Made by a program: the position numbers and the translations under genes. DNA of 64,000 bases, from the NCBI RefSeq assembly GCF_030915505.1, contig NZ_CP133265.1, positions 2,152,001-2,216,000 of the forward strand, given 5' to 3'. Position 1 is the first letter of the stretch, and every line of letters begins with the position of its first letter. This document shows, one piece after another, positions 1 through 64,000 of this stretch. Under the pieces are notes generated by a model that saw only the letters and a program-made list of their open reading frames with translations, was not told the DNA's origin and ran no database searches. This stretch comes from Neobacillus sp. OS1-2. GTDB lineage: Bacteria > Bacillota > Bacilli > Bacillales > Cytobacillaceae.

Positions 1-252
1 CCACATGGCACCGAGGATTCAAAGTCGTTTGTGAAGGAATCAGGCATTTCCTTTGTTCAGGTTCCCCAAGGCGTGGATTTTGGCGCCGGAAATATCGTTA
101 AACTGTTAATTGGGATCGCCGGTAAAGATAATGAACACCTAGACATTCTTTCGAAGATTGCCATTGTCTGTTCGGAGGAAGAAAATATTGAAAAGCTAGT
201 TTCTGCAAAATCGGCCGATGAGATTCTATCCATTTTTGAAGAGGTGAACTAA
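1..252 (+). CDS. mtlF: PTS mannitol-specific EIIA component, 3' part
   Basis: The reading frame is open from the first base, so this is the end of a gene that begins before the window, and the GTG at 31 is not its start. The visible part begins with PHGT, the motif holding the phosphorylated histidine of mannitol-type EIIA proteins, followed by the family's GVDFGAGNIVKLLIGIAG stretch. EIIA takes phosphate from HPr and passes it to the EIIB domain of the mannitol permease in the cytoplasm. The stop codon touches the ATG of mtlD with no gap, as in a mannitol operon. The N-terminal half cannot be judged. Confidence 0.9.
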   Translation, partial: PHGTEDSKSFVKESGISFVQVPQGVDFGAGNIVKLLIGIAGKDNEHLDILSKIAIVCSEEENIEKLVSAKSADEILSIFEEVN

Positions 253-1407
253 ATGTTGGCCGTACACTTTGGAGCGGGAAATATTGGTCGGGGTTTTATT
301 GGAAATTTATTATATCATTCCGGTTATGAAACTTGTTTTGTCGATGTAAACGATGAGATTGTCCGTTTACTCAATGAAAAGAAGGAATACCGGGTAGTAC
401 TTGCAGAACCGGCCCAACAAGAGGACACGATTAAAAATGTAAGAGCCATCAATAGTGCAGCAAACCCTGAGCAAGTAATAGCCGCCATTGCGGAAGCCGA
501 TTTAGTAACAACTGCCATTGGGCCGAATATTCTTCCGCTGATTGCCGGTTTGATTGCAGATGGTCTGCGTAAACGTATCGAACAAACGGATCGGCCGCTC
601 ACTATTATCGCTTGTGAAAATATGATTGGCGGCAGTTCGCTCTTAAAAGAGAAGATTTTTGAAAAGCTAACAGCAGACGAAAAGACACAATTTGAAGGGC
701 GCTTTGGCTTTCCTGATTCCGCGGTAGATCGGATTGTCCCGAATCAGGTGAATGAGGATAAACTCATGGTGAAGGTAGAACCGTTTTATGAATGGGTGGT
801 AGAGGAGCCGAAGATAATCGGCGAAAAGCCACCTGTTAAGGGGATTACCTATGTTCAAGAGCTAGTACCTTATATTGAACGAAAGCTATTCACTGTTAAT
901 ACCGGGCATGCACTTGCAGCATACTTTGGCTATTATTTTGGAACGGAGACAATTAATCAGGCAATGGAGAATCAAGAGATTCGCGGCCTGGTTGAAGGGT
1001 CACTTAAGGAAAGTGGCGAATTTTTAGTGGGTAAATATGGCTTTAATAAAGAAGAACATCATAGGTACATTCAAAAGATTATTGGCCGTTTTTCTAATGC
1101 CTATATTATTGACGAGGTAACAAGGGTTGGCCGCTCGCCAATTCGTAAACTTGGGCCAAATGATCGCCTAGTCAGTCCCGCAAGACAATATGTTGAAGTG
1201 ACTGGAAAACAGCCTGAGTATCTATTGAAGGGAATCGCTGCAGCTCTGTTGTATGATTTTCAAGGTGATGAGGAAGCCGTCCAAGTGCAAACTGTTATCA
1301 AGGATCAGGGTGTTGAAGCGGCAATTCAAAAATACACACAACTTGAACCGGGATCGAGACTCTTTCAAGGAATTATCGAGCAATACAAGCAACTGGAAAA
1401 GAAATAA
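253..1407 (+). CDS. mtlD: Mannitol-1-phosphate 5-dehydrogenase
   Basis: This cytoplasmic enzyme oxidises mannitol 1-phosphate, delivered by the mannitol PTS, to fructose 6-phosphate with NAD. The protein has 384 residues, normal for MtlD (about 380). It starts with the dinucleotide-binding loop HFGAGNIGRGFIG at residues 5-17 and carries the C-terminal polyol-dehydrogenase region, including KLFTVNTGHALAAYFG near residue 213. The ATG follows the mtlF stop directly, so the two are probably translationally coupled. A strong terminator follows at 1417. Confidence 0.96.
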   Translation: MLAVHFGAGNIGRGFIGNLLYHSGYETCFVDVNDEIVRLLNEKKEYRVVLAEPAQQEDTIKNVRAINSAANPEQVIAAIAEADLVTTAIGPNILPLIAGLIADGLRKRIEQTDRPLTIIACENMIGGSSLLKEKIFEKLTADEKTQFEGRFGFPDSAVDRIVPNQVNEDKLMVKVEPFYEWVVEEPKIIGEKPPVKGITYVQELVPYIERKLFTVNTGHALAAYFGYYFGTETINQAMENQEIRGLVEGSLKESGEFLVGKYGFNKEEHHRYIQKIIGRFSNAYIIDEVTRVGRSPIRKLGPNDRLVSPARQYVEVTGKQPEYLLKGIAAALLYDFQGDEEAVQVQTVIKDQGVEAAIQKYTQLEPGSRLFQGIIEQYKQLEKK

Positions 1408-1416
1408 GAAAAAAGC

Positions 1417-1448
1417 AGGGCGGTTCCAAAACTGGGGCCGCCCTTTTG
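1417..1448 (+). terminator. Intrinsic terminator of the mtl operon
   Basis: The arms AGGGCGG (1417-1423) and CCGCCCT (1438-1444) form a hairpin followed by a T-run. It ends the mannitol transcript 10 bases after mtlD. Confidence 0.85.
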
Positions 1449-1470
1449 TATGGGATGATTTTTCTGACTG

Positions 1471-1500
1471 TTGACAATACTATGAAAAAAATGGTAACCT
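1471..1500 (+). promoter_or_regulatory. Candidate sigma-A promoter for the bmr-like operon
   Basis: A perfect -35 box TTGACA lies at 1471-1476. An 18-base spacer follows, then a weak -10 (TAACCT, 1495-1500) with an upstream TG. It sits between the mtl terminator and the leader peptide, where a promoter for the exporter operon is expected. Confidence 0.5.
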
Positions 1501-1538
1501 TCAAGAACACCAAACATTTTATGAAGGAGGAATGGATA

Positions 1539-1610
1539 ATGAGAGATCTTACTGTCGTCAACGTACATGCTAATTTCATATGTTATCCATACCTGTTTTC
1601 TGTCATTTAA
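1539..1610 (+). CDS. Candidate 23-aa leader peptide, BmrB-like in position
   Basis: A short ORF of 23 codons starts at an ATG eight bases after a strong AAGGAGG (1524-1530). Its product begins MRDLTVVNVHANF and ends in SVI. A second ATG at 1532 is too close to the ribosome binding site and opens only 13 codons. A terminator hairpin lies 56 bases after its stop, before the exporter genes. In Bacillus subtilis, bmrCD is preceded by the leader gene bmrB, which controls transcription by ribosome-mediated attenuation when antibiotics slow translation. The layout is the same here, but this peptide is shorter than BmrB (about 54 aa) and I cannot show homology. A CCATACC within the ORF (1587-1593) can pair with GGTATGG at 1642-1648 or, by CATACC, with the 3' arm of the terminator. 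That pairing gives a possible antiterminator. Confidence 0.5.
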   Translation: MRDLTVVNVHANFICYPYLFSVI

Positions 1611-1665
1611 TGAATTCCGATCGTGATGAAGGGTATGGAGATGTTTTCTATCCCTTTCCAAAAAG

Positions 1666-1696
1666 AAGCATGCTCTTTTTAGGGTATGCTTTTTTT
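1666..1696 (+). terminator. Leader terminator (attenuator) before the BmrCD-like genes
   Basis: AAGCATGCTC (1666-1675) pairs over ten bases, two of them G-U, with GGGTATGCTT (1682-1691). The loop has six bases, and the T-run extends to 1696. It stands between the leader peptide and the exporter, so it would stop most transcripts unless disrupted. This fits attenuation control. Confidence 0.7.
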
Positions 1697-1742
1697 GTTG
1701 TCGGATTTTTTGGTGAAGTTGATATCAAAGGAGTAGAGGACG

Positions 1743-1799
1743 ATGTGGTGTAAGCAAACAAGATTGATTTTCAAAAAGGATTGGCTAGATTGCGGGTAG
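1743..1799 (+). CDS. Possible 18-aa upstream ORF
   Basis: An ATG at 1743 follows AAAGGAG by about nine bases and opens 18 codons (MWCKQTRLIF... to ...DWLDCG). It lies after the leader terminator and 38 bases before the exporter start. It may be a second regulatory ORF or chance. The only support is its ribosome binding site. Confidence 0.2.
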   Translation: MWCKQTRLIFKKDWLDCG

Positions 1800-1837
1800 T
1801 GATGGTTTACAGAATGTAGGGAAAGTGGGTTTGATAC

Positions 1838-3580
1838 ATGTTTGATGTTTTAGGAAAGCTAAGCTGGTTTTTTAAACAGTATCGGAAGCAGTACGCCATT
1901 GCCGTTATCGTATTAATAATAGCCAGTGTGTTGGAAGTGGTTCCGCCGTATTTACTGGGCACTGTTATTGATGTTTTAACAGCGGGTAAAATGACAAGAG
2001 CGATATTAGGTCAATATATGCTCATTTTTATTGCGATTATTGTCTTTGGTTATTTATTAAATTTTGTGTGGCAATACCGTTTATTTGAAGGGGCTATTAA
2101 TCTTGAAAAAATAATGCGCCGTAAATTAATGCGGCAATTTTTAAAAATGACGCCAACCTTTTATGAAAAGAATCGGACGGGTGACTTAATGGCACGCGCG
2201 ACAAATGATTTAAATGCGGTTTCAATTACAGCGGGATTTGGGATCATGACGCTTATAGATTCCACGTTATATATGGGTGCCATTATTTGTGCAATGGGGT
2301 TCATGATTTCATGGAAATTAACGTTTTTCGCTATGCTGCCAGTACCAATTATGGCCGTATTAATTCAATATTTGGGTAAGCTTGTCCATGAACGATATAT
2401 GAAGGCACAGGACTCATTCGGTGAACTGAATGATAGTGTTTTAGAATCTGTTGCCGGTGTCCGTGTCATTCGGGCTTATGTTCAGGAGAAAAAGGATGAA
2501 ATGAATTTTGCTGACAAGAGCGAAGAAGTATACGCGAAAAATATGGATACTGCGAAAATTAATGCCTTATTCGGGCCGATTACAAAAGTTGGAACAGGTA
2601 TTAGCTATGTTGTCGCACTTGGTTACGGTGCCTTTCTTGTGTCTAATGGTGAAATGACTGTCGGCCAACTCGTTACCTTTAATGTCTATTTAGGGATTGC
2701 CGTATGGCCCATTTTTGCTATTGGTGAATTAATCAATGTGATGCAACAAGGGAATGCCTCACTTGATCGGGTCCAGGAAACCCTTGAGTATGTGGCAGAT
2801 GTTCAAAATACGAGTGACCCTGTTGCCATTAAGACCCCGAGTGTGATTGGGTTTGATGATTTGATGTTTCAATACCCGACAAGCCAAGTGAAAAATTTAC
2901 AACAAATCTCGTTGTCACTTAAAAAGGGGGAAACCCTTGGGATTGTTGGCAAAACGGGCGCAGGAAAAACCACCTTTTTACGGCAATTACTGCGGGAATA
3001 CCCACTTGATCAAGGTCAATTATTGATTGCCGGAACAGATATCGCTTCGCAGACAAAGGAACAAATTCTGGATTGGATCGGGTATGTCCCACAGGACCAT
3101 GTGTTGTTCTCACGGACCATTCGGGAAAATATCTTATTCGGTAAGGAAGATGCAACAGAAGCTGAATTGCAGGAGGCCATTCACCTTGCCTACTTCAAAA
3201 AGGATTTAGAGAACCTGCCGATGGGGCTTGAAACCCTTGTCGGAGAAAAAGGGGTCTCCTTATCAGGCGGACAAAAGCAGCGGGTGTCAATTGCTCGTGC
3301 ACTTATTAAGGATCCGGAAATATTAATTCTTGATGACTCCTTATCAGCGGTCGATGCCAAAACGGAGACTCGTATCCTACAAAACATTCAGAATGAACGA
3401 AGCGGGAAAACCACCATTATTACGACCCATCGTTTATCTGGTGTGCAGCACGCGGATCAAATTATCGTGCTAGATGAAGGACAAATTACCGAGCAAGGGA
3501 CGCATGAGGAACTTATCAAGAAAAATGGCTGGTATAAAGAACAATTTGACCGTCAACAGTTAGAGGGGGGCGGGGCATGA
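1838..3580 (+). CDS. bmrC: Heterodimeric multidrug ABC exporter subunit, BmrC/YheI-like
   Basis: This is a membrane half-transporter of 580 residues with an N-terminal six-helix domain and a C-terminal ATPase domain. It closely resembles B. subtilis BmrC (585 aa), for example FYEKNRTGDLMARATNDL near residue 108 and the C-terminal GWYKEQFDRQQL. It has Walker A GKTGAGKTT (about 368), signature LSGGQ (about 474) and an H-loop histidine (about 530). The residue after Walker B is Asp (ILILDDSLS, about 497) instead of the catalytic Glu. That marks the degenerate ATP site typical of this subunit of BmrCD-type heterodimers. The stop overlaps the next ATG by four bases. Its role, drug efflux together with the next gene, follows from the family. 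Confidence 0.9.
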   Translation: MFDVLGKLSWFFKQYRKQYAIAVIVLIIASVLEVVPPYLLGTVIDVLTAGKMTRAILGQYMLIFIAIIVFGYLLNFVWQYRLFEGAINLEKIMRRKLMRQFLKMTPTFYEKNRTGDLMARATNDLNAVSITAGFGIMTLIDSTLYMGAIICAMGFMISWKLTFFAMLPVPIMAVLIQYLGKLVHERYMKAQDSFGELNDSVLESVAGVRVIRAYVQEKKDEMNFADKSEEVYAKNMDTAKINALFGPITKVGTGISYVVALGYGAFLVSNGEMTVGQLVTFNVYLGIAVWPIFAIGELINVMQQGNASLDRVQETLEYVADVQNTSDPVAIKTPSVIGFDDLMFQYPTSQVKNLQQISLSLKKGETLGIVGKTGAGKTTFLRQLLREYPLDQGQLLIAGTDIASQTKEQILDWIGYVPQDHVLFSRTIRENILFGKEDATEAELQEAIHLAYFKKDLENLPMGLETLVGEKGVSLSGGQKQRVSIARALIKDPEILILDDSLSAVDAKTETRILQNIQNERSGKTTIITTHRLSGVQHADQIIVLDEGQITEQGTHEELIKKNGWYKEQFDRQQLEGGGA

Positions 3581-5313
3581 GGACGAGTAAACGATTAACA
3601 AACTATGCGCTTTATTTCAAGCGGCCGATCTTTCTGGGGCTATTATTCCTAACGATCGCTGTAGTTACGGAACTTGCAGGTCCATTTATAGCAAAATATA
3701 TTATCGATGAACATATGACCATTGGAAAAATAGATATGAAGCCGATTGCCTGGCTCTTGTGTTTATACTTTATCTTAGCCGTGGCAACAGCGATTTTCCG
3801 TTATTTTATGTATATCTATTTGCAAATGGGCGCAAATCGTGTTGTCCAACGATTACGGCAAGACGTATTTGCGCATATTCAAACATTGCCGATCCAGTAC
3901 TTTGATCAATTGCCGGCAGGAAAAATTGTCGCACGTGTTACCAATGATACCGAAGCCTTACGAAATTTATATGTGCAGGTGCTTTCTAACTTCGCAACAA
4001 GTTTCATTTCGATAGCGGGTGTCTATATCGCCCTATTTATTTTAAATTGGAAAATGGCGCTGATTGCCTTAATCATGATACCGATTATTTATCTTTGGAT
4101 GATCTTATATCGAAAATATGCTGCCCAATACAATGGGGTGATTCGGACAAAAATTGCTGATATTAATGCGATGATCAATGAATCCATTCAGGGAATGACC
4201 ATTATTCAAGCCTTTCGCCGCGAAAAGCAAATGACGAAGGAATTTGATGAGATGAACGAAGAGCATTATGCCTATCAGCGCAAATTATTATTTTTAGATT
4301 CAGCCACGTCCTTTAACCTAGTGAATTCGTTGCGTCTCATCCTGTTTACGATTTTTATTGTTTATTTTGGGACACAATCATTCACAACAGCAGAGATCGT
4401 GTCCTCGGGTACACTTTATGCGTTTGTGGATTACTTAACGAGATTATTCAATCCGATCACGAATGTGGTCAATCAGTTTTCACAACTGGAACGCTCCCTC
4501 GTTGCCGGGCAAAGAGTATTTGAGGTGTTGGATAACACCGGTGAGAACGTATCACAAGAGATAATGCCGCGATACGACGGGCATGTCCTTTTTGAAGATG
4601 TTTCATTTGCTTATAAAGAAAATGACTATGTGTTGAAAAATGTATCATTTGAAGCGAATCGCGGTGAAACGGTCGCACTTGTTGGCCATACGGGTTCTGG
4701 AAAGAGTTCCATTATGAATCTATTGTTCCGTTTCTATGACCCATCGAAGGGGAAGATTTATATTGATGGGATTGACGTAACAAATGTGCCAAGACAGACG
4801 ATTCGTCAACATATGGGTATTGTTTTACAAGATCCCTATCTATTCACGGGAACGATTGCATCGAATGTAAGTTTGAATGACCCGAAAATTACCCGCGAAA
4901 AAGTGGAAGAGGCCTTGACTGCAGTCGGTGCCGAGCGGGTCCTCAAAAATCTTGAAAAAGGAATCGATGAGCCTGTAATTGAAAAAGGCAGCACCCTTTC
5001 CTCAGGACAGCGTCAGCTTATTTCTTTCGCCCGTGCGCTTGCTTTTGATCCGGCAATATTAATTTTGGATGAAGCAACCTCGAATATTGATACAGAAACG
5101 GAAGAAATCATTCAGCATGCAATGGAGGTTCTGAAGAAAGGGCGAACGACCTTTATTATTGCCCACCGCCTATCAACCATAAAAAATGCCGATCGCATTC
5201 TTGTATTAGAACGCGGTGTCATTAAAGAACAAGGCACCCACGATGAACTACTTGCCCAAGGCGGCATCTATAACCAAATGTACCAGATGCAAGCAAAATC
5301 ACTACAGGTATAA
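3577..5313 (+). CDS. bmrD: Heterodimeric multidrug ABC exporter subunit, BmrD/YheH-like
   Basis: This is the partner half-transporter, with 578 residues, an N-terminal membrane domain and a C-terminal ATPase domain. Walker A is GHTGSGKSS (about 370), Walker B ILILDEATS keeps the catalytic Glu (about 497), and the H-loop is AHRLST (about 528). The signature reads LSSGQ instead of LSGGQ (about 474), the complementary degeneracy to the first subunit. Similarity to B. subtilis BmrD is clear, as in QGMTIIQAFRREKQ and VIEKGSTLSSGQRQ. This protein is about 95 residues shorter. The stretch missing is the insertion that BmrD has after its first transmembrane helix. The gene overlaps the previous one by four bases and ends at a terminator. 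Confidence 0.9.
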   Translation: MRTSKRLTNYALYFKRPIFLGLLFLTIAVVTELAGPFIAKYIIDEHMTIGKIDMKPIAWLLCLYFILAVATAIFRYFMYIYLQMGANRVVQRLRQDVFAHIQTLPIQYFDQLPAGKIVARVTNDTEALRNLYVQVLSNFATSFISIAGVYIALFILNWKMALIALIMIPIIYLWMILYRKYAAQYNGVIRTKIADINAMINESIQGMTIIQAFRREKQMTKEFDEMNEEHYAYQRKLLFLDSATSFNLVNSLRLILFTIFIVYFGTQSFTTAEIVSSGTLYAFVDYLTRLFNPITNVVNQFSQLERSLVAGQRVFEVLDNTGENVSQEIMPRYDGHVLFEDVSFAYKENDYVLKNVSFEANRGETVALVGHTGSGKSSIMNLLFRFYDPSKGKIYIDGIDVTNVPRQTIRQHMGIVLQDPYLFTGTIASNVSLNDPKITREKVEEALTAVGAERVLKNLEKGIDEPVIEKGSTLSSGQRQLISFARALAFDPAILILDEATSNIDTETEEIIQHAMEVLKKGRTTFIIAHRLSTIKNADRILVLERGVIKEQGTHDELLAQGGIYNQMYQMQAKSLQV

Positions 5314-5322
5314 AAATAAAAG

Positions 5323-5368
5323 AGGTCAGTCACTCGTGGTATAAAACGACGGGGGACTGACCTTTTTT
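5323..5368 (+). terminator. Intrinsic terminator of the exporter operon
   Basis: AGGTCAGTC (5323-5331) and GACTGACCT (5355-5363) form a nine-base stem followed by TTTTTT, just after bmrD. Confidence 0.85.
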
Positions 5369-5487
5369 GTGAGAGTATTGTTTTGTTTATATTGAGTCGC
5401 GAGTAAGGCTGGGTAGGAGGAGGAAGGCGCATGGGGCGGCCCTTTTTGCCCAACAGATCCAATTAGTATGATTTCTGAAACTATTCG

Positions 5488-5496
5488 TGCTATAAT
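5488..5496 (+). promoter_or_regulatory. Extended -10 promoter of the riboflavin operon
   Basis: TGC followed by TATAAT at 5491-5496 is a perfect extended -10 element. No good -35 is seen at the usual distance, which such promoters do not need. Transcription would begin about 15 bases before the first FMN aptamer. Confidence 0.65.
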
Positions 5497-5514
5497 ATAG
5501 GATAAATATGAATA

Positions 5515-5641
5515 GTCCTTCGGGGTCGGGTGAAAGTCCCAATCGACGGTGATGAAGAAATTCTAAGCCCGTGAGCCTTTTATAAAGGCAGGATTTGGTG
5601 TGAATCCAAAGCCGACAGTATAGTCTGGATGGGAGAAGGAC
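5515..5641 (+). ncRNA. FMN riboswitch (RFN element), copy 1
   Basis: The full RFN aptamer is visible. The closing stem GTCCTTC (5515) / GAAGGAC (5635-5641) encloses the conserved blocks GGGTCGGGTGAAAGTCCC, CGACGGTGATGAAG, AGCCCGTGAGCC, AGGATTTGGTG and AGCCGACAGTATAGTC. FMN binding stops transcription of riboflavin genes in this family. Its own terminator follows at 5727. It is nearly identical to a second aptamer at 5793. Confidence 0.95.
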
Positions 5642-5726
5642 GTTTGAGTACGCTTATTTCCTTATGAAGAAAAACACACTTCAAAAGGTTTATTTGTCGA
5701 TGCTTATAACACGAAAACTCCTAACC

Positions 5727-5757
5727 ACCCCGTAGACATATTCTATGGGGTTTTATT
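5727..5757 (+). terminator. Riboswitch terminator 1
   Basis: ACCCCGTAGA (5727-5736) pairs with TCTATGGGGT (5742-5751), followed by a T-rich tail. It is the expression platform of the first FMN riboswitch. Confidence 0.85.
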
Positions 5758-5792
5758 TTTGCGTAAAACCTCAAAATAATTTCATATGCAAA

Positions 5793-5920
5793 GTCCTTCG
5801 GGGTCGGGTGAAAGTCCCAATCGACGGTGATGAAGAAATTCTAAGCCCGTGAGCCTTTTTGTAAAGGTAGGATTTGGTGCAAATCCAAAGCCGACAGTAT
5901 AGTCTGGATGGGAGAAGGAC
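5793..5920 (+). ncRNA. FMN riboswitch (RFN element), copy 2
   Basis: A second complete RFN aptamer has closing stem GTCCTTC (5793-5799) / GAAGGAC (5914-5920). It differs from copy 1 at only a handful of positions, mainly in the variable stem around 5857-5882. The copies are 278 bases apart. No promoter as good as the first one lies between terminator 1 and this aptamer, so one transcript probably passes both switches before ribD. Confidence 0.95.
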
Positions 5921-6003
5921 GTATGCGCAATGGTACCAGCTTGTGAAGAAAAAATAACCTTCAGTAGGCTTATTTAGTGTTGCCATTTTACATACTCTCC
6001 CTA

Positions 6004-6039
6004 AACTCCTTAGTTGACTTATTCTAAGGAGTTTTATTT
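6004..6039 (+). terminator. Riboswitch terminator 2
   Basis: AACTCCTTAG (6004-6013) and CTAAGGAGTT (6024-6033) form a perfect ten-base stem followed by TTTATTTTT. It is the expression platform of the second FMN riboswitch, 26 bases before ribD. Its sequence differs from terminator 1. Confidence 0.85.
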
Positions 6040-6064
6040 TTGCAAAAAAGGAGGAGGGAATAAG

Positions 6065-7147
6065 ATGACGGATGAGTTCTATATGGATTTTGCCTTGAAA
6101 TTGGCCCAGGTTGCAGAAGGGCAAACGGCACCGAATCCTGTCGTGGGTGCAGTGATGGTAAAGGATGGCGAAATCATCGGATTTGGTGCCCATTTGAAGG
6201 CAGGAACCGAGCATGCTGAGGTTCATGCACTAAAAATGGCAGGAAGTCGGGCCAAGGGAAGTACTATTTATGTAACGCTTGAACCATGCAGTCATTATGG
6301 AAAAACACCTCCATGTGCGATGGCCTTAATAGAATCCGGTGTGGAACGTGTAGTCATCGCCTCTGTGGATCCCAATCCATTAGTTGCTGGCAAAGGAATT
6401 GCTCTTTTGCGAAATGCTGGGATTGAAGTGAAAACAGGCGCTTTAAAAGAAAAGGCAGATGCATTAAATGAGGCATTCTTTCATTTTATACAACAAAATA
6501 GACCTTTTGTGACATTGAAGCAGGCCATTACGCTGGATGGTAAGTTAGCGGCACAGCCAGGTTTTGGTGAAAAGATTACCGGCAGTGAGGTGCAGCAAGA
6601 TGTGCACAATGATCGCGAGAAACAGGATGCCATTTTAGTTGGAATTGGTACCATCTTATCTGATAATCCAAGCCTCACAAATCGCTTGGGTAAGACGAAG
6701 AGACAACCAATTCGAATCATATTAGATACGCATTTAAAGATGCCGCATGATAAAAAAGTGATCACGGATGGCCAGTCACCAACGTGGATTGTCACCGGTT
6801 CGGATGCAGCGGCTGAAAAGATAGCTAGTTTTCACCAACCACATGTAAAAATCATCCAACTTTCAACGCGGGCCATCGATATTACCGAGCTGCTTGCGGA
6901 GCTTGGAAAACGTCAGGTGATGAAACTTTATGTAGAAGGTGGTAAAACCGTCAATGCCAGTTTTTTGAAATCAGGATTTGTAAACCAAATGATTACCTAT
7001 GTTGCACCAAAGATTGTCGGCGGTAATCGGGCAGTTCCGATGTTTGCTGATTTAGATGTACAGCAAATGGAGTACGCTTACGAATTGAACTTTCAACAGG
7101 TAGAAGTGATTGGTGGAGACTTAAAAATAACGTCGGTACTGAAATGA
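6065..7147 (+). CDS. ribD: Bifunctional riboflavin deaminase/reductase RibD
   Basis: The enzyme deaminates the pyrimidine formed from GTP in riboflavin synthesis and then reduces its ribose side chain with NADPH. The protein has 360 residues, as in B. subtilis. The N-terminal deaminase domain shows the zinc motifs HAEVHAL (about 52) and PCSHYGKTPPC (about 74-84). The C-terminal reductase domain starts near residue 147 (RPFVTLKQAITLDGKLA). The ATG at 6065 follows GGAGGAGGG; an upstream in-frame codon at 6014 lies in the riboswitch terminator and was rejected. It is the first gene of the FMN-controlled operon. Confidence 0.96.
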   Translation: MTDEFYMDFALKLAQVAEGQTAPNPVVGAVMVKDGEIIGFGAHLKAGTEHAEVHALKMAGSRAKGSTIYVTLEPCSHYGKTPPCAMALIESGVERVVIASVDPNPLVAGKGIALLRNAGIEVKTGALKEKADALNEAFFHFIQQNRPFVTLKQAITLDGKLAAQPGFGEKITGSEVQQDVHNDREKQDAILVGIGTILSDNPSLTNRLGKTKRQPIRIILDTHLKMPHDKKVITDGQSPTWIVTGSDAAAEKIASFHQPHVKIIQLSTRAIDITELLAELGKRQVMKLYVEGGKTVNASFLKSGFVNQMITYVAPKIVGGNRAVPMFADLDVQQMEYAYELNFQQVEVIGGDLKITSVLK

Positions 7148-7157
7148 GGTGACAATC

Positions 7158-7796
7158 ATGTTTACAGGAATTGTAGAAGATTTAGGTAAGGTCAAAGCAA
7201 TGAAAAATGGGCCTCATAGTATGCAGTTAACGATAGAATCCCAAAAAATGATTGAAGACATCCATTTGGGCGACAGTATTGCGGTAAACGGCGTCTGCTT
7301 AACCGTCACCTCTTTTTCGGCTGGCACCTTTACGGTTGATGTGATGCCGGAGACGGTAAAGGCAACCAATATCCGGTCGTTACAAATAGGCCACCCCGTC
7401 AATTTGGAACGGGCGATGCCGGCAAATGGCCGATTTGGCGGGCATTTTGTCTCCGGGCATGTGGATGGGACAGGCACCATTTTACGAAAAAGGAAAGTTG
7501 AAAATGCAGTATATGTTGATATCGGCATCAGCGAAGAACTGAGTAAATATTGCGTGCTAAAGGGATCAATTGCGATTGATGGAATCAGTTTAACCATTTT
7601 TGATGTAAAACCAACACAGTTGACCGTTTCACTTATTCCTCTTACTTTTAGTGAAACGATTCTAGGAATTAAAAGAGAGCAGGATGTCGTGAATATTGAA
7701 AATGACATGCTCGGAAAATATGTGATTCATCAGTTGGAACGAAAGAAAGAGAGTTCGCCGATTACGATGGATTTTTTAAGACAGAATGGATTCTAG
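7158..7796 (+). CDS. ribE: Riboflavin synthase alpha chain
   Basis: This cytoplasmic enzyme converts two 6,7-dimethyl-8-ribityllumazines into riboflavin and the pyrimidine precursor. The 212-residue protein consists of two similar lumazine-binding barrels, starting with [10 protein letters not shown] and, in the second half, [14 protein letters not shown] near residue 114. The ATG at 7158 is preceded by GAGGTGA; the GTG at 7149 lies within that binding site and was not used. It sits 10 bases after ribD. Confidence 0.95.
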
Positions 7797-7815
7797 AAAA
7801 GGCGGTGTATTGACA

Positions 7816-9006
7816 ATGTTTCATACCATTGAAGAAGCAATGGAGGATTTGAAAAAGGGGAAAATCATTATCGTGGTCGATGATGAGAATCGTGAAAATG
7901 AAGGGGACTTTTTGGTGCTGGCCGATTATGCAACACCAGAGAATATTAACTTTATGGCTACACACGGCCGCGGCTTAATCTGCACCCCTATCACGAAGGA
8001 ATTAGCGGCACGTCTCGATTTACATCCGATGGTTCAGCACAATACGGATAATCATCAAACGGCTTTTACAGTTAGTATTGATTATAAGGATACGACGACT
8101 GGTATTAGTGCCTTTGAGCGGTCTGAAACGATTTTACAACTGTTAGACGGGGAAGTCACCGGCACGGATTTTCGTCGGCCTGGTCATGTGTTCCCGCTTG
8201 TAGCCAAGGAAAACGGTGTTCTGGAGAGAAATGGACATACGGAAGCGGCAGTTGATTTTGCGAAGCTTTGCGGTGCGCAGCCTGCTGGGGTCATTTGCGA
8301 AATTATGAGTGATAACGGCGAAATGGCAAGGGTGCCAGAACTAATAAAATTTGCTGAAACGTACGATTTGAAGTTGGTGACGATTGCCGATTTAATCCGC
8401 TATCGTTATGAACATGAGCAGCTTGTAAAACGTGAGGCATCAGTGAAACTGCCAACATCCTTTGGCGAATTTCAGATGATTGGTTATTCTAATCAGCTAG
8501 ATGGGAAAGAACATGTTGCTATCGTGAAAGGCGATATTCTTAAAGAGGAGGCGCCACTTGTTCGGATTCATTCTGAGTGTTTGACAGGGGACGTTTTTCA
8601 TTCAAAACGTTGTGACTGTGGACCGCAATTGCATCTGTCATTAGAAATGATAGAAGAAGCGGGCCGTGGTGTCGTGCTCTACATGGAGCAAGAAGGCAGG
8701 GATATTGGTCTGCTAAATAAGTTAAAAGCCTATGAGTTGCAAGAGCAGGGGTATGATACAGTCGAAGCAAATGAGCAGTTAGGATTCCCGGCGGAAATGC
8801 GTGATTATGGGTTATCGGCGCAAATGCTCCGAGATTTAGGGATTACGAAGGTGCGTTTGATGACAAACAATCCTGAGAAACTGGAAGGCTTAACGAAATA
8901 CGGCATTGAAGTGATAGAACGTGTGCCGCTTGAAGTGGCTGCTGTAGCAGAGAATAAACAGTATTTAATGACAAAAAAAGAAAAAATGAATCATATTTTA
9001 GCATAG
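7816..9006 (+). CDS. ribBA: Bifunctional DHBP synthase / GTP cyclohydrolase II RibBA
   Basis: The N-terminal half forms 3,4-dihydroxy-2-butanone 4-phosphate from ribulose 5-phosphate ([11 protein letters not shown] at about 27). The C-terminal half opens GTP in the first step of riboflavin synthesis ([18 protein letters not shown] with the zinc cysteines, about 252). With 396 residues it matches the B. subtilis protein. I chose ATG 7816, which follows AAAGGCGGTG at a normal distance. The in-frame ATG at 7786 lies inside ribE and has no binding site. Confidence 0.95.
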
Positions 9007-9018
9007 GAGAGATGAAAA

Positions 9019-9483
9019 ATGGGACAAGTATTTGAAGCACAATTAGTCGGAACGGATTTAAAAATTGGGATCGTGGTAGGAAGATTTAATGAATTTTTAA
9101 CAAGCAAATTATTGGGCGGAGCAATGGATGGCTTGAAACGTCACGGTGTGTCTGAAGAAGATATAGATGTTGCTTGGGTGCCAGGGGCATTCGAGGTGCC
9201 GTTTATCGCGAAGAAGATGGCAGAAACGAAAAAATACGATGCGATCATCGGTCTGGGAACCGTTATTCGCGGATCTACTACTCACTACGATTACGTCTGT
9301 AATGAAGCAGCTAAAGGGATTGCGAGTGCTGGCTTAACAACAGGTGTGCCGGTTATGTTCGGCATTGTGACAACCGAAACCATTGAGCAAGCTATCGAGC
9401 GCTCTGGAACAAAATCAGGTAACAAAGGCTATGATGCGGCGGTATCGGCCATTGAAATGGCAAATTTGAATCGGTTGTTTTAA
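9019..9483 (+). CDS. ribH: 6,7-dimethyl-8-ribityllumazine synthase
   Basis: This enzyme condenses the RibD pathway product with dihydroxybutanone phosphate and usually assembles into an icosahedral shell in Bacillus. The 154-residue protein carries VGRFNEF (about 22), PGAFEVPF (about 55) and the catalytic region [19 protein letters not shown] (about 76). It is the last gene of the operon, 12 bases after ribBA, and a terminator follows at once. The accessory island begins just beyond. Confidence 0.96.
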
Positions 9484-9492
9484 TTTTTGGGA

Positions 9493-9526
9493 CAGTCCCT
9501 CCGCAGCTAGAAAGCGGAGGGGACTG
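9493..9526 (+). terminator. Terminator of the rib operon
   Basis: CAGTCCCTCCGC (9493-9504) pairs with GCGGAGGGGACTG (9514-9526) in a long GC-rich stem. The T-run is poor (ATTTTC a little downstream), but the position right after ribH supports the call. Confidence 0.7.
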
Positions 9527-9541
9527 ACCCATTTTCTATAT

Positions 9542-9600
9542 CTATAATCGTCGTTTCAATTCATCATAAAAATTTTTGCATGTACCAATGCTTATAATTT
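9542..9600 (-). pseudogene. Remnant of a RelE/ParE-type toxin, C-terminal end only
   Basis: On the minus strand this piece reads ISIGTCKNFYDELKRRL followed by a stop. It matches the end of the intact toxin at 44316 (MGPRENFYDDLKRYLNL). Only a few N-terminal codons remain near 9630, and the middle of the gene is gone. It lies downstream of a broken antitoxin, in the order of the intact pair. Confidence 0.6.
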
Positions 9601-9636
9601 TAACTTAACCTTAATCTTCAAAAGTTTCATACATTA

Positions 9637-9963
9637 TTAATCCTCATCTTCCAAATTCTCTTTTAAATGGTCAAGTGTTATATATTCGCCCCGTTCAATT
9701 TCTTCATTCACTTCATGCGACATTTTTAGTAAGGCTTTGCCTAATTTTTTCTCGTTCAGGTAACTTCTTTTCAATTTCCTCAAAGGATAAACCTTCATTC
9801 TCCAAATCTTTACGAATCAAATCTTCCACATCATCGAAAAGGTCAGATTTATAAAGAATAATCCGGCCATCTGAATCCAAGCTTACCTTCAATTCACTGT
9901 ATTTCTTAACTCTTTAGGTATTGTAATCTGTCCGCGGTCATTGGTCTGTACATCATACATCAT
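9637..9963 (-). pseudogene. Frameshifted AbrB-type antitoxin remnant
   Basis: From ATG 9963 the minus strand encodes MMYDVQTNDRGQITIPKEL, the start of an AbrB/MazE-like DNA-binding fold. A one-base change near 9903 shifts the frame, which continues as SDGRIILYKSDLFDDVEDL. A second shift near 9750 leads to KALLKMSHEVNEEIERGEY and a stop at 9637. The pieces together make an antitoxin of the size of the intact one at 44620-44991. The gene cannot make a full protein now. Confidence 0.65.
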
Positions 9964-10061
9964 CTGAATTCATCCTTTCAGTAAATCGGAATTGACGAAT
10001 TCAGTGTAACACGAAATAGTGAAAGTGCGTTAAATCACGGAAAAAAATAGTAGGCGTGTTA

Positions 10062-10930
10062 CTGATGAAAGCAGGATTGGTGCTTTTAATCGCTGTCATT
10101 ACGGGAATTGTTAGCTTGCTTTATGAATCAGTCAAAGTTACGAATGGAGTAGAAGGCTATGCGTTTGTCGTCTTCTTGATCTGTATTACCATGTGGGGAT
10201 TATTTAAATACCGTTCTGAACTATTCGAAGTTGCTTCAGCGGGGATGATACAAGGTCAACAAGTCGTTGAGAGAGTAACAACAAACTCATTTAGCAAAAT
10301 GGGTGACGCTGGCGAAAAAGGTTTCAAGGGTGCAAAAAGAATGGTGGGGCAAGCATATAAAAATCATCAATATAAAAAGCGCCAAGAAGGATTTCAATCA
10401 GGTGAAGTAGGAACAGGACGGAAAACGGCTACAACTGCTACACCTGGTATAGAAACGAGTGGAGCCCGATCAAATCACCGAAATGCAGGGGGGAGAATAC
10501 CCCACAAAAACAAGTATCAGGGAACAATCCAGGGCAACAAGCTACGGGTAAAGGTGGGAAAAATGCGGCCGCAGTATTGGCAGCAGGAACATCCCCACGC
10601 TCAGCTTCACGAAATGCTGGTGGTGCTATTGTGCATTTAGATGATTACAAAAGTGGAAAAGGTGAAGAGGCTAGTAAGAGTAGAAGTAATACTAATCAGG
10701 CGGCTCGAAATTCTAATCGAGAAGCTAGAAAAAACGAAGAGGTTAAACCTTCCTCTCACCGTAGTCCGTCAGGAAGAATGGACAGTAAAAATGAAGTAGC
10801 TGCTTCAAGAGAAAAACATCTCACTCAATGGGAAGCTCAACAACAGATTAAATCGCGAAATGCCAATCCACCTACTGAAAATGTAAAGAGATCAGAAAGT
10901 AGAGACCCAAGTGCCAAACAACGAAAATGA
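10062..10930 (+). pseudogene. VirB6-like conjugation membrane protein, truncated and frameshifted
   Basis: The first frame encodes two membrane segments (LVLLIAVITGIVSLLY and GYAFVVFLICITMWGLF) followed by a basic, Gln/Gly-rich tail. This resembles the C-terminal end of the polytopic channel protein of ICEBs1/Tn916-type elements (ConG-like). The frame breaks at a run of six G (10488-10493). One more G would join it to the downstream frame, which continues to 10930 (GNNPGQQATGKGG... HLDDYKSGKGEE). The 5' part with the other membrane helices is missing. It stands directly before the CwlT-like gene, the normal ICE order. Confidence 0.6.
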
Positions 10931-11025
10931 TGTTGGAGAAAAGCATTATGTCGCAATTACATTTCATTTCATGAACAATGACTTGTTTCATTGCGTCGCA
11001 ACTGCTTTTAGAAAGGGGAGAGCTT

Positions 11026-12063
11026 ATGCAAGGTGTTTTGGAGAAAGGTGTAAAAGTTGCTAAAACCATAGCCGTTCTTAAAAACCCACTTACTTGGATA
11101 ATTGCTGGTATCCTTCTTCTTCTCACACCTATTTTCGGAATTGCTTTATTTATTTCTATTAGCCTGGGTGGAGAGAATCAATTCGAATCGGGGATATCAG
11201 GAGAAGGAGCCGGAGGAACAGCGGAAGTATCAGCAGAAGCTTTACGATATGAGCCTCTTATACGGAAATATGCAGAAGAATATGGGGTTGGTGAATATGT
11301 AGGCCTTATCCTGGCTCTTATCCAACAAGAGTCAGGGGGAAGACATTTAGATGTGATGCAATCCTCAGAGTCAATCGGACTTCCTCCCGGAGCCATTACC
11401 GACCCTGAATATTCTATTCAAATTGGTGTGAAATATTTTGCCGAAGTGATGAAGCAAGCCAAAGGCGATATTAAATTAGCCTTGCAGTCGTACAATTTCG
11501 GAAATGGATTCATTGGCTACGCCTTGGAACGCGGGGGGTATTCCAAAGAAGTGGCCATGGAATTTAGCCAAATGATGGCTGCTAAATCGGGTTGGCCCCG
11601 ATACGGAGACGTAAACTATGTTGATCATGTGCTTCGCTATTACAATTCTGGTGAGGGGAGCGTTGCAGTTAAGGGTAACGGTACACAATCGTTTGATGTG
11701 GAAGAAGTTCATCATATTATGAGGGAGTTTCTTGGCCTTCCTTATTTGTGGGGAGGCAGAACACCAGCAGCAGGAGGGTTTGATTGTTCGGGGTTAATAG
11801 AATATGCTTTTGCACAAGTCGGAATTGATCTGTCTGGAACAGCTCAATCCCAATACAACAAAACGATACCCGTTCCTGAAGATCAAATAAAGCCCGGTGA
11901 TTTAGTCTTCTTCTCTACCTACAAACCAGGTGCGTCCCATGTTGGAATGTATGTGGGAGATGGGAAATTTATTAATTCGAATAGCGGTGATGGAACGTCC
12001 TATTCTTCTGTTGAACAATGGAAAAGCTTCTATCCCTTTTTAGGCTTTAGACGGATTCAGTAA
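11026..12063 (+). CDS. CwlT-like bifunctional cell-wall hydrolase of a conjugative element
   Basis: This 345-residue membrane-anchored peptidoglycan hydrolase opens the cell wall for conjugation in its family. It has one N-terminal transmembrane helix (about 25-50) and a lysozyme/transglycosylase-like domain with the glutamate in ALIQQESGGR (about 95). At the C-terminus is an NlpC/P60 peptidase domain with Cys in GGFDCSGLIEYAF (about 251) and His in GASHVGMYVGDG (about 305). ATG 11026 follows AAAGGGGAG; the start at 10978 has no such site. It looks intact although its neighbours are damaged and the rest of the element is absent. Confidence 0.85.
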   Translation: MQGVLEKGVKVAKTIAVLKNPLTWIIAGILLLLTPIFGIALFISISLGGENQFESGISGEGAGGTAEVSAEALRYEPLIRKYAEEYGVGEYVGLILALIQQESGGRHLDVMQSSESIGLPPGAITDPEYSIQIGVKYFAEVMKQAKGDIKLALQSYNFGNGFIGYALERGGYSKEVAMEFSQMMAAKSGWPRYGDVNYVDHVLRYYNSGEGSVAVKGNGTQSFDVEEVHHIMREFLGLPYLWGGRTPAAGGFDCSGLIEYAFAQVGIDLSGTAQSQYNKTIPVPEDQIKPGDLVFFSTYKPGASHVGMYVGDGKFINSNSGDGTSYSSVEQWKSFYPFLGFRRIQ

Positions 12064-12114
12064 TGGAGGTGAGACGTCATAGAACCAAATAAAAAGAAAA
12101 ATTATATTTTACTA

Positions 12115-12612
12115 ATGCTTGGATTTATTGCTGCTGCTGTTTTTATTGTGTATGCCTTCAGTTTACGAACACAATTACAAGAAGTCAGAGGGAACCAAAG
12201 CAACTACGAAGAAAAGATCGCTTCCTTATCATCTATCCAAAACACGGAAGCATTAGAGGTAAACCGGAAATTTCTAACAAACTTTTTCACCTACCAAACG
12301 ACCGCTGAACGATATAAGAACATTAAGTCTTTCATGACCGATCAGGGATATAAGGCAACCCACCCTTCGGGCATGGAACTTCCGAATTCGGACCAATCAG
12401 TTCAATCTTCAATGGTAGGATTAAAGCCTTTTGAATATCAATCTTCAAAAACAGAAGCCGAATTTTTTAATGAATTTAAGCTAAGTACAGAATTTAATAA
12501 TGTTACCAACACGAAAACAGTCATTGTCAAAACGTTCTTGGTCTATGTGAAAGAGCAAGGCTGGAGAATAGATGATGTTGAGTTTGTCGGACAATTAACA
12601 GGTCGAGAATAA
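12115..12612 (+). CDS. YddI-like conjugal transfer protein with a lost start codon
   Basis: From ATG 12115 the protein has 165 residues: one N-terminal membrane helix, a short coiled stretch and a soluble outer domain. It resembles the small transfer protein that follows cwlT in ICEBs1-type elements. The frame is open further upstream and encodes EPNKKKNYILL, a typical cytoplasmic tail. It would start at 12079, where the codon is ATA, eight bases after a good GGAGG (12065-12069). The natural start therefore seems mutated from ATG to ATA, and translation would have to use 12115 without a binding site. The gene is probably decaying. Confidence 0.6.
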   Translation: MLGFIAAAVFIVYAFSLRTQLQEVRGNQSNYEEKIASLSSIQNTEALEVNRKFLTNFFTYQTTAERYKNIKSFMTDQGYKATHPSGMELPNSDQSVQSSMVGLKPFEYQSSKTEAEFFNEFKLSTEFNNVTNTKTVIVKTFLVYVKEQGWRIDDVEFVGQLTGRE

Positions 12613-12646
12613 AACTCCAATCCATGATAAGGTGTTGGAGTTTTTT
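12613..12646 (+). terminator. Terminator after the conjugation gene fragment
   Basis: An AACTCCAA stem near 12613-12620 pairs with TTGGAGTT ending near 12642, followed by TTTTT. It closes the conjugative-element fragment, and the repeat array starts about 100 bases later. Confidence 0.75.
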
Positions 12647-12748
12647 ACTTAGTCCCCCAAAGCTGCAGACTGTTTCTGGCAATTAACTAATATGTTATTA
12701 AGGGAGATAACAATTGAAAGTTATTTTCCAGAGTGGCCCCTCATATAA

Positions 12749-12789
12749 GGGGTCCTACCAACAAAACGCGGTTACAACGTTAAGGACAC
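12749..12789 (+). repeat. Island palindrome family, copy R1 (diverged, one arm)
   Basis: GGGGTCCTACC... leads into the core GTTACAACGTTAAGGACAC. The core is shared with the copies at 12876, 14362, 16631 and 18922; the left arm is diverged and no matching right arm is seen. GGACAC after the core matches copy R4. It marks the left edge of the cassette array. Confidence 0.55.
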
Positions 12790-12875
12790 AAATGCTGTTA
12801 TATCAAGGGATTATGAGGTTTGTATCAATAGGAGAAACAACTCAATAACAGCAGTTAAAAGGTTTTAAATATCTC

Positions 12876-12974
12876 ATATACATGTCTCAAAATCCCTTAT
12901 CGTTGTTAAGTTAAACATTTTTACTTCTTAAAATTGCTTAACGTTGTAAATCGGCATTTTCGGGACTGTACCCC
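12876..12974 (-). repeat. Island palindrome family, copy R2; left 99-bp direct repeat
   Basis: This stretch matches 14362-14460 at 95 of 99 positions, in the same orientation. Read on the minus strand it starts GGGGTACAGTCCCGAAAA, continues GCCGATTTACAACGTTAAG and then has a tail with a second core (TTAACAACGATAAGGG). The two copies bracket the module 13232-14131 as direct repeats. Confidence 0.8.
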
Positions 12975-13231
12975 CATTTTCGCTGCTTTATTGAGCTGCC
13001 TGTAAGCCTGGATCCGAGTATAATAGGTCTATACCCTTTCCTGCTCGGAAAAAGCCATTCTGTGTCTTCTAGTGAAATATACAAACCATTGTGGACCCCA
13101 AAAAAGAGGGAGCAGCATTAAAGCTACTCCCTTTTTCCTAGTTGTTCATAAACTCCTGTAATGTCATGATCTTATCTAAGCCGTACTTATGCATATGATT
13201 AGATAAGATCTAGAAATTATGTTTTTTCTTA
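12975..13231. other. Intergenic stretch with a gene tail, terminator and inverted repeat
   Basis: A terminator-like hairpin lies near 13107-13133 (GGGAGCAGC / GCTACTCCC), active in either direction. On the minus strand, 13139-13195 reads HKYGLDKIMTLQEFMNN and a stop, which looks like the last codons of a lost gene. A 12-base perfect inverted repeat (GATCTTATCTAA at 13169, TTAGATAAGATC at 13200) surrounds part of it. I see no complete gene. Confidence 0.4.
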
Positions 13232-13444
13232 TTATTTAAAATAAGTCTTTATTCCTTCATTAATAATTATTAATCCAATTATTAATGACACTGTTCGTAT
13301 AACGAATTCTCCTACTAATAAATTTCCTATGACGTGTGTTACATCATAAACATGTCCTGTAATAATAATTGGGGCAACAGTAATTAAAATCCCAACAATA
13401 AGATTAATGATTAACAAAATTTTTTTTGGGTTTTTATTATTCAT
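13232..13444 (-). CDS. Small two-helix membrane protein, immunity candidate
   Basis: This 70-residue protein has a basic N-terminus (MNNKNPKKIL) and two hydrophobic segments (about 8-29 and 40-62), so it is a membrane protein. I do not recognise the family. It lies 15 bases after a gene for a secreted protein on the same strand. Both are enclosed by 99-bp direct repeats. A small membrane protein next to an exported protein suggests toxin and immunity roles, which is only an inference. Confidence 0.6.
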   Translation of the reverse strand: MNNKNPKKILLIINLIVGILITVAPIIITGHVYDVTHVIGNLLVGEFVIRTVSLIIGLIIINEGIKTYFK

Positions 13445-13459
13445 GTTTTATAACTCCTA

Positions 13460-14131
13460 TTATTGTGTATAAATTCTTCCTTCCACATAGCAATATTTGT
13501 AGAAATTTGATGAATAGGAAAGATTAAAATTTACTGTTGCTGATGCTCCAACACCAACTGCTACTTCACCACCACCAGAAACGGTAGTAGTACCGTTATT
13601 AAAAAAATCTCCATTTACAATGTAAAAAATTCTTGCAGCAGTTTCTAGGTTAGAATAAACAGTGCCACCAAATTGTTTGGAAATTCCATTATAAGATCTA
13701 TTCATACCAACATTTAAGATCGTAACTATTCCCCAGTAACCTCCTCCTTCACTTGTTTGCGTATAAAACTTCACAGACGGTTTGTATATGGATGTAACAG
13801 TAAATGATTGAGTTATTGTACGATATGTAGCTGCTAAAGTAGACACAGAAGATGTGCCTAAAGGAGAAATAGCTGACTCTAATATTTTTGAATTCTGGCT
13901 TGACATAAGTTGGTTTGCTGCTTGATTTTCAGATATCCCCTGATCAACTGCGATTTCTTTAACTATTTCATCAAAAGTTAGGACTTCACTAAATTTAGTA
14001 TTTGGATCGTTTAAATCTATGGTACCACTAGTAGCTTTGTTACTTTTCAATTCATTTGCAAAAGATGGTTGAGCATACATGAAAATAAATCCTAAAGCCA
14101 AAACTGACACTAAAAATTTTCTTAACTTCAA
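13460..14131 (-). CDS. Secreted protein of unknown function, antagonism candidate
   Basis: The product has 223 residues with a clear signal peptide (LRKFLVSVLALGFIF, cleavage after about residue 25, SFA/NE). The mature domain is rich in Ser, Thr, Tyr and Gly, with a glycine-rich hydrophobic hairpin SGGGEVAVGVGASATVNF near the end. I chose TTG 14131, which follows GAAGGGATAG. A longer frame to 14239 has no binding site and adds a second hydrophobic stretch. No enzyme motif is seen. With the small membrane protein behind it and the direct repeats around it, a secreted toxin or bacteriocin is plausible but unproven. Confidence 0.6.
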   Translation of the reverse strand: MKLRKFLVSVLALGFIFMYAQPSFANELKSNKATSGTIDLNDPNTKFSEVLTFDEIVKEIAVDQGISENQAANQLMSSQNSKILESAISPLGTSSVSTLAATYRTITQSFTVTSIYKPSVKFYTQTSEGGGYWGIVTILNVGMNRSYNGISKQFGGTVYSNLETAARIFYIVNGDFFNNGTTTVSGGGEVAVGVGASATVNFNLSYSSNFYKYCYVEGRIYTQ

Positions 14132-14361
14132 AACTATCCCTTCTTTCTTTAAAGTAGACACTATTTTAATAATTAAAATTAATAGATTGAAATAATGTCC
14201 ACTTAATAATAATCTTTGAATATATGGAAAACAATACATTTATATGAAATAAATGAAAATATTTATTAAAAAATGGAAAATAACATGATTTAATATACAA
14301 TTATGTCTTATTTAGGCTTTTTTTGTTGGTATCCAACATTTTAGGCAATTATTAAGTTGTT

Positions 14362-14460
14362 ATATACATGTCTCAAAATCCCTTATCGTTGTTAAGTTAA
14401 ATATTTTTACTTCATAAAATTGCTTAACGTTGTAAATCGGCAATTTCGGGACTGTTCCCC
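14362..14460 (-). repeat. Island palindrome family, copy R3; right 99-bp direct repeat
   Basis: This copy is 95/99 identical to 12876-12974 and in the same orientation, 1,486 bases away. Minus-strand reading gives GGGGAACAGTCCCGAAATT, then GCCGATTTACAACGTTAAG and the same tail. It forms the right border of the 13232-14131 module. Confidence 0.8.
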
Positions 14461-15122
14461 AAAATGGGGGAGACCCATTTTAAGCTTTTAAGCTATTCTC
14501 TATTTGTTACAGCTTCCAGTTCTTGAATTTTTTTGTAATTCGATAATCTCCTTCTCTTTTGAAAAAATAATAGAATCCTTCTTTTCATTATCAATTCGCT
14601 CATGATCCAAAGTAACAAAATATCGTTTATCTCATTCTAAAGAAAACCACTAAAAGATAACTTACCGATTGACTTGAGTTCAGAAATAGCAGTTGTTTTG
14701 AAAAAGCAAAATAATTCTTACGGGATTTCCCTTTGGATAATTAACACTTCTGCAATTTTATTATAACAATCCAATTTTTTTACATAGCTGGTCGAAAAAC
14801 TTCAGAAACCTAAGACCTTTCCCCTTTTAAGAAATGGAGACTTGCTTGAGCAATTTTATTTTCAAATAGCACAAAAGACTTTCAATAATAACTGATAAAT
14901 CATCAAAAGGTATTTTTGGGGATTTTTTTTAGCAAAACATTTGTTATTTTATTATTTTTTGTAATAATTGACAAATATTTCAATGTCAATTATAGTAAAA
15001 TAGAATTATATGAATATTTCAACCTACGAAATACAAAAAAGGGATTTTTAAGAGAAATGGAGGGATAATTTATATTACTTATTAACTATTGATTTACTAT
15101 TTTATTTTTTTGGAGGATAAAA
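14461..15122. other. Intergenic stretch, no complete gene seen
   Basis: It is AT-rich with stops in all frames. A minus-strand piece at about 14500-14625 reads like a charged C-terminal tail (DNEKKDSIIFSKEKEIIELQ then a stop after 14 more codons) and may be a gene remnant. The right end should carry the promoter of the next gene, whose binding site is TGGAGG at 15111-15116. Confidence 0.3.
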
Positions 15123-15683
15123 ATGAAAAAAATATTGCTTACTGTAGGATTGATGCTTGTTTTTGGTATTGTTTCGAATGTTAATAGTACATACGCTAGC
15201 GCATCTGAGATTGACTCAAAAAATGTAGAAAATGAACAAATTATTGACTTTCAAAATGTAGAAAATGGACAAATTATTGAGTCAACAGTCCTCGAAAATG
15301 GAGGAACAAGAGAAATTATTAAAATATCAGATGATCCATATGCTAATGTTATGATGCCAATGGATGCAGGGAGATGGGATCTAATTGGAGATAGCTTGTT
15401 TAAGAGTAGATCTCAAACGGTTTATTCTCATGGTGGGGATTTTAAGCTTATTATTCACCAATATAAATATAGCGGTACTACATATATGTACAAATTGGTT
15501 GAGGAAGATCCTCTTTCGGAATTTTCGGTTGATGATTTTACTGGACCCAAATCTGTAGGGATATTTGAAGTCGTTTATCGTGGAATTAATGGTTGGGTTG
15601 ATGGGGATGACGGCACAGCGGAGTTACATTTGTCAAAATTAACATATCCATTTGATGATGTTTATGTTCAATTTTGGGATTGA
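15123..15683 (+). CDS. Secreted protein of unknown function
   Basis: The 186-residue product has an N-terminal signal peptide (MKKILLTVGLMLVFGIVSNV, cleavage near TYASA, about residue 26). An acidic, Asn-rich linker with an imperfect repeat (NVENEQIIDFQ / NVENGQIIES) follows, then a domain of about 110 residues rich in aromatic residues. I do not recognise the family. The ATG has TGGAGG seven bases upstream, and a strong terminator follows. It lies between repeat copies R3 and R4 with two small membrane-protein genes on the other strand. Confidence 0.6.
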   Translation: MKKILLTVGLMLVFGIVSNVNSTYASASEIDSKNVENEQIIDFQNVENGQIIESTVLENGGTREIIKISDDPYANVMMPMDAGRWDLIGDSLFKSRSQTVYSHGGDFKLIIHQYKYSGTTYMYKLVEEDPLSEFSVDDFTGPKSVGIFEVVYRGINGWVDGDDGTAELHLSKLTYPFDDVYVQFWD

Positions 15684-15712
15684 TAGATATTTTTAAATAA
15701 AATGAATGCGTT

Positions 15713-15749
15713 AAAATAAATAACAGAACATGGTTCTGTTATTTATTTT
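15713..15749. terminator. Strong bidirectional terminator hairpin
   Basis: A perfect 17-base inverted repeat, AAAATAAATAACAGAAC (15713-15729) and its complement at 15733-15749, has a three-base loop. The A and T tracts allow termination on both strands. Confidence 0.8.
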
Positions 15750-15950
15750 ATATGTTGAAAAACATTACTTATTGGCTTATCAACTTTCTTATGCTGGTCT
15801 TTTCTAATGAATTCTGTCGGGCTCCATATTCATTTTTACTTCAAACATATGAATGGAATCATTCCTAGGTTGCAAGGAAAATAAAATGTACATTGGAAAG
15901 AATTTGGACTATTTCAACGATATGTTTGAATCATTCTACCTTTTTCAATC

Positions 15951-16148
15951 CTAGCTAATTATCCGGATTATCCGGTTGTTAGGATTGAAAAAAACATCTT
16001 GGAAAAGTATGATTATAATGACTATAAGAAAAAGGGCAGTGACAATTAATAGTTTTTCTTTATTTTTAACTTTTTCATCCACTCTTTTTTGCTCTATTTC
16101 CTGCCTGTATTTTTTTTGAAGCTGTCTCCTTTTATCATCCAATCTCAT
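15951..16148 (-). CDS. Small single-helix membrane protein
   Basis: The product has 65 residues: a highly charged, probably coiled N-terminal half (MRLDDKRRQLQKKYRQEIEQ) and one hydrophobic helix (LLIVTALFLIVIIIILF). I chose ATG 16148, preceded by GGTGATT; an in-frame ATG at 16160 lacks a site. The function is unknown. It is one of two small membrane-protein genes between repeats R3 and R4. Confidence 0.45.
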   Translation of the reverse strand: MRLDDKRRQLQKKYRQEIEQKRVDEKVKNKEKLLIVTALFLIVIIIILFQDVFFNPNNRIIRIIS

Positions 16149-16324
16149 AAGAATCACCATTATTAATTAAATTTTTATAAAATTTATAAAAAAGAGTTCT
16201 AATTACAAAAGAATTATTTACATTGAAAGTAATAAATAAAAACTTGCATACTTTTAGCTTCATAATAATTGGAGAAATTGACCAAAAGCACCCGTTACTT
16301 TAAAAAGTTGCATCATCTTAGATA

Positions 16325-16504
16325 TTAAATACTCAAATCAAAATAAATTAAACTGGAAACTATAATATATCCAGATAAAAAAATACCTTTATTTAGATTA
16401 GACCAATTTTTCATCCAACCCCATCTTTTTCGGACTTTATCAAGCCAATATAAGTCTGCGATAACTGTTAAAGTAATAATAAGAAAGACTACGAAAGCAC
16501 CCAT
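16325..16504 (-). CDS. Small two-helix membrane protein, 59 aa
   Basis: From ATG 16504, nine bases after AAAGGAG, 59 codons run to a stop at 16325. The sequence starts MGAFVVFLIITLTVIADLYW, has a basic tryptophan-rich loop (VRKRWGWMKNW) and a second hydrophobic segment (GIFLSGYIIVSSLIYF). The good ribosome binding site and two clear helices support a real gene. The function is unknown; immunity for the secreted protein at 15123 is one possibility. Confidence 0.55.
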   Translation of the reverse strand: MGAFVVFLIITLTVIADLYWLDKVRKRWGWMKNWSNLNKGIFLSGYIIVSSLIYFDLSI

Positions 16505-16630
16505 TATTTATACTCCTTTTCCTTGTTATCCAATATATGCTAATACCAATTATAACATAAACATCATTTGATACAGATAGGTAAGGGTTTGAGGTTATCG
16601 CTCCCTTTTCCCCTGTTCACGGGACTAGTT

Positions 16631-16670
16631 GGGGTTGAGTCAGGAAGCGCATTTACAACGTTAAGGACAC
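16631..16670 (+). repeat. Island palindrome family, copy R4 (one arm)
   Basis: GGGGTTGAGTCAGGAA then GCGCATTTACAACGTTAAGG: left arm and core are conserved, the right side (ACACTTATAA) is not complementary. A weaker match, GGGGTACCAACAAATCAG with GCTAAGC further on, lies at about 16749-16782. A hairpin AGCCAATCTC / GAGATTGGCT follows the copy at about 16692. Confidence 0.65.
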
Positions 16671-16793
16671 TTATAATAAATAGCCAATCTCTAAATTATA
16701 AAATGAGATTGGCTTAGACCTATATTTTAGTCCTAAAACTATTCTAAGGGGTACCAACAAATCAGAAAACGTATGCTAAGCAAATTTCGACAT

Positions 16794-16836
16794 AAAAAAG
16801 CCGATTTTTCCCTACCAGGAAGTATCGGCTTTTTTT
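16794..16836 (-). terminator. Terminator of the sigma/anti-sigma operon
   Basis: AAAGCCGAT near 16796 and ATCGGCTTT near 16824 form a stem with T-runs on both strands. It lies just after the anti-sigma gene on the minus strand. Confidence 0.8.
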
Positions 16837-16862
16837 AAACCATTCACAAAGTTATAAGCATC

Positions 16863-17948
16863 CTAATTTATTCTTTTTTTATCTTTTCCTCTAATGATAA
16901 TTTCATATGGATCTCCACCAATCTTACTTTGAATTTCCTCAGAATTTAAGAATTCATTAATTGTCTCTTCAATAATGCGAACCTTTTCATCCGCATCTTT
17001 ATCGGTAGTATTTATTGATGTCTTTATAATAATTTGAAGAGGTGCTGGATGGAAGGAGTAAGCGAATCCAGTTACTTTATATTCCTTTTTTGCTGTTAAT
17101 CCCTCAAATATCACATCAAATACTTCATTCCACTTGGATTCTTTCTCTCTTTGAGCAAGGTCTATTTTATTAGTCTTGATATCGTATGAGTCAATATTTT
17201 TTGCCTTTAGACTCTCATTTACAATTTTCTTTATTTCCTCTATCCTTTTCTCAGTGTTAGGAATATCTATGTGGATGATCACTTTGTCTGAGTTAGGAGA
17301 AAGATGTTGATACCCGTGGGAAAGCACATTAAATTGTAATTTAATCAATTGGTTATAACTTTGTTCCAACGCTTCGCTGATTGCTTGATCACGCTCAGGA
17401 ATCGATGGAACTGGTTGATCAATTTGTCTTTCTACTTTTATTTTATATCCATCATAGTCATTCGTTTTTAATATATTGGCTGCAATTTTCTCCACTTCTT
17501 CATGAACATCCTGAAAATATTGTTTCGATCCATCGATAGATATGAAAATATGCTTGCCATTTCCACCTAGTCCAGCTATTTTATAACCCTTTCGTTCCAA
17601 TTCCTTCCATATAGTACGATTTATAGGCTCTGAATGAAATATTTTATTTAAATATGGGATTTTTGACGCTACCTCCGCCATTGCAGGAGAAATAAAGGCT
17701 GAACCGATAAATAAACCAACTAATATTACCAACGCAATGCCGGAATATGTTAACCTCCGAATCACACTTCCTTTATTCGCATGGTTGGATAGGATAAGGT
17801 TTTTGATTTTCTCTATGGATCCCAATGTTTCAATATCAGTTATAATTCGTTTTTTTAATTCTTGTTTTTGTTTTGTTTTCCACATTAAATCAGAATTTAA
17901 CTTTCTTAAGGAATCATCAAGATCAGTATCTTCAAACGGTTTCTTCAT
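16863..17948 (-). CDS. Anti-sigma factor-like membrane protein (DUF4030-like)
   Basis: The product has 361 residues: a cytoplasmic N-terminal part of about 65 residues, one membrane helix (SGIALVILVGLFIGSAFISP, about 69-88) and a large outer domain of about 270 residues with repeated charged alpha/beta stretches. Its gene overlaps the ECF sigma gene by 17 bases, the usual arrangement for an anti-sigma factor that holds its sigma at the membrane. The outer part resembles the Bacillus DUF4030 family by my reading. The signal it senses is unknown. The pair sits between repeats R4 and R5. Confidence 0.65.
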   Translation of the reverse strand: MKKPFEDTDLDDSLRKLNSDLMWKTKQKQELKKRIITDIETLGSIEKIKNLILSNHANKGSVIRRLTYSGIALVILVGLFIGSAFISPAMAEVASKIPYLNKIFHSEPINRTIWKELERKGYKIAGLGGNGKHIFISIDGSKQYFQDVHEEVEKIAANILKTNDYDGYKIKVERQIDQPVPSIPERDQAISEALEQSYNQLIKLQFNVLSHGYQHLSPNSDKVIIHIDIPNTEKRIEEIKKIVNESLKAKNIDSYDIKTNKIDLAQREKESKWNEVFDVIFEGLTAKKEYKVTGFAYSFHPAPLQIIIKTSINTTDKDADEKVRIIEETINEFLNSEEIQSKIGGDPYEIIIRGKDKKRIN

Positions 17949-18459
17949 CCCAATATCCCTCCTTTATTAGTTGCCTTTTTAGCGCTGGAATTGCCCTGAA
18001 AAGCATTGATTTCACTTTACTCTCAGACCAATTTAATATCTTCGCAGTATCCTCAATAGAAAAACCTTTGATCTTTCTTAAAATGATTACCTTTCTGTAT
18101 GTATCTTTAAGTTCGCCTAATGCTTTATAAAGTTCATATGATTCCTCTTTAATTTGAAGCATTTCTTCTGGCAATGGGGTATTGTCATTTTGTAATAGAA
18201 ATATTTCTTTTAAAAAAAGGCTAGGTTTACGCTTTCTTAAAAAATCAACTGTTAAATTATGAGCAATACTAAATAGCCATGTTTTTTCGCTGGAGTGATG
18301 TTTAAATGAATCATAATATAAATACGCTTTAACAAAAGTATCATGGGTCAAGTCCTCTGCCTGTTGATAATCCCTAACCATCAATAAAATAAAACTTAAA
18401 ATAGATTTACTATGCTGATCATACCAATCTGCAATTTCTTCTTTTCTGTACACGGACAA
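17932..18459 (-). CDS. ECF-type RNA polymerase sigma factor
   Basis: The 175-residue protein has sigma region 2 (ILSFILLMVRDYQQAEDLTH, then DTFVKAYLYYDSF) and region 4 with a helix-turn-helix (FSIEDTAKILNWSESKVKSM). This is the two-domain plan of ECF sigma factors. The start is TTG 18459, seven bases after GGAGGG. It overlaps the anti-sigma gene downstream. A candidate self-regulated promoter is found at 18493-18517. Confidence 0.85.
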   Translation of the reverse strand: MSVYRKEEIADWYDQHSKSILSFILLMVRDYQQAEDLTHDTFVKAYLYYDSFKHHSSEKTWLFSIAHNLTVDFLRKRKPSLFLKEIFLLQNDNTPLPEEMLQIKEESYELYKALGELKDTYRKVIILRKIKGFSIEDTAKILNWSESKVKSMLFRAIPALKRQLIKEGYWDEETV

Positions 18460-18492
18460 TTTCCATCCCTCCTTTCTTGGATGTTCAATGCT

Positions 18493-18517
18493 TAGACGTA
18501 ATAGCTAAAAAAACGTT
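18493..18517 (-). promoter_or_regulatory. Candidate ECF-type autoregulatory promoter
   Basis: On the minus strand AACGTTTT is followed, 15 bases after AAC, by CGTCTA. This resembles the -35 AAC and -10 CGTC pattern of Bacillus ECF sigma promoters. It lies 34 bases before the sigma gene. The spacing is one base short of the usual range. Confidence 0.4.
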
Positions 18518-18685
18518 GTGTTTTTGAATCACTTTTTAAAAATGGGATAATTCTCAAAAAGGATTACCCTGTTTTATTGTTCAAAAACTCATCAATTTAT
18601 GAACACTTATTAATTATACTGGTTTTCTAGCTGTGACTTTAAGAGATAAATTGCACCCATTTCAAACGATAAATTGCATTAAAAA

Positions 18686-18809
18686 TGGGTGGTCAGATTT
18701 GTACTGGCCACCCGTTTACTTAGTCGTTCGATCCAATGACTAAAATGTCCTGAACTGTTGTAAGAATCTCTTCTCCACCAAGATCTTCACATCTTTCTTT
18801 GATTTTCAT
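18686..18809 (-). other. Possible 29-aa ORF or gene remnant with terminator
   Basis: ATG 18809 to stop 18720 on the minus strand encodes 29 residues (MKIKERCEDLGGEEIL... VIGSND). A hairpin follows (GGGTGGCCAG / CTGACCACCC, 18687-18713) with a T-run on that strand. No good ribosome binding site precedes it. It could be the last part of a lost gene left with its terminator. Confidence 0.3.
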
Positions 18810-18921
18810 ACTGGGTATTTTGCATATCCCCCCGAAAAGGTTTACTATGAAACCCCGTTTTAAATTTTCCATCTAAGGCATAATGACAGGGCTCTTGCTG
18901 TAGACTGCAATAATTTGTAAT

Positions 18922-18979
18922 GGGGGTCCGTCAGGAAATCGGATTTACAACGCTAAGCCCATTTTCCTGATGGTACCCC
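18922..18979 (+). repeat. Island palindrome family, copy R5 (both arms)
   Basis: A 58-base imperfect palindrome has left arm GGGGGTCCGTCAGGAAAT, centre GGATTTACAACGCTAAGCC and right arm ATTTTCCTGATGGTACCCC. Even the centre can pair further (GG.TT with AA.CC), leaving TACAACGCT in the loop. It is the best complete copy, and lies between the sigma module and the ABC module. An unrelated bidirectional hairpin (AAAGGCCCTAAG / CTTAGGGCCTTT) follows at 19009-19038. Confidence 0.8.
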
Positions 18980-19115
18980 TAAAAGAAATAACAAATTCCT
19001 CTTCACATAAAGGCCCTAAGAACTTTCTTAGGGCCTTTGGTTATTTCAAAACATTTGCACTGTGGAATTATCGTGAAATCCCAGGTATCTGTTCCGTGTT
19101 CTCAAAAACCAGCAA

Positions 19116-19748
19116 TTAAATTCTTTCTAATTTAGAACTATTAATCCTGTAAACCACGTCACATATTTTTATATCTTCTTGATTGTGGCTCGTTAGCAGT
19201 ATAGTCCGTCCTTCTTCTTTAAAACCAATTAATAAGTCACGCACTCTTTTAACACTATCAATATCTAAAGCATTGAATGGTTCATCTAAAATTAAGACTT
19301 CCTGATTTTCCATAATTGCCTGACATATAGCTAACTTCTGCTTCATCCCTAAGGAGTAATTCTTAGCCTTTTGAGTATAATTTGGATCTAAACCAACTAT
19401 CTTCATTGTTTCAATGATCTGTTTGTCATCTACTACTCCTTGTATTAAAGATAATTCTTTTAAATTTTCAAAACCAGTTTTATTTGCAATAAAGCCAGGG
19501 CGATCTATAATAACCCCAAAATTCTCCGGAAACCTCTTATCCTTCCCTATCTCCGAACCTTGAATTGATATCGTCCCTTTGTCTGGGAAAATAAATCCAC
19601 AAATCATTTTAAATAGAACTGATTTACCGGAACCATTCGGACCCACAAATCCATAAATCTTTCCTTTTTCAATATCTAAATTCACATTTTCAAACAAAGC
19701 ATTTCCCTTAAAGCTTTTACTTACTTCGTTTACTGAAATCAAAGACAA
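19116..19748 (-). CDS. ABC transporter ATP-binding protein
   Basis: The ATPase subunit has Walker A GPNGSGKSV (about residue 37), signature YSLGMKQKL (about 131) and Walker B VLILDEPFNALD (about 150). The unusual YSLGMKQ signature is typical of the ABC-2/bacitracin-type drug and bacteriocin-resistance ATPases. The start is uncertain: TTG 19748 has GGGGG eight bases upstream, while GTG 19763 and ATG 19754 are also in frame. It is the last gene of a three-gene operon with two permeases. The operon diverges from a secreted protein gene, which suggests export or immunity. Confidence 0.85.
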   Translation of the reverse strand: MSLISVNEVSKSFKGNALFENVNLDIEKGKIYGFVGPNGSGKSVLFKMICGFIFPDKGTISIQGSEIGKDKRFPENFGVIIDRPGFIANKTGFENLKELSLIQGVVDDKQIIETMKIVGLDPNYTQKAKNYSLGMKQKLAICQAIMENQEVLILDEPFNALDIDSVKRVRDLLIGFKEEGRTILLTSHNQEDIKICDVVYRINSSKLERI

Positions 19749-19763
19749 TATCATCGCCCCCAC

Positions 19764-21290
19764 TTACATTTTTATACTTTTAGTGAAAAGGTATTTTATT
19801 ACAGAATAAATAACAAAACTAGAAATTAATAAAACCAACGTTATTCGCAATGGCGAAAAATACTCCAAGTATACCAAGCTATTTAAGCCTACAGGAATTA
19901 CACCTAACTGATTAATTCCCGGCAACATTATGATCATAAAAATACTCATTATAACGATCCCATGACTCGCATCTTTTCTAGTCCACGAAAAGATGAATAC
20001 AAACAAGATATAGACAACAATTTGTAAAAATCCATTTATTAAAAAGTGATAAAAAACAGTGTACAGAGGCGCATCAAACACCGTCAACTTATATTGAATT
20101 TCTCTACCTGTAAATAACCCCACTGTCACAGACAATATCATAAAAAGCAATAACAAGAAGATTACTCTTAATAAAATTCTTCTAAACCAACTCCAAAACC
20201 ACTTTTTTAAACTTCTAAAACGGATAATCTTATAAAACCCCAAACTATCTAACTCTTTACTTATATCGAAATTCACTAAATATACTAACCCGAAAAATAC
20301 GATTGAGTAGTAGAAAAATGAAGAATATGAAAAACTCTCTGAACTAGTCCCTCTAAAGGACATTACCCAAACATCTAATATAGTCCCCTCAGTTGGACCT
20401 AAATTGTTGGACGAAGAAATAATCCCCAGCAGACATAAAGATATGTAGATTAAATGAGATAGATATGGTTTTACTGATTGAAAGTACCTTTTTTTATTTA
20501 AATCAATCATCAATAAATATAAGGTAAACACTATTATTTGAACCGCAAGAATGCCTAATCCTTTTAGTGCAGGATTAAATGAATGAATATATTTTGTAAT
20601 AGAAAAATAGGTGGTAGGTGATAAGTAGGCATATTCACTAGGTAATAATTTAAAACCTACCAAACCTCCAATAAACAGAATTACACACATTATTAGAAGG
20701 AGATTTATTTTTTTTATAGTTACATAAACTAATGACAAAAACACATGTAACATGGATATCGCAAAAATAAACAAAACCAACTGTAAAATAAATACCGTTA
20801 AAGGAGTTGAAAAAATGACAACAACCTCATTAAGTGTATTATAAAGATTATTGGAATTACTAAACTGACTCCAGCTCCAAGAATGAGGCAACCCAATGGT
20901 TAAAAATTGACACATAAAAACCCAAATCAACAAAAATATAGAGGATTTTATCCAAAATCTCTTAAGTGAACGAAAAACCCATTTTTGCATCGATCCTACA
21001 CGAATCAATATTTCATGATTAAAATCATCCAAGATAGTTGTAGTCGAGAAAAATAACATTAAAGGAACGACAAAATAAACAATCATATACATATCGTTGA
21101 ACAAATTTAAGGAAATATCCCACCCATTTATATTTACACCATCAAAAATAGCGTTCTCTACGATTCGCTTCTTCAACACGGTACCGTAGAAATAGATAAG
21201 GACACCCAGCACTAACCATTTCAAACTTATTAATTCTTCAAAATACCTGGCTATGGATAATTTTATATTTGTCATTCTTATATCATCCAT
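19764..21290 (-). CDS. ABC transporter permease, large subunit
   Basis: This hydrophobic protein of 508 residues has about twelve predicted membrane segments in two halves separated near residue 330. It has no enzyme motif. Its start overlaps the end of the upstream permease gene by 13 bases (ATG within that gene's final codons). Its stop abuts the ATPase gene. It belongs to no family I can name and is assigned by operon context and hydrophobicity. It probably forms the channel with the 261-residue permease. Confidence 0.7.
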   Translation of the reverse strand: MDDIRMTNIKLSIARYFEELISLKWLVLGVLIYFYGTVLKKRIVENAIFDGVNINGWDISLNLFNDMYMIVYFVVPLMLFFSTTTILDDFNHEILIRVGSMQKWVFRSLKRFWIKSSIFLLIWVFMCQFLTIGLPHSWSWSQFSNSNNLYNTLNEVVVIFSTPLTVFILQLVLFIFAISMLHVFLSLVYVTIKKINLLLIMCVILFIGGLVGFKLLPSEYAYLSPTTYFSITKYIHSFNPALKGLGILAVQIIVFTLYLLMIDLNKKRYFQSVKPYLSHLIYISLCLLGIISSSNNLGPTEGTILDVWVMSFRGTSSESFSYSSFFYYSIVFFGLVYLVNFDISKELDSLGFYKIIRFRSLKKWFWSWFRRILLRVIFLLLLFMILSVTVGLFTGREIQYKLTVFDAPLYTVFYHFLINGFLQIVVYILFVFIFSWTRKDASHGIVIMSIFMIIMLPGINQLGVIPVGLNSLVYLEYFSPLRITLVLLISSFVIYSVIKYLFTKSIKM

Positions 21291-22063
21291 TCGTCCCTAT
21301 TACGAACTACTAATATATATATAATACTTGCCACTATTATCAGGAAAGTAAAAGGTACCATTGTGGTCCACAACTCCTGTTGTTCAATATTGAATGGGAA
21401 TATAGTACTTAGAGGAGAAAATCGCGCTACACCAAATACACCCGCAACAAAATTAAAAACATGATAAAACAGAAATGGAACGGATAAAGCAACAAAAGGT
21501 CGCCTTATAATAAGCATTAGTAAGAATGAAATAGTTGTGTATAGGACAGCATTTAAAGCCACCCATATTGAATAAACTAAACCGTAAACCAAATCTCCAT
21601 ACTTTAAAAATTGAGAAAAGGTAACACTACTACTGTAATTTCCTTCCAAGGGTGGAGAAAGAGCTACTAATTGTAAATAATTTGGTTCAATGAATACCGC
21701 AAATACAAACGAAAAAAAGACCATTAAAAATAAAATAAAACCTGTTAAGAATGCGTTTATTATACCCTTAGTAAGGATATAAAGGTTTAAGGGTATTCTA
21801 GTGCGAGTGTATGTAATAAAATTATTTTTCTGCTCTTGTACAAAGTCTGGTAGATAAATGAAAACTACCAGTACAGGAAAGATCAACGGAATAAATAATC
21901 CCACCATTTCTTGAAACACTTCCACAGAATAAGAATAATAGTACCCTTCCATGACGGGGTAGAATGAACTTAGTGGTATTACCAGAATAATAATTAGCCA
22001 CTTTATTATATTTTTAATCTTGATAGCACGTTTGAGTTCAATCCATAGCTGACCTGTTAACAT
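21278..22063 (-). CDS. ABC-2-like transporter permease, small subunit
   Basis: The 261-residue membrane protein has about six hydrophobic segments and a short basic N-terminus (MLTGQLWIELKRAIKIKN), the usual ABC-2 permease pattern. ATG 22063 follows AGGGG at eight bases. It is the first gene of the three-gene ABC operon. About 190 bases separate it from the divergent secreted-protein gene, so the two promoters share one control region. Confidence 0.7.
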   Translation of the reverse strand: MLTGQLWIELKRAIKIKNIIKWLIIILVIPLSSFYPVMEGYYYSYSVEVFQEMVGLFIPLIFPVLVVFIYLPDFVQEQKNNFITYTRTRIPLNLYILTKGIINAFLTGFILFLMVFFSFVFAVFIEPNYLQLVALSPPLEGNYSSSVTFSQFLKYGDLVYGLVYSIWVALNAVLYTTISFLLMLIIRRPFVALSVPFLFYHVFNFVAGVFGVARFSPLSTIFPFNIEQQELWTTMVPFTFLIIVASIIYILVVRNRDEWMI

Positions 22064-22256
22064 TATTATTACCCCTATCTACTTTTTTATAAAATTAGAC
22101 TTCTATACAACTTTATATTATTTATATATACTTTTCAATATTTGGTGTTTGTAAACAAAAATGGAAGAAACCCTTTAATTTTTCCATTTCTTACATCTAT
22201 AATAATACCAATCTCATATAATAAGTGAGGTAATACAAAATAAAGGAGATATACAT

Positions 22257-22664
22257 ATGAAAAAAGTTAAAAGTCTAGTTCTTGGGTCAGCTCTAGCACT
22301 ACTCGTTACAGGAGGTGTCGTTCAGGCAGGTGAAAATTGGGTAGGATATAATAAAGATGTAGGTGCTTTTAACGGTTCTGCATACACTGGTTATGTAGGA
22401 ATGACCGGTTACTTAACAACTGGAGAGAGGATTGCTTTTGTAAGTTCCAATGTGGGAGGCGACTACACCGTAGATATTAGGGCTCAAAGAAGCGGTGGTA
22501 TTGACCCAAATACTAGCTGGATACGGAATGTCGGAGATAATGTCAAAGGGTCATGGGAAAGAGTTTATTTGAACCAGGAAGGTGAGGGGTATAGACTTCA
22601 ATTTAGTAATGATCTATCCACACCAGTAAAAGTAAATGTTACAGGAACTTTTAAGACTTATTAA
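22257..22664 (+). CDS. Small secreted protein divergent from the ABC operon
   Basis: The product has 135 residues with a signal peptide (VKSLVLGSALALLVTGGVV, cleavage probably after VQA, residue 24). The mature 111-residue chain is rich in Gly, Tyr, Asn and Ser, has no cysteine, and looks like a beta protein (SSNVGGDYTVDIRAQRSGG, VKVNVTGTF). ATG 22257 follows AAAGGAG. I do not recognise the family. The mix of a small exported protein opposite a three-gene ABC transporter resembles secreted-bacteriocin loci with transporter immunity, for example the lactococcin 972 type, but I see no sequence match to that toxin. Confidence 0.6.
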   Translation: MKKVKSLVLGSALALLVTGGVVQAGENWVGYNKDVGAFNGSAYTGYVGMTGYLTTGERIAFVSSNVGGDYTVDIRAQRSGGIDPNTSWIRNVGDNVKGSWERVYLNQEGEGYRLQFSNDLSTPVKVNVTGTFKTY

Positions 22665-22722
22665 TGATTGCTATGAAATTGGTGGTTATATTAGATAAGT
22701 AGACATGTGAAGTTGCAGTTGC

Positions 22723-22758
22723 AAAAAAAGGTTCTAAGACACAAAATGTCTTAGGACC
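22723..22758 (-). terminator. Terminator hairpin for leftward transcripts
   Basis: GGTTCTAAGACA (22730-22741) and TGTCTTAGGACC (22747-22758) form a 12-base stem with one wobble or mismatch pair. The T-run lies on the minus strand. Its leftward gene is gone or is the fragment near 23040-23190. Confidence 0.65.
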
Positions 22759-22849
22759 TGCAGTCTGTTGAAAAAGTATATTATCAATAGATAAAATAGT
22801 AAAAAAGTTTTTAAATCTCCTCGAAGCAATATAAAAGAGGAGGTTTTTT

Positions 22850-23029
22850 ATGCTATTCACAGATTCTCCTCAACAAGTTGAACAGAATCGAAGGTTTTAT
22901 CTCCAAATGTATGATTCTACCCATCCTTTAGTTATGATTGATCAAACGATGAATTGGTATGATCTTTAGGAAAAACTAAAACCCTATTTGACGCTTACAA
23001 TAGTGGTTGTTGCTTGTGCCGTATCAGCT
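22850..23029 (+). pseudogene. Transposase N-terminal remnant
   Basis: After GGAGG, ATG 22850 opens 39 codons (MLFTDSPQQVEQNRRFYLQM... MNWYDL). A stop at 22967 follows, after which the frame continues EKLKPYLTLTIVVV. The start looks like the N-terminus of an insertion-sequence transposase in the style of the IS1182/IS5 group (HPLV...W near residue 25). The body of the gene is missing. Confidence 0.45.
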
Positions 23030-23430
23030 TTATGAATTTGGCGCTATGGGGAGATTCCAAATTCCTTAAAATGATAATACGTAAGCATACTTCCGAATAA
23101 CATGACTACCAGCAATAAAGGTGAAAAGTAGAGAAAAGAAGATACTAGAGGTTTGGTTTTTACATTTTTTTGTTTAATTGCATGGCTATGTTCACCTGTA
23201 AATCAAGATAAAGATTGAAAAGCCAAGAAAGTTTTAACGGTTGTTGAATAGGGGAACTATTACCTTAGCAGATTCCAGTATAGATATTTAACTAAGCATA
23301 TAATTTACATTATATACATTCAACCTTCCAAAATGGTATGATATACTCGTCATATAATAGTTACTTTCGATTCTATTTTATATGATTTTCCGATGATTAA
23401 ACTCAGCATATAAGTCAAGAGGTGAGAAAT
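23030..23430. other. Intergenic stretch with a membrane-protein fragment
   Basis: On the minus strand about 23040-23190 encodes a hydrophobic piece (FLYFSPLLLVVMLFGSMLTY... FGISP, stop) without a start, probably part of a lost small membrane protein. The last 200 bases are AT-rich and presumably hold the recombinase promoter. No other gene is seen. Confidence 0.3.
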
Positions 23431-24345
23431 GTGATTGAGGAATATATTTCTAAACTAGAAAAAGAAGACAAATCTCCGAAAACCGTTATTTCTTATCGGA
23501 ATGATATCCATAAATTTTTGGAGGATTTACATATTCAGCCAGATCAATTTGTGACAGCAACAGATGTAAGAAAGTGGATCAGTGGCATGTTAAATCAACA
23601 AGAAGGAAAACCATTAGCGATTACCACCATTAATCGCAGGTTAAATGCTTTGCGCAGTTTTTATTCCTGGGCAGTTAAACATAAGAAGCTGCAGCATAAC
23701 CCGATGGAAGAAATTCAGGATATCAAATCGGCTGATGAAGATTCTGAAAAAATCATGTGGCTGACAGAAGAAGAGTTTGAAGATCTATTGAATCGTGTAA
23801 GAAAGACACCGGTCCGAAGCAGAGGAGTAAATCCTGAAGAAAAGTATCGCCGAGATCGAGCGATTATTTATTTATTGACCTATGCTGGTTTGAGGGTGGA
23901 TGAACTATCTAACTTAAGGTTAACCGATCTTGATTTGGAACTAAAACGTATTCGGATAGTTGGGAAAGGCCGGAAGATTCGGACGGTACCTATGTCTAAT
24001 ATCTTGTGGCAGGAACTGTACGATTGGTTGATTTTTAGAGGAGAGATGGCTAACAAGAAAGTACATGTAGAAGATTCTCCTTATGTATTCTACAGCCAAC
24101 GGTCATCCCAATTTACCGTTCGTGGGATCCAGACGATGATTGAAAATTACAGTTTACCGAAGAAAAAATTAACACCTCATATGTTCAGGCATACATTTTG
24201 TAAATGGATGTTGAAAGCCACGAATAATGACATTGAAAAGGTGAGAAGGTTGGCCGGCCATAGTAACATTTCAACTACTGCGCGGTATTTAAAGGATTCT
24301 TATAGTGATTTGGCGGATGCCGTTGAAGCTATGCCAAAATTTTAA
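23431..24345 (+). CDS. Tyrosine recombinase (XerC/D-like integrase)
   Basis: The 304-residue site-specific recombinase has an N-terminal core-binding domain (about 1-90, YISKLEKEDKSPKTVISYRN) and a complete catalytic domain: Arg in YAGLRVDEL (about 154), Lys in GKGRKIRTVP, His and Arg in PHMFRHTF (about 249), His in LAGHSN and the nucleophile Tyr in ARYL (about 288). I chose GTG 23431, six bases after GAGGTG; GTG 23422 is also in frame. It has neither the extra helix insert of integron integrases nor the arm-binding domain of phage integrases. Its stop is 50 bases from palindrome copy R6, which may be its target. Confidence 0.85.
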   Translation: MIEEYISKLEKEDKSPKTVISYRNDIHKFLEDLHIQPDQFVTATDVRKWISGMLNQQEGKPLAITTINRRLNALRSFYSWAVKHKKLQHNPMEEIQDIKSADEDSEKIMWLTEEEFEDLLNRVRKTPVRSRGVNPEEKYRRDRAIIYLLTYAGLRVDELSNLRLTDLDLELKRIRIVGKGRKIRTVPMSNILWQELYDWLIFRGEMANKKVHVEDSPYVFYSQRSSQFTVRGIQTMIENYSLPKKKLTPHMFRHTFCKWMLKATNNDIEKVRRLAGHSNISTTARYLKDSYSDLADAVEAMPKF

Positions 24346-24395
24346 TCTCTTATGTAAAGGAAATATAATTCCTTAATACGGGAATCGAACAAAAT

Positions 24396-24455
24396 GGGGT
24401 ACCGTCAGGAAAATGCGGATTGGCGGCGCTAAGCCCTTTTCCTAAACGATTCCCC
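24396..24455 (+). repeat. Island palindrome family, copy R6 (both arms), beside the recombinase
   Basis: A 60-base imperfect palindrome has left arm GGGGTACCGTCAGGAAAA, centre TGCGGATTGGCGGCGCTAAGC and right arm TTTTCCTAAACGATTCCCC. The core differs from the other copies (GGCGGCGCTAAG for TACAACGTTAAG). Its place just after the recombinase gene is where an attachment site would lie. Confidence 0.75.
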
Positions 24456-24766
24456 TTATTAAACTAACAAAGACTCAAAAATATAAAATTAAAGTTTATA
24501 TCATCAAAAAAGAACCAGAATAATTTTTATCTGACTCTTTTTGAATGATTTTTATAAGCGAAACAAAAGTGCCTTTCAGATGGAGATTCGCCCCTCTATA
24601 CCATGACTGAACTTATTCTTCTGCATTCCTAACCCAGCAGTTTCCTTGACGTATGGTAAGTGCCATATAGACGGTCTTGGTTAATATGATTTTGGCGATT
24701 CTGCCAGCATCATATAAACTGGATTAAATCTTACCAGAGTATTGGGATAAATAATTTAGGCCTAAA
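24456..24766. other. Intergenic stretch with a possible gene tail
   Basis: A minus-strand piece ending at 24613 reads TKTVYMALTIRQGNCWVRNAEE and a stop, followed by a terminator-like hairpin near 24508-24540. This suggests the last codons of a deleted gene. Nothing complete is seen. Confidence 0.3.
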
Positions 24767-25351
24767 TTATACCACTGCGCTATTAGCGCTTTCGTACAAA
24801 GCAACAGAATTGTTAATTTCAAGCTGGTATAATCCTAAATTTGTTAGTTTTAATATGAATTGTTCCTCAATTGGAGTTACAATTTCCATTACACCATCTT
24901 TATCCAACATAAAAAAAGCTGGTAAAAAGCCGATTTCTAAGTCTTTAATGAAGTTATCTTTATAATATAGTATTTGAAAATCTTGTTGAATCAAAGAAAG
25001 ATATTCTTTTACTGCAAGATCATTTTCATGTAAAAATACATAATAGTCTTTAGATGAAATTATTTTTGAACTAATACTTAAAAAGTTTTCAAAATGTGAC
25101 ATACAAGCAGGACAAGAACTACTAATTAAAATTCCTAGTAAGTGATTGCTCGTGATACTTTTAATATCTAAATTACATTTACCATCATTCACCTCGACAG
25201 AATTAACTTTTTTTCCAATGGTGTTAGCTTGAAAGATATGATGTTCTTTTTTCTTTGAAAGTGATTTCTTAACACTTTTAATATTTTTTATTACTACAAA
25301 AAGAATAACAAAAACAATTAGTAGAAGGATTATATTAATATAATTTAACAT
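24767..25351 (-). CDS. Membrane-anchored thioredoxin-like protein (CPAC)
   Basis: The product has 194 residues: one N-terminal membrane helix (INIILLLIVFVILFVVI), then a thioredoxin-like domain facing outward. It has the active-site motif CPAC in SSSCPACMSHFE (about 88) and the cis-proline region LPAFFMLDKDGV. It resembles TlpA/MauD-type thiol oxidoreductases. It is the last gene of a minus-strand set with an FtsX permease, an ATPase and a six-cysteine peptide, and a second thioredoxin-like gene lies on the other side of the cluster. A role in the redox state of the peptide's cysteines is inferred. Confidence 0.75.
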   Translation of the reverse strand: MLNYINIILLLIVFVILFVVIKNIKSVKKSLSKKKEHHIFQANTIGKKVNSVEVNDGKCNLDIKSITSNHLLGILISSSCPACMSHFENFLSISSKIISSKDYYVFLHENDLAVKEYLSLIQQDFQILYYKDNFIKDLEIGFLPAFFMLDKDGVMEIVTPIEEQFILKLTNLGLYQLEINNSVALYESANSAVV

Positions 25352-25445
25352 TATGTTTCCCCCTTTTCAAAAAATTCCCTCCTATAACTATTTTAGAAAT
25401 AGGGTATCGGGTTATGGGAACAGTTAATCTCTTTAACTAAATATT

Positions 25446-28103
25446 TTAAATATCAATAGAGATATCTGATTTTACAATTCCAATCCCTCTCATCCCTTCA
25501 ATAGGTTCCATTTTCATAGCTACCCTAGAAGGAATCCAAGCTCCAGCCATCCCAATAAGAACAGGGCTTAAGCAGGTGATCAGCGGTAACCACAATTCCT
25601 TAATAGGAATTGGTCCATACATAAAATAGATAATTCCTAGTGAAATTAGTCCTCCAGCTAATCCTCCTAAAAATCCAATAGCCGCTCCTTCAATCAACAC
25701 CATTAAACGAACATTTTTATTTTTCCACCCTAACGCTTTTAATAAGGAGATTTCGTTTCTACGTTCTTTTATATTTTGCCACAAAATTTCTGAAGTAGTT
25801 AATATGGAAATGATTAATGAAATTGCTACTGCAACATAATGTGGAGTGCCTACCTCTAACGATACATATTGACCTAACCAAGATGTATATAACACACCTT
25901 TTAAACGGAAAGAAACATAAATGAACAGAATTAACAACGAAGTAGGCAAAGCTATAGCAATGATAGAAACTAGATTTCGATTCAGTCTACCAATTACTGA
26001 ATTGAAGACCATTGATAGTAACCCATTTGTTCTTAAAACCCTTTTCCTCAATACACTTATTTCACCTGTTCTCATTACGTGAGATGGTTGAATTTGATTA
26101 ACTAAATGTATGGGACCTAAAGGGCCAATAATATAGATAAGCAATACAAAGAATGTAATCAAAAATGCTTGAGATATGGATAAAGCTGCTACATTTCTAA
26201 AGCCTAAAATCAATTGCACTAATAGAGTTACAAAAGTAACGATTACACCTATTAATAATGACTCCATCATTAGGATATTCTTTAATTGTCTTGGTTTCCA
26301 TCCAATAGCAAGAAGTATAGCAAACTCCCTTTTTCTTGAAAGAAAGGAAACTAAACTGGTTGAGAATACATAAATCATGGCAACAAGAATATTACAAATA
26401 ATGATCCCTGTGTATCCCAACTTGGTTTCCTGAAAAATATTAATAGCTGCTCCAATTTTAATCCAAGATTGTTCAATCCATCCAAGTGCCTCATGATTTC
26501 TCACCTTGGGGATATTGATTAATATGGGTTGGGGTGAAGACCCTAAAGTAATATCTGTCTCAAGGCCCGTTTGTTGCTCAATTTTTTTGGCTACTAATTT
26601 TAATTTTTCTTGGCTTTCTTCATTTAAAGTGTTGACATCCTTCACTTTAATTCGGATAGCAGAGATGGGATTATCACCTAAAATGTGTTTGGCTGCTTCG
26701 ATAGTTGTTAACATAGTAGGCGGTTGCATTAGATAACCATATATATTAGAAGTAGGATTCATCGTCTTTGGTGGATTCACTGGCTGGTCTTTACTATTAA
26801 GAACCCATTTTGCAGAAGGACTTTTATACGTTTCCATAGGAAGTTCATTTTCAGGGTCCATTGAAACATCTAATTTTTTCGGATCATAAAACCCAATAAA
26901 ATAGGGACTCAGTCTCGGATTGTTACGCATACTCAGATCTACCAATTGAGGCTTTCGGTAAGTAAAACTTTGATTAGTATTCGTTTTATCTTCATAAGGA
27001 ATGACTTGAAATGCGTGATTCCATCTTTCAGGGAACGGGCTTTCAATAGACCGGTATTTAAGTGAACTAGTTTGTTCACGAAGTAAACTACTAAGATCGA
27101 CGTTCGAACTACTGATTGATGATTTGGTGTTTCTCGTTTTAAGGTCTACCCCCGAAAGACTCTCCATTAATAGTTGATGACCCTCATTTGAATTGTATGA
27201 GAATTTTTTAGTTTCAATGGTGGGGAGTGTTTTTAAATATTCTTCTCCACCATTTTTTTCAATAACTTCTAGTGACTTTTGCCTAGTTTCCGAATCGCCG
27301 TAAGGAATATCTAATTTTTCTATTTTAAACTCGAATGTTTGATCCAAGAATGACTGGTTACTTATGATAACTGGAAAGATTGTTTCCTTGGCAGTTATCC
27401 CTTCAAATCCTAACTCACTTAAAGGATATGAATTGATCATATCGTCTTTTGAAAAATATTGACTTTTTCCATCGATAGGTAGCATTGCTTTATCAAGTCC
27501 TACAAGTTTAGCTTCTTGTACTGGATCGACGGCAGCTAAAAGAACATTTGTAAAACTAGAGAGATTTTCTTCAATACCAGTAATTCCATATTTCTTAGAA
27601 ATATTTGGACTAGGTAAATCGTACATTCCCCTCGAAAAGTAGTGCTCATTTGTAGCTGACGAAGGGTTAAGGCCATTATAATCTGTTGTTGTTTCAGTTA
27701 GACGGTATATCCCCGGCTCCTTAACGTCCATTTTTTTAAAATTGGTTACGTAACCTGAAAAGCCAATCATACTAATAGGGGCCGCTGTTTCGATATCCGG
27801 AATACCCTTGATTTTTTCATAATCCTCTAAAGATATCCCACCGGCTAATCCACTTAGGTAATTAGGATCAAATAGATCAACTTGCTCCGTTATACTTTTT
27901 GTTCCTTTTGGCCGAACGACAATATCATAAGAAGCCTTCCATTTTTTCTGTAAAGAATTAATTACTGTTCCTTTATTCGTTTCGGACAGTCCAATTAATG
28001 TACTTAATCCTCCACTTATCAATAAGGCACCAATCATCATGAGAAAAAAACGTCGTTTCTGACGCATCCAATTTTTTAAAATAAAGGAAATCATATATTG
28101 CAA
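25446..28103 (-). CDS. FtsX/MacB-like ABC transporter permease
   Basis: This 885-residue membrane protein has one helix near the N-terminus (FFLMMIGALLISGGLSTLIG), an outer domain of about 500 residues, and FtsX-like helices in the C-terminal part (about 555-860). FtsX motifs RKREFAILLAIGWK (about 590) and ERRNEISLLKALGWK (about 786) are clear. Its ATG lies inside the end of the ATPase gene (13-base overlap), so the two form one transporter. Such pairs export or pump out peptides, or transmit force to the outside. In this cluster immunity to, or release of, the cysteine-rich peptide is plausible. Confidence 0.85.
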   Translation of the reverse strand: MQYMISFILKNWMRQKRRFFLMMIGALLISGGLSTLIGLSETNKGTVINSLQKKWKASYDIVVRPKGTKSITEQVDLFDPNYLSGLAGGISLEDYEKIKGIPDIETAAPISMIGFSGYVTNFKKMDVKEPGIYRLTETTTDYNGLNPSSATNEHYFSRGMYDLPSPNISKKYGITGIEENLSSFTNVLLAAVDPVQEAKLVGLDKAMLPIDGKSQYFSKDDMINSYPLSELGFEGITAKETIFPVIISNQSFLDQTFEFKIEKLDIPYGDSETRQKSLEVIEKNGGEEYLKTLPTIETKKFSYNSNEGHQLLMESLSGVDLKTRNTKSSISSSNVDLSSLLREQTSSLKYRSIESPFPERWNHAFQVIPYEDKTNTNQSFTYRKPQLVDLSMRNNPRLSPYFIGFYDPKKLDVSMDPENELPMETYKSPSAKWVLNSKDQPVNPPKTMNPTSNIYGYLMQPPTMLTTIEAAKHILGDNPISAIRIKVKDVNTLNEESQEKLKLVAKKIEQQTGLETDITLGSSPQPILINIPKVRNHEALGWIEQSWIKIGAAINIFQETKLGYTGIIICNILVAMIYVFSTSLVSFLSRKREFAILLAIGWKPRQLKNILMMESLLIGVIVTFVTLLVQLILGFRNVAALSISQAFLITFFVLLIYIIGPLGPIHLVNQIQPSHVMRTGEISVLRKRVLRTNGLLSMVFNSVIGRLNRNLVSIIAIALPTSLLILFIYVSFRLKGVLYTSWLGQYVSLEVGTPHYVAVAISLIISILTTSEILWQNIKERRNEISLLKALGWKNKNVRLMVLIEGAAIGFLGGLAGGLISLGIIYFMYGPIPIKELWLPLITCLSPVLIGMAGAWIPSRVAMKMEPIEGMRGIGIVKSDISIDI

Positions 28104-28783
28104 CCTTCCCTGTCTTTTATTACGTATCCATCTTTCATTTCAATTACTCTTCCGGTTCGTTCTGCCAGCATGGGATCATGAGTTACTAGTATTACTCCGC
28201 ATTTCTTCGTTTTGTTTAGATGCAGAAGCAGTTCAAAAATTTTGTTGCCTGTTTCCGTATCTAGATTCCCCGTCGGCTCATCTGCTAAAATCCAATCTGG
28301 ATCTGCAATTAATGCACGAGCAATTGCAACACGCTGTTGTTGACCACCAGATAATTGAGAAGGAAATGAGTTTATTTTATCACCAAGTCCTACATGGTTT
28401 AAAAGTTCTTTTGCGCGGTCCATTTTATTAAAAGAAATTTTCCTTTTAAACAATGGAATCAATACATTTTCCAAAGCTGTTAGTGTTGGCAATAGGTGAA
28501 ATTGCTGAAAGACGAATCCTATGTCTTTAAATCGAATGTCTGCTAAATCATCCGACCTTAAGTTACTAATAAGGTAATTATCAAACAAGACTTGTCCATT
28601 TGACGGATTATCCAAAGTTCCAATTATACTAAGCAAGGTAGATTTACCAGAACCAGAAGGCCCCATAATAGAAATAAATTCCCCCTTTTCAAAACTTATT
28701 GTAATATCACACAACGCTTTCGTCTCCACACCGTCTCCATGGTAATCTTTTGAAACCTTATTTAGAGAAATGTTTTTCAACAA
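28091..28783 (-). CDS. MacB/LolD-like ABC transporter ATP-binding protein
   Basis: The 230-residue ATPase has Walker [10 protein letters not shown] (about 38), Q-loop [10 protein letters not shown], signature [15 protein letters not shown] (about 140) and Walker [13 protein letters not shown] (about 159). This pattern is typical of partners of FtsX-like permeases. I chose TTG 28783, nine bases after AAGGAGG. Longer in-frame starts at 28810 and 28861 run through that binding site and the terminator before it. It sits between the peptide gene and the permease gene. Confidence 0.85.
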
Positions 28784-28821
28784 GGGATTATGCCTCCTTA
28801 AAAATTTCATTAAAAATAAAT

Positions 28822-28845
28822 AGACCTCTAAATTGTAAGAGGTCT
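28822..28845 (-). terminator. Partial terminator between peptide gene and ABC genes
   Basis: AGACCTCT (28822-28829) and AGAGGTCT (28838-28845) form an eight-base stem, followed on the minus strand by a T-rich stretch. It would leave the peptide mRNA abundant and the transporter genes less expressed, as in many bacteriocin operons. Confidence 0.65.
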
Positions 28846-28897
28846 TATAATCTACCGGCATTAATCATTTTAATTTATTTATTACTAAAATTACTTT

Positions 28898-29086
28898 TTA
28901 ACAATTGCAGTATTCAAGCTTTTCTTGACAGATTGTACCGTCACGGGTATCAATCAGATATTGAACGTAGCCCTTTTCATTTCCTATCCCTTTACATTTT
29001 GAATATGTTATACAAGTTATTTCTAAACGAGTACCTCCTGAACATGGTACGTATTGTGGTTGAATTAATCCGGATAAAAATTTCAT
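28898..29086 (-). CDS. Six-cysteine small peptide, candidate exported antimicrobial precursor
   Basis: The product has 62 residues with six cysteines (positions 15, 25, 31, 54, 60, 62), ending LEYCNC. It has no hydrophobic signal peptide. A Gly-Gly at 17-18 (CSGG/TR) could be a leader cleavage site, but neither adjacent ABC protein has a C39 peptidase domain. ATG 29086 follows AGGGGG at about eight bases. It is the first minus-strand gene, followed by a partial terminator and the ABC genes. Divergent from it are a second ABC exporter, a MauE-like protein and a thioredoxin-like protein. I do not recognise the family. The context strongly suggests a disulfide-rich exported peptide. Confidence 0.6.
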   Translation of the reverse strand: MKFLSGLIQPQYVPCSGGTRLEITCITYSKCKGIGNEKGYVQYLIDTRDGTICQEKLEYCNC

Positions 29087-29245
29087 TGTAATTCCCCCTA
29101 AAATATAATATTTTGTTTGCCGGTAAAATTAATAATCTAGCAATTCTAAATTTAAAACTATAATTATATCCATATCTTATAAAATATGGTATTATATCAA
29201 ATGATAATTGTCAATATTTACATTTTTACTCGTAGAGGTGGGAAT

Positions 29246-31027
29246 TTGAAAAAAGAAGTCTTATCAATCATAAGTAAAATAATATGGAATAGTTGCAAGT
29301 GGAATTTTATACTTTTTATTATTTTAAAAGCTATTATAAGTTTTTTTCCTGTATTATCTATTTATCTTTTTCAGAAGTTAATCAACACAATAATGATTTA
29401 TGCGCAAAAGAAAACTACTTTAGAAGAGATTATTTATCTTTTTATTCTTCAAATTTCAATAATAATAATATCTTTTGCTATAGACCATATATTAAATATC
29501 AATGACCAAATCATGGATAATAAAGTAAACTATTATACTAAGGAAAAGGTGATTGATAAAGTTAGTAAATTAGAATTTATAAAATTTGAAGACCCGGAAA
29601 ATTATAATTACTTAACCAGAGTAATGGCAAATACTTCACAAATTAAAAGTTTTTTAACGAATACAGTAGGCCTAATAAGTTCATTTGTTAGTTTGGTGTC
29701 TATTATAATTCACTTATTTTCAATTAATTGGCTGATTGTAGTCATTTTGTTTATTGGAATAATTCCATATTTAATTGTTGAAATAAGATTTAGTAAAAAA
29801 TATTTTAATCTTTTCACTGACCTTACTCCATTTGACAGAAAAGAAAGTTATCTATTTAACCTAAATACTAACCGTAATACACTTAAAGAAATAAAACTGT
29901 ATAATGTTTTTGGATTTATTAAGGAAAAGTGGGAAAATATATTTTTTTATACTACTAAAAAAAGGGTTGAGTTAGCCAAAACAAAATCAAAACAAATTTT
30001 TTTTTCGGAATTTTTTATAACAGCAACTTATGCATTATGTGGATTTGTAATTTTAAAAGATTTACATAGGAGCTCAGCTTTAGCTGGAGGGTTAATTGCA
30101 ACTCTACAATCAATTCAGTATTTACAGGGTGAACTTACAAAGAGTTCGCGGAATTTATCTCAAACTCATGAATCATACTTATTTATTGAGGACTATGTTA
30201 AATTTCTTACTAGTCCAGAGAAAGAGCCTAAATCACATATACCAATAAGTAAAATTATGAATATTAAAATAGATAATCTAAATTTCACATATCCAAATCA
30301 ATTAATCCCTTCAATAAAAAATATTAATTTAGAAATTAATAGTCAAAAGAAAGTAGCAATTGTTGGGGAAAATGGTTGTGGAAAAACTACTTTAATTAAA
30401 TGTATTACTGGTTTATATAATACGAATGATTCAATTAAAGTTAATGGATTACCACTAGATCAAATCAATCCATTAACTTATCAAGCAAGATTATCTGTTC
30501 TATTTCAAGATTTTATAAGGTATGATATGTCGGTTAGATTTAATATTGGAATTGGGAATGTAAATAATATAGACAATGAAATCCTTATAAAGGATGCTGC
30601 AAAGAAGGCAACCATCGATAATTATATAAATGGCCTGAGTAAAAAATATGATTCAATTTTAGGTCGATTTTTTGAAGGAGGTAATGAATTATCTGGGGGT
30701 CAATGGCAAAAGGTCGCAATTGCTAGATCTCTATTTCGTAACAGTGATTTAATAATATTAGATGAACCAACCGCAGCGCTGGATCCAATTTCGGAAGTTG
30801 AAATCATTAAAGATTTGTTCGATAAAAATAATCATTGTTCAATTATTTTTGTTACTCATCGTTTAGGAGCTGCCAGCTTAGCAGATGAAATCTTAGTTTT
30901 AAAAGAAGGCCAAGTAATTGAGAGAGGAAACCATCAAGAGTTACTCAATTTAAATGGAGAATACCATAAAATGTACATAGCCCAGTCAAGTTGGTATTCG
31001 ACAAAGGAGGAATTAGTATCATACTAA
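29246..31027 (+). CDS. ABC exporter, fused membrane and ATPase domains
   Basis: This 593-residue exporter has an N-terminal membrane domain of about six helices (about 15-330) and a C-terminal ATPase. Walker A is GENGCGKTT (about 374), signature LSGGQWQKVAIARSL (about 479), Walker B LIILDEPTAALDP (about 500), and the H-loop THR. There is no N-terminal peptidase. The start is TTG 29246 after AGAGGTGG; the in-frame ATG at 29186 has no binding site. It diverges from the six-cysteine peptide and precedes the MauE- and MauD-like genes. Export of that peptide is the likely role. The sequence is very AT-rich compared with the flanking core genes. Confidence 0.85.
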   Translation: MKKEVLSIISKIIWNSCKWNFILFIILKAIISFFPVLSIYLFQKLINTIMIYAQKKTTLEEIIYLFILQISIIIISFAIDHILNINDQIMDNKVNYYTKEKVIDKVSKLEFIKFEDPENYNYLTRVMANTSQIKSFLTNTVGLISSFVSLVSIIIHLFSINWLIVVILFIGIIPYLIVEIRFSKKYFNLFTDLTPFDRKESYLFNLNTNRNTLKEIKLYNVFGFIKEKWENIFFYTTKKRVELAKTKSKQIFFSEFFITATYALCGFVILKDLHRSSALAGGLIATLQSIQYLQGELTKSSRNLSQTHESYLFIEDYVKFLTSPEKEPKSHIPISKIMNIKIDNLNFTYPNQLIPSIKNINLEINSQKKVAIVGENGCGKTTLIKCITGLYNTNDSIKVNGLPLDQINPLTYQARLSVLFQDFIRYDMSVRFNIGIGNVNNIDNEILIKDAAKKATIDNYINGLSKKYDSILGRFFEGGNELSGGQWQKVAIARSLFRNSDLIILDEPTAALDPISEVEIIKDLFDKNNHCSIIFVTHRLGAASLADEILVLKEGQVIERGNHQELLNLNGEYHKMYIAQSSWYSTKEELVSY

Positions 31028-31572
31028 CTGTTTTATTTTATTTAGGTGAATTTTCATTAGGGTTAGTTTTTCTCTTTTCTGTCTTTGATAAAATAAAAAA
31101 TACAGGAAGACATATTAATTCATTGAGAGAATACAGAATCTTATCAGAAAATCTGATTACAATTGGATTTACTTTAGTGATTCTTTTTGAAGTGATGATA
31201 TCCTTTATTTTATTTTTTTGGCATTTAAATTTATTTATAGTTATTATATGTGGTGTTGTTCTCCTTCTATTCTCAATAGCTGTTATAAAAAATATTATAA
31301 CTGGGAATACAAACATATCGTGTGGATGTGGTGGAATTCTGGAAAATGACACATTACATTTTGGTATAATTTATAGGAATATTTTTATGATATTGGTTAT
31401 TTCTATCTTATTTATCGTTGAACATAACAATATTTTATTAAACATCACATTGTGGGTGAAATTGCTGATTTTTTTAACATCTATTAGTTTAATATTTATT
31501 ATTATTATTATAGGAAAAGAATTTAACAGACTAATAACTAAAAGAAATGTAATTTTAAAATATTTTAACTGA
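30991..31572 (+). CDS. MauE/DoxX-like redox membrane protein
   Basis: The protein has about 190 residues and four hydrophobic segments. A CGCGG motif in NISCGCGGILEND (about 110) matches MauE-type proteins, which work with the thioredoxin-like MauD to form disulfides in methylamine dehydrogenase. The start is unclear. TTG 30991 gives the frame, but a perfect AAAGGAGG at 31003-31010 lies inside it. At the right distance after it are only ATC (31018) and ATA (31021), so an unusual or mutated start is possible. It overlaps the exporter gene, and the thioredoxin-like gene follows at once. Confidence 0.7.
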   Translation: MVFDKGGISIILTVLFYLGEFSLGLVFLFSVFDKIKNTGRHINSLREYRILSENLITIGFTLVILFEVMISFILFFWHLNLFIVIICGVVLLLFSIAVIKNIITGNTNISCGCGGILENDTLHFGIIYRNIFMILVISILFIVEHNNILLNITLWVKLLIFLTSISLIFIIIIIGKEFNRLITKRNVILKYFN

Positions 31573-31585
31573 AAGGTTCGTGAAT

Positions 31586-32131
31586 ATGTTTACTAATATA
31601 ATACTCTCAATAGTTCTGTTAATATTAATAGTGGAATTGTATATAATCTATTTTATTATAAGATTTACTAGAACGTTTTTAGAAGAAATAAGAGGAATAA
31701 AGGGACTACAATTTGGCTCTTTACAGGTCGGGAATAATGCACCTTTATTTCGTGCGCTAGATTCAAATAAGCAGAAAATAGTTTTAAAAGATGAACTTAT
31801 AAAAAATAAGGTCTTGATGTTATTTGTTAATACAGATTGTTCAACTTGTAGAGGGCTCATCGAGGATATCTCAAAAAACGAAATGGAATACACAGTGCCA
31901 TTATTAATAATAAACAATGATACTTCTGACAATGATAATAATTTTATAAAGATATTAAACAACAAAGTTAATTATATAAAATCACTTCAAATTTTCTCTA
32001 GTTATCACGTAAATATTACACCGTTTTTTTTCTTGGTTAACATGAATGGAGAAATAGAGTCACTTGGAGAAATAAAATATTTTGAACAATTACTTGATCT
32101 ATTATCACAAAATTCAAAAGTAGCTTCTTAA
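31586..32131 (+). CDS. Membrane-anchored thioredoxin-like protein (CSTC), MauD-like
   Basis: The 181-residue protein has one N-terminal membrane helix (IILSIVLLILIVELYIIYFI) and an outer thioredoxin-like domain with CSTC in NTDCSTCRGL (about 83) and the cis-proline stretch NITPFFFLVNMNGEI. I chose ATG 31586 after AAAGG; GTG 31580 is also in frame. It follows the MauE-like gene by 13 bases. The pair reproduces the MauE-MauD arrangement, which elsewhere builds disulfide bonds in exported proteins. The likely client here is the six-cysteine peptide. Confidence 0.75.
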   Translation: MFTNIILSIVLLILIVELYIIYFIIRFTRTFLEEIRGIKGLQFGSLQVGNNAPLFRALDSNKQKIVLKDELIKNKVLMLFVNTDCSTCRGLIEDISKNEMEYTVPLLIINNDTSDNDNNFIKILNNKVNYIKSLQIFSSYHVNITPFFFLVNMNGEIESLGEIKYFEQLLDLLSQNSKVAS

Positions 32132-32149
32132 TATAGTTTCATAGTGAGG

Positions 32150-32193
32150 TAGATTTCCTTAACTTATAAATCCGCATTTCCTGACGCTACCCC
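32150..32193 (-). repeat. Island palindrome family, copy R7 (one arm)
   Basis: On the minus strand it reads GGGGTAGCGTCAGGAAAT then GCGGATTTATAAGTTAAGG. Left arm and core are conserved and the right side is different. It follows the cysteine-rich peptide cluster directly and is the last copy seen in the island. Confidence 0.65.
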
Positions 32194-32552
32194 TATTCAC
32201 GGAATATGAAACAAAAATTTTTGAATAGGCCTAAATTTATTTCTGTCTTTCTTTGCTAGTCACGCAGCTTAAAGCAACGATTTTTCTTCAGAAATAAGGA
32301 CTTTAAAATCAAGATTAAAAGAAAAGATATAGAACTATTTTGGGCGGCAGCACTACGGTCTGATCAGAAAGGAAAAAGCACCCTTTCTGTCATTCCGTAC
32401 GTGTCGCTTCGGCATTAAATGGACCGATAACCACGGACTGTACGGCTCACGCCTACATTCCGTAGGTTCCTGTTCCATTTACGGCTAACGCCGCCATACC
32501 GAACGAGCCGAACACCAGAAAATTAAAGGATTGAAAGATTAAAAACAAAAGG
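32194..32552. other. GC-richer intergenic stretch, no gene seen
   Basis: The sequence changes to higher GC content (for example ACGGCTAACGCCGCCATACC). It contains short complementary pieces (AAATGGA near 32417, TCCATTT near 32472) and no convincing ORF. It may be non-coding plasmid- or phage-type DNA belonging with the RadC-like gene. Confidence 0.3.
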
Positions 32553-32554
32553 AG

Positions 32555-32579
32555 AGCAGCCGTTTCGGCTGCTTTTTAT
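32555..32579 (+). terminator. Intrinsic terminator
   Basis: AGCAGCCG (32555-32562) and CGGCTGCT (32566-32573) with a TTT loop are followed by TTTTATT. No gene precedes it closely, so it may end a small RNA or a lost gene. Confidence 0.75.
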
Positions 32580-32622
32580 TGTTTATTTTTCCCTTTTGCC
32601 TTCCGAATCGTAAAACAACGCA

Positions 32623-32777
32623 AGCCTTCTAACCTTCGAGCCGGTAGGACACCCGAACCTTCCCGGCTAGAAGCTAAGAAGGCTAGTCAATCGGTCAAGG
32701 GGCAAAAAAGTTTTTTGCTTAAGGACGCTTCGCAACAGTAAAAAACTTTTTGTGCTAAGAGCGCCCTTGACCAATTG
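32623..32777. repeat. Two large nested inverted repeats, possible replication or transfer origin
   Basis: The first repeat pairs AGCCTTCT (32623) with AGAAGGCT (32677) and, inside it, AGCCGG (32639) with CCGGCT (32663). The second pairs CAATCGGTCAAGGG (32688) with CCCTTGACCAATTG (32764), with one mismatch, around an internal palindrome GCAAAAAAGTTTTTTGC. Such structures are typical of single-strand origins or transfer origins of plasmids. They lie upstream of a RadC-like gene. The function is not shown. Confidence 0.45.
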
Positions 32778-32905
32778 CCTATGCGTGTTTTTCATTCTAC
32801 TTGCAAAAGGGGAAAAATAATCCCCCTTTGGGGAACACACCCCGCTTCGCAAGGCAAAAGAAAAAATGGAAAAGAAAAAAACAAAAAACAAAGGAGTTTT
32901 GAAAA

Positions 32906-33361
32906 ATGGAATTAACGTCAATCTTTGAAGTTGTCCGAATCAAACAAGAAATTAAGGAATCCTCCGTCCCATTTGCCCTGTATCAAATTCGTTCACCGGA
33001 AGATGCTCAAAAATTAGCGGCCGCGCACATTGCAGATGAAGACAGAGAAGTATTTCTTGTTATGATGCTCAATACTAAAAATCAGGTGGTTGGGTTACAT
33101 AGGGCGCATGTAGGAAGCTTGAACGCTAGCATAGTCCATCCTAGAGAGGTAATGAAATGCGCTATCATCAATAATGCGGCATCTATTATTGTCAGTCATC
33201 AGCACCCAAGCGGAGACCCAACACCGAGCAAAGAAGATATTGAAGTAACTAGGAGATTAGCGGAAGCCGGGAAAATTATAGGAGTCGAAGTCCTTGACCA
33301 TGTGATTGTCACCCATACAGGAAAACACATCAGCCTTTATTTAACACCTCCACCTTTGTGA
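32906..33361 (+). CDS. RadC-like JAB-domain protein of mobile-element type
   Basis: The 151-residue protein has a JAB/MPN metal-binding motif, SHQHPSGDPTPSKED (about 97-111), where His, His and Asp would bind zinc. It lacks the N-terminal helix-hairpin-helix of chromosomal RadC (about 230 aa). This short form is common on plasmids, phages and integrative elements, with an undefined role. The ATG has AAAGGAG at about ten bases. It stands alone with higher GC content than the AT-rich cluster before it. Confidence 0.85.
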   Translation: MELTSIFEVVRIKQEIKESSVPFALYQIRSPEDAQKLAAAHIADEDREVFLVMMLNTKNQVVGLHRAHVGSLNASIVHPREVMKCAIINNAASIIVSHQHPSGDPTPSKEDIEVTRRLAEAGKIIGVEVLDHVIVTHTGKHISLYLTPPPL

Positions 33362-33447
33362 AGGATGGCAACAGGTTACTTGGCAAATTGGGGTCGGCCT
33401 CCAGCTAAACGCGGCAGGGACTACCCTTTGTAAGTGACGTTAATTCT

Positions 33448-33687
33448 TTAACTTTTTTGTAATTGAGCAACAGCATATAAAGCATTTTTATCATTTAAAA
33501 TATCTCTAGGTTTATTGCCATCCCCAAGAATATACCCTTCAAATGAGATCCCCATAAAATCAAAGATATACTGAAATTGTTGAATCATTGGCAAGCCCTT
33601 TACGTATGGATCATCCCCGCCAACCGCAATTACATACGCCTTTTTTTGTGCCAGTTGCTTTTTGAAATCAGGGTAATTTGCAAACAA
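33448..33687 (-). pseudogene. Flavodoxin-fold NAD(P)H oxidoreductase, C-terminal fragment
   Basis: The minus strand encodes about 79 residues (FANYPDFKKQLAQKKAYVIA... GYILGDGNKPRDIL) that look like the end of an NADPH-dependent FMN reductase or flavodoxin-like protein. The gene is cut near 33687, where it runs into the start of a LysR gene on the other strand. Its N-terminal half with the FMN-binding loop is missing, so it is not functional. Confidence 0.6.
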
Positions 33688-33702
33688 CTGATCACATTTA
33701 AA

Positions 33703-34545
33703 ATGGCCGCAGAAAATTTAAACTTTACACAAACGGCAAAACTCTTAAACTTTGCGCAATCAAGTGTAACAGCTCAAATAAAAGCCCTTGAATCTGAGGT
33801 AGGAAAACCTTTGTTTGAACGTCTAGGGAAGCGGCTAATATGGACAGAGGCTGGCCGCCAGTTTAAAGCTTATACGGAAAAAATGATTCGATTAAGTGAG
33901 GAAGCTAAGTTGATCGTAAATGGGGGAGAAGACCAGAAAGGTACCTTGCTAATCGGGGCACAGGAAAGTCAATGTACCTACCGGCTTCCATCGATTTTAA
34001 AAGAATTTAAGACGCAGTTCCCGAAGGTTAAGCTTGTCTTTAAACCGGCACATTCAGATGAAATGGCGAGGGAGCATCTAATAGCCGGGCTGCTTGATGT
34101 GGCTTTTATTATGGATACACGTAAGTCTGGTGATTCGCTGGAAATAGAATCTCTAATCAAGGAGGAACTACTGATCGTTGCATCATCCACCCATCCTTTA
34201 TTGGAGAAATCAACAGCTTTTCCGGAAGATTTTGAACATGAAACAATTTTGCTTACAGAAACCGGCTGCTCTTACCGTACCATTTTTGAAGATTTTTTCC
34301 GCTCAGCGGGTGTATATCCATTAAATAAAATAGAATTTGGAAGTATTGAAGCGATTAAACAATGCGTAATAGCCGGACTGGGCATCGCGTTGTTACCGAA
34401 GATGGCAGTAGAAACAGATTTAAGAATGGGAAGAGTGAAGGAGATAGGATGGGAAAATACCGCAGCTCCAATCTATACGCAAATAGCCTGGCATAAGGAC
34501 AAATGGATGACACCTCCATTAGAGGCTTTTATTGAATTAACGTGA
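33703..34545 (+). CDS. LysR-family regulator, first codons lost
   Basis: The protein is a LysR regulator: the winged-helix region FTQTAKLLNFAQSSVTAQIK is followed by a full effector-binding domain (about 275 residues, with GLGIALLPKMAV near the end). The family normally has about ten residues more at the N-terminus. The frame upstream reads CKQLITFK before MAAENLNFTQ, so the fusion point is within the first codons. The frame further upstream to 33577 is the antisense of the oxidoreductase fragment, not LysR. Only ATG 33703 is available and it has no binding site. The gene is probably silent or poorly expressed. Confidence 0.6.
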   Translation: MAAENLNFTQTAKLLNFAQSSVTAQIKALESEVGKPLFERLGKRLIWTEAGRQFKAYTEKMIRLSEEAKLIVNGGEDQKGTLLIGAQESQCTYRLPSILKEFKTQFPKVKLVFKPAHSDEMAREHLIAGLLDVAFIMDTRKSGDSLEIESLIKEELLIVASSTHPLLEKSTAFPEDFEHETILLTETGCSYRTIFEDFFRSAGVYPLNKIEFGSIEAIKQCVIAGLGIALLPKMAVETDLRMGRVKEIGWENTAAPIYTQIAWHKDKWMTPPLEAFIELT

Positions 34546-34622
34546 AAAACTTTTAAAAATTATTAATTCAACTAGTATACCTGTATAATAAAATTAAACC
34601 GTTGGAAGGAGTAAGACCCTCA

Positions 34623-35009
34623 ATGCGTTATTTATTGATCTTGATTATTGCGATTCCTGCTGCAGAAATAGGGTTACTCCTTTTTTCAGGCAAAACAATT
34701 GGCGTTTGGCCGACCCTATTACTCATTATATTGACGGGCGTAATTGGTGCATATTTAGCAAAGAGAGAAGGCTTGCAAACGATTCGGAGGGCCCAGGAGC
34801 AGCTGCGAAGTGGTCAAATTCCAGGTGAAGCTGTTTTAGATGGAATTTGTATATTATTAGGCGGAATACTTCTACTAATACCGGGTTTCGTTACAGACAT
34901 AGGTGGCTTTTTCATGCTATTCCCGCCAACAAGACGAGTCATTAAATTTTTCATGTTGAATTTACTAAGGAAGAAGATTCAAAAAGGGAATATAAAAATT
35001 ATAAAGTAA
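34623..35009 (+). CDS. fxsA: FxsA-family membrane protein
   Basis: The 128-residue protein has three to four hydrophobic segments and the FxsA motifs AAEIGLLLFSGKTIG (about 12) and LLIPGFVTDIGGFFMLFPPTR (about 80). In E. coli overproduced FxsA protects F plasmid cells from phage T7 exclusion; the normal role is not known. The start is ATG 34623 after GAAGGAG. A terminator follows. Confidence 0.85.
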   Translation: MRYLLILIIAIPAAEIGLLLFSGKTIGVWPTLLLIILTGVIGAYLAKREGLQTIRRAQEQLRSGQIPGEAVLDGICILLGGILLLIPGFVTDIGGFFMLFPPTRRVIKFFMLNLLRKKIQKGNIKIIK

Positions 35010-35010
35010 A

Positions 35011-35048
35011 AACGTCAATCCGCTTTTATTCGGGAGTTGGCGTTTTTT
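35011..35048 (+). terminator. Terminator after fxsA
   Basis: AACGTCAA (35011) pairs with TTGGCGTT (35037-35044), including one G-U pair, followed by TTTT. Confidence 0.75.
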
Positions 35049-35068
35049 ACTTTTGCTAGTTGCGTAGG

Positions 35069-35328
35069 CTTCATGAAGGCCAAATGGCCCGGCTATTAAG
35101 TGGGACTAGTCCTTCATCGGCTTCATGAAGGCCAAATCGCCCGGTTTTCAAGTGGGATTAGTCCTTCATCGGCTTCATGAAGGCCAAATGGCTCGTTTTT
35201 TAAGTCGGATTAGTCCTTCATCGGCTTCATGAAGGCCAAATCGCCCGGTTTTTAAGTGGGATTAGTCCTTCATCGGCTTCATGAAGGCCAAATCGCCCGG
35301 TTTTTAAGTGGGATTAGTCCTTCATCTG
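35069..35328. repeat. Five tandem copies of a 52-bp unit
   Basis: Units start with CTTCATGAAGGCC at 35069, 35121, 35173, 35225 and 35277, with an exact period of 52. Each ends with AGTCCTTCATC, so ATGAAGG and CCTTCAT in each unit are complementary. Variation is limited to a few bases in the middle. It lies between the convergent ends of fxsA and the RocR-like gene. A related single hairpin is found at 44215-44257. Confidence 0.9.
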
Positions 35329-35350
35329 CAATATAAGAAAAAGGCTCCTT

Positions 35351-36796
35351 TTATCTGATATCCAACTTTTTCATTCGATACTGCAAACTTTGCCGGCTTA
35401 GCCCCAGCAATCCTGCTGTCCGCGAAATATTGAAGTCATTTTTTTTAAGGACATGCTCAATATAGGTTTTTTCAAATAGCTCTATTTGATCTTTCAATGG
35501 GATGGAAACATCTGAATGTTCCTTAATGAACGTATCAACAGTTGAATGCGGGAGCATTCTTTCTTTTATTTGCATTTTACTTCGATATTGGAACGGTAAA
35601 TGTGAATACATAATCACTTCTTCATCCATCATAATGTTCATTGCCGCTTCGATGATATGCTCGAGTTCACGGACATTTCCGTGCCAATCATACTCGAGAA
35701 ACGACTGACTGACCTCTTCGTGAAGCCCCTTCACATTCATTTGGAAGCGTTCATTATATTTTTCAATAAAATGTTGAACGAGTAAGTGGATATCTTCTTT
35801 ACGATCCCTTAATGGTGGAATAAAGATGGTCACAACACCGAGACGGTAATAAAGATCTTTTCGTAAATGATTGTTGGCAATGGCATCAATTGGATCCTCA
35901 TTGATATTAGCTATAACACGCACATCAACGGGGGTGTCCTTCGTATCACCGATGCGTCTAATCGTTTTCTCCTGTAGGACACGAAGCAACTTTGCCTGAA
36001 GATTTAAATTTAATGAGTTAATTTCATCAAGCAGCAATGTGCCCCCATTTGCTTGTTCAAATAATCCAGGTGTATCAACTGCACCTGTAAAAGCACCGCG
36101 CTTTGTACCAAAGAGGAGACTTTCAATTAAATTATCAGGCAGGGCGGCACAGTTTTGTGAGATAAATGGAGCTGAAAATCGATCGCTGGCATTATGGATA
36201 CTTTGAGCAAAAAGCTCTTTCCCTGTCCCAGTCTCCCCGACGACCAACACATAGGAGGAGGTGCGGGTTGCCCGCTTTGCCCCTTCGATCACGTCCTTCA
36301 TGACGGGGCTGCAGCCAATAATACTATCAAAAGTAAACCTAGGTGTGTCTTTACTGCTACTATTTCCTTTTATTAACTTTTCTAATTTTGTTACATCATT
36401 TGCTATCTCCACAGCCCCTTGGATTTTTCCATCCTGGAAAATAGGAATCGTATTGTTAATCGTAGTAATTTCCCGGCTCTTGTTATTAAAATAAGTTTGC
36501 TTCACATTACTGGTCTTTTTGCCTTCTTGTAAGGCTTGGACGAGAGTACTGGATTGATCATCTTTAAACATAAACACATCTAAGAGATTTTTATTAAGGA
36601 CATCTTGGATATCCATTGATTCCATATGCATCATTTTCTTGTTATAGATGATCGTCTTTCCTGTTTCATCTACTGCATGAATGCCTACATCCACTTCGTC
36701 CAAAATCTGTTTGTACATCTGATTGATATATTGCAGATACTGGATGGATTTTTTTGAATTTTCCATGGTGACTTCATTCCCTTTGTTTAGTTCCAT
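35351..36796 (-). CDS. rocR: Sigma-54-dependent activator, RocR-like
   Basis: The 481-residue enhancer-binding protein has an N-terminal PAS domain (about 25-130), a central AAA+ domain with GETGTGKE (about 190) and the sigma-54 contact loop GAFTGA, and a C-terminal Fis-type helix-turn-helix (ISRTAGLLGLSRQSLQYRMK, near the end). It is RocR-like by length and by position next to rocA, rocD and rocG, which RocR activates in response to ornithine or citrulline in B. subtilis. It is divergent from rocA, with two possible binding palindromes between. I chose ATG 36796 after AGGTGA; GTG 36802 is also possible. Confidence 0.85.
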   Translation of the reverse strand: MELNKGNEVTMENSKKSIQYLQYINQMYKQILDEVDVGIHAVDETGKTIIYNKKMMHMESMDIQDVLNKNLLDVFMFKDDQSSTLVQALQEGKKTSNVKQTYFNNKSREITTINNTIPIFQDGKIQGAVEIANDVTKLEKLIKGNSSSKDTPRFTFDSIIGCSPVMKDVIEGAKRATRTSSYVLVVGETGTGKELFAQSIHNASDRFSAPFISQNCAALPDNLIESLLFGTKRGAFTGAVDTPGLFEQANGGTLLLDEINSLNLNLQAKLLRVLQEKTIRRIGDTKDTPVDVRVIANINEDPIDAIANNHLRKDLYYRLGVVTIFIPPLRDRKEDIHLLVQHFIEKYNERFQMNVKGLHEEVSQSFLEYDWHGNVRELEHIIEAAMNIMMDEEVIMYSHLPFQYRSKMQIKERMLPHSTVDTFIKEHSDVSIPLKDQIELFEKTYIEHVLKKNDFNISRTAGLLGLSRQSLQYRMKKLDIR

Positions 36797-36826
36797 TATC
36801 ACCTATTTAAACAAAATAAACGTTTT

Positions 36827-36877
36827 AATGCAAAATATTTTTGCGTTTCTAAGAAAAATAACTTTTTTGCGCAAAAA
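36827..36877. promoter_or_regulatory. Candidate upstream activating sequences for the RocR-like protein
   Basis: Two palindromes stand between the divergent genes: AATGCAAAATATTTTTGCGTT (36827-36847) and TTTTTGCGCAAAAA (36864-36877). Both contain TGCAAAA-type half sites and lie 50-100 bases upstream of the sigma-54 promoter, where enhancer sites are expected. A similar TGCAAAA stretch precedes the second sigma-54 promoter (41233-41250). Confidence 0.5.
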
Positions 36878-36927
36878 TTCGTGGCGCTAAATATGCCGGG
36901 AATGCTAGTAAACTGCAAAAAATGAAG

Positions 36928-36944
36928 TTGGCACGAAACTTGCA
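36928..36944 (+). promoter_or_regulatory. Sigma-54 promoter of rocA
   Basis: TTGGCAC (36928-36934), five bases, then TTGCA (36940-36944) is a perfect -24/-12 element, 35 bases before rocA. Confidence 0.9.
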
Positions 36945-36979
36945 AAAATAATAGTGAATAATCTTAAGGGGGAATTCAG

Positions 36980-38524
36980 GTGCAACCTTATACACATGAA
37001 CCATTTACAAATTTTACGGAAGAAAAAAATATTAAAGCATTTAAAGATGCATTAGCATATGTCCAAACACAGCTTGGCAAAGATTATCCCGTTATGATTG
37101 ACGGTGAAGCGGTGACAACAGAAGAAAAAATCATTTCCATTAATCCAGCTAATAAAGAGGAGATTATTGGAAGCGTTTCAATGGCGGATCAAGAGTTAGC
37201 TGAAAAAGCAATGCAAGCAGCCTTAACCGCCTTTGAATCCTGGAAGAAATGGAAGCCGGAACACCGGGCGAATATTTTATTCCGTGCCGCTGCCATCATG
37301 CGCCGCCGGAAACATGAATTTTCAAGCTATCTTGTGAAAGAAGCCGGAAAGCCGTGGAAAGAAGCGGACGCAGATACGGCAGAAGCGATTGATTTTATAG
37401 AGTATTATGGTCGGCAAATGCTGAAGATCAAAGAAGGTGTTCCAGTAAACAGCCGTACAGGAGAATTCAATCAATTCCACTATATTCCACTTGGTGTGGG
37501 TGTCATCATTTCACCTTTTAACTTTCCATTAGCCATCATGGCAGGAACAACCATTGCAGCGATCGTTTCAGGGAATACAGTCCTCTTGAAGCCTGCAAAT
37601 TCAACACCTGTGATTGCCGCAAAGTTTGTTGAGTTGATGACAGAAGCCGGTCTTCCGAAGGGTGTATTAAACTTTGTACCCGGAAGCGGTGCAGAAATTG
37701 GTGATTATCTTGTGGACCATCCGAAAACACGATTTGTATCGTTTACAGGTTCGCGTGAAGTGGGCTGCCGCATTAATGAACGTGCGGCGAAAGTTCATCC
37801 GGGACAAATTTGGATCAAGCGTGTTATTGCGGAAATGGGCGGTAAAGACACAATGGTCGTCGACAATCAAGCTGATTTAGATTTAGCCGCCTCTTCCATC
37901 GTCTATGCTGCCTTTGGATTCTCGGGTCAAAAATGTTCAGCGGGTTCACGCGCTGTCATTCACCAAGACGTTTATGATGAAGTACTAGAAAAGGCTGTCG
38001 CCTTAACAAAAACCCTCACAATAGGTAACCCTGAAGAGGCAGAAAACTATATGGGACCGGTAATTGATGAAAAGTCATTCAAGAAGATTATGAATTATAT
38101 TGAAGTAGGCAAACAAGAAGGCAGATTAATGACTGGCGGTGAAGGGGATGATTCAAAGGGATACTTCATTCAGCCGACTATTTTTGCTTATTTAGATGAA
38201 AACTCACGCTTAATGCAGGAAGAAATCTTTGGACCAGTTGTGGCTTTTTGCAAGGCTCGTGACTTTGACCATATGATGGAAATTGCGAATAACACTGATT
38301 ACGGGTTAACAGGAGCATTGATTTCAAATAACCGTGAACATATCGAGCGGGCACGAGAGGAATTCCATGTAGGGAATCTTTACTTTAATCGTGTTTGTAC
38401 CGGTGCCATTGTCGGTTATCAGCCATTTGGCGGCTTTAATATGTCTGGAACCGATTCAAAAGCAGGCGGCCCAGATTATTTACTGCTTCATATGCAAGCT
38501 AAAACAACATCTGAAACACTATAA
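36980..38524 (+). CDS. rocA: 1-pyrroline-5-carboxylate dehydrogenase
   Basis: This enzyme oxidises 1-pyrroline-5-carboxylate/glutamate semialdehyde to glutamate with NAD in arginine, ornithine and proline breakdown. The 514-residue aldehyde dehydrogenase has the general base Glu in IAEMGGKDT (about 286) and the catalytic Cys in [12 protein letters not shown] (about 319), and matches RocA in length. It starts with GTG 36980, eight bases after AAGGGGG. It is first in a rocA-rocD-rocG series behind a sigma-54 promoter. Confidence 0.95.
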
Positions 38525-38587
38525 ATTGATGATGACACCCTGGTTGAAGGTTTCTTTTGCCAGGGTAAATAGAGGGAGGAAAACAAA

Positions 38588-39787
38588 ATGACTATGACAA
38601 CCAAAACAACTGAAATCATCGAACAAACACAAAAATTTGGTGCAAATAACTATCATCCGCTGCCAATTGTAATCGCTAAAGCAGAGGGAGTATGGGTTGA
38701 AAGTCCTGAAGGTAACCGTTATATGGATATGCTTAGCGCCTATTCCGCGGTGAACCAAGGGCATCGCCATCCAAAGATCATTCAAGCCCTAAAAGACCAA
38801 GCGGATAAAGTAACACTAACATCTCGTGCATTCCATAACGACCAGCTTGGCCCATGGTATGAAAAAGTCTCTCAGTTAACGAATAAAGAAATGGTTCTCC
38901 CAATGAATACAGGTGCCGAAGCGGTTGAAACAGCGTTGAAGGCAGCACGGCGCTGGGGGTATGACGTGAAAGGAATCGCGGAAGATCAAGCGGAAATTAT
39001 TGCTTGTAACGGGAACTTCCATGGCAGAACGATGGGGGCTGTTTCACTTTCCTCTGATCCGGATTATAAACGCGGCTTTGGCCCAATGTTACCGGGCATT
39101 AACTTAATTCCATATGGTGATCTTGAAGCATTAAAGGCAGCCATCACACCAAATACTGCTGCCTTCTTAATGGAACCAATTCAGGGTGAAGCAGGAATCA
39201 TTTTACCACCTGAAGGATTTTTAAAAGCAGCGTCTGACCTATGTAAAGAAAACAACGTGTTATTCATTGCTGACGAAATTCAAGTGGGTTTGGCGCGTAC
39301 TGGAAAAATGTTTGCATGTGATTGGGAAAATGTTGAGCCAGATATGTTGATTTTAGGAAAAGCGCTCGGCGGCGGAGTGTTCCCAATTTCTTGCGTGGTG
39401 GCGAATGCTGATGTTCTAGGTGTATTTAATCCAGGCTCACATGGGTCGACTTTTGGCGGAAATCCACTGGCATGTGCCGTATCCCTTGCAGCATTAGATG
39501 TGCTTGAGGAAGAGAAATTAGCTGAACGCTCCCTTGAATTAGGGAAGTATTTTCTTAATCAATTAAAAACAATCAATAACCCAATGATTAAAGATGTTAG
39601 GGGCAAAGGCCTGTTCATCGGTGTTGAATTGACAGAGGAAGCAAGGCCATTTTGTGAGCAATTAAAAGAGGAAGGGTTACTCTGTAAAGAAACGCATGAT
39701 ACAGTGATTCGTTTTGCACCGCCATTAATTATTTCAAAAGAAGAAATCGATTGGGCGATCGAGAAAATTAAAAAGGTCCTTTCCTAG
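38588..39787 (+). CDS. rocD: Ornithine aminotransferase
   Basis: This PLP enzyme moves the delta-amino group of ornithine to 2-oxoglutarate, giving glutamate semialdehyde for RocA. The 399-residue class III aminotransferase carries the PLP lysine in [16 protein letters not shown] (about 257) and [15 protein letters not shown] (about 223). The ATG follows AGGGAGG. It lies 63 bases after rocA with no terminator seen between. Confidence 0.95.
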
Positions 39788-39841
39788 TTTTTTAAAAGAC
39801 GTGCACTTATTTTATTCTATAAATTCCACGAGGTGTCTTTC

Positions 39842-41137
39842 ATGACGGTTACTACGGCTGAACTTAACAATTTGGAAAAAGATCAACAAAAAGAGGAAGA
39901 ATCATTAAATTTATTCTACTCTACGCAAACGGTTATCCAAAAGGCATTAAATAAATTGGGCTATACGAACGAAATGTATGAACTATTAAAAGATCCTATC
40001 AGATTATTGACCGTTCGTATTCCCGTTCGAATGGATGATGGCTCGGTACAAATTTTTACAGGCTATCGTTCTCAGCATAATGATGCCGTCGGCCCAACAA
40101 AGGGTGGCGTTCGCTTTCATCCAGAAGTAAATGAAGAAGAAGTAAAAGCTTTGTCCATTTGGATGACCTTAAAGTGTGGAATCACTGATCTTCCTTATGG
40201 AGGCGGAAAAGGTGGAATTATCTGTGACCCACGAAAAATGTCCTTTAGAGAGCTTGAAAGATTAAGCCGTGGATATGTCCGCGCGATTAGCCAAATTGTC
40301 GGTCCTTCAAAGGATATTCCGGCACCAGATGTGTATACCAATTCGCAGATAATGGCGTGGATGATGGATGAATATAGCCGATTACGTGAATTCGACTCAC
40401 CGGGATTTATCACGGGAAAACCAATTGTTTTGGGGGGCTCGCAAGGCCGGGAAACGGCGACTGCTGCTGGAGTAACCATTTGTATTGAAGAAGCAGTGAA
40501 GAAAAAGGGGATGGAGTTAAAAGGTGCACGTGTGGTCATTCAAGGTTTTGGCAATGCAGGTAGCTTTTTAGCGAAGTTTCTACATGATGCCGGGGCAAAA
40601 GTCGTTGCTGTTTCGGATGTTTACGGCGGTGTGTATGATCCGAATGGGCTTGATATCAATTATTTGTTAGATAGAAGGGATAGCTTCGGTACATTCTCTC
40701 AACTGTTTAAAGATACGATTACAAATCAAGAATTACTTGAGTTAGAGTGTGACATTCTTGTTCCTGCAGCGATTTCAAACCAAATTACGGCTAAGAATGC
40801 GGCAAATATTAAAGCCTCGATTATCGTGGAGGCAGCGAATGGACCAACAACACTTGAAGCAACCAGTATCTTAACAGAACGTGGAGTCCTCCTTGTCCCT
40901 GATATTTTGGCGAGTGCCGGCGGAGTAACCGTTTCTTATTTTGAGTGGGTGCAAAATAATCAAGGCTATTATTGGTCGGAAGAAGAAGTTCATCAAAAAT
41001 TAGCCAAGGTCATGATTGAGTCTTTTGAAAATATTTATCAAACAGCTGCTGCTCATCAGGTGGATATGCGGTTAGCCGCCTATATGACAGGGATAAAAAA
41101 AGCAGCAGAAGCTTCCCGATTCCGTGGCTGGGTGTAA
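39842..41137 (+). CDS. rocG: NAD-specific glutamate dehydrogenase
   Basis: This catabolic enzyme converts glutamate to 2-oxoglutarate and ammonia and completes the arginine pathway. The 431-residue protein has the active-site lysine region DLPYGGGKGGI (about 117) and a nucleotide-binding loop VIQGFGNAGS (about 231). I chose ATG 39842 with GAGGTG six bases upstream; GTG 39833 lies in that site. A strong terminator follows. Confidence 0.93.
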   Translation: MTVTTAELNNLEKDQQKEEESLNLFYSTQTVIQKALNKLGYTNEMYELLKDPIRLLTVRIPVRMDDGSVQIFTGYRSQHNDAVGPTKGGVRFHPEVNEEEVKALSIWMTLKCGITDLPYGGGKGGIICDPRKMSFRELERLSRGYVRAISQIVGPSKDIPAPDVYTNSQIMAWMMDEYSRLREFDSPGFITGKPIVLGGSQGRETATAAGVTICIEEAVKKKGMELKGARVVIQGFGNAGSFLAKFLHDAGAKVVAVSDVYGGVYDPNGLDINYLLDRRDSFGTFSQLFKDTITNQELLELECDILVPAAISNQITAKNAANIKASIIVEAANGPTTLEATSILTERGVLLVPDILASAGGVTVSYFEWVQNNQGYYWSEEEVHQKLAKVMIESFENIYQTAAAHQVDMRLAAYMTGIKKAAEASRFRGWV

Positions 41138-41168
41138 AGATATTTTTGCAAGAACCCAGCGCTAAAAA

Positions 41169-41203
41169 AAACATCCTTTCCATTCGGAGGGGATGTTTTT
41201 TTT
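41169..41203 (+). terminator. Terminator of the rocA-rocD-rocG operon
   Basis: AACATCCTTTCC near 41169 pairs with GGAGGGGATGTT near 41184-41195 over about ten bases, followed by TTTTTTT. Confidence 0.85.
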
Positions 41204-41290
41204 GCGGTGTATGTGCAAAAAGTTTAATGAAGATGCAAAAAATATTGGCAGCTTTCGTCAAAATATGTTCACAATTAAGCAAGTATTGTT

Positions 41291-41306
41291 TGGCACGGAA
41301 ATTGCA
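41291..41306 (+). promoter_or_regulatory. Sigma-54 promoter of the RocE-like permease
   Basis: TGGCAC (41291-41296), five bases, then TTGCA (41302-41306) is a perfect -24/-12 element, about 180 bases before the permease gene. Confidence 0.88.
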
Positions 41307-41485
41307 TTATTATTTTGTGAATTTAGGGATAATTTAGAAAGAAGTAGTTGTTGCTTAATGTCGAATATTGTCTTATTCTTTCTTATACAGAGGAAGACTG
41401 AAAGCACTACTTGTGAAAAGAATTATCCTATTCAACACTTTTTTAATGGAAGCGCATTCTTTTTGGGGGAAAAGGGGGAAACTTA

Positions 41486-42928
41486 ATGAATCTACAAGAA
41501 TCTAATTCAACACATGAATTAAAACGAACAATGAAGTCAAGACATTTATTTATGATCTCTTTAGGAGGGGTTATCGGATCAGGTCTTTTCTTAGGGTCAG
41601 GTTATACGATTTCTCATGCAGGACCAGCCGGTGCCATCCTTTCTTATATCGTTGGCGGCTTCATCATGTTTTTGACGATGCTTTGCCTTGGTGAAATGTC
41701 GGTGGCAATGCCAGTCTCCGGCTCGTTTCAAACCTATACGACGAAATTTATTGGCCCAGGAACTGGATTTGCCCTTGGATGGCTTTATTGGTTAGGGTGG
41801 GCTGTGACGGTTGCACTGGAATTACTATCTGCGGGGCAGTTAATGCAAAGATGGTTTCCTAATTCTCCGATTTGGATCTGGTGTGCGATATTTGCCATCG
41901 TTCTATTTGCCCTAAATGCACTTTCAGCTCGTGCGTTTGGTGAGGCTGAATTTTGGTTCTCAAGTATTAAAATTTTTGCTATCATAGCGTTTATTGTATT
42001 AGGTGGAGCTGCCATGTTTGGGTTTATTCACATGAAAGGCGGCCAGCCGGCGCCATTTATGACGAATTTCACCGCACACGGCCTCTTGCCACATGGGATA
42101 ACAGCCTTACTAATCACGATGATTACCGTAAACTTTTCGTTCCAAGGTACAGAATTAATTGGGATCGCCGCGGGAGAAAGTGAAGAGCCTGAAAAAACGA
42201 TTCCAAAGTCGATTAAACAAACCGTTTGGCGGACTCTTTTCTTCTTTGTATTAGCCATCTTTGTTTTATCAGGTTTAATACCAACGGAAAAAGCTGGAGT
42301 AATTGAAAGCCCATTCGTAGTGGTATTTGATAGTATTGGAATCCCATATGCAGCAGATATTATGAACTTTGTTGTTTTAACAGCATTACTTTCTGTGGCG
42401 AACTCTGGTCTCTATGCTGCAACCCGGATGTTGTATGCCATGGGAAGGGAGAAAATGGCTAGTCCCCTACTAACGAAGGTATCGAAAAGAGGAGTTCCTG
42501 TTAATGCCCTTATTTTAACTATTGGAATTGCCCTATTATCACTATTATCAAGTGTAGTAGCTGCTAGTACTGTGTTTGTATGGCTTATTTCTGTCGCGGG
42601 ACTAGGTGCGCAAGTTGGCTGGATTTCCATCACCGCTTCACAAATTGCCTTCCGCAGGAAATTCATTCGTGAAGGCGGAAAAGTGGAAGACCTTAAATTC
42701 AGAACACCGTTATTCCCATTCCTGCCAATCCTGGGATTAACGTTAAACATTATCGTCCTACTCAGCTTAGCATTTGATTCTGAGCAGCGAGTTGCACTGT
42801 ATTGCGGAGTTCCATTTGTCATTGCCTGCTATTTAATTTATCACTTTAAAATCAAAAAGAATCGTGAGCAGGACGATTTGGGAGAACAGGAACTTCAACT
42901 ACAATCCGATAAAAAGATGATTATATAA
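41486..42928 (+). CDS. rocE: Amino acid permease, RocE-like
   Basis: The 480-residue transporter of the APC family has about twelve membrane segments. The family's first-helix motif GGVIGSGLFLGSGYTISHAGP is at about 27, and the consensus SFQGTELIGIAAGE at about 220. It has its own sigma-54 promoter and lies in the roc region, so arginine or ornithine uptake is likely. Lysine or another basic amino acid cannot be excluded. The ATG has GGGGG at about seven bases. Confidence 0.85.
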   Translation: MNLQESNSTHELKRTMKSRHLFMISLGGVIGSGLFLGSGYTISHAGPAGAILSYIVGGFIMFLTMLCLGEMSVAMPVSGSFQTYTTKFIGPGTGFALGWLYWLGWAVTVALELLSAGQLMQRWFPNSPIWIWCAIFAIVLFALNALSARAFGEAEFWFSSIKIFAIIAFIVLGGAAMFGFIHMKGGQPAPFMTNFTAHGLLPHGITALLITMITVNFSFQGTELIGIAAGESEEPEKTIPKSIKQTVWRTLFFFVLAIFVLSGLIPTEKAGVIESPFVVVFDSIGIPYAADIMNFVVLTALLSVANSGLYAATRMLYAMGREKMASPLLTKVSKRGVPVNALILTIGIALLSLLSSVVAASTVFVWLISVAGLGAQVGWISITASQIAFRRKFIREGGKVEDLKFRTPLFPFLPILGLTLNIIVLLSLAFDSEQRVALYCGVPFVIACYLIYHFKIKKNREQDDLGEQELQLQSDKKMII

Positions 42929-42937
42929 ACTTTTAAA

Positions 42938-42966
42938 AAAACGCTTGGGCTCAAGCGTTTTTCTTT
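42938..42966 (+). terminator. Terminator after the permease
   Basis: AAACGCTTG (42939-42947) and CAAGCGTTT (42952-42960) form a perfect nine-base stem followed by TTCTTTTTT. Confidence 0.85.
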
Positions 42967-43043
42967 TTTAATAAGCAAGGGAATTGGAAGACTATGTTAA
43001 AATGGAGACGTAAATTAATGGAAAATATAGGGGGTGAACGGTA

Positions 43044-43208
43044 ATGAACGGTTTTTTATATGCTGCGTATGCGGTAATATTGGCTATTGTCTCCATTTAT
43101 ACTGGTGAGATCGTAACTTTTGTCATGCTTGGTTTTATTCTCATAAGCTTACAAAATATCAATTCAACATTAAAGAAAGTGGTTGAAGCCACTAAATCAA
43201 AGGATTAA
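43044..43208 (+). CDS. Small membrane protein, 54 aa
   Basis: ATG 43044 with GGGGGTG upstream opens 54 codons. The product has two hydrophobic segments (MNGFLYAAYAVILAIVSIY and VTFVMLGFILISLQNI) and a lysine-rich tail (STLKKVVEATKSKD). It probably spans the membrane twice with a cytoplasmic tail. The function is unknown. It is too short to be found by length-filtered gene searches, but the binding site and composition support it. Confidence 0.6.
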   Translation: MNGFLYAAYAVILAIVSIYTGEIVTFVMLGFILISLQNINSTLKKVVEATKSKD

Positions 43209-43280
43209 TATAAAAAGGTGTTTGGTAGAGGTGGTCAATTATCTGGGGGTATGGATACTAACAGAATAGGTACAAAAACT

Positions 43281-43406
43281 AATCAAACAATTGATTGAAT
43301 GGCAAGAGACCCTGGTATGACTGGTCTGGTAAAACTAATCAAACAATTGGTTAAACCGAGGGACACTTGGAATGACAAACAAGGTTACCTAATTAAACGT
43401 TTGATT
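43281..43406. promoter_or_regulatory. Three operator-like palindromes before the YoaK-like gene
   Basis: AATCAA-ACAA-TTGATT (43281-43296), AATCAA-ACAA-TTGGTT (43337-43352) and AATTAA-ACGT-TTGATT (43391-43406) share the same arms with a four-base centre. They are spaced by about 55 bases. A fourth similar piece (ACAAACGTTTGATAA) is at 63857-63871. They look like sites for a TetR- or MarR-type repressor, which is not identified here. Confidence 0.5.
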
Positions 43407-43493
43407 AATTTATTTTAAAATAAAGCGCAAGAACCGTCCCCTGCTTCCACTGCTACAAATTGTACATTATTATTGAATCAAGGTGAACATCAT

Positions 43494-44198
43494 ATGATAG
43501 ACAAACAGAAGAAAATTCCTTCGTTAGCGTCAAATTCAGTCCGTCTGGCTGTATTGTTGGCGATAGTTGGTGGCTTTTTAGATGCGTATACTTTCGTAAG
43601 CAGAGATGGAGTATTTGCAAATGCCCAGACAGGGAATATCGTTTTATTTGCGGTAAAAGTGGCGAATGGGGAGTGGAAAAGTTCTCTCCTTTATATTGTT
43701 CCCATTTCAGCTTTTATTCTGGGGGTTTTAGTATCCGAGGTAGTGAAGCTTCCTCAGATAAGGCAAGCTTTGCATAGCTATAGACGTTCGATCCTTATTT
43801 TGGAATGCGTGGTATTGGTTGTTGTCGGTATTTTGCCGAGTGGTGCCCCGAATTTAGCGGTAACGGTAAGTATTTCATTTGTATCATCATTGCAAATCTC
43901 TACATTCAATAAACTTGATAAGTGGGCATATAACTCGACGATGACAACAGGCAACCTTCGAACCGCAACACAAGCAGCATATGCGGCATTTATTGAACAT
44001 AATCCGGAAGCAAAGAAGAAGTTTAAAGAATTCAACGGCATTATTCTTTCCTTTTTATTTGGTGCTTTAACCGGGACAGTGACCACCACTTATATAGGGA
44101 ATGCATCTATTTGGATTGCATCAGGATTTTTAGTGATTGCTCTTGTTTTATATCATAGGGATAGAGGATATATAAGAAGTCCCATTACGTTAAAATGA
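43494..44198 (+). CDS. yoaK: YoaK/DUF1275 family membrane protein
   Basis: The 234-residue protein has about six membrane segments and the DUF1275 signatures GGFLDAYTFVSRDGVFANAQTG (starting about 24) and NSTMTTGNLRT (about 144). The function of this family is not established. The start is ATG 43494, eight bases after AAGGTG; an in-frame codon at 43473 lacks a site. The region before it holds three operator-like palindromes, so it is probably controlled by a dedicated regulator. Confidence 0.8.
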   Translation: MIDKQKKIPSLASNSVRLAVLLAIVGGFLDAYTFVSRDGVFANAQTGNIVLFAVKVANGEWKSSLLYIVPISAFILGVLVSEVVKLPQIRQALHSYRRSILILECVVLVVVGILPSGAPNLAVTVSISFVSSLQISTFNKLDKWAYNSTMTTGNLRTATQAAYAAFIEHNPEAKKKFKEFNGIILSFLFGALTGTVTTTYIGNASIWIASGFLVIALVLYHRDRGYIRSPITLK

Positions 44199-44214
44199 TC
44201 ATTAGAGCTCAATA

Positions 44215-44257
44215 ATGAAGGACAATTCTTTTGATTTTTGCGGGGAATGTCCTTCAT
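44215..44257. repeat. Single hairpin related to the 52-bp tandem repeat
   Basis: ATGAAGGACA (44215-44224) and TGTCCTTCAT (44248-44257) are perfect complements, followed by CGACG. The arms share ATGAAGG and CCTTCATC with the units at 35069-35328. It lies after the YoaK-like gene. Confidence 0.55.
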
Positions 44258-44315
44258 CGACGTTATGCGTGGACATTTCTTTCGGTTTTCACAGAAAAAG
44301 ACCGGTTCCCCAGCC

Positions 44316-44627
44316 TTACAAATTCAAATATCGTTTTAAATCATCGTAAAAATTCTCACGTGGCCCCATTAGAACAATGAGAACCACGTCACCGTTTTCA
44401 TTAAGCTCCAGCTTATAACATAACTCATAATTGGTACGCATATGGCTGATATCAAGAGAACTATATCCTTTTAAATCTCCTTTTTTCGGCTCCCCCACAT
44501 TCGGATCCAGACGAATCGCCATAATGCCAGCCAACATTTTTTCATATAAAGTACGATCAGTTTTTCTTATCCTTTTTAAAGTCTTTGCTGCTCGATCACT
44601 TAATACGTATGGTAGCACCTCATTCAT
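44316..44627 (-). CDS. RelE/ParE-type toxin
   Basis: The product is a basic protein of 103 residues with the size and pattern of the RelE/ParE fold (RAAKTLKRIRK near the start, SHMRTNYELCYKLELNENGD in the centre, end LMGPRENFYDDLKRYLNL). I chose ATG 44627, which overlaps the antitoxin's last codons by eight bases; the longer frame to 44681 lies inside the antitoxin. Members cleave mRNA at the ribosome or act on gyrase; which applies is not known. A broken relative is at 9542-9963. Confidence 0.75.
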   Translation of the reverse strand: MNEVLPYVLSDRAAKTLKRIRKTDRTLYEKMLAGIMAIRLDPNVGEPKKGDLKGYSSLDISHMRTNYELCYKLELNENGDVVLIVLMGPRENFYDDLKRYLNL

Positions 44628-44991
44628 TTTCTTCGTCGTCCTCCACTGAATCCAAGAAATCGTCCAAATCATTTGTTCCATTAAGAACTGGATTTTGCAT
44701 AGCTTCTTTAGCCATACGATCTAAAGCATTAGGAATCTCAGCCTTAATGCGAGTAAAGTGGAAAATTAACTCCTCCCCACTATAACCTTTACGGACAAGA
44801 TCTTTTAAAATATCCTCTGAAAAATCGACAACTTCATATTCAGCCGGACGAATAATTATTTCTTTCCCATTAAATTCAATAAAAGCTTCATCAGATAAAT
44901 TCAAAGCATCATAAAAATCTTTTGGGATATTAATTTGGCGCTGCCTGGACACTTTCACACGTCTAATCGGCTTTCTATTCATCTCACTCAT
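44620..44991 (-). CDS. AbrB/MazE-type antitoxin
   Basis: The 123-residue protein has an N-terminal swapped-hairpin DNA-binding segment (VSRQRQINIPKDFYDALNL, about 13-31) and an acidic C-terminal tail (DDFLDSVEDDEENE) that would cover the basic toxin. The start is ATG 44991 with AAAGGAAGAG upstream. Toxin and antitoxin overlap, so their synthesis is coupled. The antitoxin probably represses its own promoter. Confidence 0.75.
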   Translation of the reverse strand: MSEMNRKPIRRVKVSRQRQINIPKDFYDALNLSDEAFIEFNGKEIIIRPAEYEVVDFSEDILKDLVRKGYSGEELIFHFTRIKAEIPNALDRMAKEAMQNPVLNGTNDLDDFLDSVEDDEENE

Positions 44992-45130
44992 GGTTTCTCT
45001 TCCTTTCGGTAAAGTAGCTAATACCATAAGTTATTCCCCCTTTTCAAAAAAAAACACAATTTCTTTAAAATTTTATAATTTTATTTCTTTATTTCTTTAT
45101 TGTATGGCCAAAATTGGACAATTACAACTA

Positions 45131-45155
45131 AAAAAGACTGCCAAATTTCGCAGTC
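45131..45155 (-). terminator. Terminator after the MerR-family gene
   Basis: On the minus strand GACTGC (45155-45150) and GCAGTC (45141-45136) form the stem, followed by TTTTTT. It ends the MerR transcript about 110 bases after its stop. Confidence 0.75.
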
Positions 45156-45262
45156 CTTCATGATCTGAATCGGTTCCACAGCAAAATTCCTTAATCCTTT
45201 TTCACGGTATCCTGGACACTCCGAGCCATCGGCTTTATGTGTTTTCTTTAGACCAGTATTTC

Positions 45263-45643
45263 TCACCTTTTTTGTAAATACCTCACCTTATGAGCAATGA
45301 TCTCATCTCTTAACATTTCCAATTGTAAAATCTGATCATTGATATCCTGAATTTTTCGGTCAGCATGCTGGATGATTCTTTTCTTCTCTTCTTCACCCTC
45401 AGGATTTGCTTCATACAACTCAATCATTTCTTTTATTTCTTGCAAGCTAAAGCCGAGGTTTTTGCCGCGGAGAATCATTTTTAACCTTCTTCTTTCTTGA
45501 GTTGTATAACTTCTTTGCTTGGTTAAGCTGTCGCGTGTCTCTGACGTTAGCATTCCGACTTCTTCATAGTAACGAATGGTTCTGGAGCTGACATCAAACA
45601 TGGTTGCTAGTTCGCTTATTGAAAAAAGACGTTCCTCTGACAT
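45263..45643 (-). CDS. MerR-family transcriptional regulator
   Basis: The 126-residue protein has an N-terminal MerR helix-turn-helix (FSISELATMFDVSSRTIRYY), wing (SYTTQERRRLKMILRGKNLG) and a C-terminal coiled coil (about 80-120). It has no metal-binding cysteines. It is divergent from an acyl-CoA dehydrogenase gene, and a palindromic operator lies between, as for LiuR-like MerR regulators of acyl-CoA catabolism. Control of its neighbour is likely. Confidence 0.85.
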   Translation of the reverse strand: MSEERLFSISELATMFDVSSRTIRYYEEVGMLTSETRDSLTKQRSYTTQERRRLKMILRGKNLGFSLQEIKEMIELYEANPEGEEEKKRIIQHADRKIQDINDQILQLEMLRDEIIAHKVRYLQKR

Positions 45644-45657
45644 TATTTATCCTCCTA

Positions 45658-45688
45658 GTTGACGTTAACGTTAACATAACATTATAAT
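45658..45688 (+). promoter_or_regulatory. MerR-type operator-promoter for the acyl-CoA dehydrogenase
   Basis: TTGACG (45659-45664) and TATAAT (45683-45688) are separated by 18 bases. The repeats GTTAACGTTAAC fill the spacer, and the whole is close to the TTGACGTTAACGTTAACG pattern of LiuR-type sites. A long spacer with a palindrome between -35 and -10 is the hallmark of MerR control. Confidence 0.65.
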
Positions 45689-45737
45689 AATTCTGAATAA
45701 TCCATTTTGTCAATTGAAAAGAAGGAGTGATTAGTTG

Positions 45738-47351
45738 ATGAGCCTTACTTCCCAGGACACGGAAACTAGAGGGAAAAACACCTACACCTTTGATGAATTC
45801 GTAGAAAAGCGTGAAAATCTTGATTGGTATCGTGATGAACCATTTTTGCAGAAAGCAACGGAAAAATTCACTGGTATGGAGTTTGAACAAATTCATGAAA
45901 AAATTCTTTCCTTTTCACCAACGGTTTCCTCCAAATGGAATCATTTAGCTGCACAAAGTGCAAGGCCGGAGGTCCGCCCTCACATGCTACACTATGATGC
46001 GTTTAATCATAGGATCGACAGAGTGGTTCGTCCACCGGAAACACATCAATTAGAAAAAGGAGTATTTGGTGAAGGGCTGTTTTCTAGTCAAATGCCGACT
46101 TGGGAAAGTTTTGTGAAACGAATGTTAATTCATCAATTGGGAGAAGCGGGGGTTACATGTCCCTTAACATGTACCCATGGCTTAATTGCTCTACTCGAAG
46201 AATTTCCGAATGAGGCACATCCAGAACTCCATGAGATATTAATGCAGACAAAAGAGGGGGCTAACGGCGAATTTGCCATTGGTGCCCAGTTTATGTCAGA
46301 AATTCAGGGCGGCTCTGATTTACCTGCTAATCTACTAGAAGCCGTGCCGGATGGAAAAAACTATCGGTTATATGGGAATAAATTCTTTTGCTCGGTGGCC
46401 CATGCCGATTATTCCGTGGTTACCGCAAAGATTTCAGGGTCAAATAAGGTATCCACTTTTATTGTTCCTTCATGGCTTCCAGGGGATAAAGAAAAGGAAA
46501 AGAGAAATGGATATCAAATTAACCGGATTAAATGGAAAATGGGTACTGCGGAGGTTCCGACAGGTGAATTTCAATATAATGGTGCCCTTGCCTATCCAAT
46601 CGGTCCAAAAGATAAAGGGATAGCCGTGGCAGTGGGAATAGTTCTGACGTTGTCCCGTCTTGAAATTGGCATTGCCTGTGCCGGATTTATGCTCCGTGCA
46701 TCAAGAGAAGCAAATCTTTATAGTGAATTCCGTTCCGTTTTTGGCAAAAAGATAAAAGACTATCCACTTGCAGCCAGCAAGTTAATGCAAATAGAAAATG
46801 CGGCACAGCGTACAACAGCAGGTGCCTTTAAAATTTATGATCTCTTCCTGCGACTTGAAAAGCCACTCAATCCCGGACTAAAATCAGACCACCCGCTTGA
46901 AACCAGAAAGCAATTATTTAATCTACGGGAACTAATTTTATTGCAAAAAATTGGCGCTACCAAAGAGGGAGTAGAAATAGTACGTGAGGCTATCTCAGTG
47001 TTTGCCGGTCATGGCGTGATGGAAGAGTTCTCCGCGCTTCCACGGATATTTAGGGATGTCGTCGTAAACGAACAATGGGAAGGACCACGAAACCTCTTAT
47101 TAACCCAGATTTATCGTGATATTAGTAGAGTAGCTGATTGGTATCCTCCGTCTGATTTCGTTCGTCATGTTCTTGAAGGAGCCTCTCAAGAAACCATTCA
47201 AGCCTTTTCGGAACAGCTTCAAGACCTGCTGCAACGACCGGTTCTAGGCGAAGTAAGTGAGGGGTCCATGGAAGCAGCAATCGAATGGGATACATTTTGC
47301 AGTGCCTTCTTCAAAGCCTATCAGGAAGTGGCAGTATCGGAGATAAAGTAG
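45738..47351 (+). CDS. AidB-like acyl-CoA dehydrogenase
   Basis: The 537-residue flavoprotein is longer than ordinary acyl-CoA dehydrogenases (about 380) and has the AidB-type plan: an N-terminal extension of about 150 residues, then the FAD-binding middle with MSEIQGGSDLPANL (about 190) and KMGTAEVPTGEF (about 268). Near the C-terminus is NEQWEGPRNLLLTQIYRD (about 446). It oxidises an acyl-CoA or related thioester; the substrate is not evident. The start is ATG 45738 after AAGGAG. A MerR regulator is divergent from it. Confidence 0.8.
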   Translation: MSLTSQDTETRGKNTYTFDEFVEKRENLDWYRDEPFLQKATEKFTGMEFEQIHEKILSFSPTVSSKWNHLAAQSARPEVRPHMLHYDAFNHRIDRVVRPPETHQLEKGVFGEGLFSSQMPTWESFVKRMLIHQLGEAGVTCPLTCTHGLIALLEEFPNEAHPELHEILMQTKEGANGEFAIGAQFMSEIQGGSDLPANLLEAVPDGKNYRLYGNKFFCSVAHADYSVVTAKISGSNKVSTFIVPSWLPGDKEKEKRNGYQINRIKWKMGTAEVPTGEFQYNGALAYPIGPKDKGIAVAVGIVLTLSRLEIGIACAGFMLRASREANLYSEFRSVFGKKIKDYPLAASKLMQIENAAQRTTAGAFKIYDLFLRLEKPLNPGLKSDHPLETRKQLFNLRELILLQKIGATKEGVEIVREAISVFAGHGVMEEFSALPRIFRDVVVNEQWEGPRNLLLTQIYRDISRVADWYPPSDFVRHVLEGASQETIQAFSEQLQDLLQRPVLGEVSEGSMEAAIEWDTFCSAFFKAYQEVAVSEIK

Positions 47352-47361
47352 GTGGAAGCAG

Positions 47362-47403
47362 GGGGGATGGTTCTTATGCTTCTGAAGCATAAGAACCGTC
47401 CCC
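47362..47403. terminator. Bidirectional hairpin between convergent genes
   Basis: GGTTCTTATGCTTC (47369) and GAAGCATAAGAACC (47384) form an almost loop-free stem, extended by GGGGGAT and GTCCCC. The motif AAGAACCGTCCCC also occurs at 43429-43441, so this is a dispersed repeat type. It probably separates the two converging genes. Confidence 0.55.
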
Positions 47404-47419
47404 GCGCTTCACGCGCTTC

Positions 47420-48664
47420 CTAAAACGCCCAGTCCCCATTACGGAAGATGGGAACAATGGTGCCGTCTTGCTTAATGCCATCGATATCCATTTGGTCAGA
47501 ACCTATCATGAAATCGACGTGTACGGTGGAAGTGTTCATGCCGTGCTTCAATAGTTCCTCTTGACTCATCTTTGTGCCACCCTGAATGGTAGTCGGATAA
47601 GCTGATCCGATGGCTAAGTGATTGGAGGCATTTTCATCAAAAAGGGTATTGAAGAAAGTAATTCCGGATTGTGAAATAGGTGATGGATCTGGTACTAGGG
47701 CCACTTCACCCAAGCCTGTACCGCCTTCGTTATCAAAAACCAACTTCTTAATCGCCTCATCGCCCTTTTCAGCAGAAATATCCACGATTTTGCCATCCTT
47801 AAAATGAACCTCAATGCCTTCGATTAATGTCCCGGCATAGCTTAACGGTTTGGTGCTGCGAACCACACCATCCATGCGATGGGTATCAGGCGCCGTGAAG
47901 ACTTCCTCCGTCGGCATGTTAGCAATAAACTCTTCCCCTTTAGGATTATAGCTCTCTGCACAGGCCCAAATGTGGTTCTTTGGTAAACCTAACGTTAAAT
48001 CCGTACCTGGAGCTGTATAGTGAAGGGCATCAAATTGGATTTCATTTAGTTTCGCCGCTTTTTCATTCAATGTTTGTTTATGGTCATCCCATGCAGCAAT
48101 TGGGTCATCTGCATAAACACGGGAGGTTTTAAAGATTTGATCCCATAAGGCATCGACCTGTTCCTCAGAAGATGATAAGTCCGGGAACACTTTTGCAGCC
48201 CAACCTGCACCGGCAGCGGCAGCAACAGTCCATTTCAAATCATCATTTTGTGTGGCAATACGCTGGGCACTGAATGCTTTTCCAGCTATATTTTGATAGG
48301 CACCGATTTTAGCGGGATCGACTTCATTTAGTAATCCAGGATCACTTGAGACAATCGATAGACGACTTACTCGATGATTTAACACATGGTCTTCGGATTC
48401 ATGAATTTCGTATTCAGGAATGGTCGTCAACACTTCTACAGGTTGATGTAAGTAATGCAGCTTGCTGATTTCATCATCAGACCATTTAACGATTACTTTT
48501 TCTGCCCCTAACGTATATGCCTCTTGGGTGATATAACGAGCTAATGGAGCTTGATCCACAGTAATCGTCATTTTTACCCAATCACCGGGCTGAACGTTGA
48601 TTCCTTTTGCTACTAAAAGTTTTGCGTATTTTTGTAAGTTTTCATTAAAATTTGGCAGGACCAT
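47420..48664 (-). CDS. M29-family aminopeptidase
   Basis: The 414-residue protein is similar to AmpS/aminopeptidase T-type metallopeptidases (family M29): GINVQPGDWVKM near the start, the metal-ligand Glu regions in IEGIEVHFKDG and GLGEVALV (about 318), and ASNHLAIGSAYP and TSTVHVDFMIGSDQMDIDG in the C-terminal part. It releases N-terminal residues from peptides in the cytoplasm. The ATG follows GGGGG at about six bases. Confidence 0.88.
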   Translation of the reverse strand: MVLPNFNENLQKYAKLLVAKGINVQPGDWVKMTITVDQAPLARYITQEAYTLGAEKVIVKWSDDEISKLHYLHQPVEVLTTIPEYEIHESEDHVLNHRVSRLSIVSSDPGLLNEVDPAKIGAYQNIAGKAFSAQRIATQNDDLKWTVAAAAGAGWAAKVFPDLSSSEEQVDALWDQIFKTSRVYADDPIAAWDDHKQTLNEKAAKLNEIQFDALHYTAPGTDLTLGLPKNHIWACAESYNPKGEEFIANMPTEEVFTAPDTHRMDGVVRSTKPLSYAGTLIEGIEVHFKDGKIVDISAEKGDEAIKKLVFDNEGGTGLGEVALVPDPSPISQSGITFFNTLFDENASNHLAIGSAYPTTIQGGTKMSQEELLKHGMNTSTVHVDFMIGSDQMDIDGIKQDGTIVPIFRNGDWAF

Positions 48665-48853
48665 TTTTTAACCCCCAATAGTTTTTTCCTTACTAACATA
48701 CCATACTTAAAAGTATCTTCAAAATTATCAAACTTCATGAAACTAGGTTGCATCAAAAGAATAGAATACGTGTTTTAATACCTTTGTGGGATCTGGTAAA
48801 ATTATGTAAATAGAGGTGATGATAGTGAATGAGACGCAAAGGGTACAAAAAAT

Positions 48854-49432
48854 ATGAAGGAAAAGCTGGTTTATATCAGAGCAAAGTCGGATCAAGTGCC
48901 TCCCCTATCCCAGAGAGTAGTAAGAGTATTGTGGGTATTTTTATTGGGTGCCTTATTGGGCCTGTCTGCAAAATTAATAGGAACTTACTCAGTTTTTGGG
49001 GTAGTCGTAGCATCAATCATAGCCATGCGAAGTCGTTCGCCTAAAGTCGCAGCATTACACGTATTTGTCTTTTTGACTGCAATGATTAGTACTTATTATA
49101 TATATTCGATGGTGTTGTTAGGATTTTCACCAAAGGATGATCTTATCTATTGGAGCGGTATTGCCTTGCTTTCGCCGCTAGCCGGTTATCTGGTGTGGTA
49201 CGCCAAAGGAAATGGCTGGCGGGCCGCGTTTTGTGCGGCTTTACCTATTAGTATGCTCTTGGTTAAGGGCAATACCTTTTTCTATACTTTTTCAGTTTCC
49301 AGTGGACTTGCTGTTTTCGGCGCTGTTTTACTATTTAGTATTTTACCCGCTAATCATTTTCAGCGCTTACGTATGCTGCCGATGGTCACTTTGTTATTTT
49401 TCTTATTGGAGTGGTTAGGAGTACCTTTTTAA
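48854..49432 (+). CDS. Membrane protein of unknown function, DUF6518-like
   Basis: The 192-residue protein has about five to six hydrophobic segments covering most of its length after a basic N-terminus (MKEKLVYIRAK). The pattern resembles the DUF6518 family, as far as I can judge. The ribosome binding site is weak (AAAGGG, about 12 bases upstream). The function is unknown, and neighbours give no hint. Confidence 0.55.
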   Translation: MKEKLVYIRAKSDQVPPLSQRVVRVLWVFLLGALLGLSAKLIGTYSVFGVVVASIIAMRSRSPKVAALHVFVFLTAMISTYYIYSMVLLGFSPKDDLIYWSGIALLSPLAGYLVWYAKGNGWRAAFCAALPISMLLVKGNTFFYTFSVSSGLAVFGAVLLFSILPANHFQRLRMLPMVTLLFFLLEWLGVPF

Positions 49433-49510
49433 TTGTATAATTATCTAAAAAGTCAGTAATTTCTGGTGAAAAAATAACAAGTACATGATAATGGATGGGG
49501 GATTTGTCCT

Positions 49511-51166
49511 GTGGAATTTGATGTCATCGTAGTAGGGGCCGGGCTTGCGGGGTTAGTAGCGACAGCGGAGATTGCCGATGCCGGTAAAAAGGTTTTGCTG
49601 TTAGATCAGGAACCTGAGGCATCCATGGGCGGACAGGCATGGTGGTCCTTCGGTGGTTTGTTCCTAGTTGATTCACCGGAACAGCGGCGAATGGGAATAA
49701 AAGATTCGAAAGAATTAGCATGGCAGGATTGGGTAGGAACAGCTGGTTTCGACAGGGAATTGGATGAAGATTACTGGGCGGTAAAATGGGCGAAGGCATA
49801 TGTAGATTTTGCCGCAGGGGAGAAACGTTCATGGCTATATGATATGGGAGTGCGCCTTTTTCCAGTAGTAGGATGGGCAGAACGTGGCGGTTATCTTGCC
49901 GACGGACATGGAAATTCAGTCCCGCGCTTCCATATTGTTTGGGGAACGGGGCCAGGCATCGTGGCACCGTTTGAACGGAGAGTCCGGGAGCATATGAAAA
50001 AGGGATTAGTCGAATACTGTCCGCGACATCGGGTTGACGATCTGATAAATCGTAACGGGGCAATTGTTGGTGTGAGCGGTTCTGTTCTTGTCCCAAGTTC
50101 TGCTGCCCGCGGTGAGGCCAGCAGTCGAGAGGTGGTTGGAAACTTTGCCTATCAGGCACAAGCCGTGCTGGTTTCCAGTGGTGGTATAGGTGGCAACCAT
50201 GATCTAGTCCGCAAAAATTGGCCTAGTCGAATGGGGAAGCCCCCAAAACAGATGATTTCAGGTGTACCCGCACATGTGGATGGAAGGATGCTTGCCATTA
50301 CCGAAGAAGCAGGCGGTCGAATGGTAAACCGTGACCGTATGTGGCACTATACCGAAGGAATTAAAAACTGGGATCCTGTTTGGGCTAATCACGGGATTCG
50401 AATCCTTCCAGGGCCTTCATCAATCTGGTTAGATGCACGAGGCAATCGTTTCCCTGCACCCAATTTTCCTGGGTTTGACACATTAGGAACGCTTGAAGCG
50501 ATCCAAAAGACAGGCTATGACTATTCATGGTTTATTTTAACGCAGAAAATTATCGAAAAGGAATTTGCCCTTTCCGGTTCGGAACAAAACCCGGATCTAA
50601 CAGGAAAAAGTATTCGAAAAGTAGTAGGCAGAGCGCTGCCTGGGGCATCTGGTCCTGTAAAAGCATTTATGGACAAAGGGGAAGACTTTATCATTGAAGA
50701 TAATTTGAGCGATTTAGTAGCCGGTATGAATAAATTGACAGGAGAAAACCTGTTAAATTTCTCAGAAATTGAGCGCCAAATAAAAGCACGAGATCGCGAA
50801 CTGGAAAATAAATTTACGAAGGATCTTCAAATAACAGCAATCCGGGGTGCACGGAATTATCTTGGGGATAAACTAATCCGCGTCGCAACACCGCATAAAA
50901 TTCTTGATCCGAAAAATGGACCTTTGATTGCAGTCCGTTTGCATATCGTAAGCCGAAAAACGTTAGGCGGCTTGCAGACTGATTTGTCGGGGCAAGTTCT
51001 TAATGCTACAGGAGATCCAGTTCCAGGTCTGTATGCGGCAGGAGAAGCATCGGGGTTCGGTGGCGGTGGAGTACATGGATATCGTTCACTTGAAGGCACG
51101 TTTGTCGGCGGCTGTCTTTTTTCGGGAAGAGTAGCCGGTCGGGCAATAGCAAAAAAGCTCCTTTAG
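49511..51166 (+). CDS. FAD-dependent dehydrogenase, ketosteroid dehydrogenase/fumarate reductase type
   Basis: The 551-residue flavoprotein has an N-terminal FAD-binding motif VVGAGLAGLVATAEIADAGK (about 7-26) and GGQAWWSFGGLF (about 40). The C-terminal FAD loop AAGEASGFGGGGVHGYRSLEG (about 510) is usual for the FAD_binding_2 family. Members remove hydrogens next to carbonyl groups or reduce fumarate-like substrates; the substrate here is not evident. The start is GTG 49511 after GGGGGA. A terminator and then the 2-oxoacid dehydrogenase genes follow. Confidence 0.85.
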   Translation: MEFDVIVVGAGLAGLVATAEIADAGKKVLLLDQEPEASMGGQAWWSFGGLFLVDSPEQRRMGIKDSKELAWQDWVGTAGFDRELDEDYWAVKWAKAYVDFAAGEKRSWLYDMGVRLFPVVGWAERGGYLADGHGNSVPRFHIVWGTGPGIVAPFERRVREHMKKGLVEYCPRHRVDDLINRNGAIVGVSGSVLVPSSAARGEASSREVVGNFAYQAQAVLVSSGGIGGNHDLVRKNWPSRMGKPPKQMISGVPAHVDGRMLAITEEAGGRMVNRDRMWHYTEGIKNWDPVWANHGIRILPGPSSIWLDARGNRFPAPNFPGFDTLGTLEAIQKTGYDYSWFILTQKIIEKEFALSGSEQNPDLTGKSIRKVVGRALPGASGPVKAFMDKGEDFIIEDNLSDLVAGMNKLTGENLLNFSEIERQIKARDRELENKFTKDLQITAIRGARNYLGDKLIRVATPHKILDPKNGPLIAVRLHIVSRKTLGGLQTDLSGQVLNATGDPVPGLYAAGEASGFGGGGVHGYRSLEGTFVGGCLFSGRVAGRAIAKKLL

Positions 51167-51177
51167 TTGTGTATAAA

Positions 51178-51216
51178 AACATCTCCTTGCGATTATCATC
51201 CAAGGAGATGTTTTTT
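51178..51216 (+). terminator. Terminator after the FAD dehydrogenase
   Basis: AACATCTCCTTG (51178-51189) and CAAGGAGATGTT (51201-51212) form a perfect 12-base stem followed by TTTT. Confidence 0.9.
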
Positions 51217-51328
51217 GTCCTAATCATGAAATAATAGCTCAATTAGTGTCACAAGAGTAGCCGCTTATTAATAGAGCTCAGGAGAGAACAGGAAAAACGG
51301 TATAATTTCTGAACCTTCTGACATTTCA

Positions 51329-51358
51329 TTGACATCGCTATTAAGGAAAATATATACT
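51329..51358 (+). promoter_or_regulatory. Sigma-A promoter of the 2-oxoacid dehydrogenase operon
   Basis: TTGACA (51329-51334) and TATACT (51353-51358) with an 18-base spacer lie 52 bases before the E1alpha gene. Confidence 0.65.
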
Positions 51359-51410
51359 ATTGACATCATGTCAATTTTCAGAAATCCAATTCGAATATGG
51401 AGGGAAATCT

Positions 51411-52475
51411 ATGTGGTTGGAACCTAATGAAACGGTAGTCGAGAAAATTCAGTACCTGGATGAAAACGGGAAGCTTACCGGTGAAAGTCCGGACGTAAAG
51501 GATGAGGAACTGATTAACTTGTATAAATGGATGATTCAAGCGAGATCGTTTGATCAACGAGCCTTAAAATTGCAGCGTCAAGGGAGAATCGGTACGTATG
51601 CCCCCATGATTGGCCAGGAGGCGGCACAAATTGGCAGCGCTTTCGCTTTAGAAAAACAGGATTGGGTCTATCCTAGCTACCGGGAAGTCGGTGTCAGTTT
51701 GGTCCACGGAGTCCCAATGGAGAATTTTTTCCTTTATACCATGGGACATCTCAAGGGCACGGCATCTGAATCAGCCAATGTTTTCCCTGTGCAAATTATC
51801 ATTGGGGCCCAGTGTCTACATGCTGTCGGTGGTGCCTGGGCAGGAAAATACAATAAGGAAAATAGTGTAAGTGTCGCCTACATTGGCGACGGCGGCACTT
51901 CCGAGGGCGATTTCCACGAGGCGTTAAATTTTGCCGGTGTCTATAAACTTCCAGTCGTCTTTTTCGTTCAAAACAATCAGTGGGCGATAAGTGTACCGAT
52001 TTCAAAACAAACGGGCAGTGCCTCGATTTCCCAAAAAGCAGTAGCGTATGGCATTACCGGGGTTCAAGTGGATGGTAATGATGCACTTGCCGTTTATTCT
52101 ACCATGAAGCAGGCACTTGAACGTGCTCGCCAGGGAAAACCTGTATTAGTGGAGGCTATTACATACAGACAAGGGCCGCATACGACGGCTGATGACCCGA
52201 CCAAATACAGGGATAGTGGTGAGCTAGAGAAATGGCTGGCAATGGATCCACTGAAGAGAATGAAAGCTTTTCTCATGGAAAAAGAAATCTGGAATGAAGA
52301 GCTGGAACAAAAAGAATATGAATGGGCCGACAAAAAGGTTTCAGAGGCATTTGAACTCGCTGTCAACACACCAAGAAGCAAGGTTGAAGAAATATTTGGG
52401 TTGGTCTATGAGCAAAAGACAAACCAGCTTACAGAGCAGCTGAACTCCATTCCAACAGAGGGGGTATTGAAGTGA
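51411..52475 (+). CDS. 2-oxoacid dehydrogenase E1 component, alpha subunit
   Basis: E1alpha decarboxylates a 2-oxoacid using thiamine diphosphate and, with E1beta, passes the acyl group to the E2 lipoyl arm. The 354-residue protein has the TPP motif GDGGTSEGDFHEALNFAG (about 161) and the PDH-type phosphorylation-loop region YRQGPHTTADDPTKYRD (about 256). I chose ATG 51411 after GGAGGG. It resembles PdhA and BkdAA alike; pyruvate or a branched-chain 2-oxoacid are possible substrates. The stop overlaps the E1beta start. Confidence 0.88.
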   Translation: MWLEPNETVVEKIQYLDENGKLTGESPDVKDEELINLYKWMIQARSFDQRALKLQRQGRIGTYAPMIGQEAAQIGSAFALEKQDWVYPSYREVGVSLVHGVPMENFFLYTMGHLKGTASESANVFPVQIIIGAQCLHAVGGAWAGKYNKENSVSVAYIGDGGTSEGDFHEALNFAGVYKLPVVFFVQNNQWAISVPISKQTGSASISQKAVAYGITGVQVDGNDALAVYSTMKQALERARQGKPVLVEAITYRQGPHTTADDPTKYRDSGELEKWLAMDPLKRMKAFLMEKEIWNEELEQKEYEWADKKVSEAFELAVNTPRSKVEEIFGLVYEQKTNQLTEQLNSIPTEGVLK

Positions 52476-53455
52476 TGACCACAATGACGATGATTGAGGC
52501 GATTAATTTTACCTTGAGAAAGGAAATGGAAAGGGACCAGCGAGTCATTTGCATAGGTGAGGACATTGGCAAAAACGGCGGGGTTTTCCGTGCCACAGAT
52601 GGCCTGCAGGCGCTATTTGGGGAAGAACGCGTTGTCGATACGCCAATCGCAGAGTCGGCCATTATTGGAGCTTCCGTTGGGATGGCAAGCAGGGGGTTAC
52701 GTCCAGTCGCTGAGATTCAATTTTTTGGATTTATTTACGAAGCGATGGATCAGATGGTGGCACAGGCTGCGAGACTTCGATTTAGGTCTGGTGGTGTATT
52801 GCAGGCACCAATGGTCGTCAGGGCACCATTTGGTGGAGGAGTAAGAACCCCGGAACTCCATTCTGATAGTTTAGAAGGTTTGTTTTTGCATTCGCCTGGG
52901 ATGAAGGTGGTTATGCCAAGTAATGCCTATGATGCTAAGGGATTATTAACGGCGGCGATTCGTGATAATGATCCGGTATTATTTCTTGAACCAATGAAGC
53001 TTTATAGGGCTTTCAAACAAGAAGTACCGGAGGAAGATTATGTGATTGAGATAGGAAAGGCTCGTGTGTTAAAGCAAGGTGAAGAGTTAACGATCATTAC
53101 TTGGGGACCAAGTGTACCGCTTGTCAGTAAGGTAGTCGAGCAATGGGAAAAGCAGACAAATACAACTGTTGAAATAATTGATGTAAGGACGATTTCCCCA
53201 ATCGATGAGGAAACGATTCTGACTTCCGTGCAAAAGACTGGGAGGGCGATCATTGTTCATGAAGCAGTGAAAACCGGGGGACCAGGCGCCGAGATCTCCG
53301 CGCTCATCAATGAAAAGGCATTATTTCACCTAACGGCACCGATTATTAGAATAACTGGTTTTGATACCCCTTATCCGGTACCGTCGGTGGAGGATGAATG
53401 GCTGCCTAATGCCAACAGAATCATTCAAGGCATGAAGGAAGTATTTTCGCATTAA
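52475..53455 (+). CDS. 2-oxoacid dehydrogenase E1 component, beta subunit
   Basis: This is the partner of E1alpha, with 326 residues, a normal length. The N-terminal region has GEDIGKNGGVFRATDGL (about 28) and DTPIAESAIIG, and the C-terminal transketolase domain has LTIITWGPSVPLV (about 206) and EAVKTGGPGAEI. ATG 52475 shares a base with the E1alpha stop (TGATG), and GGGGG lies upstream. The GTG three bases earlier is not needed. Confidence 0.9.
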   Translation: MTTMTMIEAINFTLRKEMERDQRVICIGEDIGKNGGVFRATDGLQALFGEERVVDTPIAESAIIGASVGMASRGLRPVAEIQFFGFIYEAMDQMVAQAARLRFRSGGVLQAPMVVRAPFGGGVRTPELHSDSLEGLFLHSPGMKVVMPSNAYDAKGLLTAAIRDNDPVLFLEPMKLYRAFKQEVPEEDYVIEIGKARVLKQGEELTIITWGPSVPLVSKVVEQWEKQTNTTVEIIDVRTISPIDEETILTSVQKTGRAIIVHEAVKTGGPGAEISALINEKALFHLTAPIIRITGFDTPYPVPSVEDEWLPNANRIIQGMKEVFSH

Positions 53456-53476
53456 GGAATAGGAGATGCATAAGGA

Positions 53477-54760
53477 ATGGCATACGAATTTCGATTACCT
53501 GACATAGGTGAAGGATTACACGAAGCGGAAGTCCTTACTTGGTTCAAAAACGTCGGCGACCAAGTAAAGGAAAATGAAAATCTAGTAGAAATACAGACGG
53601 ATAAAGCGGTTGTAGAAATTTCCTCACCTGTAGGTGGAACCATTCAATCCTTTGGAGCAAAAAGTGGTGATGTGGTTAAGGTGGGCGAAATCCTTTTTAC
53701 CGTTCTTGAAAATAATCACCGAGTGGAGGCGATTACCCCCCTCCCACAAGAATCCTCACCCCAAAATTCCACACAGCAGTGGTCAATCAGTCAACAGGAC
53801 GGAAGACAACCTACTCAAGCCAACCTTTTACCGAAACAACGAGTCATAGCGGCACCGTCCGTAAGAAAACTGGCAAGGGAACTAGGGGTTGATATAACAG
53901 AAGTGACGCCGACAGGTAAGGCTGGCAAGGTAACGGAAGAGGATGTAAGATCCTTTGGCATCCGAGCTACTAAGGAGGTTGCCGTCGCGATCGCGTCAGC
54001 TACTCCAAAGGTTGTTTCTGCGCTACAACCGGAACAATTGTTGAAGGGGGAAGTGGTTGAAGAAATAAGGGAACCGATTCGGGGATTGCGGAAAAGAATT
54101 TATGAAAATATGACTCTTTCAAAATCAAAGGCTGTCCATTGCAGTGGCATGGACGAAGTAGTGATCACGAAACTGGTTGAATGGCGAAAACAGTTGCAGC
54201 ACCATGCTGAAAAGGTGGGAGTCAAGTTGACGTATCTTCCGTTCTTTGTGAAAGCAGCTGCAAAAGCACTTCAACGCCATCCAATCTTTAATGCATCCGT
54301 TGATGATGAAAGGATGGAGATTGTTTATAAGAAACAAATCCATATCGGGATTGCAACGGCGACAGACGCGGGCCTAATGGTCCCTGTCATTAAACATGCG
54401 GATCAAAAAACAATTTTAGAAATAGCAAAGGAGATTCAAGATCTTTCGATTCGAGCCAGAGAAAGAAAGGTAAGGACTGACGAGCTCACAGGCAGTACTT
54501 TTACGATTTCAAACACAGGCGGAAATGGCGGCTGGTATGCAACACCGATTATTAACTACCCAGAGGTTGCCATCCTAGGCATACACAGTATTAAAAGGAA
54601 ACCAATTGTCCAGGATGATCAAATCATCATTGGCGATGTGATGGGGATGTCCATTACCTTTGATCACCGCGTCATTGATGGTGCCCCAGCAAATGCCTTT
54701 ATGACGGACGTTCACTCATTCATTGAAAACCCTGAGCTATTAATACTAGAGGGAAGGTAG
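53477..54760 (+). CDS. 2-oxoacid dehydrogenase E2 acyltransferase
   Basis: E2 takes the acyl group from E1 on its lipoyl arm and transfers it to CoA. The 427-residue protein has one lipoyl domain with the lysine in [12 protein letters not shown] (about 42), a linker, an E3-binding domain ([18 protein letters not shown], about 125) and the catalytic domain ending in [15 protein letters not shown] with the His and Asp (about 396). Its gene follows E1beta by 21 bases with AGGAGA upstream. No E3 gene follows, so the cell must use an E3 made elsewhere. Confidence 0.92.
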
Positions 54761-54801
54761 AAAGGGTGTCAGGCACCGTTATTTTGGGAGGAGGTTCCAC
54801 A

Positions 54802-56208
54802 GTGAAGCTTTATGATGAGTTGTTACGTATTATCGGTGATGGTGAGAGGGTTTCGATTAATCAGACGGTCTTGGAACAGCATAGTAAAGGGGTGGCATAC
54901 CACACACCCGCAATGCCCGATATAGTTGTTTTCCCTATTTCAAAAGAAGAGGTTTGCAGGATTGTTCAGTTTGCCAATGAGCACTCTATTGCAGTAGTCC
55001 CATTTGGGGCCGGAACAAGCTTGGAAGGGCACATTATCCCTGTCAACGGAGGAATTACCCTCAATTTCACGCTGATGAATCAAATTCTCTCGATCAGGCC
55101 GGATGACTTTTTGGTCACAGTTCAGCCGGGTGTCACAAGGGATCAATTGAATCATGCGTTAAAGAAACATGGTCTCTTTTTCCCTATCGATCCCGGGGCA
55201 GACGCCTCCATTGGAGGAATGGCGGCAACGAATGCCAGCGGTACAAATAGTGTTAAATATGGAGTCATGCGCGATCAGGTGCTGGGATTGGAGCTCGTTT
55301 TGGCAGATGGTTCGGTTATTCGGAGCGGCGGTTATTCCTATAAATCATCGGCAGGATACAATTTAACTGGACTTTTCGTTGGATCGGAAGGGACATTAGG
55401 GATCTTTACGGAAATTATTCTAAAACTGCAAGGAATTCCGGAGGTTATCTCTGATGTGAAAGCAACATTCCCATCGATTGAAGCAGCTGGGAAAGCAGCT
55501 ACGATGTTGCTAAAGGCTGGACTTCCAATTGGAAAAATAGAGTTAGTGGATGAAAAGACCATCAAAGCCGTAAATTCCTATAAAAACACAACCTATCGTG
55601 AGGAACCCACTTTGTTTATGGAATTCAGCGGCAACGGACCTGATGTAGCGTATAGCGTCGAACAGGCACGAGAAATTATCAGTGGTGAACAATCTGCCAC
55701 GTTTGAATTTGAAAATGATTCCCTAAAGAGGGCCCAGCTTTGGGAAGCCAGGCACCATGTAGCCTTTGCTATTTTAGCAGCAAATCCGGGGATGGGGATG
55801 ATGTCTACAGATGTATGTGTCCCACTGTCCGAACTAACCAGTGCATTAGCACATACTAGGAATGTAGTCGAAGAAGAGGGTCTCGATGCAGCCATTTTTG
55901 GGCATGTGGGTGATGGCAATTATCATGCGGTATTACCAGTGGATCCAAATAGTAAAGAACAACAGAAGCGCGTAGAGGAAGTCCATAAACAGATTGTCCA
56001 GTTTGCATTGTCCAAAGGAGGGACCTGCACTGGTGAGCACGGGATAGGTCTCGGCAAGAAAGCCTTCTTGCGGCAAGAACATGGAGATCTTTTACCGATT
56101 ATGAAGGGGATCAAAGCATCCGTTGATCCGAACCATATTTTAAATCCCGGGAAGATATTTGAAGGGGTGTCTGTAACGTCTCAATTGAAGGGGCCAATCA
56201 CTTCGTAA
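54802..56208 (+). CDS. FAD-linked oxidase, GlcD/D-lactate dehydrogenase-like
   Basis: The 468-residue flavoenzyme oxidises a 2-hydroxyacid to a 2-oxoacid. The FAD-binding PCMH domain has VPFGAGTSLEGHI (about 66) and GADASIGGMAATNASG (about 132). The C-terminal domain has FGHVGDGNYHAV (about 366) and CTGEHGIGLGKK (about 410), where histidines bind the substrate metal. I chose GTG 54802, seven bases after GGAGGAGG. It lies 41 bases behind E2 in the same direction, so its product may feed the E1-E2 complex. Glycolate and D-lactate are the usual substrates of the family. Confidence 0.88.
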   Translation: MKLYDELLRIIGDGERVSINQTVLEQHSKGVAYHTPAMPDIVVFPISKEEVCRIVQFANEHSIAVVPFGAGTSLEGHIIPVNGGITLNFTLMNQILSIRPDDFLVTVQPGVTRDQLNHALKKHGLFFPIDPGADASIGGMAATNASGTNSVKYGVMRDQVLGLELVLADGSVIRSGGYSYKSSAGYNLTGLFVGSEGTLGIFTEIILKLQGIPEVISDVKATFPSIEAAGKAATMLLKAGLPIGKIELVDEKTIKAVNSYKNTTYREEPTLFMEFSGNGPDVAYSVEQAREIISGEQSATFEFENDSLKRAQLWEARHHVAFAILAANPGMGMMSTDVCVPLSELTSALAHTRNVVEEEGLDAAIFGHVGDGNYHAVLPVDPNSKEQQKRVEEVHKQIVQFALSKGGTCTGEHGIGLGKKAFLRQEHGDLLPIMKGIKASVDPNHILNPGKIFEGVSVTSQLKGPITS

Positions 56209-56230
56209 AGCAGTCATATAAAGAAAGAAA

Positions 56231-56262
56231 GGCAGCCAAAAAATTTGTGGCTGCCTCTCTTT
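56231..56262. terminator. Bidirectional terminator between convergent operons
   Basis: GGCAGCCA (56231-56238) and TGGCTGCC (56248-56255) form a perfect stem with pyrimidine-rich tails on both strands. It lies between the oxidase gene and the MMPL gene. Confidence 0.85.
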
Positions 56263-56269
56263 ATAGGTT

Positions 56270-58378
56270 CTATCTATTTTCACTAACCTTTTTATCTTTT
56301 TCCAATAAAACAATTAATCCAGGCAGCAGGACACCTCTAATTAAGAAGGTATCTAATAAGATTCCGACTGCAACAATAAAGCCGAAGGTAAATAACAGCT
56401 GGATCGGCTGGGTCATTAATACGGCAAAGGTGGCAGCTAGAATAATACCGGCAGAGGAGATGACTCCGCCTGTGTTTTTAACTGCAATTTCTACAGCATC
56501 CTTAACAGAATGCGTTGCCCTCTCTTCCTGGAATCTTGAGATGAGTATGATATTATAGTCGATTCCAAGGGCAACCAAGAAAACAAACGCATAAAGCGGA
56601 ACCCTATTACTGATGGAATCAATATCAAAGATCAGGTTGCTCAAGAATGTCCCAAGCCCTAATGCTGCAAAGAAGGAGATTAAAATGGTACCCATCATGT
56701 AAATGGGCATCTTAACCGATTTTGTTAAGATAATTAACATTCCAAAGATTAAAATGGTCTCCAGCAGCACAATGACAATGACGTCCCGGTCGTTTACGGA
56801 ACGATCATCCACTTTCGCTGCGGTTTCACCAGAAAAATAAAGCTTACCATCCACCTTGCTATCAGTGGTAATTTGTTTGGTGGAACCAATTATTTCTTCC
56901 AAGGCATCGATGGTTTTAATAGAATACGGGTTTCCGGCAAAAGTCAGACTATAATAAAGAACGGAATTATCCTCCGTTTTCCCGCCTAAGCGAACATCAC
57001 TAACAAGCGGCTGTTCAGCCAATGTTTTTCGTAAACGTTCCTGTTGGTCAGCTGTTACTGAGGCAGTTGACTCGAATACAACGGTCGTTTGGGCTAAATC
57101 GCCAGGTTCAAACTTTTTCGCCAAAATTTCAAAGCCTTGGCGGGATGGCATATCTTCAGGGAATGATTTCATTGTGTCAAATTCAAACTTTAGATTAAAT
57201 AAATTGCTTGCTGATAATAAAAGAATGATCCCGATTACAGCGACGGACAGACCAGGCTTTCTGGTAACGAAGCGGCCAATTTTTCCCCAAACAACATGTT
57301 GATTTACTGCGCGATTACCGACGCGGGGAACTTTAGGCCAGAAGGACTTTCTCCCAAATAGCGTAAACAAGGCAGGTACAAGAGTAATGGATGCCAGCAT
57401 AATGACCAACATGGTTGTTGCAAAAGTTGGAGCAAAGTTCTGGTAGTCACCAAATTGAGCAAAAAATAACACAAGCATGGCGGCTAAAACGGTTCCACCT
57501 GAGAAGAAGACGGGCATGCCTGTTTCACGCATTGCTTCCTTCATCGCATCAAACTTACTTTCGTGGTTCGTGAGTTCCTCGCGATACCTGGAAAAGACAA
57601 ATAAGGAATAATCAATCATCGCCGCAAATAAAAGAATCGACATAATTGAAATTGTCTGGTTACTCAAGACAAGCCCGGCCTTCCCCATGATTCCGAGGAT
57701 TTGATTCACGACTTCATAGACAAAGACAGCCGCAAGAAGCGGAATGAATGCTAGTAATGGTGAACGATAGATTACGATTAATAGGATAAGAATTAAACCG
57801 ACAGTTGATAAAATAAGGACAAGATCTGCACGAGAAAATAAATCAAGAGAGTCTGTTGCGATTCCCGCTGGTCCTGTTACATATAATTTGTATTCGGATG
57901 TATCTGCAATCGCCTTTTTGACTTTTGTCAATGACTCCTTAATTTCCTTATTTTCCAGCGAAGCATCGAAGGTAAGGGGAATCAAGGCCGTTGTTTTATC
58001 CTCTGATAGGAAACCAGCTGCAGCTTGTGGAGGTAGGGATGCGATGGGAATCATTTGTTCAATCCCAGCGATGTCGTTCCTCTTAACTTCATCTAAAATT
58101 TCCCCTAGTTTAGCAATTTCTACTTGGCCCTCTTTGGATTGAAAAACTAATATGGCCGGAGTTCCTTCATTATTAGGAAAATAGTGATCCATTTTCTTTT
58201 GAGCAATCACAGATTTCGCATCATCTGGTAGGGAATCAATTCTAGAAACCTCATAATCCTTTGCGCTCGGTGCAAACATAGCCAAAAGGATGGTCATAAC
58301 TAGCCAGATGGATAAGGTAATCCACATCCCCCTTTTGGTTGAAACTCGATCGGTTATCGCTTGTAAAAATGATTTCAT
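56270..58378 (-). CDS. MMPL/RND-family transporter
   Basis: The 702-residue protein has the MMPL plan: two halves, each with one helix, an outer domain and five further helices (about 12 in all). LFAAMIDYSLFVFSRYREEL (about 255) and VALGIDYNIILISRFQEERA (about 598) hold the conserved Asp-Tyr motifs of proton-driven members. YdfJ of B. subtilis (724 aa) is similar in length. It exports lipids or drugs. ATG 58378 is preceded by AGAGGGG at a long distance; a longer frame to 58426 exists. A TetR gene upstream probably controls it. Confidence 0.85.
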   Translation of the reverse strand: MKSFLQAITDRVSTKRGMWITLSIWLVMTILLAMFAPSAKDYEVSRIDSLPDDAKSVIAQKKMDHYFPNNEGTPAILVFQSKEGQVEIAKLGEILDEVKRNDIAGIEQMIPIASLPPQAAAGFLSEDKTTALIPLTFDASLENKEIKESLTKVKKAIADTSEYKLYVTGPAGIATDSLDLFSRADLVLILSTVGLILILLIVIYRSPLLAFIPLLAAVFVYEVVNQILGIMGKAGLVLSNQTISIMSILLFAAMIDYSLFVFSRYREELTNHESKFDAMKEAMRETGMPVFFSGGTVLAAMLVLFFAQFGDYQNFAPTFATTMLVIMLASITLVPALFTLFGRKSFWPKVPRVGNRAVNQHVVWGKIGRFVTRKPGLSVAVIGIILLLSASNLFNLKFEFDTMKSFPEDMPSRQGFEILAKKFEPGDLAQTTVVFESTASVTADQQERLRKTLAEQPLVSDVRLGGKTEDNSVLYYSLTFAGNPYSIKTIDALEEIIGSTKQITTDSKVDGKLYFSGETAAKVDDRSVNDRDVIVIVLLETILIFGMLIILTKSVKMPIYMMGTILISFFAALGLGTFLSNLIFDIDSISNRVPLYAFVFLVALGIDYNIILISRFQEERATHSVKDAVEIAVKNTGGVISSAGIILAATFAVLMTQPIQLLFTFGFIVAVGILLDTFLIRGVLLPGLIVLLEKDKKVSENR

Positions 58379-58450
58379 CTTTTTGATGCAGCCCCTCTCT
58401 TTATAAAAATTTACAAAGTAACGCAAATGTCACTTTTGGTAAAAGGAAAT

Positions 58451-58464
58451 TGACACTATTGTCA
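58451..58464. promoter_or_regulatory. Candidate TetR operator
   Basis: TGACA-CTAT-TGTCA (58451-58464) is a perfect palindrome between the TetR gene and the MMPL gene. TGTCA half sites occur again at 58426 and 58493. It probably covers the promoter of the transporter. Confidence 0.5.
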
Positions 58465-58499
58465 CTACTATTATCTTTGAAAGTAACATGGGTGTCAAT

Positions 58500-59051
58500 T
58501 TAGGTATTTGTGAACATTCCCTCGCGAATAATTTGTTTAATGGAACTAACCCAAGTAGAATGGGGGGTCCCCCCGTGATTAGGGATGGCTACAGATTGAA
58601 AGATGTAGCCCAACAATAAGTTGTTTGGAATATCAGACCGTAGTTTGCCTTCTGCCTTCCCTCTATCGATAAAGTCTTGTAAGTACTGATACATATCAAC
58701 ATGAAGTTTCTCAAACTTTTCATTATGTCCTGGGATTTGCTGTCCGATTCTGATGAGTTTCTGAATGTCTGATGATGATAATATCAGGTTTAAAAGAAAA
58801 TCAAATTGGGCGTCGAACCCAAGTTGTAGGTCTAATTGCTTTAAATGAATTAGAAATTGATCCATTTCATAAAAAATAAAGTTCGTGATGAGCTCTTCTT
58901 TATTTTCAAAGTATTTGTAAAGGGCACCGCGCGATACGTGTAAAGTATCTGCTAAAATGCTAAAAGTAAATCCTTCATAACCATGTTGAAGAAGGAGCTG
59001 TTTTGTCTCCTGAAATAATTCATCCCTAGAAAATTTGCGTTCACGTGCCAT
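58500..59051 (-). CDS. TetR-family transcriptional regulator
   Basis: The 183-residue repressor has an N-terminal helix-turn-helix (FSILADTLHVSRGALYKYF, about 29-47) and a variable ligand-binding part. The start is ATG 59051 after GAGGTGAG; the longer frame to 59102 lacks a site. It lies upstream of the MMPL gene on the same strand, with a palindrome between, so it probably controls that transporter. Confidence 0.88.
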   Translation of the reverse strand: MARERKFSRDELFQETKQLLLQHGYEGFTFSILADTLHVSRGALYKYFENKEELITNFIFYEMDQFLIHLKQLDLQLGFDAQFDFLLNLILSSSDIQKLIRIGQQIPGHNEKFEKLHVDMYQYLQDFIDRGKAEGKLRSDIPNNLLLGYIFQSVAIPNHGGTPHSTWVSSIKQIIREGMFTNT

Positions 59052-59105
59052 GTTCTCACCTCTGCCCCCATTATATACAATATATGCTGCAATAGAAAAC
59101 AACTA

Positions 59106-59141
59106 AAAACAAGCCCGCTTTCCAGATCAGGCTTGTTTTTT
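59106..59141 (-). terminator. Terminator of the ECF-S/TudS-like operon
   Basis: AAAACAAGCC (59106-59115) and GGCTTGTTTT (59130-59139) form a perfect stem with T on both sides. It ends the minus-strand operon at 59151-60180. Confidence 0.85.
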
Positions 59142-59150
59142 ATGCATTCC

Positions 59151-59615
59151 TTATTTTATAAAGTGCAGATTACCTTTGAATTCTGGTTCACTGGTATTCG
59201 GCAAATACCAGAGGGTTTTCAATGTGATTCCTTTTTCGGCAAACATCGCTGTTAACTCTTCGATAAAAATGCCGCGAGTCGGGTCACATGATGGGCTACT
59301 CTGAATCCCTAGCAGACCGATAATGTCATAATCATTTTTCAGATAGTCTTCAGCTTGTAGAAGGACAGGGTTCAGGATCTTCCGGCAATGCTCTCTGTAC
59401 TCGGGTGTGTTGTATTGTTCGTAGGTCATCGATGGCCGATTCAGCCCAAGAAAGGTAAATTCCGGGCATGGCAGCTGGAGAAATCCGTAGCCCTCTTTCA
59501 TTGCCCACTCAACAGCTGAAAGGACAGCACCTTCTGCACGGGCCTCATCGACAATGACGGTATTCTGATTTAAGATACAATGAGAAACTAGCAGGATCTT
59601 TTTACTACGCTGCAT
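59151..59615 (-). CDS. TudS-related protein, CD3072-like putative desulfidase
   Basis: The 154-residue protein has conserved cysteines in SHCILNQN (about 13), LPCPEFTF (about 50) and SSPSCDPTRG (about 111), the pattern of TudS/DUF523-related proteins. In the TudS family three cysteines bind a [4Fe-4S] cluster that removes sulfur from thiolated substrates. It overlaps the ECF S-component gene by 11 bases. The same pair occurs in Clostridioides (CD3072-CD3073). The substrate is unknown and the role is inferred from the family. Confidence 0.7.
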   Translation of the reverse strand: MQRSKKILLVSHCILNQNTVIVDEARAEGAVLSAVEWAMKEGYGFLQLPCPEFTFLGLNRPSMTYEQYNTPEYREHCRKILNPVLLQAEDYLKNDYDIIGLLGIQSSPSCDPTRGIFIEELTAMFAEKGITLKTLWYLPNTSEPEFKGNLHFIK

Positions 59616-60180
59616 TTTTCTTCTCCTTATTCACGATCTTTGCTAGATTTGGTAAGCGGGCTATCATGAACATAACCAACAAACACGTAATGATTTTATC
59701 GACAAAATTGCCGGTAATCCGTGAAATAAAGGTAGAGGCAAAAACGCTTTCTCCTGCTGAGCGCAGCCAAAGGACGACTAAATCCATCCCGCTTCCATTT
59801 AATCCGCCATAGACGGCAACAGCAATCGGTGTCCCAATAAGAGGTGCGATAATAGATAACATAATTCCGGTGATAAGGGCGATATACCATTTTCTGAAGT
59901 CAAACTTTTTCGCCATGTAACCTGCGACTAACGCAATAGCAATATTAACAAGCCCAAAGAACATGGCAGATGGACCTGTTGTGGCACCGAGGACCACGTT
60001 GGTCAGTCCACCGGCTAATGCTCCCCACCATGGGCCGAATAAGACGGCGACTAAAACCGTACCAATTGTATCAAGGAATAACAAAGGAATTTTCATTGAT
60101 GAGACCACAGTTCCTAATAGTACGTTTAAAGCAATACCCATTGCAGAATAAGTTAAAATCATTGTTCTACTTACTTTCAT
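59605..60180 (-). CDS. ECF transporter S component, CD3073-like
   Basis: The 191-residue membrane protein has about six helices. The ECF S-component pattern appears in LFLDTIGTVLVAVLFGPWWGALAGG (the stretch from about 33), in which small residues allow packing against the T component. It would bind a small molecule and use the cell's shared ECF energy module. ATG 60180 follows AAAAAGGGGG. It is paired with a putative desulfidase, so a sulfur-containing heterocycle or thiolated compound is a fair guess at its cargo. Confidence 0.75.
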   Translation of the reverse strand: MKVSRTMILTYSAMGIALNVLLGTVVSSMKIPLLFLDTIGTVLVAVLFGPWWGALAGGLTNVVLGATTGPSAMFFGLVNIAIALVAGYMAKKFDFRKWYIALITGIMLSIIAPLIGTPIAVAVYGGLNGSGMDLVVLWLRSAGESVFASTFISRITGNFVDKIITCLLVMFMIARLPNLAKIVNKEKKNAA

Positions 60181-60226
60181 ATATCTTTCCCCCTTTTTTA
60201 TAAAAAAATAGTAAAATCCGATTGCA

Positions 60227-61111
60227 TCACTGCTTAAATAAAAGCCCCGTAAATTCTTTAATGATCGGGCGGTCTGCCGCATCAGTTAGAGAAGTAAAAT
60301 AAAAGTTTCTTAGATAGGGATCAAATTTTTCAATAATCTGGATCCGACCTGCCTTTGCGGCTGGCATGGCAGCTAGCTTCGAGATAAAACTGATACCAAG
60401 TCCTGCTTCTACTGCAGCGATAACGGCTTCGGTACTGCCGATGGAGACGACGGAATGCAAATCAGAAAGTGAACACCCATGAAGTGTCAGGTAATCCTCC
60501 ATTACCTTTCTTGTGCCTGATCCCTTCTCCCTTAAAACAAAATCATATTGTTTAATCTGGCTAAACTCCGAGTCGTCTGAATGGATCATCGGGTGTCCAT
60601 TTGGTGTAATCAATACGAGTGAATCAGAGGCAATCGGCCTGAATTGGAGTTTGGTTGACTCATGCTCAAGGCCAATGATTCCTATATCAATTCGATGATC
60701 CAGCAGTCTATCGAGGATTTTCTTAGAATCACCAATTTCAATGGTTACATCTACCTTTGGGTAAAGGCTTCGGAATGTTTTAATCCAGTTTGGAACAAGA
60801 TAGGTACCAGGGATGGTGCTGGCACCGATGGTTAAGGTCCCGGTTAATGTATCATGAAGACCATGAAGTTCATCCTCCAGCCTTCGCCATCTTTGTGCTA
60901 CTTCTTTAGCGGCCTGATAAACAAGCTTTCCGGCAGGGGTTGGCTGTATTCCCGATGTGCCTCGTTCCAAAAGCTCCATCCCAAGCTCTTCTTCCAAACT
61001 CTTTATTTTAAGGCTTGTCGTCGGCTGTGAACTTTTTAAGGCAGCAGCTGCCTCTGAAAAACTCCTTTTCTCAACAACCAAAATAAACGCTTCTAGTTTA
61101 TTAAAATTCAT
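60227..61111 (-). CDS. LysR-family transcriptional regulator
   Basis: The 294-residue protein has an N-terminal winged helix (FSEAAAALKSSQPTTSLKIK, about 18-37) and a full effector-binding domain similar in outline to CysL-type regulators (GTLTIGASTIPGTYLVP near 90, REKGSGTRKVMEDYL near 192). It lies 46 bases upstream of the ECF S-component gene on the same strand. It may form one unit with it and control it, perhaps in response to sulfur supply. Confidence 0.85.
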   Translation of the reverse strand: MNFNKLEAFILVVEKRSFSEAAAALKSSQPTTSLKIKSLEEELGMELLERGTSGIQPTPAGKLVYQAAKEVAQRWRRLEDELHGLHDTLTGTLTIGASTIPGTYLVPNWIKTFRSLYPKVDVTIEIGDSKKILDRLLDHRIDIGIIGLEHESTKLQFRPIASDSLVLITPNGHPMIHSDDSEFSQIKQYDFVLREKGSGTRKVMEDYLTLHGCSLSDLHSVVSIGSTEAVIAAVEAGLGISFISKLAAMPAAKAGRIQIIEKFDPYLRNFYFTSLTDAADRPIIKEFTGLLFKQ

Positions 61112-61317
61112 TTCTACACTCCATCTATATTAGGATATTTAATAATTTATATTAACTTTTTTTATACTTAGGTGAAACTTTGATTGACAGTTCAAGTACA
61201 CCATTATATTTTAACTTGATGGATGAGCATATGAAAGCAGGATTTGGTAAACATCTTTGTCGATTCTGTTAACAACGGGTGTTAGGTACTATTTTTCCAA
61301 AAATAAAAATAAATTCA

Positions 61318-61346
61318 TTGACTTTACTTGAAAAATATGCTATAAT
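61318..61346 (+). promoter_or_regulatory. Sigma-A promoter of the methyltransferase gene
   Basis: TTGACT (61318-61323), 17 bases, then TATAAT (61341-61346) with TGC before the -10: close to a consensus promoter, about 90 bases before the gene. Confidence 0.8.
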
Positions 61347-61385
61347 ATTTATTTATTGACAATAAAGTGAACTCATCCTAAAATA

Positions 61386-61423
61386 AACTCCTAGCCACTT
61401 TTTGCTGGGAGTTTTCTTTTTTT
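61386..61423 (+). terminator. Leader terminator before the methyltransferase
   Basis: AACTCCTAGC (61386-61395) and GCTGGGAGTT (61404-61413) form a ten-base stem with one G-U pair, followed by TTTCTTTTTTT. It lies between a strong promoter and the start codon at 61438, so it can only serve as an attenuator or make a very short RNA. The leader before it is only about 30 bases, too short for a known riboswitch. Confidence 0.75.
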
Positions 61424-61437
61424 AAGGGGGAGTTTTC

Positions 61438-62355
61438 ATGGAAGCTAATAAGGAAAGTTTAACTGCATTAGTAAGCTGCTTTGCCAGGGGATACCATGCA
61501 TTGAATAGCAGCAAGCCCATTTTTAATGATTGGGTTGCCCCTTTACTGTTACGTGATGAGGAAAAACAACTAATCAGCACCAATTGGGCAAATGCCATCG
61601 CCTTTTTCGATCCGGAAAAGAGTGAATCCTTGACATCATTTGACGAAAAATTAGAATGGGTGATGAACAATCAGACCGTTCCTCAATTAGTCAGCCGGGC
61701 ACGATATGCAGAGGAAAGTCTCATGTCGGCGATTGAACGTGGAGTGAGACAATATGTGATTTTAGGTGCCGGCCTTGACACTTTTGCTTTTCGCCATAAA
61801 AACTTGCCGGAGGATTTTATCATCTATGAAGTCGACCACCCCACAACCCAAGCATTCAAAATGAAGCGCCTGCAAGAAATGGGTTTCGCCATTCCTGCAA
61901 ACATAAAATTTGTTCCCGTTGATTTTAAACATGATTCCTTACCTGAAGAGCTGAAAAAAAGCGGCTATGATAGCGGGCAAATTGCCTATTTTAGCTTGTT
62001 AGGGGTTGTCATGTACTTAGAGAAACATGATTTTTTAAAACTCTTGACTGCCATTTCGGAAATGTCTTTAAACGGAAGCTCCTTTGTCTTTGATTATCTT
62101 GATGACACTGCGTTTAATGAAAGAAAGGCCTCAAAGAAGCTCATTCAAATGCGGCAAATTACTGCTGCCACGGGTGAAGCAATGGTTACCGGCTTCGATC
62201 CCTTTGAACTTGACCTCGAGCTGCAAGATTGTCAGATGCTTTTATATGAAAATCTTTCACCGGAGAATATTGAAGAGCTGTACTTCACAGACAGGGAAGA
62301 CGACTTGCACGCTTTTGACCATTTTCACTTCGCCCATTTAGTTGTTCATAAGTAA
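61438..62355 (+). CDS. SAM-dependent methyltransferase, leucine carboxyl methyltransferase-like
   Basis: The 305-residue protein belongs to the PPM1/TcmP-like O-methyltransferases. The SAM motif QYVILGAGLDTFAFRH is at about 103, the acidic loop YEVDHPTTQAFK at about 131, and the VPVDFKHDSL segment at about 160. The substrate cannot be read from the sequence; members modify carboxyl groups of proteins or polyketides. The ATG has AAGGGGG upstream. A strong promoter and a leader terminator precede it. Confidence 0.85.
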   Translation: MEANKESLTALVSCFARGYHALNSSKPIFNDWVAPLLLRDEEKQLISTNWANAIAFFDPEKSESLTSFDEKLEWVMNNQTVPQLVSRARYAEESLMSAIERGVRQYVILGAGLDTFAFRHKNLPEDFIIYEVDHPTTQAFKMKRLQEMGFAIPANIKFVPVDFKHDSLPEELKKSGYDSGQIAYFSLLGVVMYLEKHDFLKLLTAISEMSLNGSSFVFDYLDDTAFNERKASKKLIQMRQITAATGEAMVTGFDPFELDLELQDCQMLLYENLSPENIEELYFTDREDDLHAFDHFHFAHLVVHK

Positions 62356-62361
62356 ATGTTG

Positions 62362-62390
62362 ACACCGTTCCTTTTTTTGGACGGTGTTTT
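62362..62390 (+). terminator. Terminator after the methyltransferase
   Basis: ACACCGTTC (62362-62370) and GGACGGTGT (62379-62387) form a stem with one mismatch or wobble, followed by TTTTT. Confidence 0.8.
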
Positions 62391-62470
62391 TTCAGGTGTT
62401 ATCCTAAATTTTCAATCAATAGACTTCTTAAACATGTAGTGCTATTTTCAATAGGGGGGTGAACGGACAA

Positions 62471-63841
62471 ATGTTTTCGCGGATCTATTACGTGGAACCG
62501 CTTGTGATGATTGCAACATTACTTCGGTGGCTTTTTTTAGCAACGATTATGGGGGCATTTGTTGGAACCGGAACAAGCCTATTTTTACTTTTATTATATT
62601 ATTCAACAGGTCAAACAGTACATATCCCATTATGGCTGCAAATGGTGCTTCTGCCACTTGGCGGATTGTTGAACGGACTCATTTTATATTATGGATACCG
62701 CCATGCTTCGAAAACAAATAAAGACTCAACGATTGCCGCTGTACACGAGCAGTCTGGGGTTCTGCCTTTTAAAACCATGTGGGTAAAGCCGTTAACGGCG
62801 ATTATTACGCTTAGTTGCGGAGGCTCAGCTGGAAAGGAAGGTCCATGTTCGCATATCGGTGGTTCGTTGGCGTCGTTATTTGGCCTTCTTTTTCGCTTAA
62901 ATCCGGAACTTCAACGGCGAATGGTTGCCTGTGGTGTTAGTGCTGGGTTTGCTAGTGTGTTTGGCACGCCGATTGCAGGAGCTATCTATGGGATTGAGGT
63001 GTTAACCATCGGGCGGCTTCGTCACGATGTTATTTTCCCTGCTGTGATCGCAGGTGTCACATCTTACCGTATAAGCACGCTATGGGGACTTACATATGAC
63101 TATTATCCAATACGGGTTGCATCACAGTTTTCAGAAGGGCTATTTATAAAAATAATCATCATCGGCATCCTTTGTGGACTAGTTTCGTGGCTCTTTATTG
63201 AGCTGTTCGTCCAGGCGCGCACATTTTTTGGCTTTATTCAGGAGAGGTTTCATATTTGGAAACCACTCATGCCTTTGATGGGTGGTCTTGTTTTATCTTT
63301 CCTTATTTTCGTGTTGCCGACGGATTACCTTGGGTTAAGCTTGCCGTTGATGGAGCGTGCTTTAGTAGGCGAGCGAGTGTCCTATTTGGGGTTTCTATGG
63401 AAATCGCTGTTTGTTGCCATCACGTTAGGGTCAGGATTTTATGGCGGGATCGTCACACCACAATTTGTGATTGGCGCCCTAACGGGAAATGTCCTTGCTC
63501 ATCTAATGGGCATAAATCCTGCTCTAGGGGCAGCGGTTGGAATGGTTGCAGTTGTCGCTGCGGCATCAAATACACCGATTGCTGCCATATTCATGGGATA
63601 TGAATTATTTGGCAGCTTAACTGGCATATATGTGGTCGGGGCTTGTATTACAGCGTATATTGTCATCGGCCACAGGAGCGTTTATCCCGACCAGCTTGTT
63701 GCTTATCCAAAGTCCTTATGGATGTATCTGCAGCCGGGAATATCATTAGAAAGGGAAAAAATCCATGTTTCTTACGGGCTGTTACGAAAAATAAAACGCT
63801 GGCAACGGCGGAAGCCTTACTCAAGATTTAATAAAGAATAG
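62471..63841 (+). CDS. ClC-family chloride channel or antiporter
   Basis: The 456-residue membrane protein has about ten or more helices and the ClC selectivity motifs GSAGKEGPCSHIGG (about 117, where the Glu corresponds to the gating glutamate), GTPIAGAIYGIEV (about 165) and GSGFYGGIVTPQFVIGA (about 320). It moves chloride or a related halide such as fluoride. The start is ATG 62471, eight bases after AGGGGG; GTG 62459 is also in frame. A terminator follows near the window end. Confidence 0.88.
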   Translation: MFSRIYYVEPLVMIATLLRWLFLATIMGAFVGTGTSLFLLLLYYSTGQTVHIPLWLQMVLLPLGGLLNGLILYYGYRHASKTNKDSTIAAVHEQSGVLPFKTMWVKPLTAIITLSCGGSAGKEGPCSHIGGSLASLFGLLFRLNPELQRRMVACGVSAGFASVFGTPIAGAIYGIEVLTIGRLRHDVIFPAVIAGVTSYRISTLWGLTYDYYPIRVASQFSEGLFIKIIIIGILCGLVSWLFIELFVQARTFFGFIQERFHIWKPLMPLMGGLVLSFLIFVLPTDYLGLSLPLMERALVGERVSYLGFLWKSLFVAITLGSGFYGGIVTPQFVIGALTGNVLAHLMGINPALGAAVGMVAVVAAASNTPIAAIFMGYELFGSLTGIYVVGACITAYIVIGHRSVYPDQLVAYPKSLWMYLQPGISLEREKIHVSYGLLRKIKRWQRRKPYSRFNKE

Positions 63842-63891
63842 AGCGGTTTTTTTAAAACAAACGTTTGATAAGGAATCGTGTATAGGGATGG

Positions 63892-63925
63892 ATGCGAACA
63901 GGGACAAAACTGTTCGTATTTTTTT
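63892..63925 (+). terminator. Terminator after the ClC gene
   Basis: ATGCGAACAG (63892-63901) and CTGTTCGTAT (63910-63919) form a ten-base stem with one G-U pair, followed by TTTTTT. The last 70 bases contain AGGGGG and a possible GTG start at 63996 of a gene that continues beyond the window. Confidence 0.85.
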
Positions 63926-64000
63926 GTGAAATAATTTCCAAAACTGCAACCTTTTGCTATCGTTAAACGTGGTTAAGGTGAAAGGGGGAACAGGAGTGGA

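Follow-up and report, generated by a model that had tools for sequence, protein, structure and literature searches.

What does a bacterium make with a MauE-family membrane protein, two thioredoxin-like proteins and two ABC systems grouped around the gene for a 62-residue peptide with six cysteines? The question is raised by a divergent seven-gene cluster at positions 24767–32131 of the window, the 64,000-nt stretch of the Neobacillus sp. OS1-2 genome analysed here. Judging from sequence comparison, we consider the cluster to be a probable dedicated production line for a secreted three-disulfide peptide, most likely a bacteriocin, a reading to which we give roughly two chances in three.

Organization of the cluster

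All seven genes, which an earlier note had described as facing outward from one control region, were found at the positions and on the strands it gave (Table 1). The exporter could start at 29186 or, better, at the TTG codon at 29246, which is preceded by the ribosome-binding site AGAGGTGGG. A ribosome-binding site (AAAGGAGG, 31003–31010) also precedes the MauE gene, with no canonical start downstream of it; the in-frame codons are ATT, ATC and ATA, which differs from the relatives examined.

Table 1. Features of the divergent cluster, with positions in the window
Feature	Position	Strand	Supporting evidence
TrxA, membrane-anchored thioredoxin-like protein, CPAC	24767..25351	-	ResA-like match, weak
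FtsX-type permease, extracytoplasmic region large; pairs with the LolD-type ATPase	25446..28103	-	PF02687, 2.1e-23
LolD/MacB/FtsE-type ABC ATPase	28091..28861	-	
Intrinsic terminator between the peptide and the ATPase, partial	28822..28845	-	8-bp stem, T-rich tail
Gene for the 62-aa six-cysteine peptide (cargo), MKFLSGLIQPQYVPC...DTRDGTICQEKLEYCNC	28898..29086	-	Conservation, linkage, selection
Control region separating the divergent peptide and exporter genes	29087..29245		
ABC exporter, membrane and ATPase domains	29246..31027	+	PF00664, PF00005
MauE-family membrane protein, motif ISCGCGG	31003..31572	+	PF07291
TrxB, membrane-anchored thioredoxin-like protein (AhpC/TSA, MauD/ResA-like), CSTC	31580..32131	+	Domain and profile matches

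The partial terminator that the same note had seen behind the peptide gene is real (1 found against 0.1 expected), and a similar inverted repeat and T-run can be read at the same place in Sporosarcina. With such a terminator, the peptide transcript would predominate. Promoter-like sites in the control region were not above chance.

The LolD-type ATPase is 72% identical to its Sporosarcina counterpart, and the FtsX permease is 64% identical in Sporosarcina and 44% in genome G045. This pair occurs in about one third of the clusters and is absent from most, with none within the fetched flanks of the Bacillus pumilus-group clusters; it is probably an immunity device or a second export step. The conserved core is the peptide, a peptidase-less exporter, MauE and one or, usually, two thioredoxins, with LolD/FtsX as an accessory.

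Locations of the clusters include an island of about 25 kb that is absent from a same-species genome, plasmids and, in one case (L064), a siphovirus-like prophage, whose MauE found no match in a phage collection. At some loci the peptide copies are in tandem and diversified. Among the neighbouring genes we recognised neither a sensor kinase nor a response regulator or Rgg/PlcR-type receptor.

The peptide is conserved and linked to MauE

A search with the single peptide sequence in the 193 genomes of the family matched only the peptide itself, so that it appeared to be an orphan, a view that was overturned once profiles were applied. The first relative came from a weak tblastn match on an Exiguobacterium plasmid and further ones from profiles; they adjoin MauE and, as a rule, the same set of exporter and thioredoxin genes, in the genera Sporosarcina, Exiguobacterium, Virgibacillus, Lysinibacillus, Anoxybacillus, Geobacillus, Paenibacillus and Fontibacillus and in the B. 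pumilus group. The closest relative, that of Sporosarcina, is without the exporter and its TrxA is truncated.

Separate genome scans with a peptide profile and with a MauE profile led to the same loci; for one contig scan the MauE profile was reduced from 18 rows, which were too diverse, to seven. Among 397 order-level genomes, four peptide matches beyond the window were full-length and in open frames (G264, G568, G249 and G556), and each of them lay no more than 3 kb from a MauE match obtained independently; among 399 class-level genomes all five new matches below 1e-4 adjoin exporter and MauE-type genes. Two other candidates, G631 and G737, were discarded as false, being weak matches in long frames with no MauE nearby. 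In a gene-family comparison of 35 loci, the exporter was present in 34 and MauE in all 35, and thioredoxin-like proteins usually numbered two per locus.

Across 34 loci, some of them duplicates from one lineage, short frames with at least six cysteines and a preceding ribosome-binding site numbered 40 at distances of up to 4 kb from MauE (287 kb in total), versus 2 farther away (309 kb). Such a cysteine-rich frame was found near MauE at 32 of the 34 loci when at least six cysteines were required and at 33 when at least five were. In an alignment of 23 peptides, Cys15, 25, 31, 53, 60 and 62 are invariant, and D46 and G50 form a near-invariant turn. The pattern proposed for the family, C-x(8-12)-C-x(3-6)-C-x(n)-D-x(2-3)-G-x-x-C-x(5-7)-C-x-C adjoining MauE and an exporter, is found in the window peptide; spacing or turn deviates in several members (e.g., eight-cysteine forms, L058, L078). 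The B. pumilus-group peptide, with pS of 0.10–0.50 versus pN of 0–0.06, is under strong purifying selection. This small, unannotated peptide gene is real and conserved, more than chance would give. Conservation in similar clusters, on which the earlier note had made its proposal depend, was borne out in Bacillales, Exiguobacterium and Paenibacillaceae, where the family tracks the MauE/thioredoxin/exporter module with its six cysteines intact.

Judged by these searches, a widespread peptide family is not recognised by the databases searched. Ten relatives gave no Pfam or NCBIfam match above cut-off, three of the peptides none in PHROGs, and PDB sequences none to the family profile; a sub-threshold match to Pfam CLIP_1 (E 0.006) was set aside as chance because the peptide is rich in cysteine. 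For two members sharing 34% identity, the AlphaFold2 models agree in a beta-alpha-beta-beta fold (pLDDT 81.8 and 89.5), and Foldseek with the predicted models gave nothing better than E 1.

The export and thiol proteins

Domain searches found only PF00664 and PF00005 in the exporter and no C39 peptidase domain, and no double-glycine leader was found ahead of the peptide's cysteines. The window MauE matches PF07291 at 2.6e-17 (63.8 bits, cut-off 27) and is the sole PF07291 protein of its genome; CGCxG and RN are invariant in 18 aligned MauE sequences. TrxB best matches ResA and MauD. TrxA has CPAC in the window, and its counterparts often carry CPHC, CSHC or CIHC, sites typical of oxidising DsbA-type proteins. 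The methylamine dehydrogenase small subunit (PF02975) had no match in the genome, nor did control genomes give one. PADLOC matches to the permease and TrxB were judged spurious.

Proposed route and alternatives

Directly supported are the genes and the linkage, the conserved cysteines, the predicted fold and, in close relatives, the selection. A peptide encoded beside the same exporter and membrane thiol proteins in many Bacillus-like and Paenibacillus-like bacteria is probably secreted, disulfide-stapled and antibacterial. The peptide, which has no double-glycine leader, would be synthesised in the cytoplasm, its cysteines reduced, and the peptidase-less exporter would carry it across the membrane. 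At the outer face, MauE would serve as a membrane electron sink and, together with the two membrane-anchored thioredoxin-like proteins, would oxidise the six cysteines and sort them into pairs, giving three disulfides and the beta-alpha-beta-beta fold. LolD/FtsX, transcribed past the partial terminator, would guard the producer or clear the product from its membrane. The direction of export, disulfide formation, antibacterial activity and an immunity role are what we infer from this arrangement. Counting against it are the Sporosarcina cluster without an exporter, the non-canonical MauE start and the lack of LolD/FtsX in most clusters.

Where the earlier note had left antimicrobial and signalling roles side by side, we favour the former: a bacteriocin appears most likely given the accessory island, the plasmid and prophage locations, the tandem diversified copies and the lack of recognised receptor genes nearby. 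The secreted peptide could instead be a signal for quorum or inter-strain communication, as the near-invariance of the B. pumilus-group form, in clusters with no LolD/FtsX in the fetched flanks, would suggest; such constancy is more than expected of an arms-race toxin and counts against a bacteriocin. We nevertheless think a signal unlikely, since a sensor or receptor was not recognised among the neighbours and diversified tandem copies and plasmid or prophage carriage suit bacteriocins better.

It is similarly improbable that the MauE/thioredoxin pair works in the reductive or isomerase direction of ResA/TlpA, holding cysteines in the reduced state or correcting mispaired ones as the peptide is exported, and that air or the house-keeping BdbCD makes the disulfides. 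The matches of TrxB to ResA and MauD and the disulfides still formed in knockouts of lasso clusters (PMC9266682) fit such a role, whereas the DsbA-like sites of the TrxA counterparts and the presence of two different thioredoxins, suggesting oxidation plus isomerisation, speak for the oxidising one. That the thiol proteins and exporter handle another substrate (e.g., a low-molecular-weight thiol, as in CydDC), with the peptide incidental, is very unlikely: the exporter does score against models of CydD/CydC and MsbA at a sub-threshold level, but the cysteine-rich frame near MauE at nearly all loci, the invariant cysteines, the purifying selection and the placement of the genome's one MauE in the cluster largely refute this idea.

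Returning to the production line for a disulfide peptide, MauE, thioredoxin and peptidase-less exporter could, tentatively, be a portable, scaffold-independent machine of Bacillota for secreting such peptides. Besides the six-cysteine scaffold ending in CxC, the module would serve CC-ending peptides (Priestia L080, G255 L050, L112, L113, L115 and L116) as well as short forms of the type C-x5-C-x-C-x7-C-x9-C-x-C (L059, L060 and L062), and the redox pair appears also to have been recruited to a four-cysteine lasso peptide (L057). Many peptides have a short amphipathic N-terminal start, such as MLxKLL, which could be a common export signal. These data suggest that common Bacillota carry an extensive set of disulfide-stapled, gene-encoded peptides that have escaped annotation; several lie on plasmids or a prophage, and MauE plus thioredoxin plus exporter offers a genetic handle for finding them. 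The long-open question of what MauE and MauD do also becomes testable in a simple system, with a 55–65-aa cargo and disulfides accessible to mass spectrometry.

Comparison with known systems

The nearest known relatives in kind are laterosporulin, sublancin and the disulfide lasso peptides with DoxX/thioredoxin pairs. Double-glycine class II bacteriocins have a GG leader and a C39 exporter, and the window cluster has neither. Sublancin 168 (sunA-sunT-bdbA-sunS-bdbB, SPbeta prophage) has a double-glycine leader, a C39 peptidase exporter, a glycosyltransferase and the DsbB-type BdbB. It resembles our system as a Bacillus disulfide bacteriocin with its own thiol-disulfide proteins, prophage-borne like L064, but none of those four features was seen in the window cluster, whose seven proteins include no SunS-type glycosyltransferase.

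Laterosporulin of Brevibacillus (class IId, defensin-like) has about 50 residues, six cysteines, three disulfides, no double-glycine leader and an exporter without a protease domain, and its published cluster comprises a regulator, a hypothetical protein, an ABC transporter and a dehydrogenase, with no MauE or thioredoxin (PMC3293901). No known bacteriocins other than laterosporulin, laterosporulin3 and laterosporulin10 (PDB 4OZK, 6LWY and 6LWZ) appeared in the weak fold matches; both models matched 6LWZ (VIA Z 2.8, rmsd 2.6, 43 aligned; Z 2.7, rmsd 3.4, 44 aligned), at Z values well short of a safe level and equalled by unrelated entries. Homology was rejected (hhalign probability 0.1%, no sequence match), the cysteine spacing differs, and no laterosporulin was found on plasmid records.

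In class I lasso clusters, DoxX and thioredoxin genes (SviE/SviF, MslE/MslF, HumE/HumF) stand beside multi-cysteine peptide and exporter genes (PMC9266682, PMC7168211), and are dispensable for the disulfides (PMC9266682); the redox genes might therefore aid export or folding in our cluster as well, rather than be required. Lasso clusters are defined by a lasso precursor, a B1/B2 protease and a cyclase, which the window cluster lacks: no B1 (PqqD-like), B2 (transglutaminase-like) or AsnB-like cyclase is among its proteins, whereas L057, another kind of MauE cluster, has all three. For decRiPPter candidate families of Streptomyces, modification of a ribosomal peptide by MauE/MauD had been proposed earlier (PMC7794033). 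These are actinobacterial predictions, in whose description we found no exporter-peptide architecture like that of the window cluster. In the literature searched, no link was found between MauE and a Bacillota peptide. Within the searches made, which gave no family model or paper, the earlier note's term "undescribed" is right for the peptide family; it does not hold for the link of MauE with peptide clusters, which decRiPPter and the lasso clusters anticipate. Methylamine dehydrogenase maturation employs a MauE of the same Pfam family, and TrxB is weakly MauD-like; the cargo here would be a short exported peptide.

Results

The window (G000:C1:2152001-2216000) comes from a single-contig genome of 4.73 Mb and carries seven cluster genes transcribed divergently from an AT-rich stretch of about 160 bp. 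The MauE of the cluster is the only PF07291 protein in that genome, and the exporter combines a membrane domain with an ATPase domain but lacks a C39 peptidase domain. Among the matches listed, none of the cluster proteins reached an NCBIfam cut-off, and the peptide matched no family model and no solved sequence. The MauE gene has a good ribosome-binding site followed in frame only by ATT, ATC or ATA, the Sporosarcina gene having TTG; the window gene may have a non-canonical start, a lost start or a sequence error.

A genome of the same species (G141) matches window 1-9536 at 97% and the sequence from 34580 onward at 87%, the stretch between being unmatched except for short scattered repeats. 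The cluster therefore lies in an accessory island of about 25 kb, which also holds a conjugation-type lysozyme-NlpC/P60 protein, a phage-type integrase and a RadC-like protein. Other cluster copies are located on plasmids (Priestia and Exiguobacterium) or in a siphovirus-like prophage (L064).

Features of the window cluster and of related loci (L-numbers)
Feature	Location	Strand	Remark
TrxA, thioredoxin-like	window 24767-25351	-	CPAC
FtsX permease	window 25446-28103	-	
LolD/MacB-type ATPase	window 28091-28861	-	
Terminator	window 28845-28822	-	
Peptide	window 28898-29086	-	62 aa, six Cys
ABC exporter	window 29246-31027	+	
MauE-family protein	window 31003-31572	+	PF07291, 2.6e-17; start region 31003-31021
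TrxB, thioredoxin-like	window 31580-32131	+	CSTC
Separate ATPase, two membrane proteins	window 19116-22063		same island
Small secreted-looking protein	window 22257-22664		adjoins the preceding genes
Closest relative of the window cluster	L066 1-7061		Sporosarcina sp. E16_8
Second MauE fragment	L007 7313-7546		G045; 55% identity to window MauE, TGA-interrupted
Unannotated metallopeptidase-like protein	L006 9292-10428; L077 3927-5072		HEMTH and HELSH; adjoining peptides lack an N-terminal extension
134-139-aa protein, family not assigned	L051 6721-7125; L075 4979-5398		beside TrxA; common to B. pumilus-group and Fontibacillus clusters
Tandem peptide copies	L079 44-608; L081 3985-4464; L049 7737-8143; L114 6698-7813		two or three per cluster, identical or diverged
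Module behind holin and amidase genes	L064 2842-8141		IMG/VR contig; eight-Cys peptide
Lasso cluster	L057 9414-13219		G460:C327

Searching with the single peptide sequence gave no relative in the family's 193 genomes, among which is another genome of the window's species. On a plasmid of Exiguobacterium acetylicum, a weak tblastn match (E 0.5) proved to be one of two unannotated peptide copies flanking an exporter, MauE, two thioredoxins, an ATPase and a permease. Within the family, G045 has the entire cluster, its peptide version carrying eight cysteines. Peptide and MauE profiles built from early relatives were each run, independently, against 397 order-level genomes; besides the window, all four full-length open-frame peptide matches (G264, G568, G249 and G556) lay at most 3 kb from a MauE match, the chance of one such coincidence being roughly estimated at below 1e-4. 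At class level, five new peptide matches below 1e-4 (G613, G666, G696, G866 and G929), from one GTDB family, probably Paenibacillaceae, all adjoin an exporter and a MauE-type gene. Two weak class-level matches in long frames, without these neighbours, were rejected. The profile matches at both levels bear out the conservation beside MauE, thioredoxin and exporter genes on which the earlier note had staked its proposal, and the window peptide is a real gene. Named loci come from Sporosarcina, Anoxybacillus, Geobacillus, Paenibacillus, Fontibacillus, Virgibacillus, Lysinibacillus, Exiguobacterium and the B. pumilus group.

All 23 peptides in the alignment share the six cysteines without exception, and D46 and G50 (window numbering) are almost as constant. 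Selection on the peptide is seen in close relatives, with pS 0.10-0.50 and pN 0-0.06 in the B. pumilus group (six strains, five species) and 0.32 and 0.08 between Geobacillus and Anoxybacillus; the window and Sporosarcina peptides (51% identity) give 0.73 and 0.35, near saturation. In 34 loci, nine of which represent a single B. pumilus-type lineage and which include two further genomes twice each, RBS-preceded ORFs of 40-80 aa with at least six cysteines numbered 40 in 287 kb near MauE versus 2 in 309 kb away.

AlphaFold2 models built on 13-peptide alignments predicted a strand-helix-strand-strand arrangement for both the window peptide (pLDDT 81.8, pTM 0.55) and the Virgibacillus peptide (pLDDT 89.5, pTM 0.60). 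Comparison of both with PDB structures gave no confident match. Laterosporulin10 appeared in both second-look lists (Z 2.8 and 2.7, with 43-44 of its 53 residues aligned), tied with unrelated rows; the likeness of the predicted fold is suggestive, and sequence comparison lends it no support.

Among 35 loci compared, MauE was present in 35 by construction, since loci were picked by it, and the exporter in 34, the L057 match being part of a lasso cluster. Thioredoxin-like proteins numbered 64, with only one in each of the short-scaffold loci L059, L060 and L062. TrxB stands behind MauE, often with C-x-T-C, and TrxA is separate, often divergent, its site often CPHC, CSHC or CIHC. LolD/FtsX occurs in the window, L006, L007, L066, L077, L081, L112 and L116, and in L115 by its permease; the remaining clusters have a binding-protein-dependent-type permease pair (c5/c6) or neither pair. 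An M1 domain is fused C-terminally to the Sporosarcina permease (L066), and L006 and L077 have MA-type metallopeptidase genes, their matches under the Pfam cut-off. L066 lacks an exporter gene between peptide and MauE, and its TrxA ends directly after CSHC; this cluster is decaying or rewired. The MauE fragment of G045 is a relic of another module copy in that genome.

Discussion

We propose that the peptidase-less exporter would secrete the peptide, that MauE and the thioredoxins would make and sort its three disulfides outside the membrane, that the product would be a bacteriocin and that LolD/FtsX would protect. The redox step calls for caution, because the DoxX and thioredoxin genes of class I lasso clusters are dispensable for disulfides, one of them affecting export (PMC9266682). 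The peptide could instead be a signal; we rate this as the less likely reading, since no receptor gene was recognised in the neighbourhood.

We take the cluster to represent disulfide-stapled, bacteriocin-like peptides served by a MauE-thioredoxin module. Sublancin resides in the SPbeta prophage, and the prophage carriage of the L064 module recalls it. In the open-licence literature we found no earlier link of MauE/DoxX proteins to ribosomal peptides beyond the lasso E/F pairs and the untested candidates from Streptomyces proposed by decRiPPter (PMC7794033); subscription journals could hold one. The L057 lasso cluster, with PqqD-like, Transglut_core3 and AsnB-like proteins, begins with MauE and a thioredoxin, and its precursor, MKKTYTAPTLIKIGNAIELTQAKCIGGWAECLDCDLFYHTKCGH, has four cysteines. 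This cluster belongs to a genome of the order Bacillales and probably yields a lasso peptide with two disulfides.
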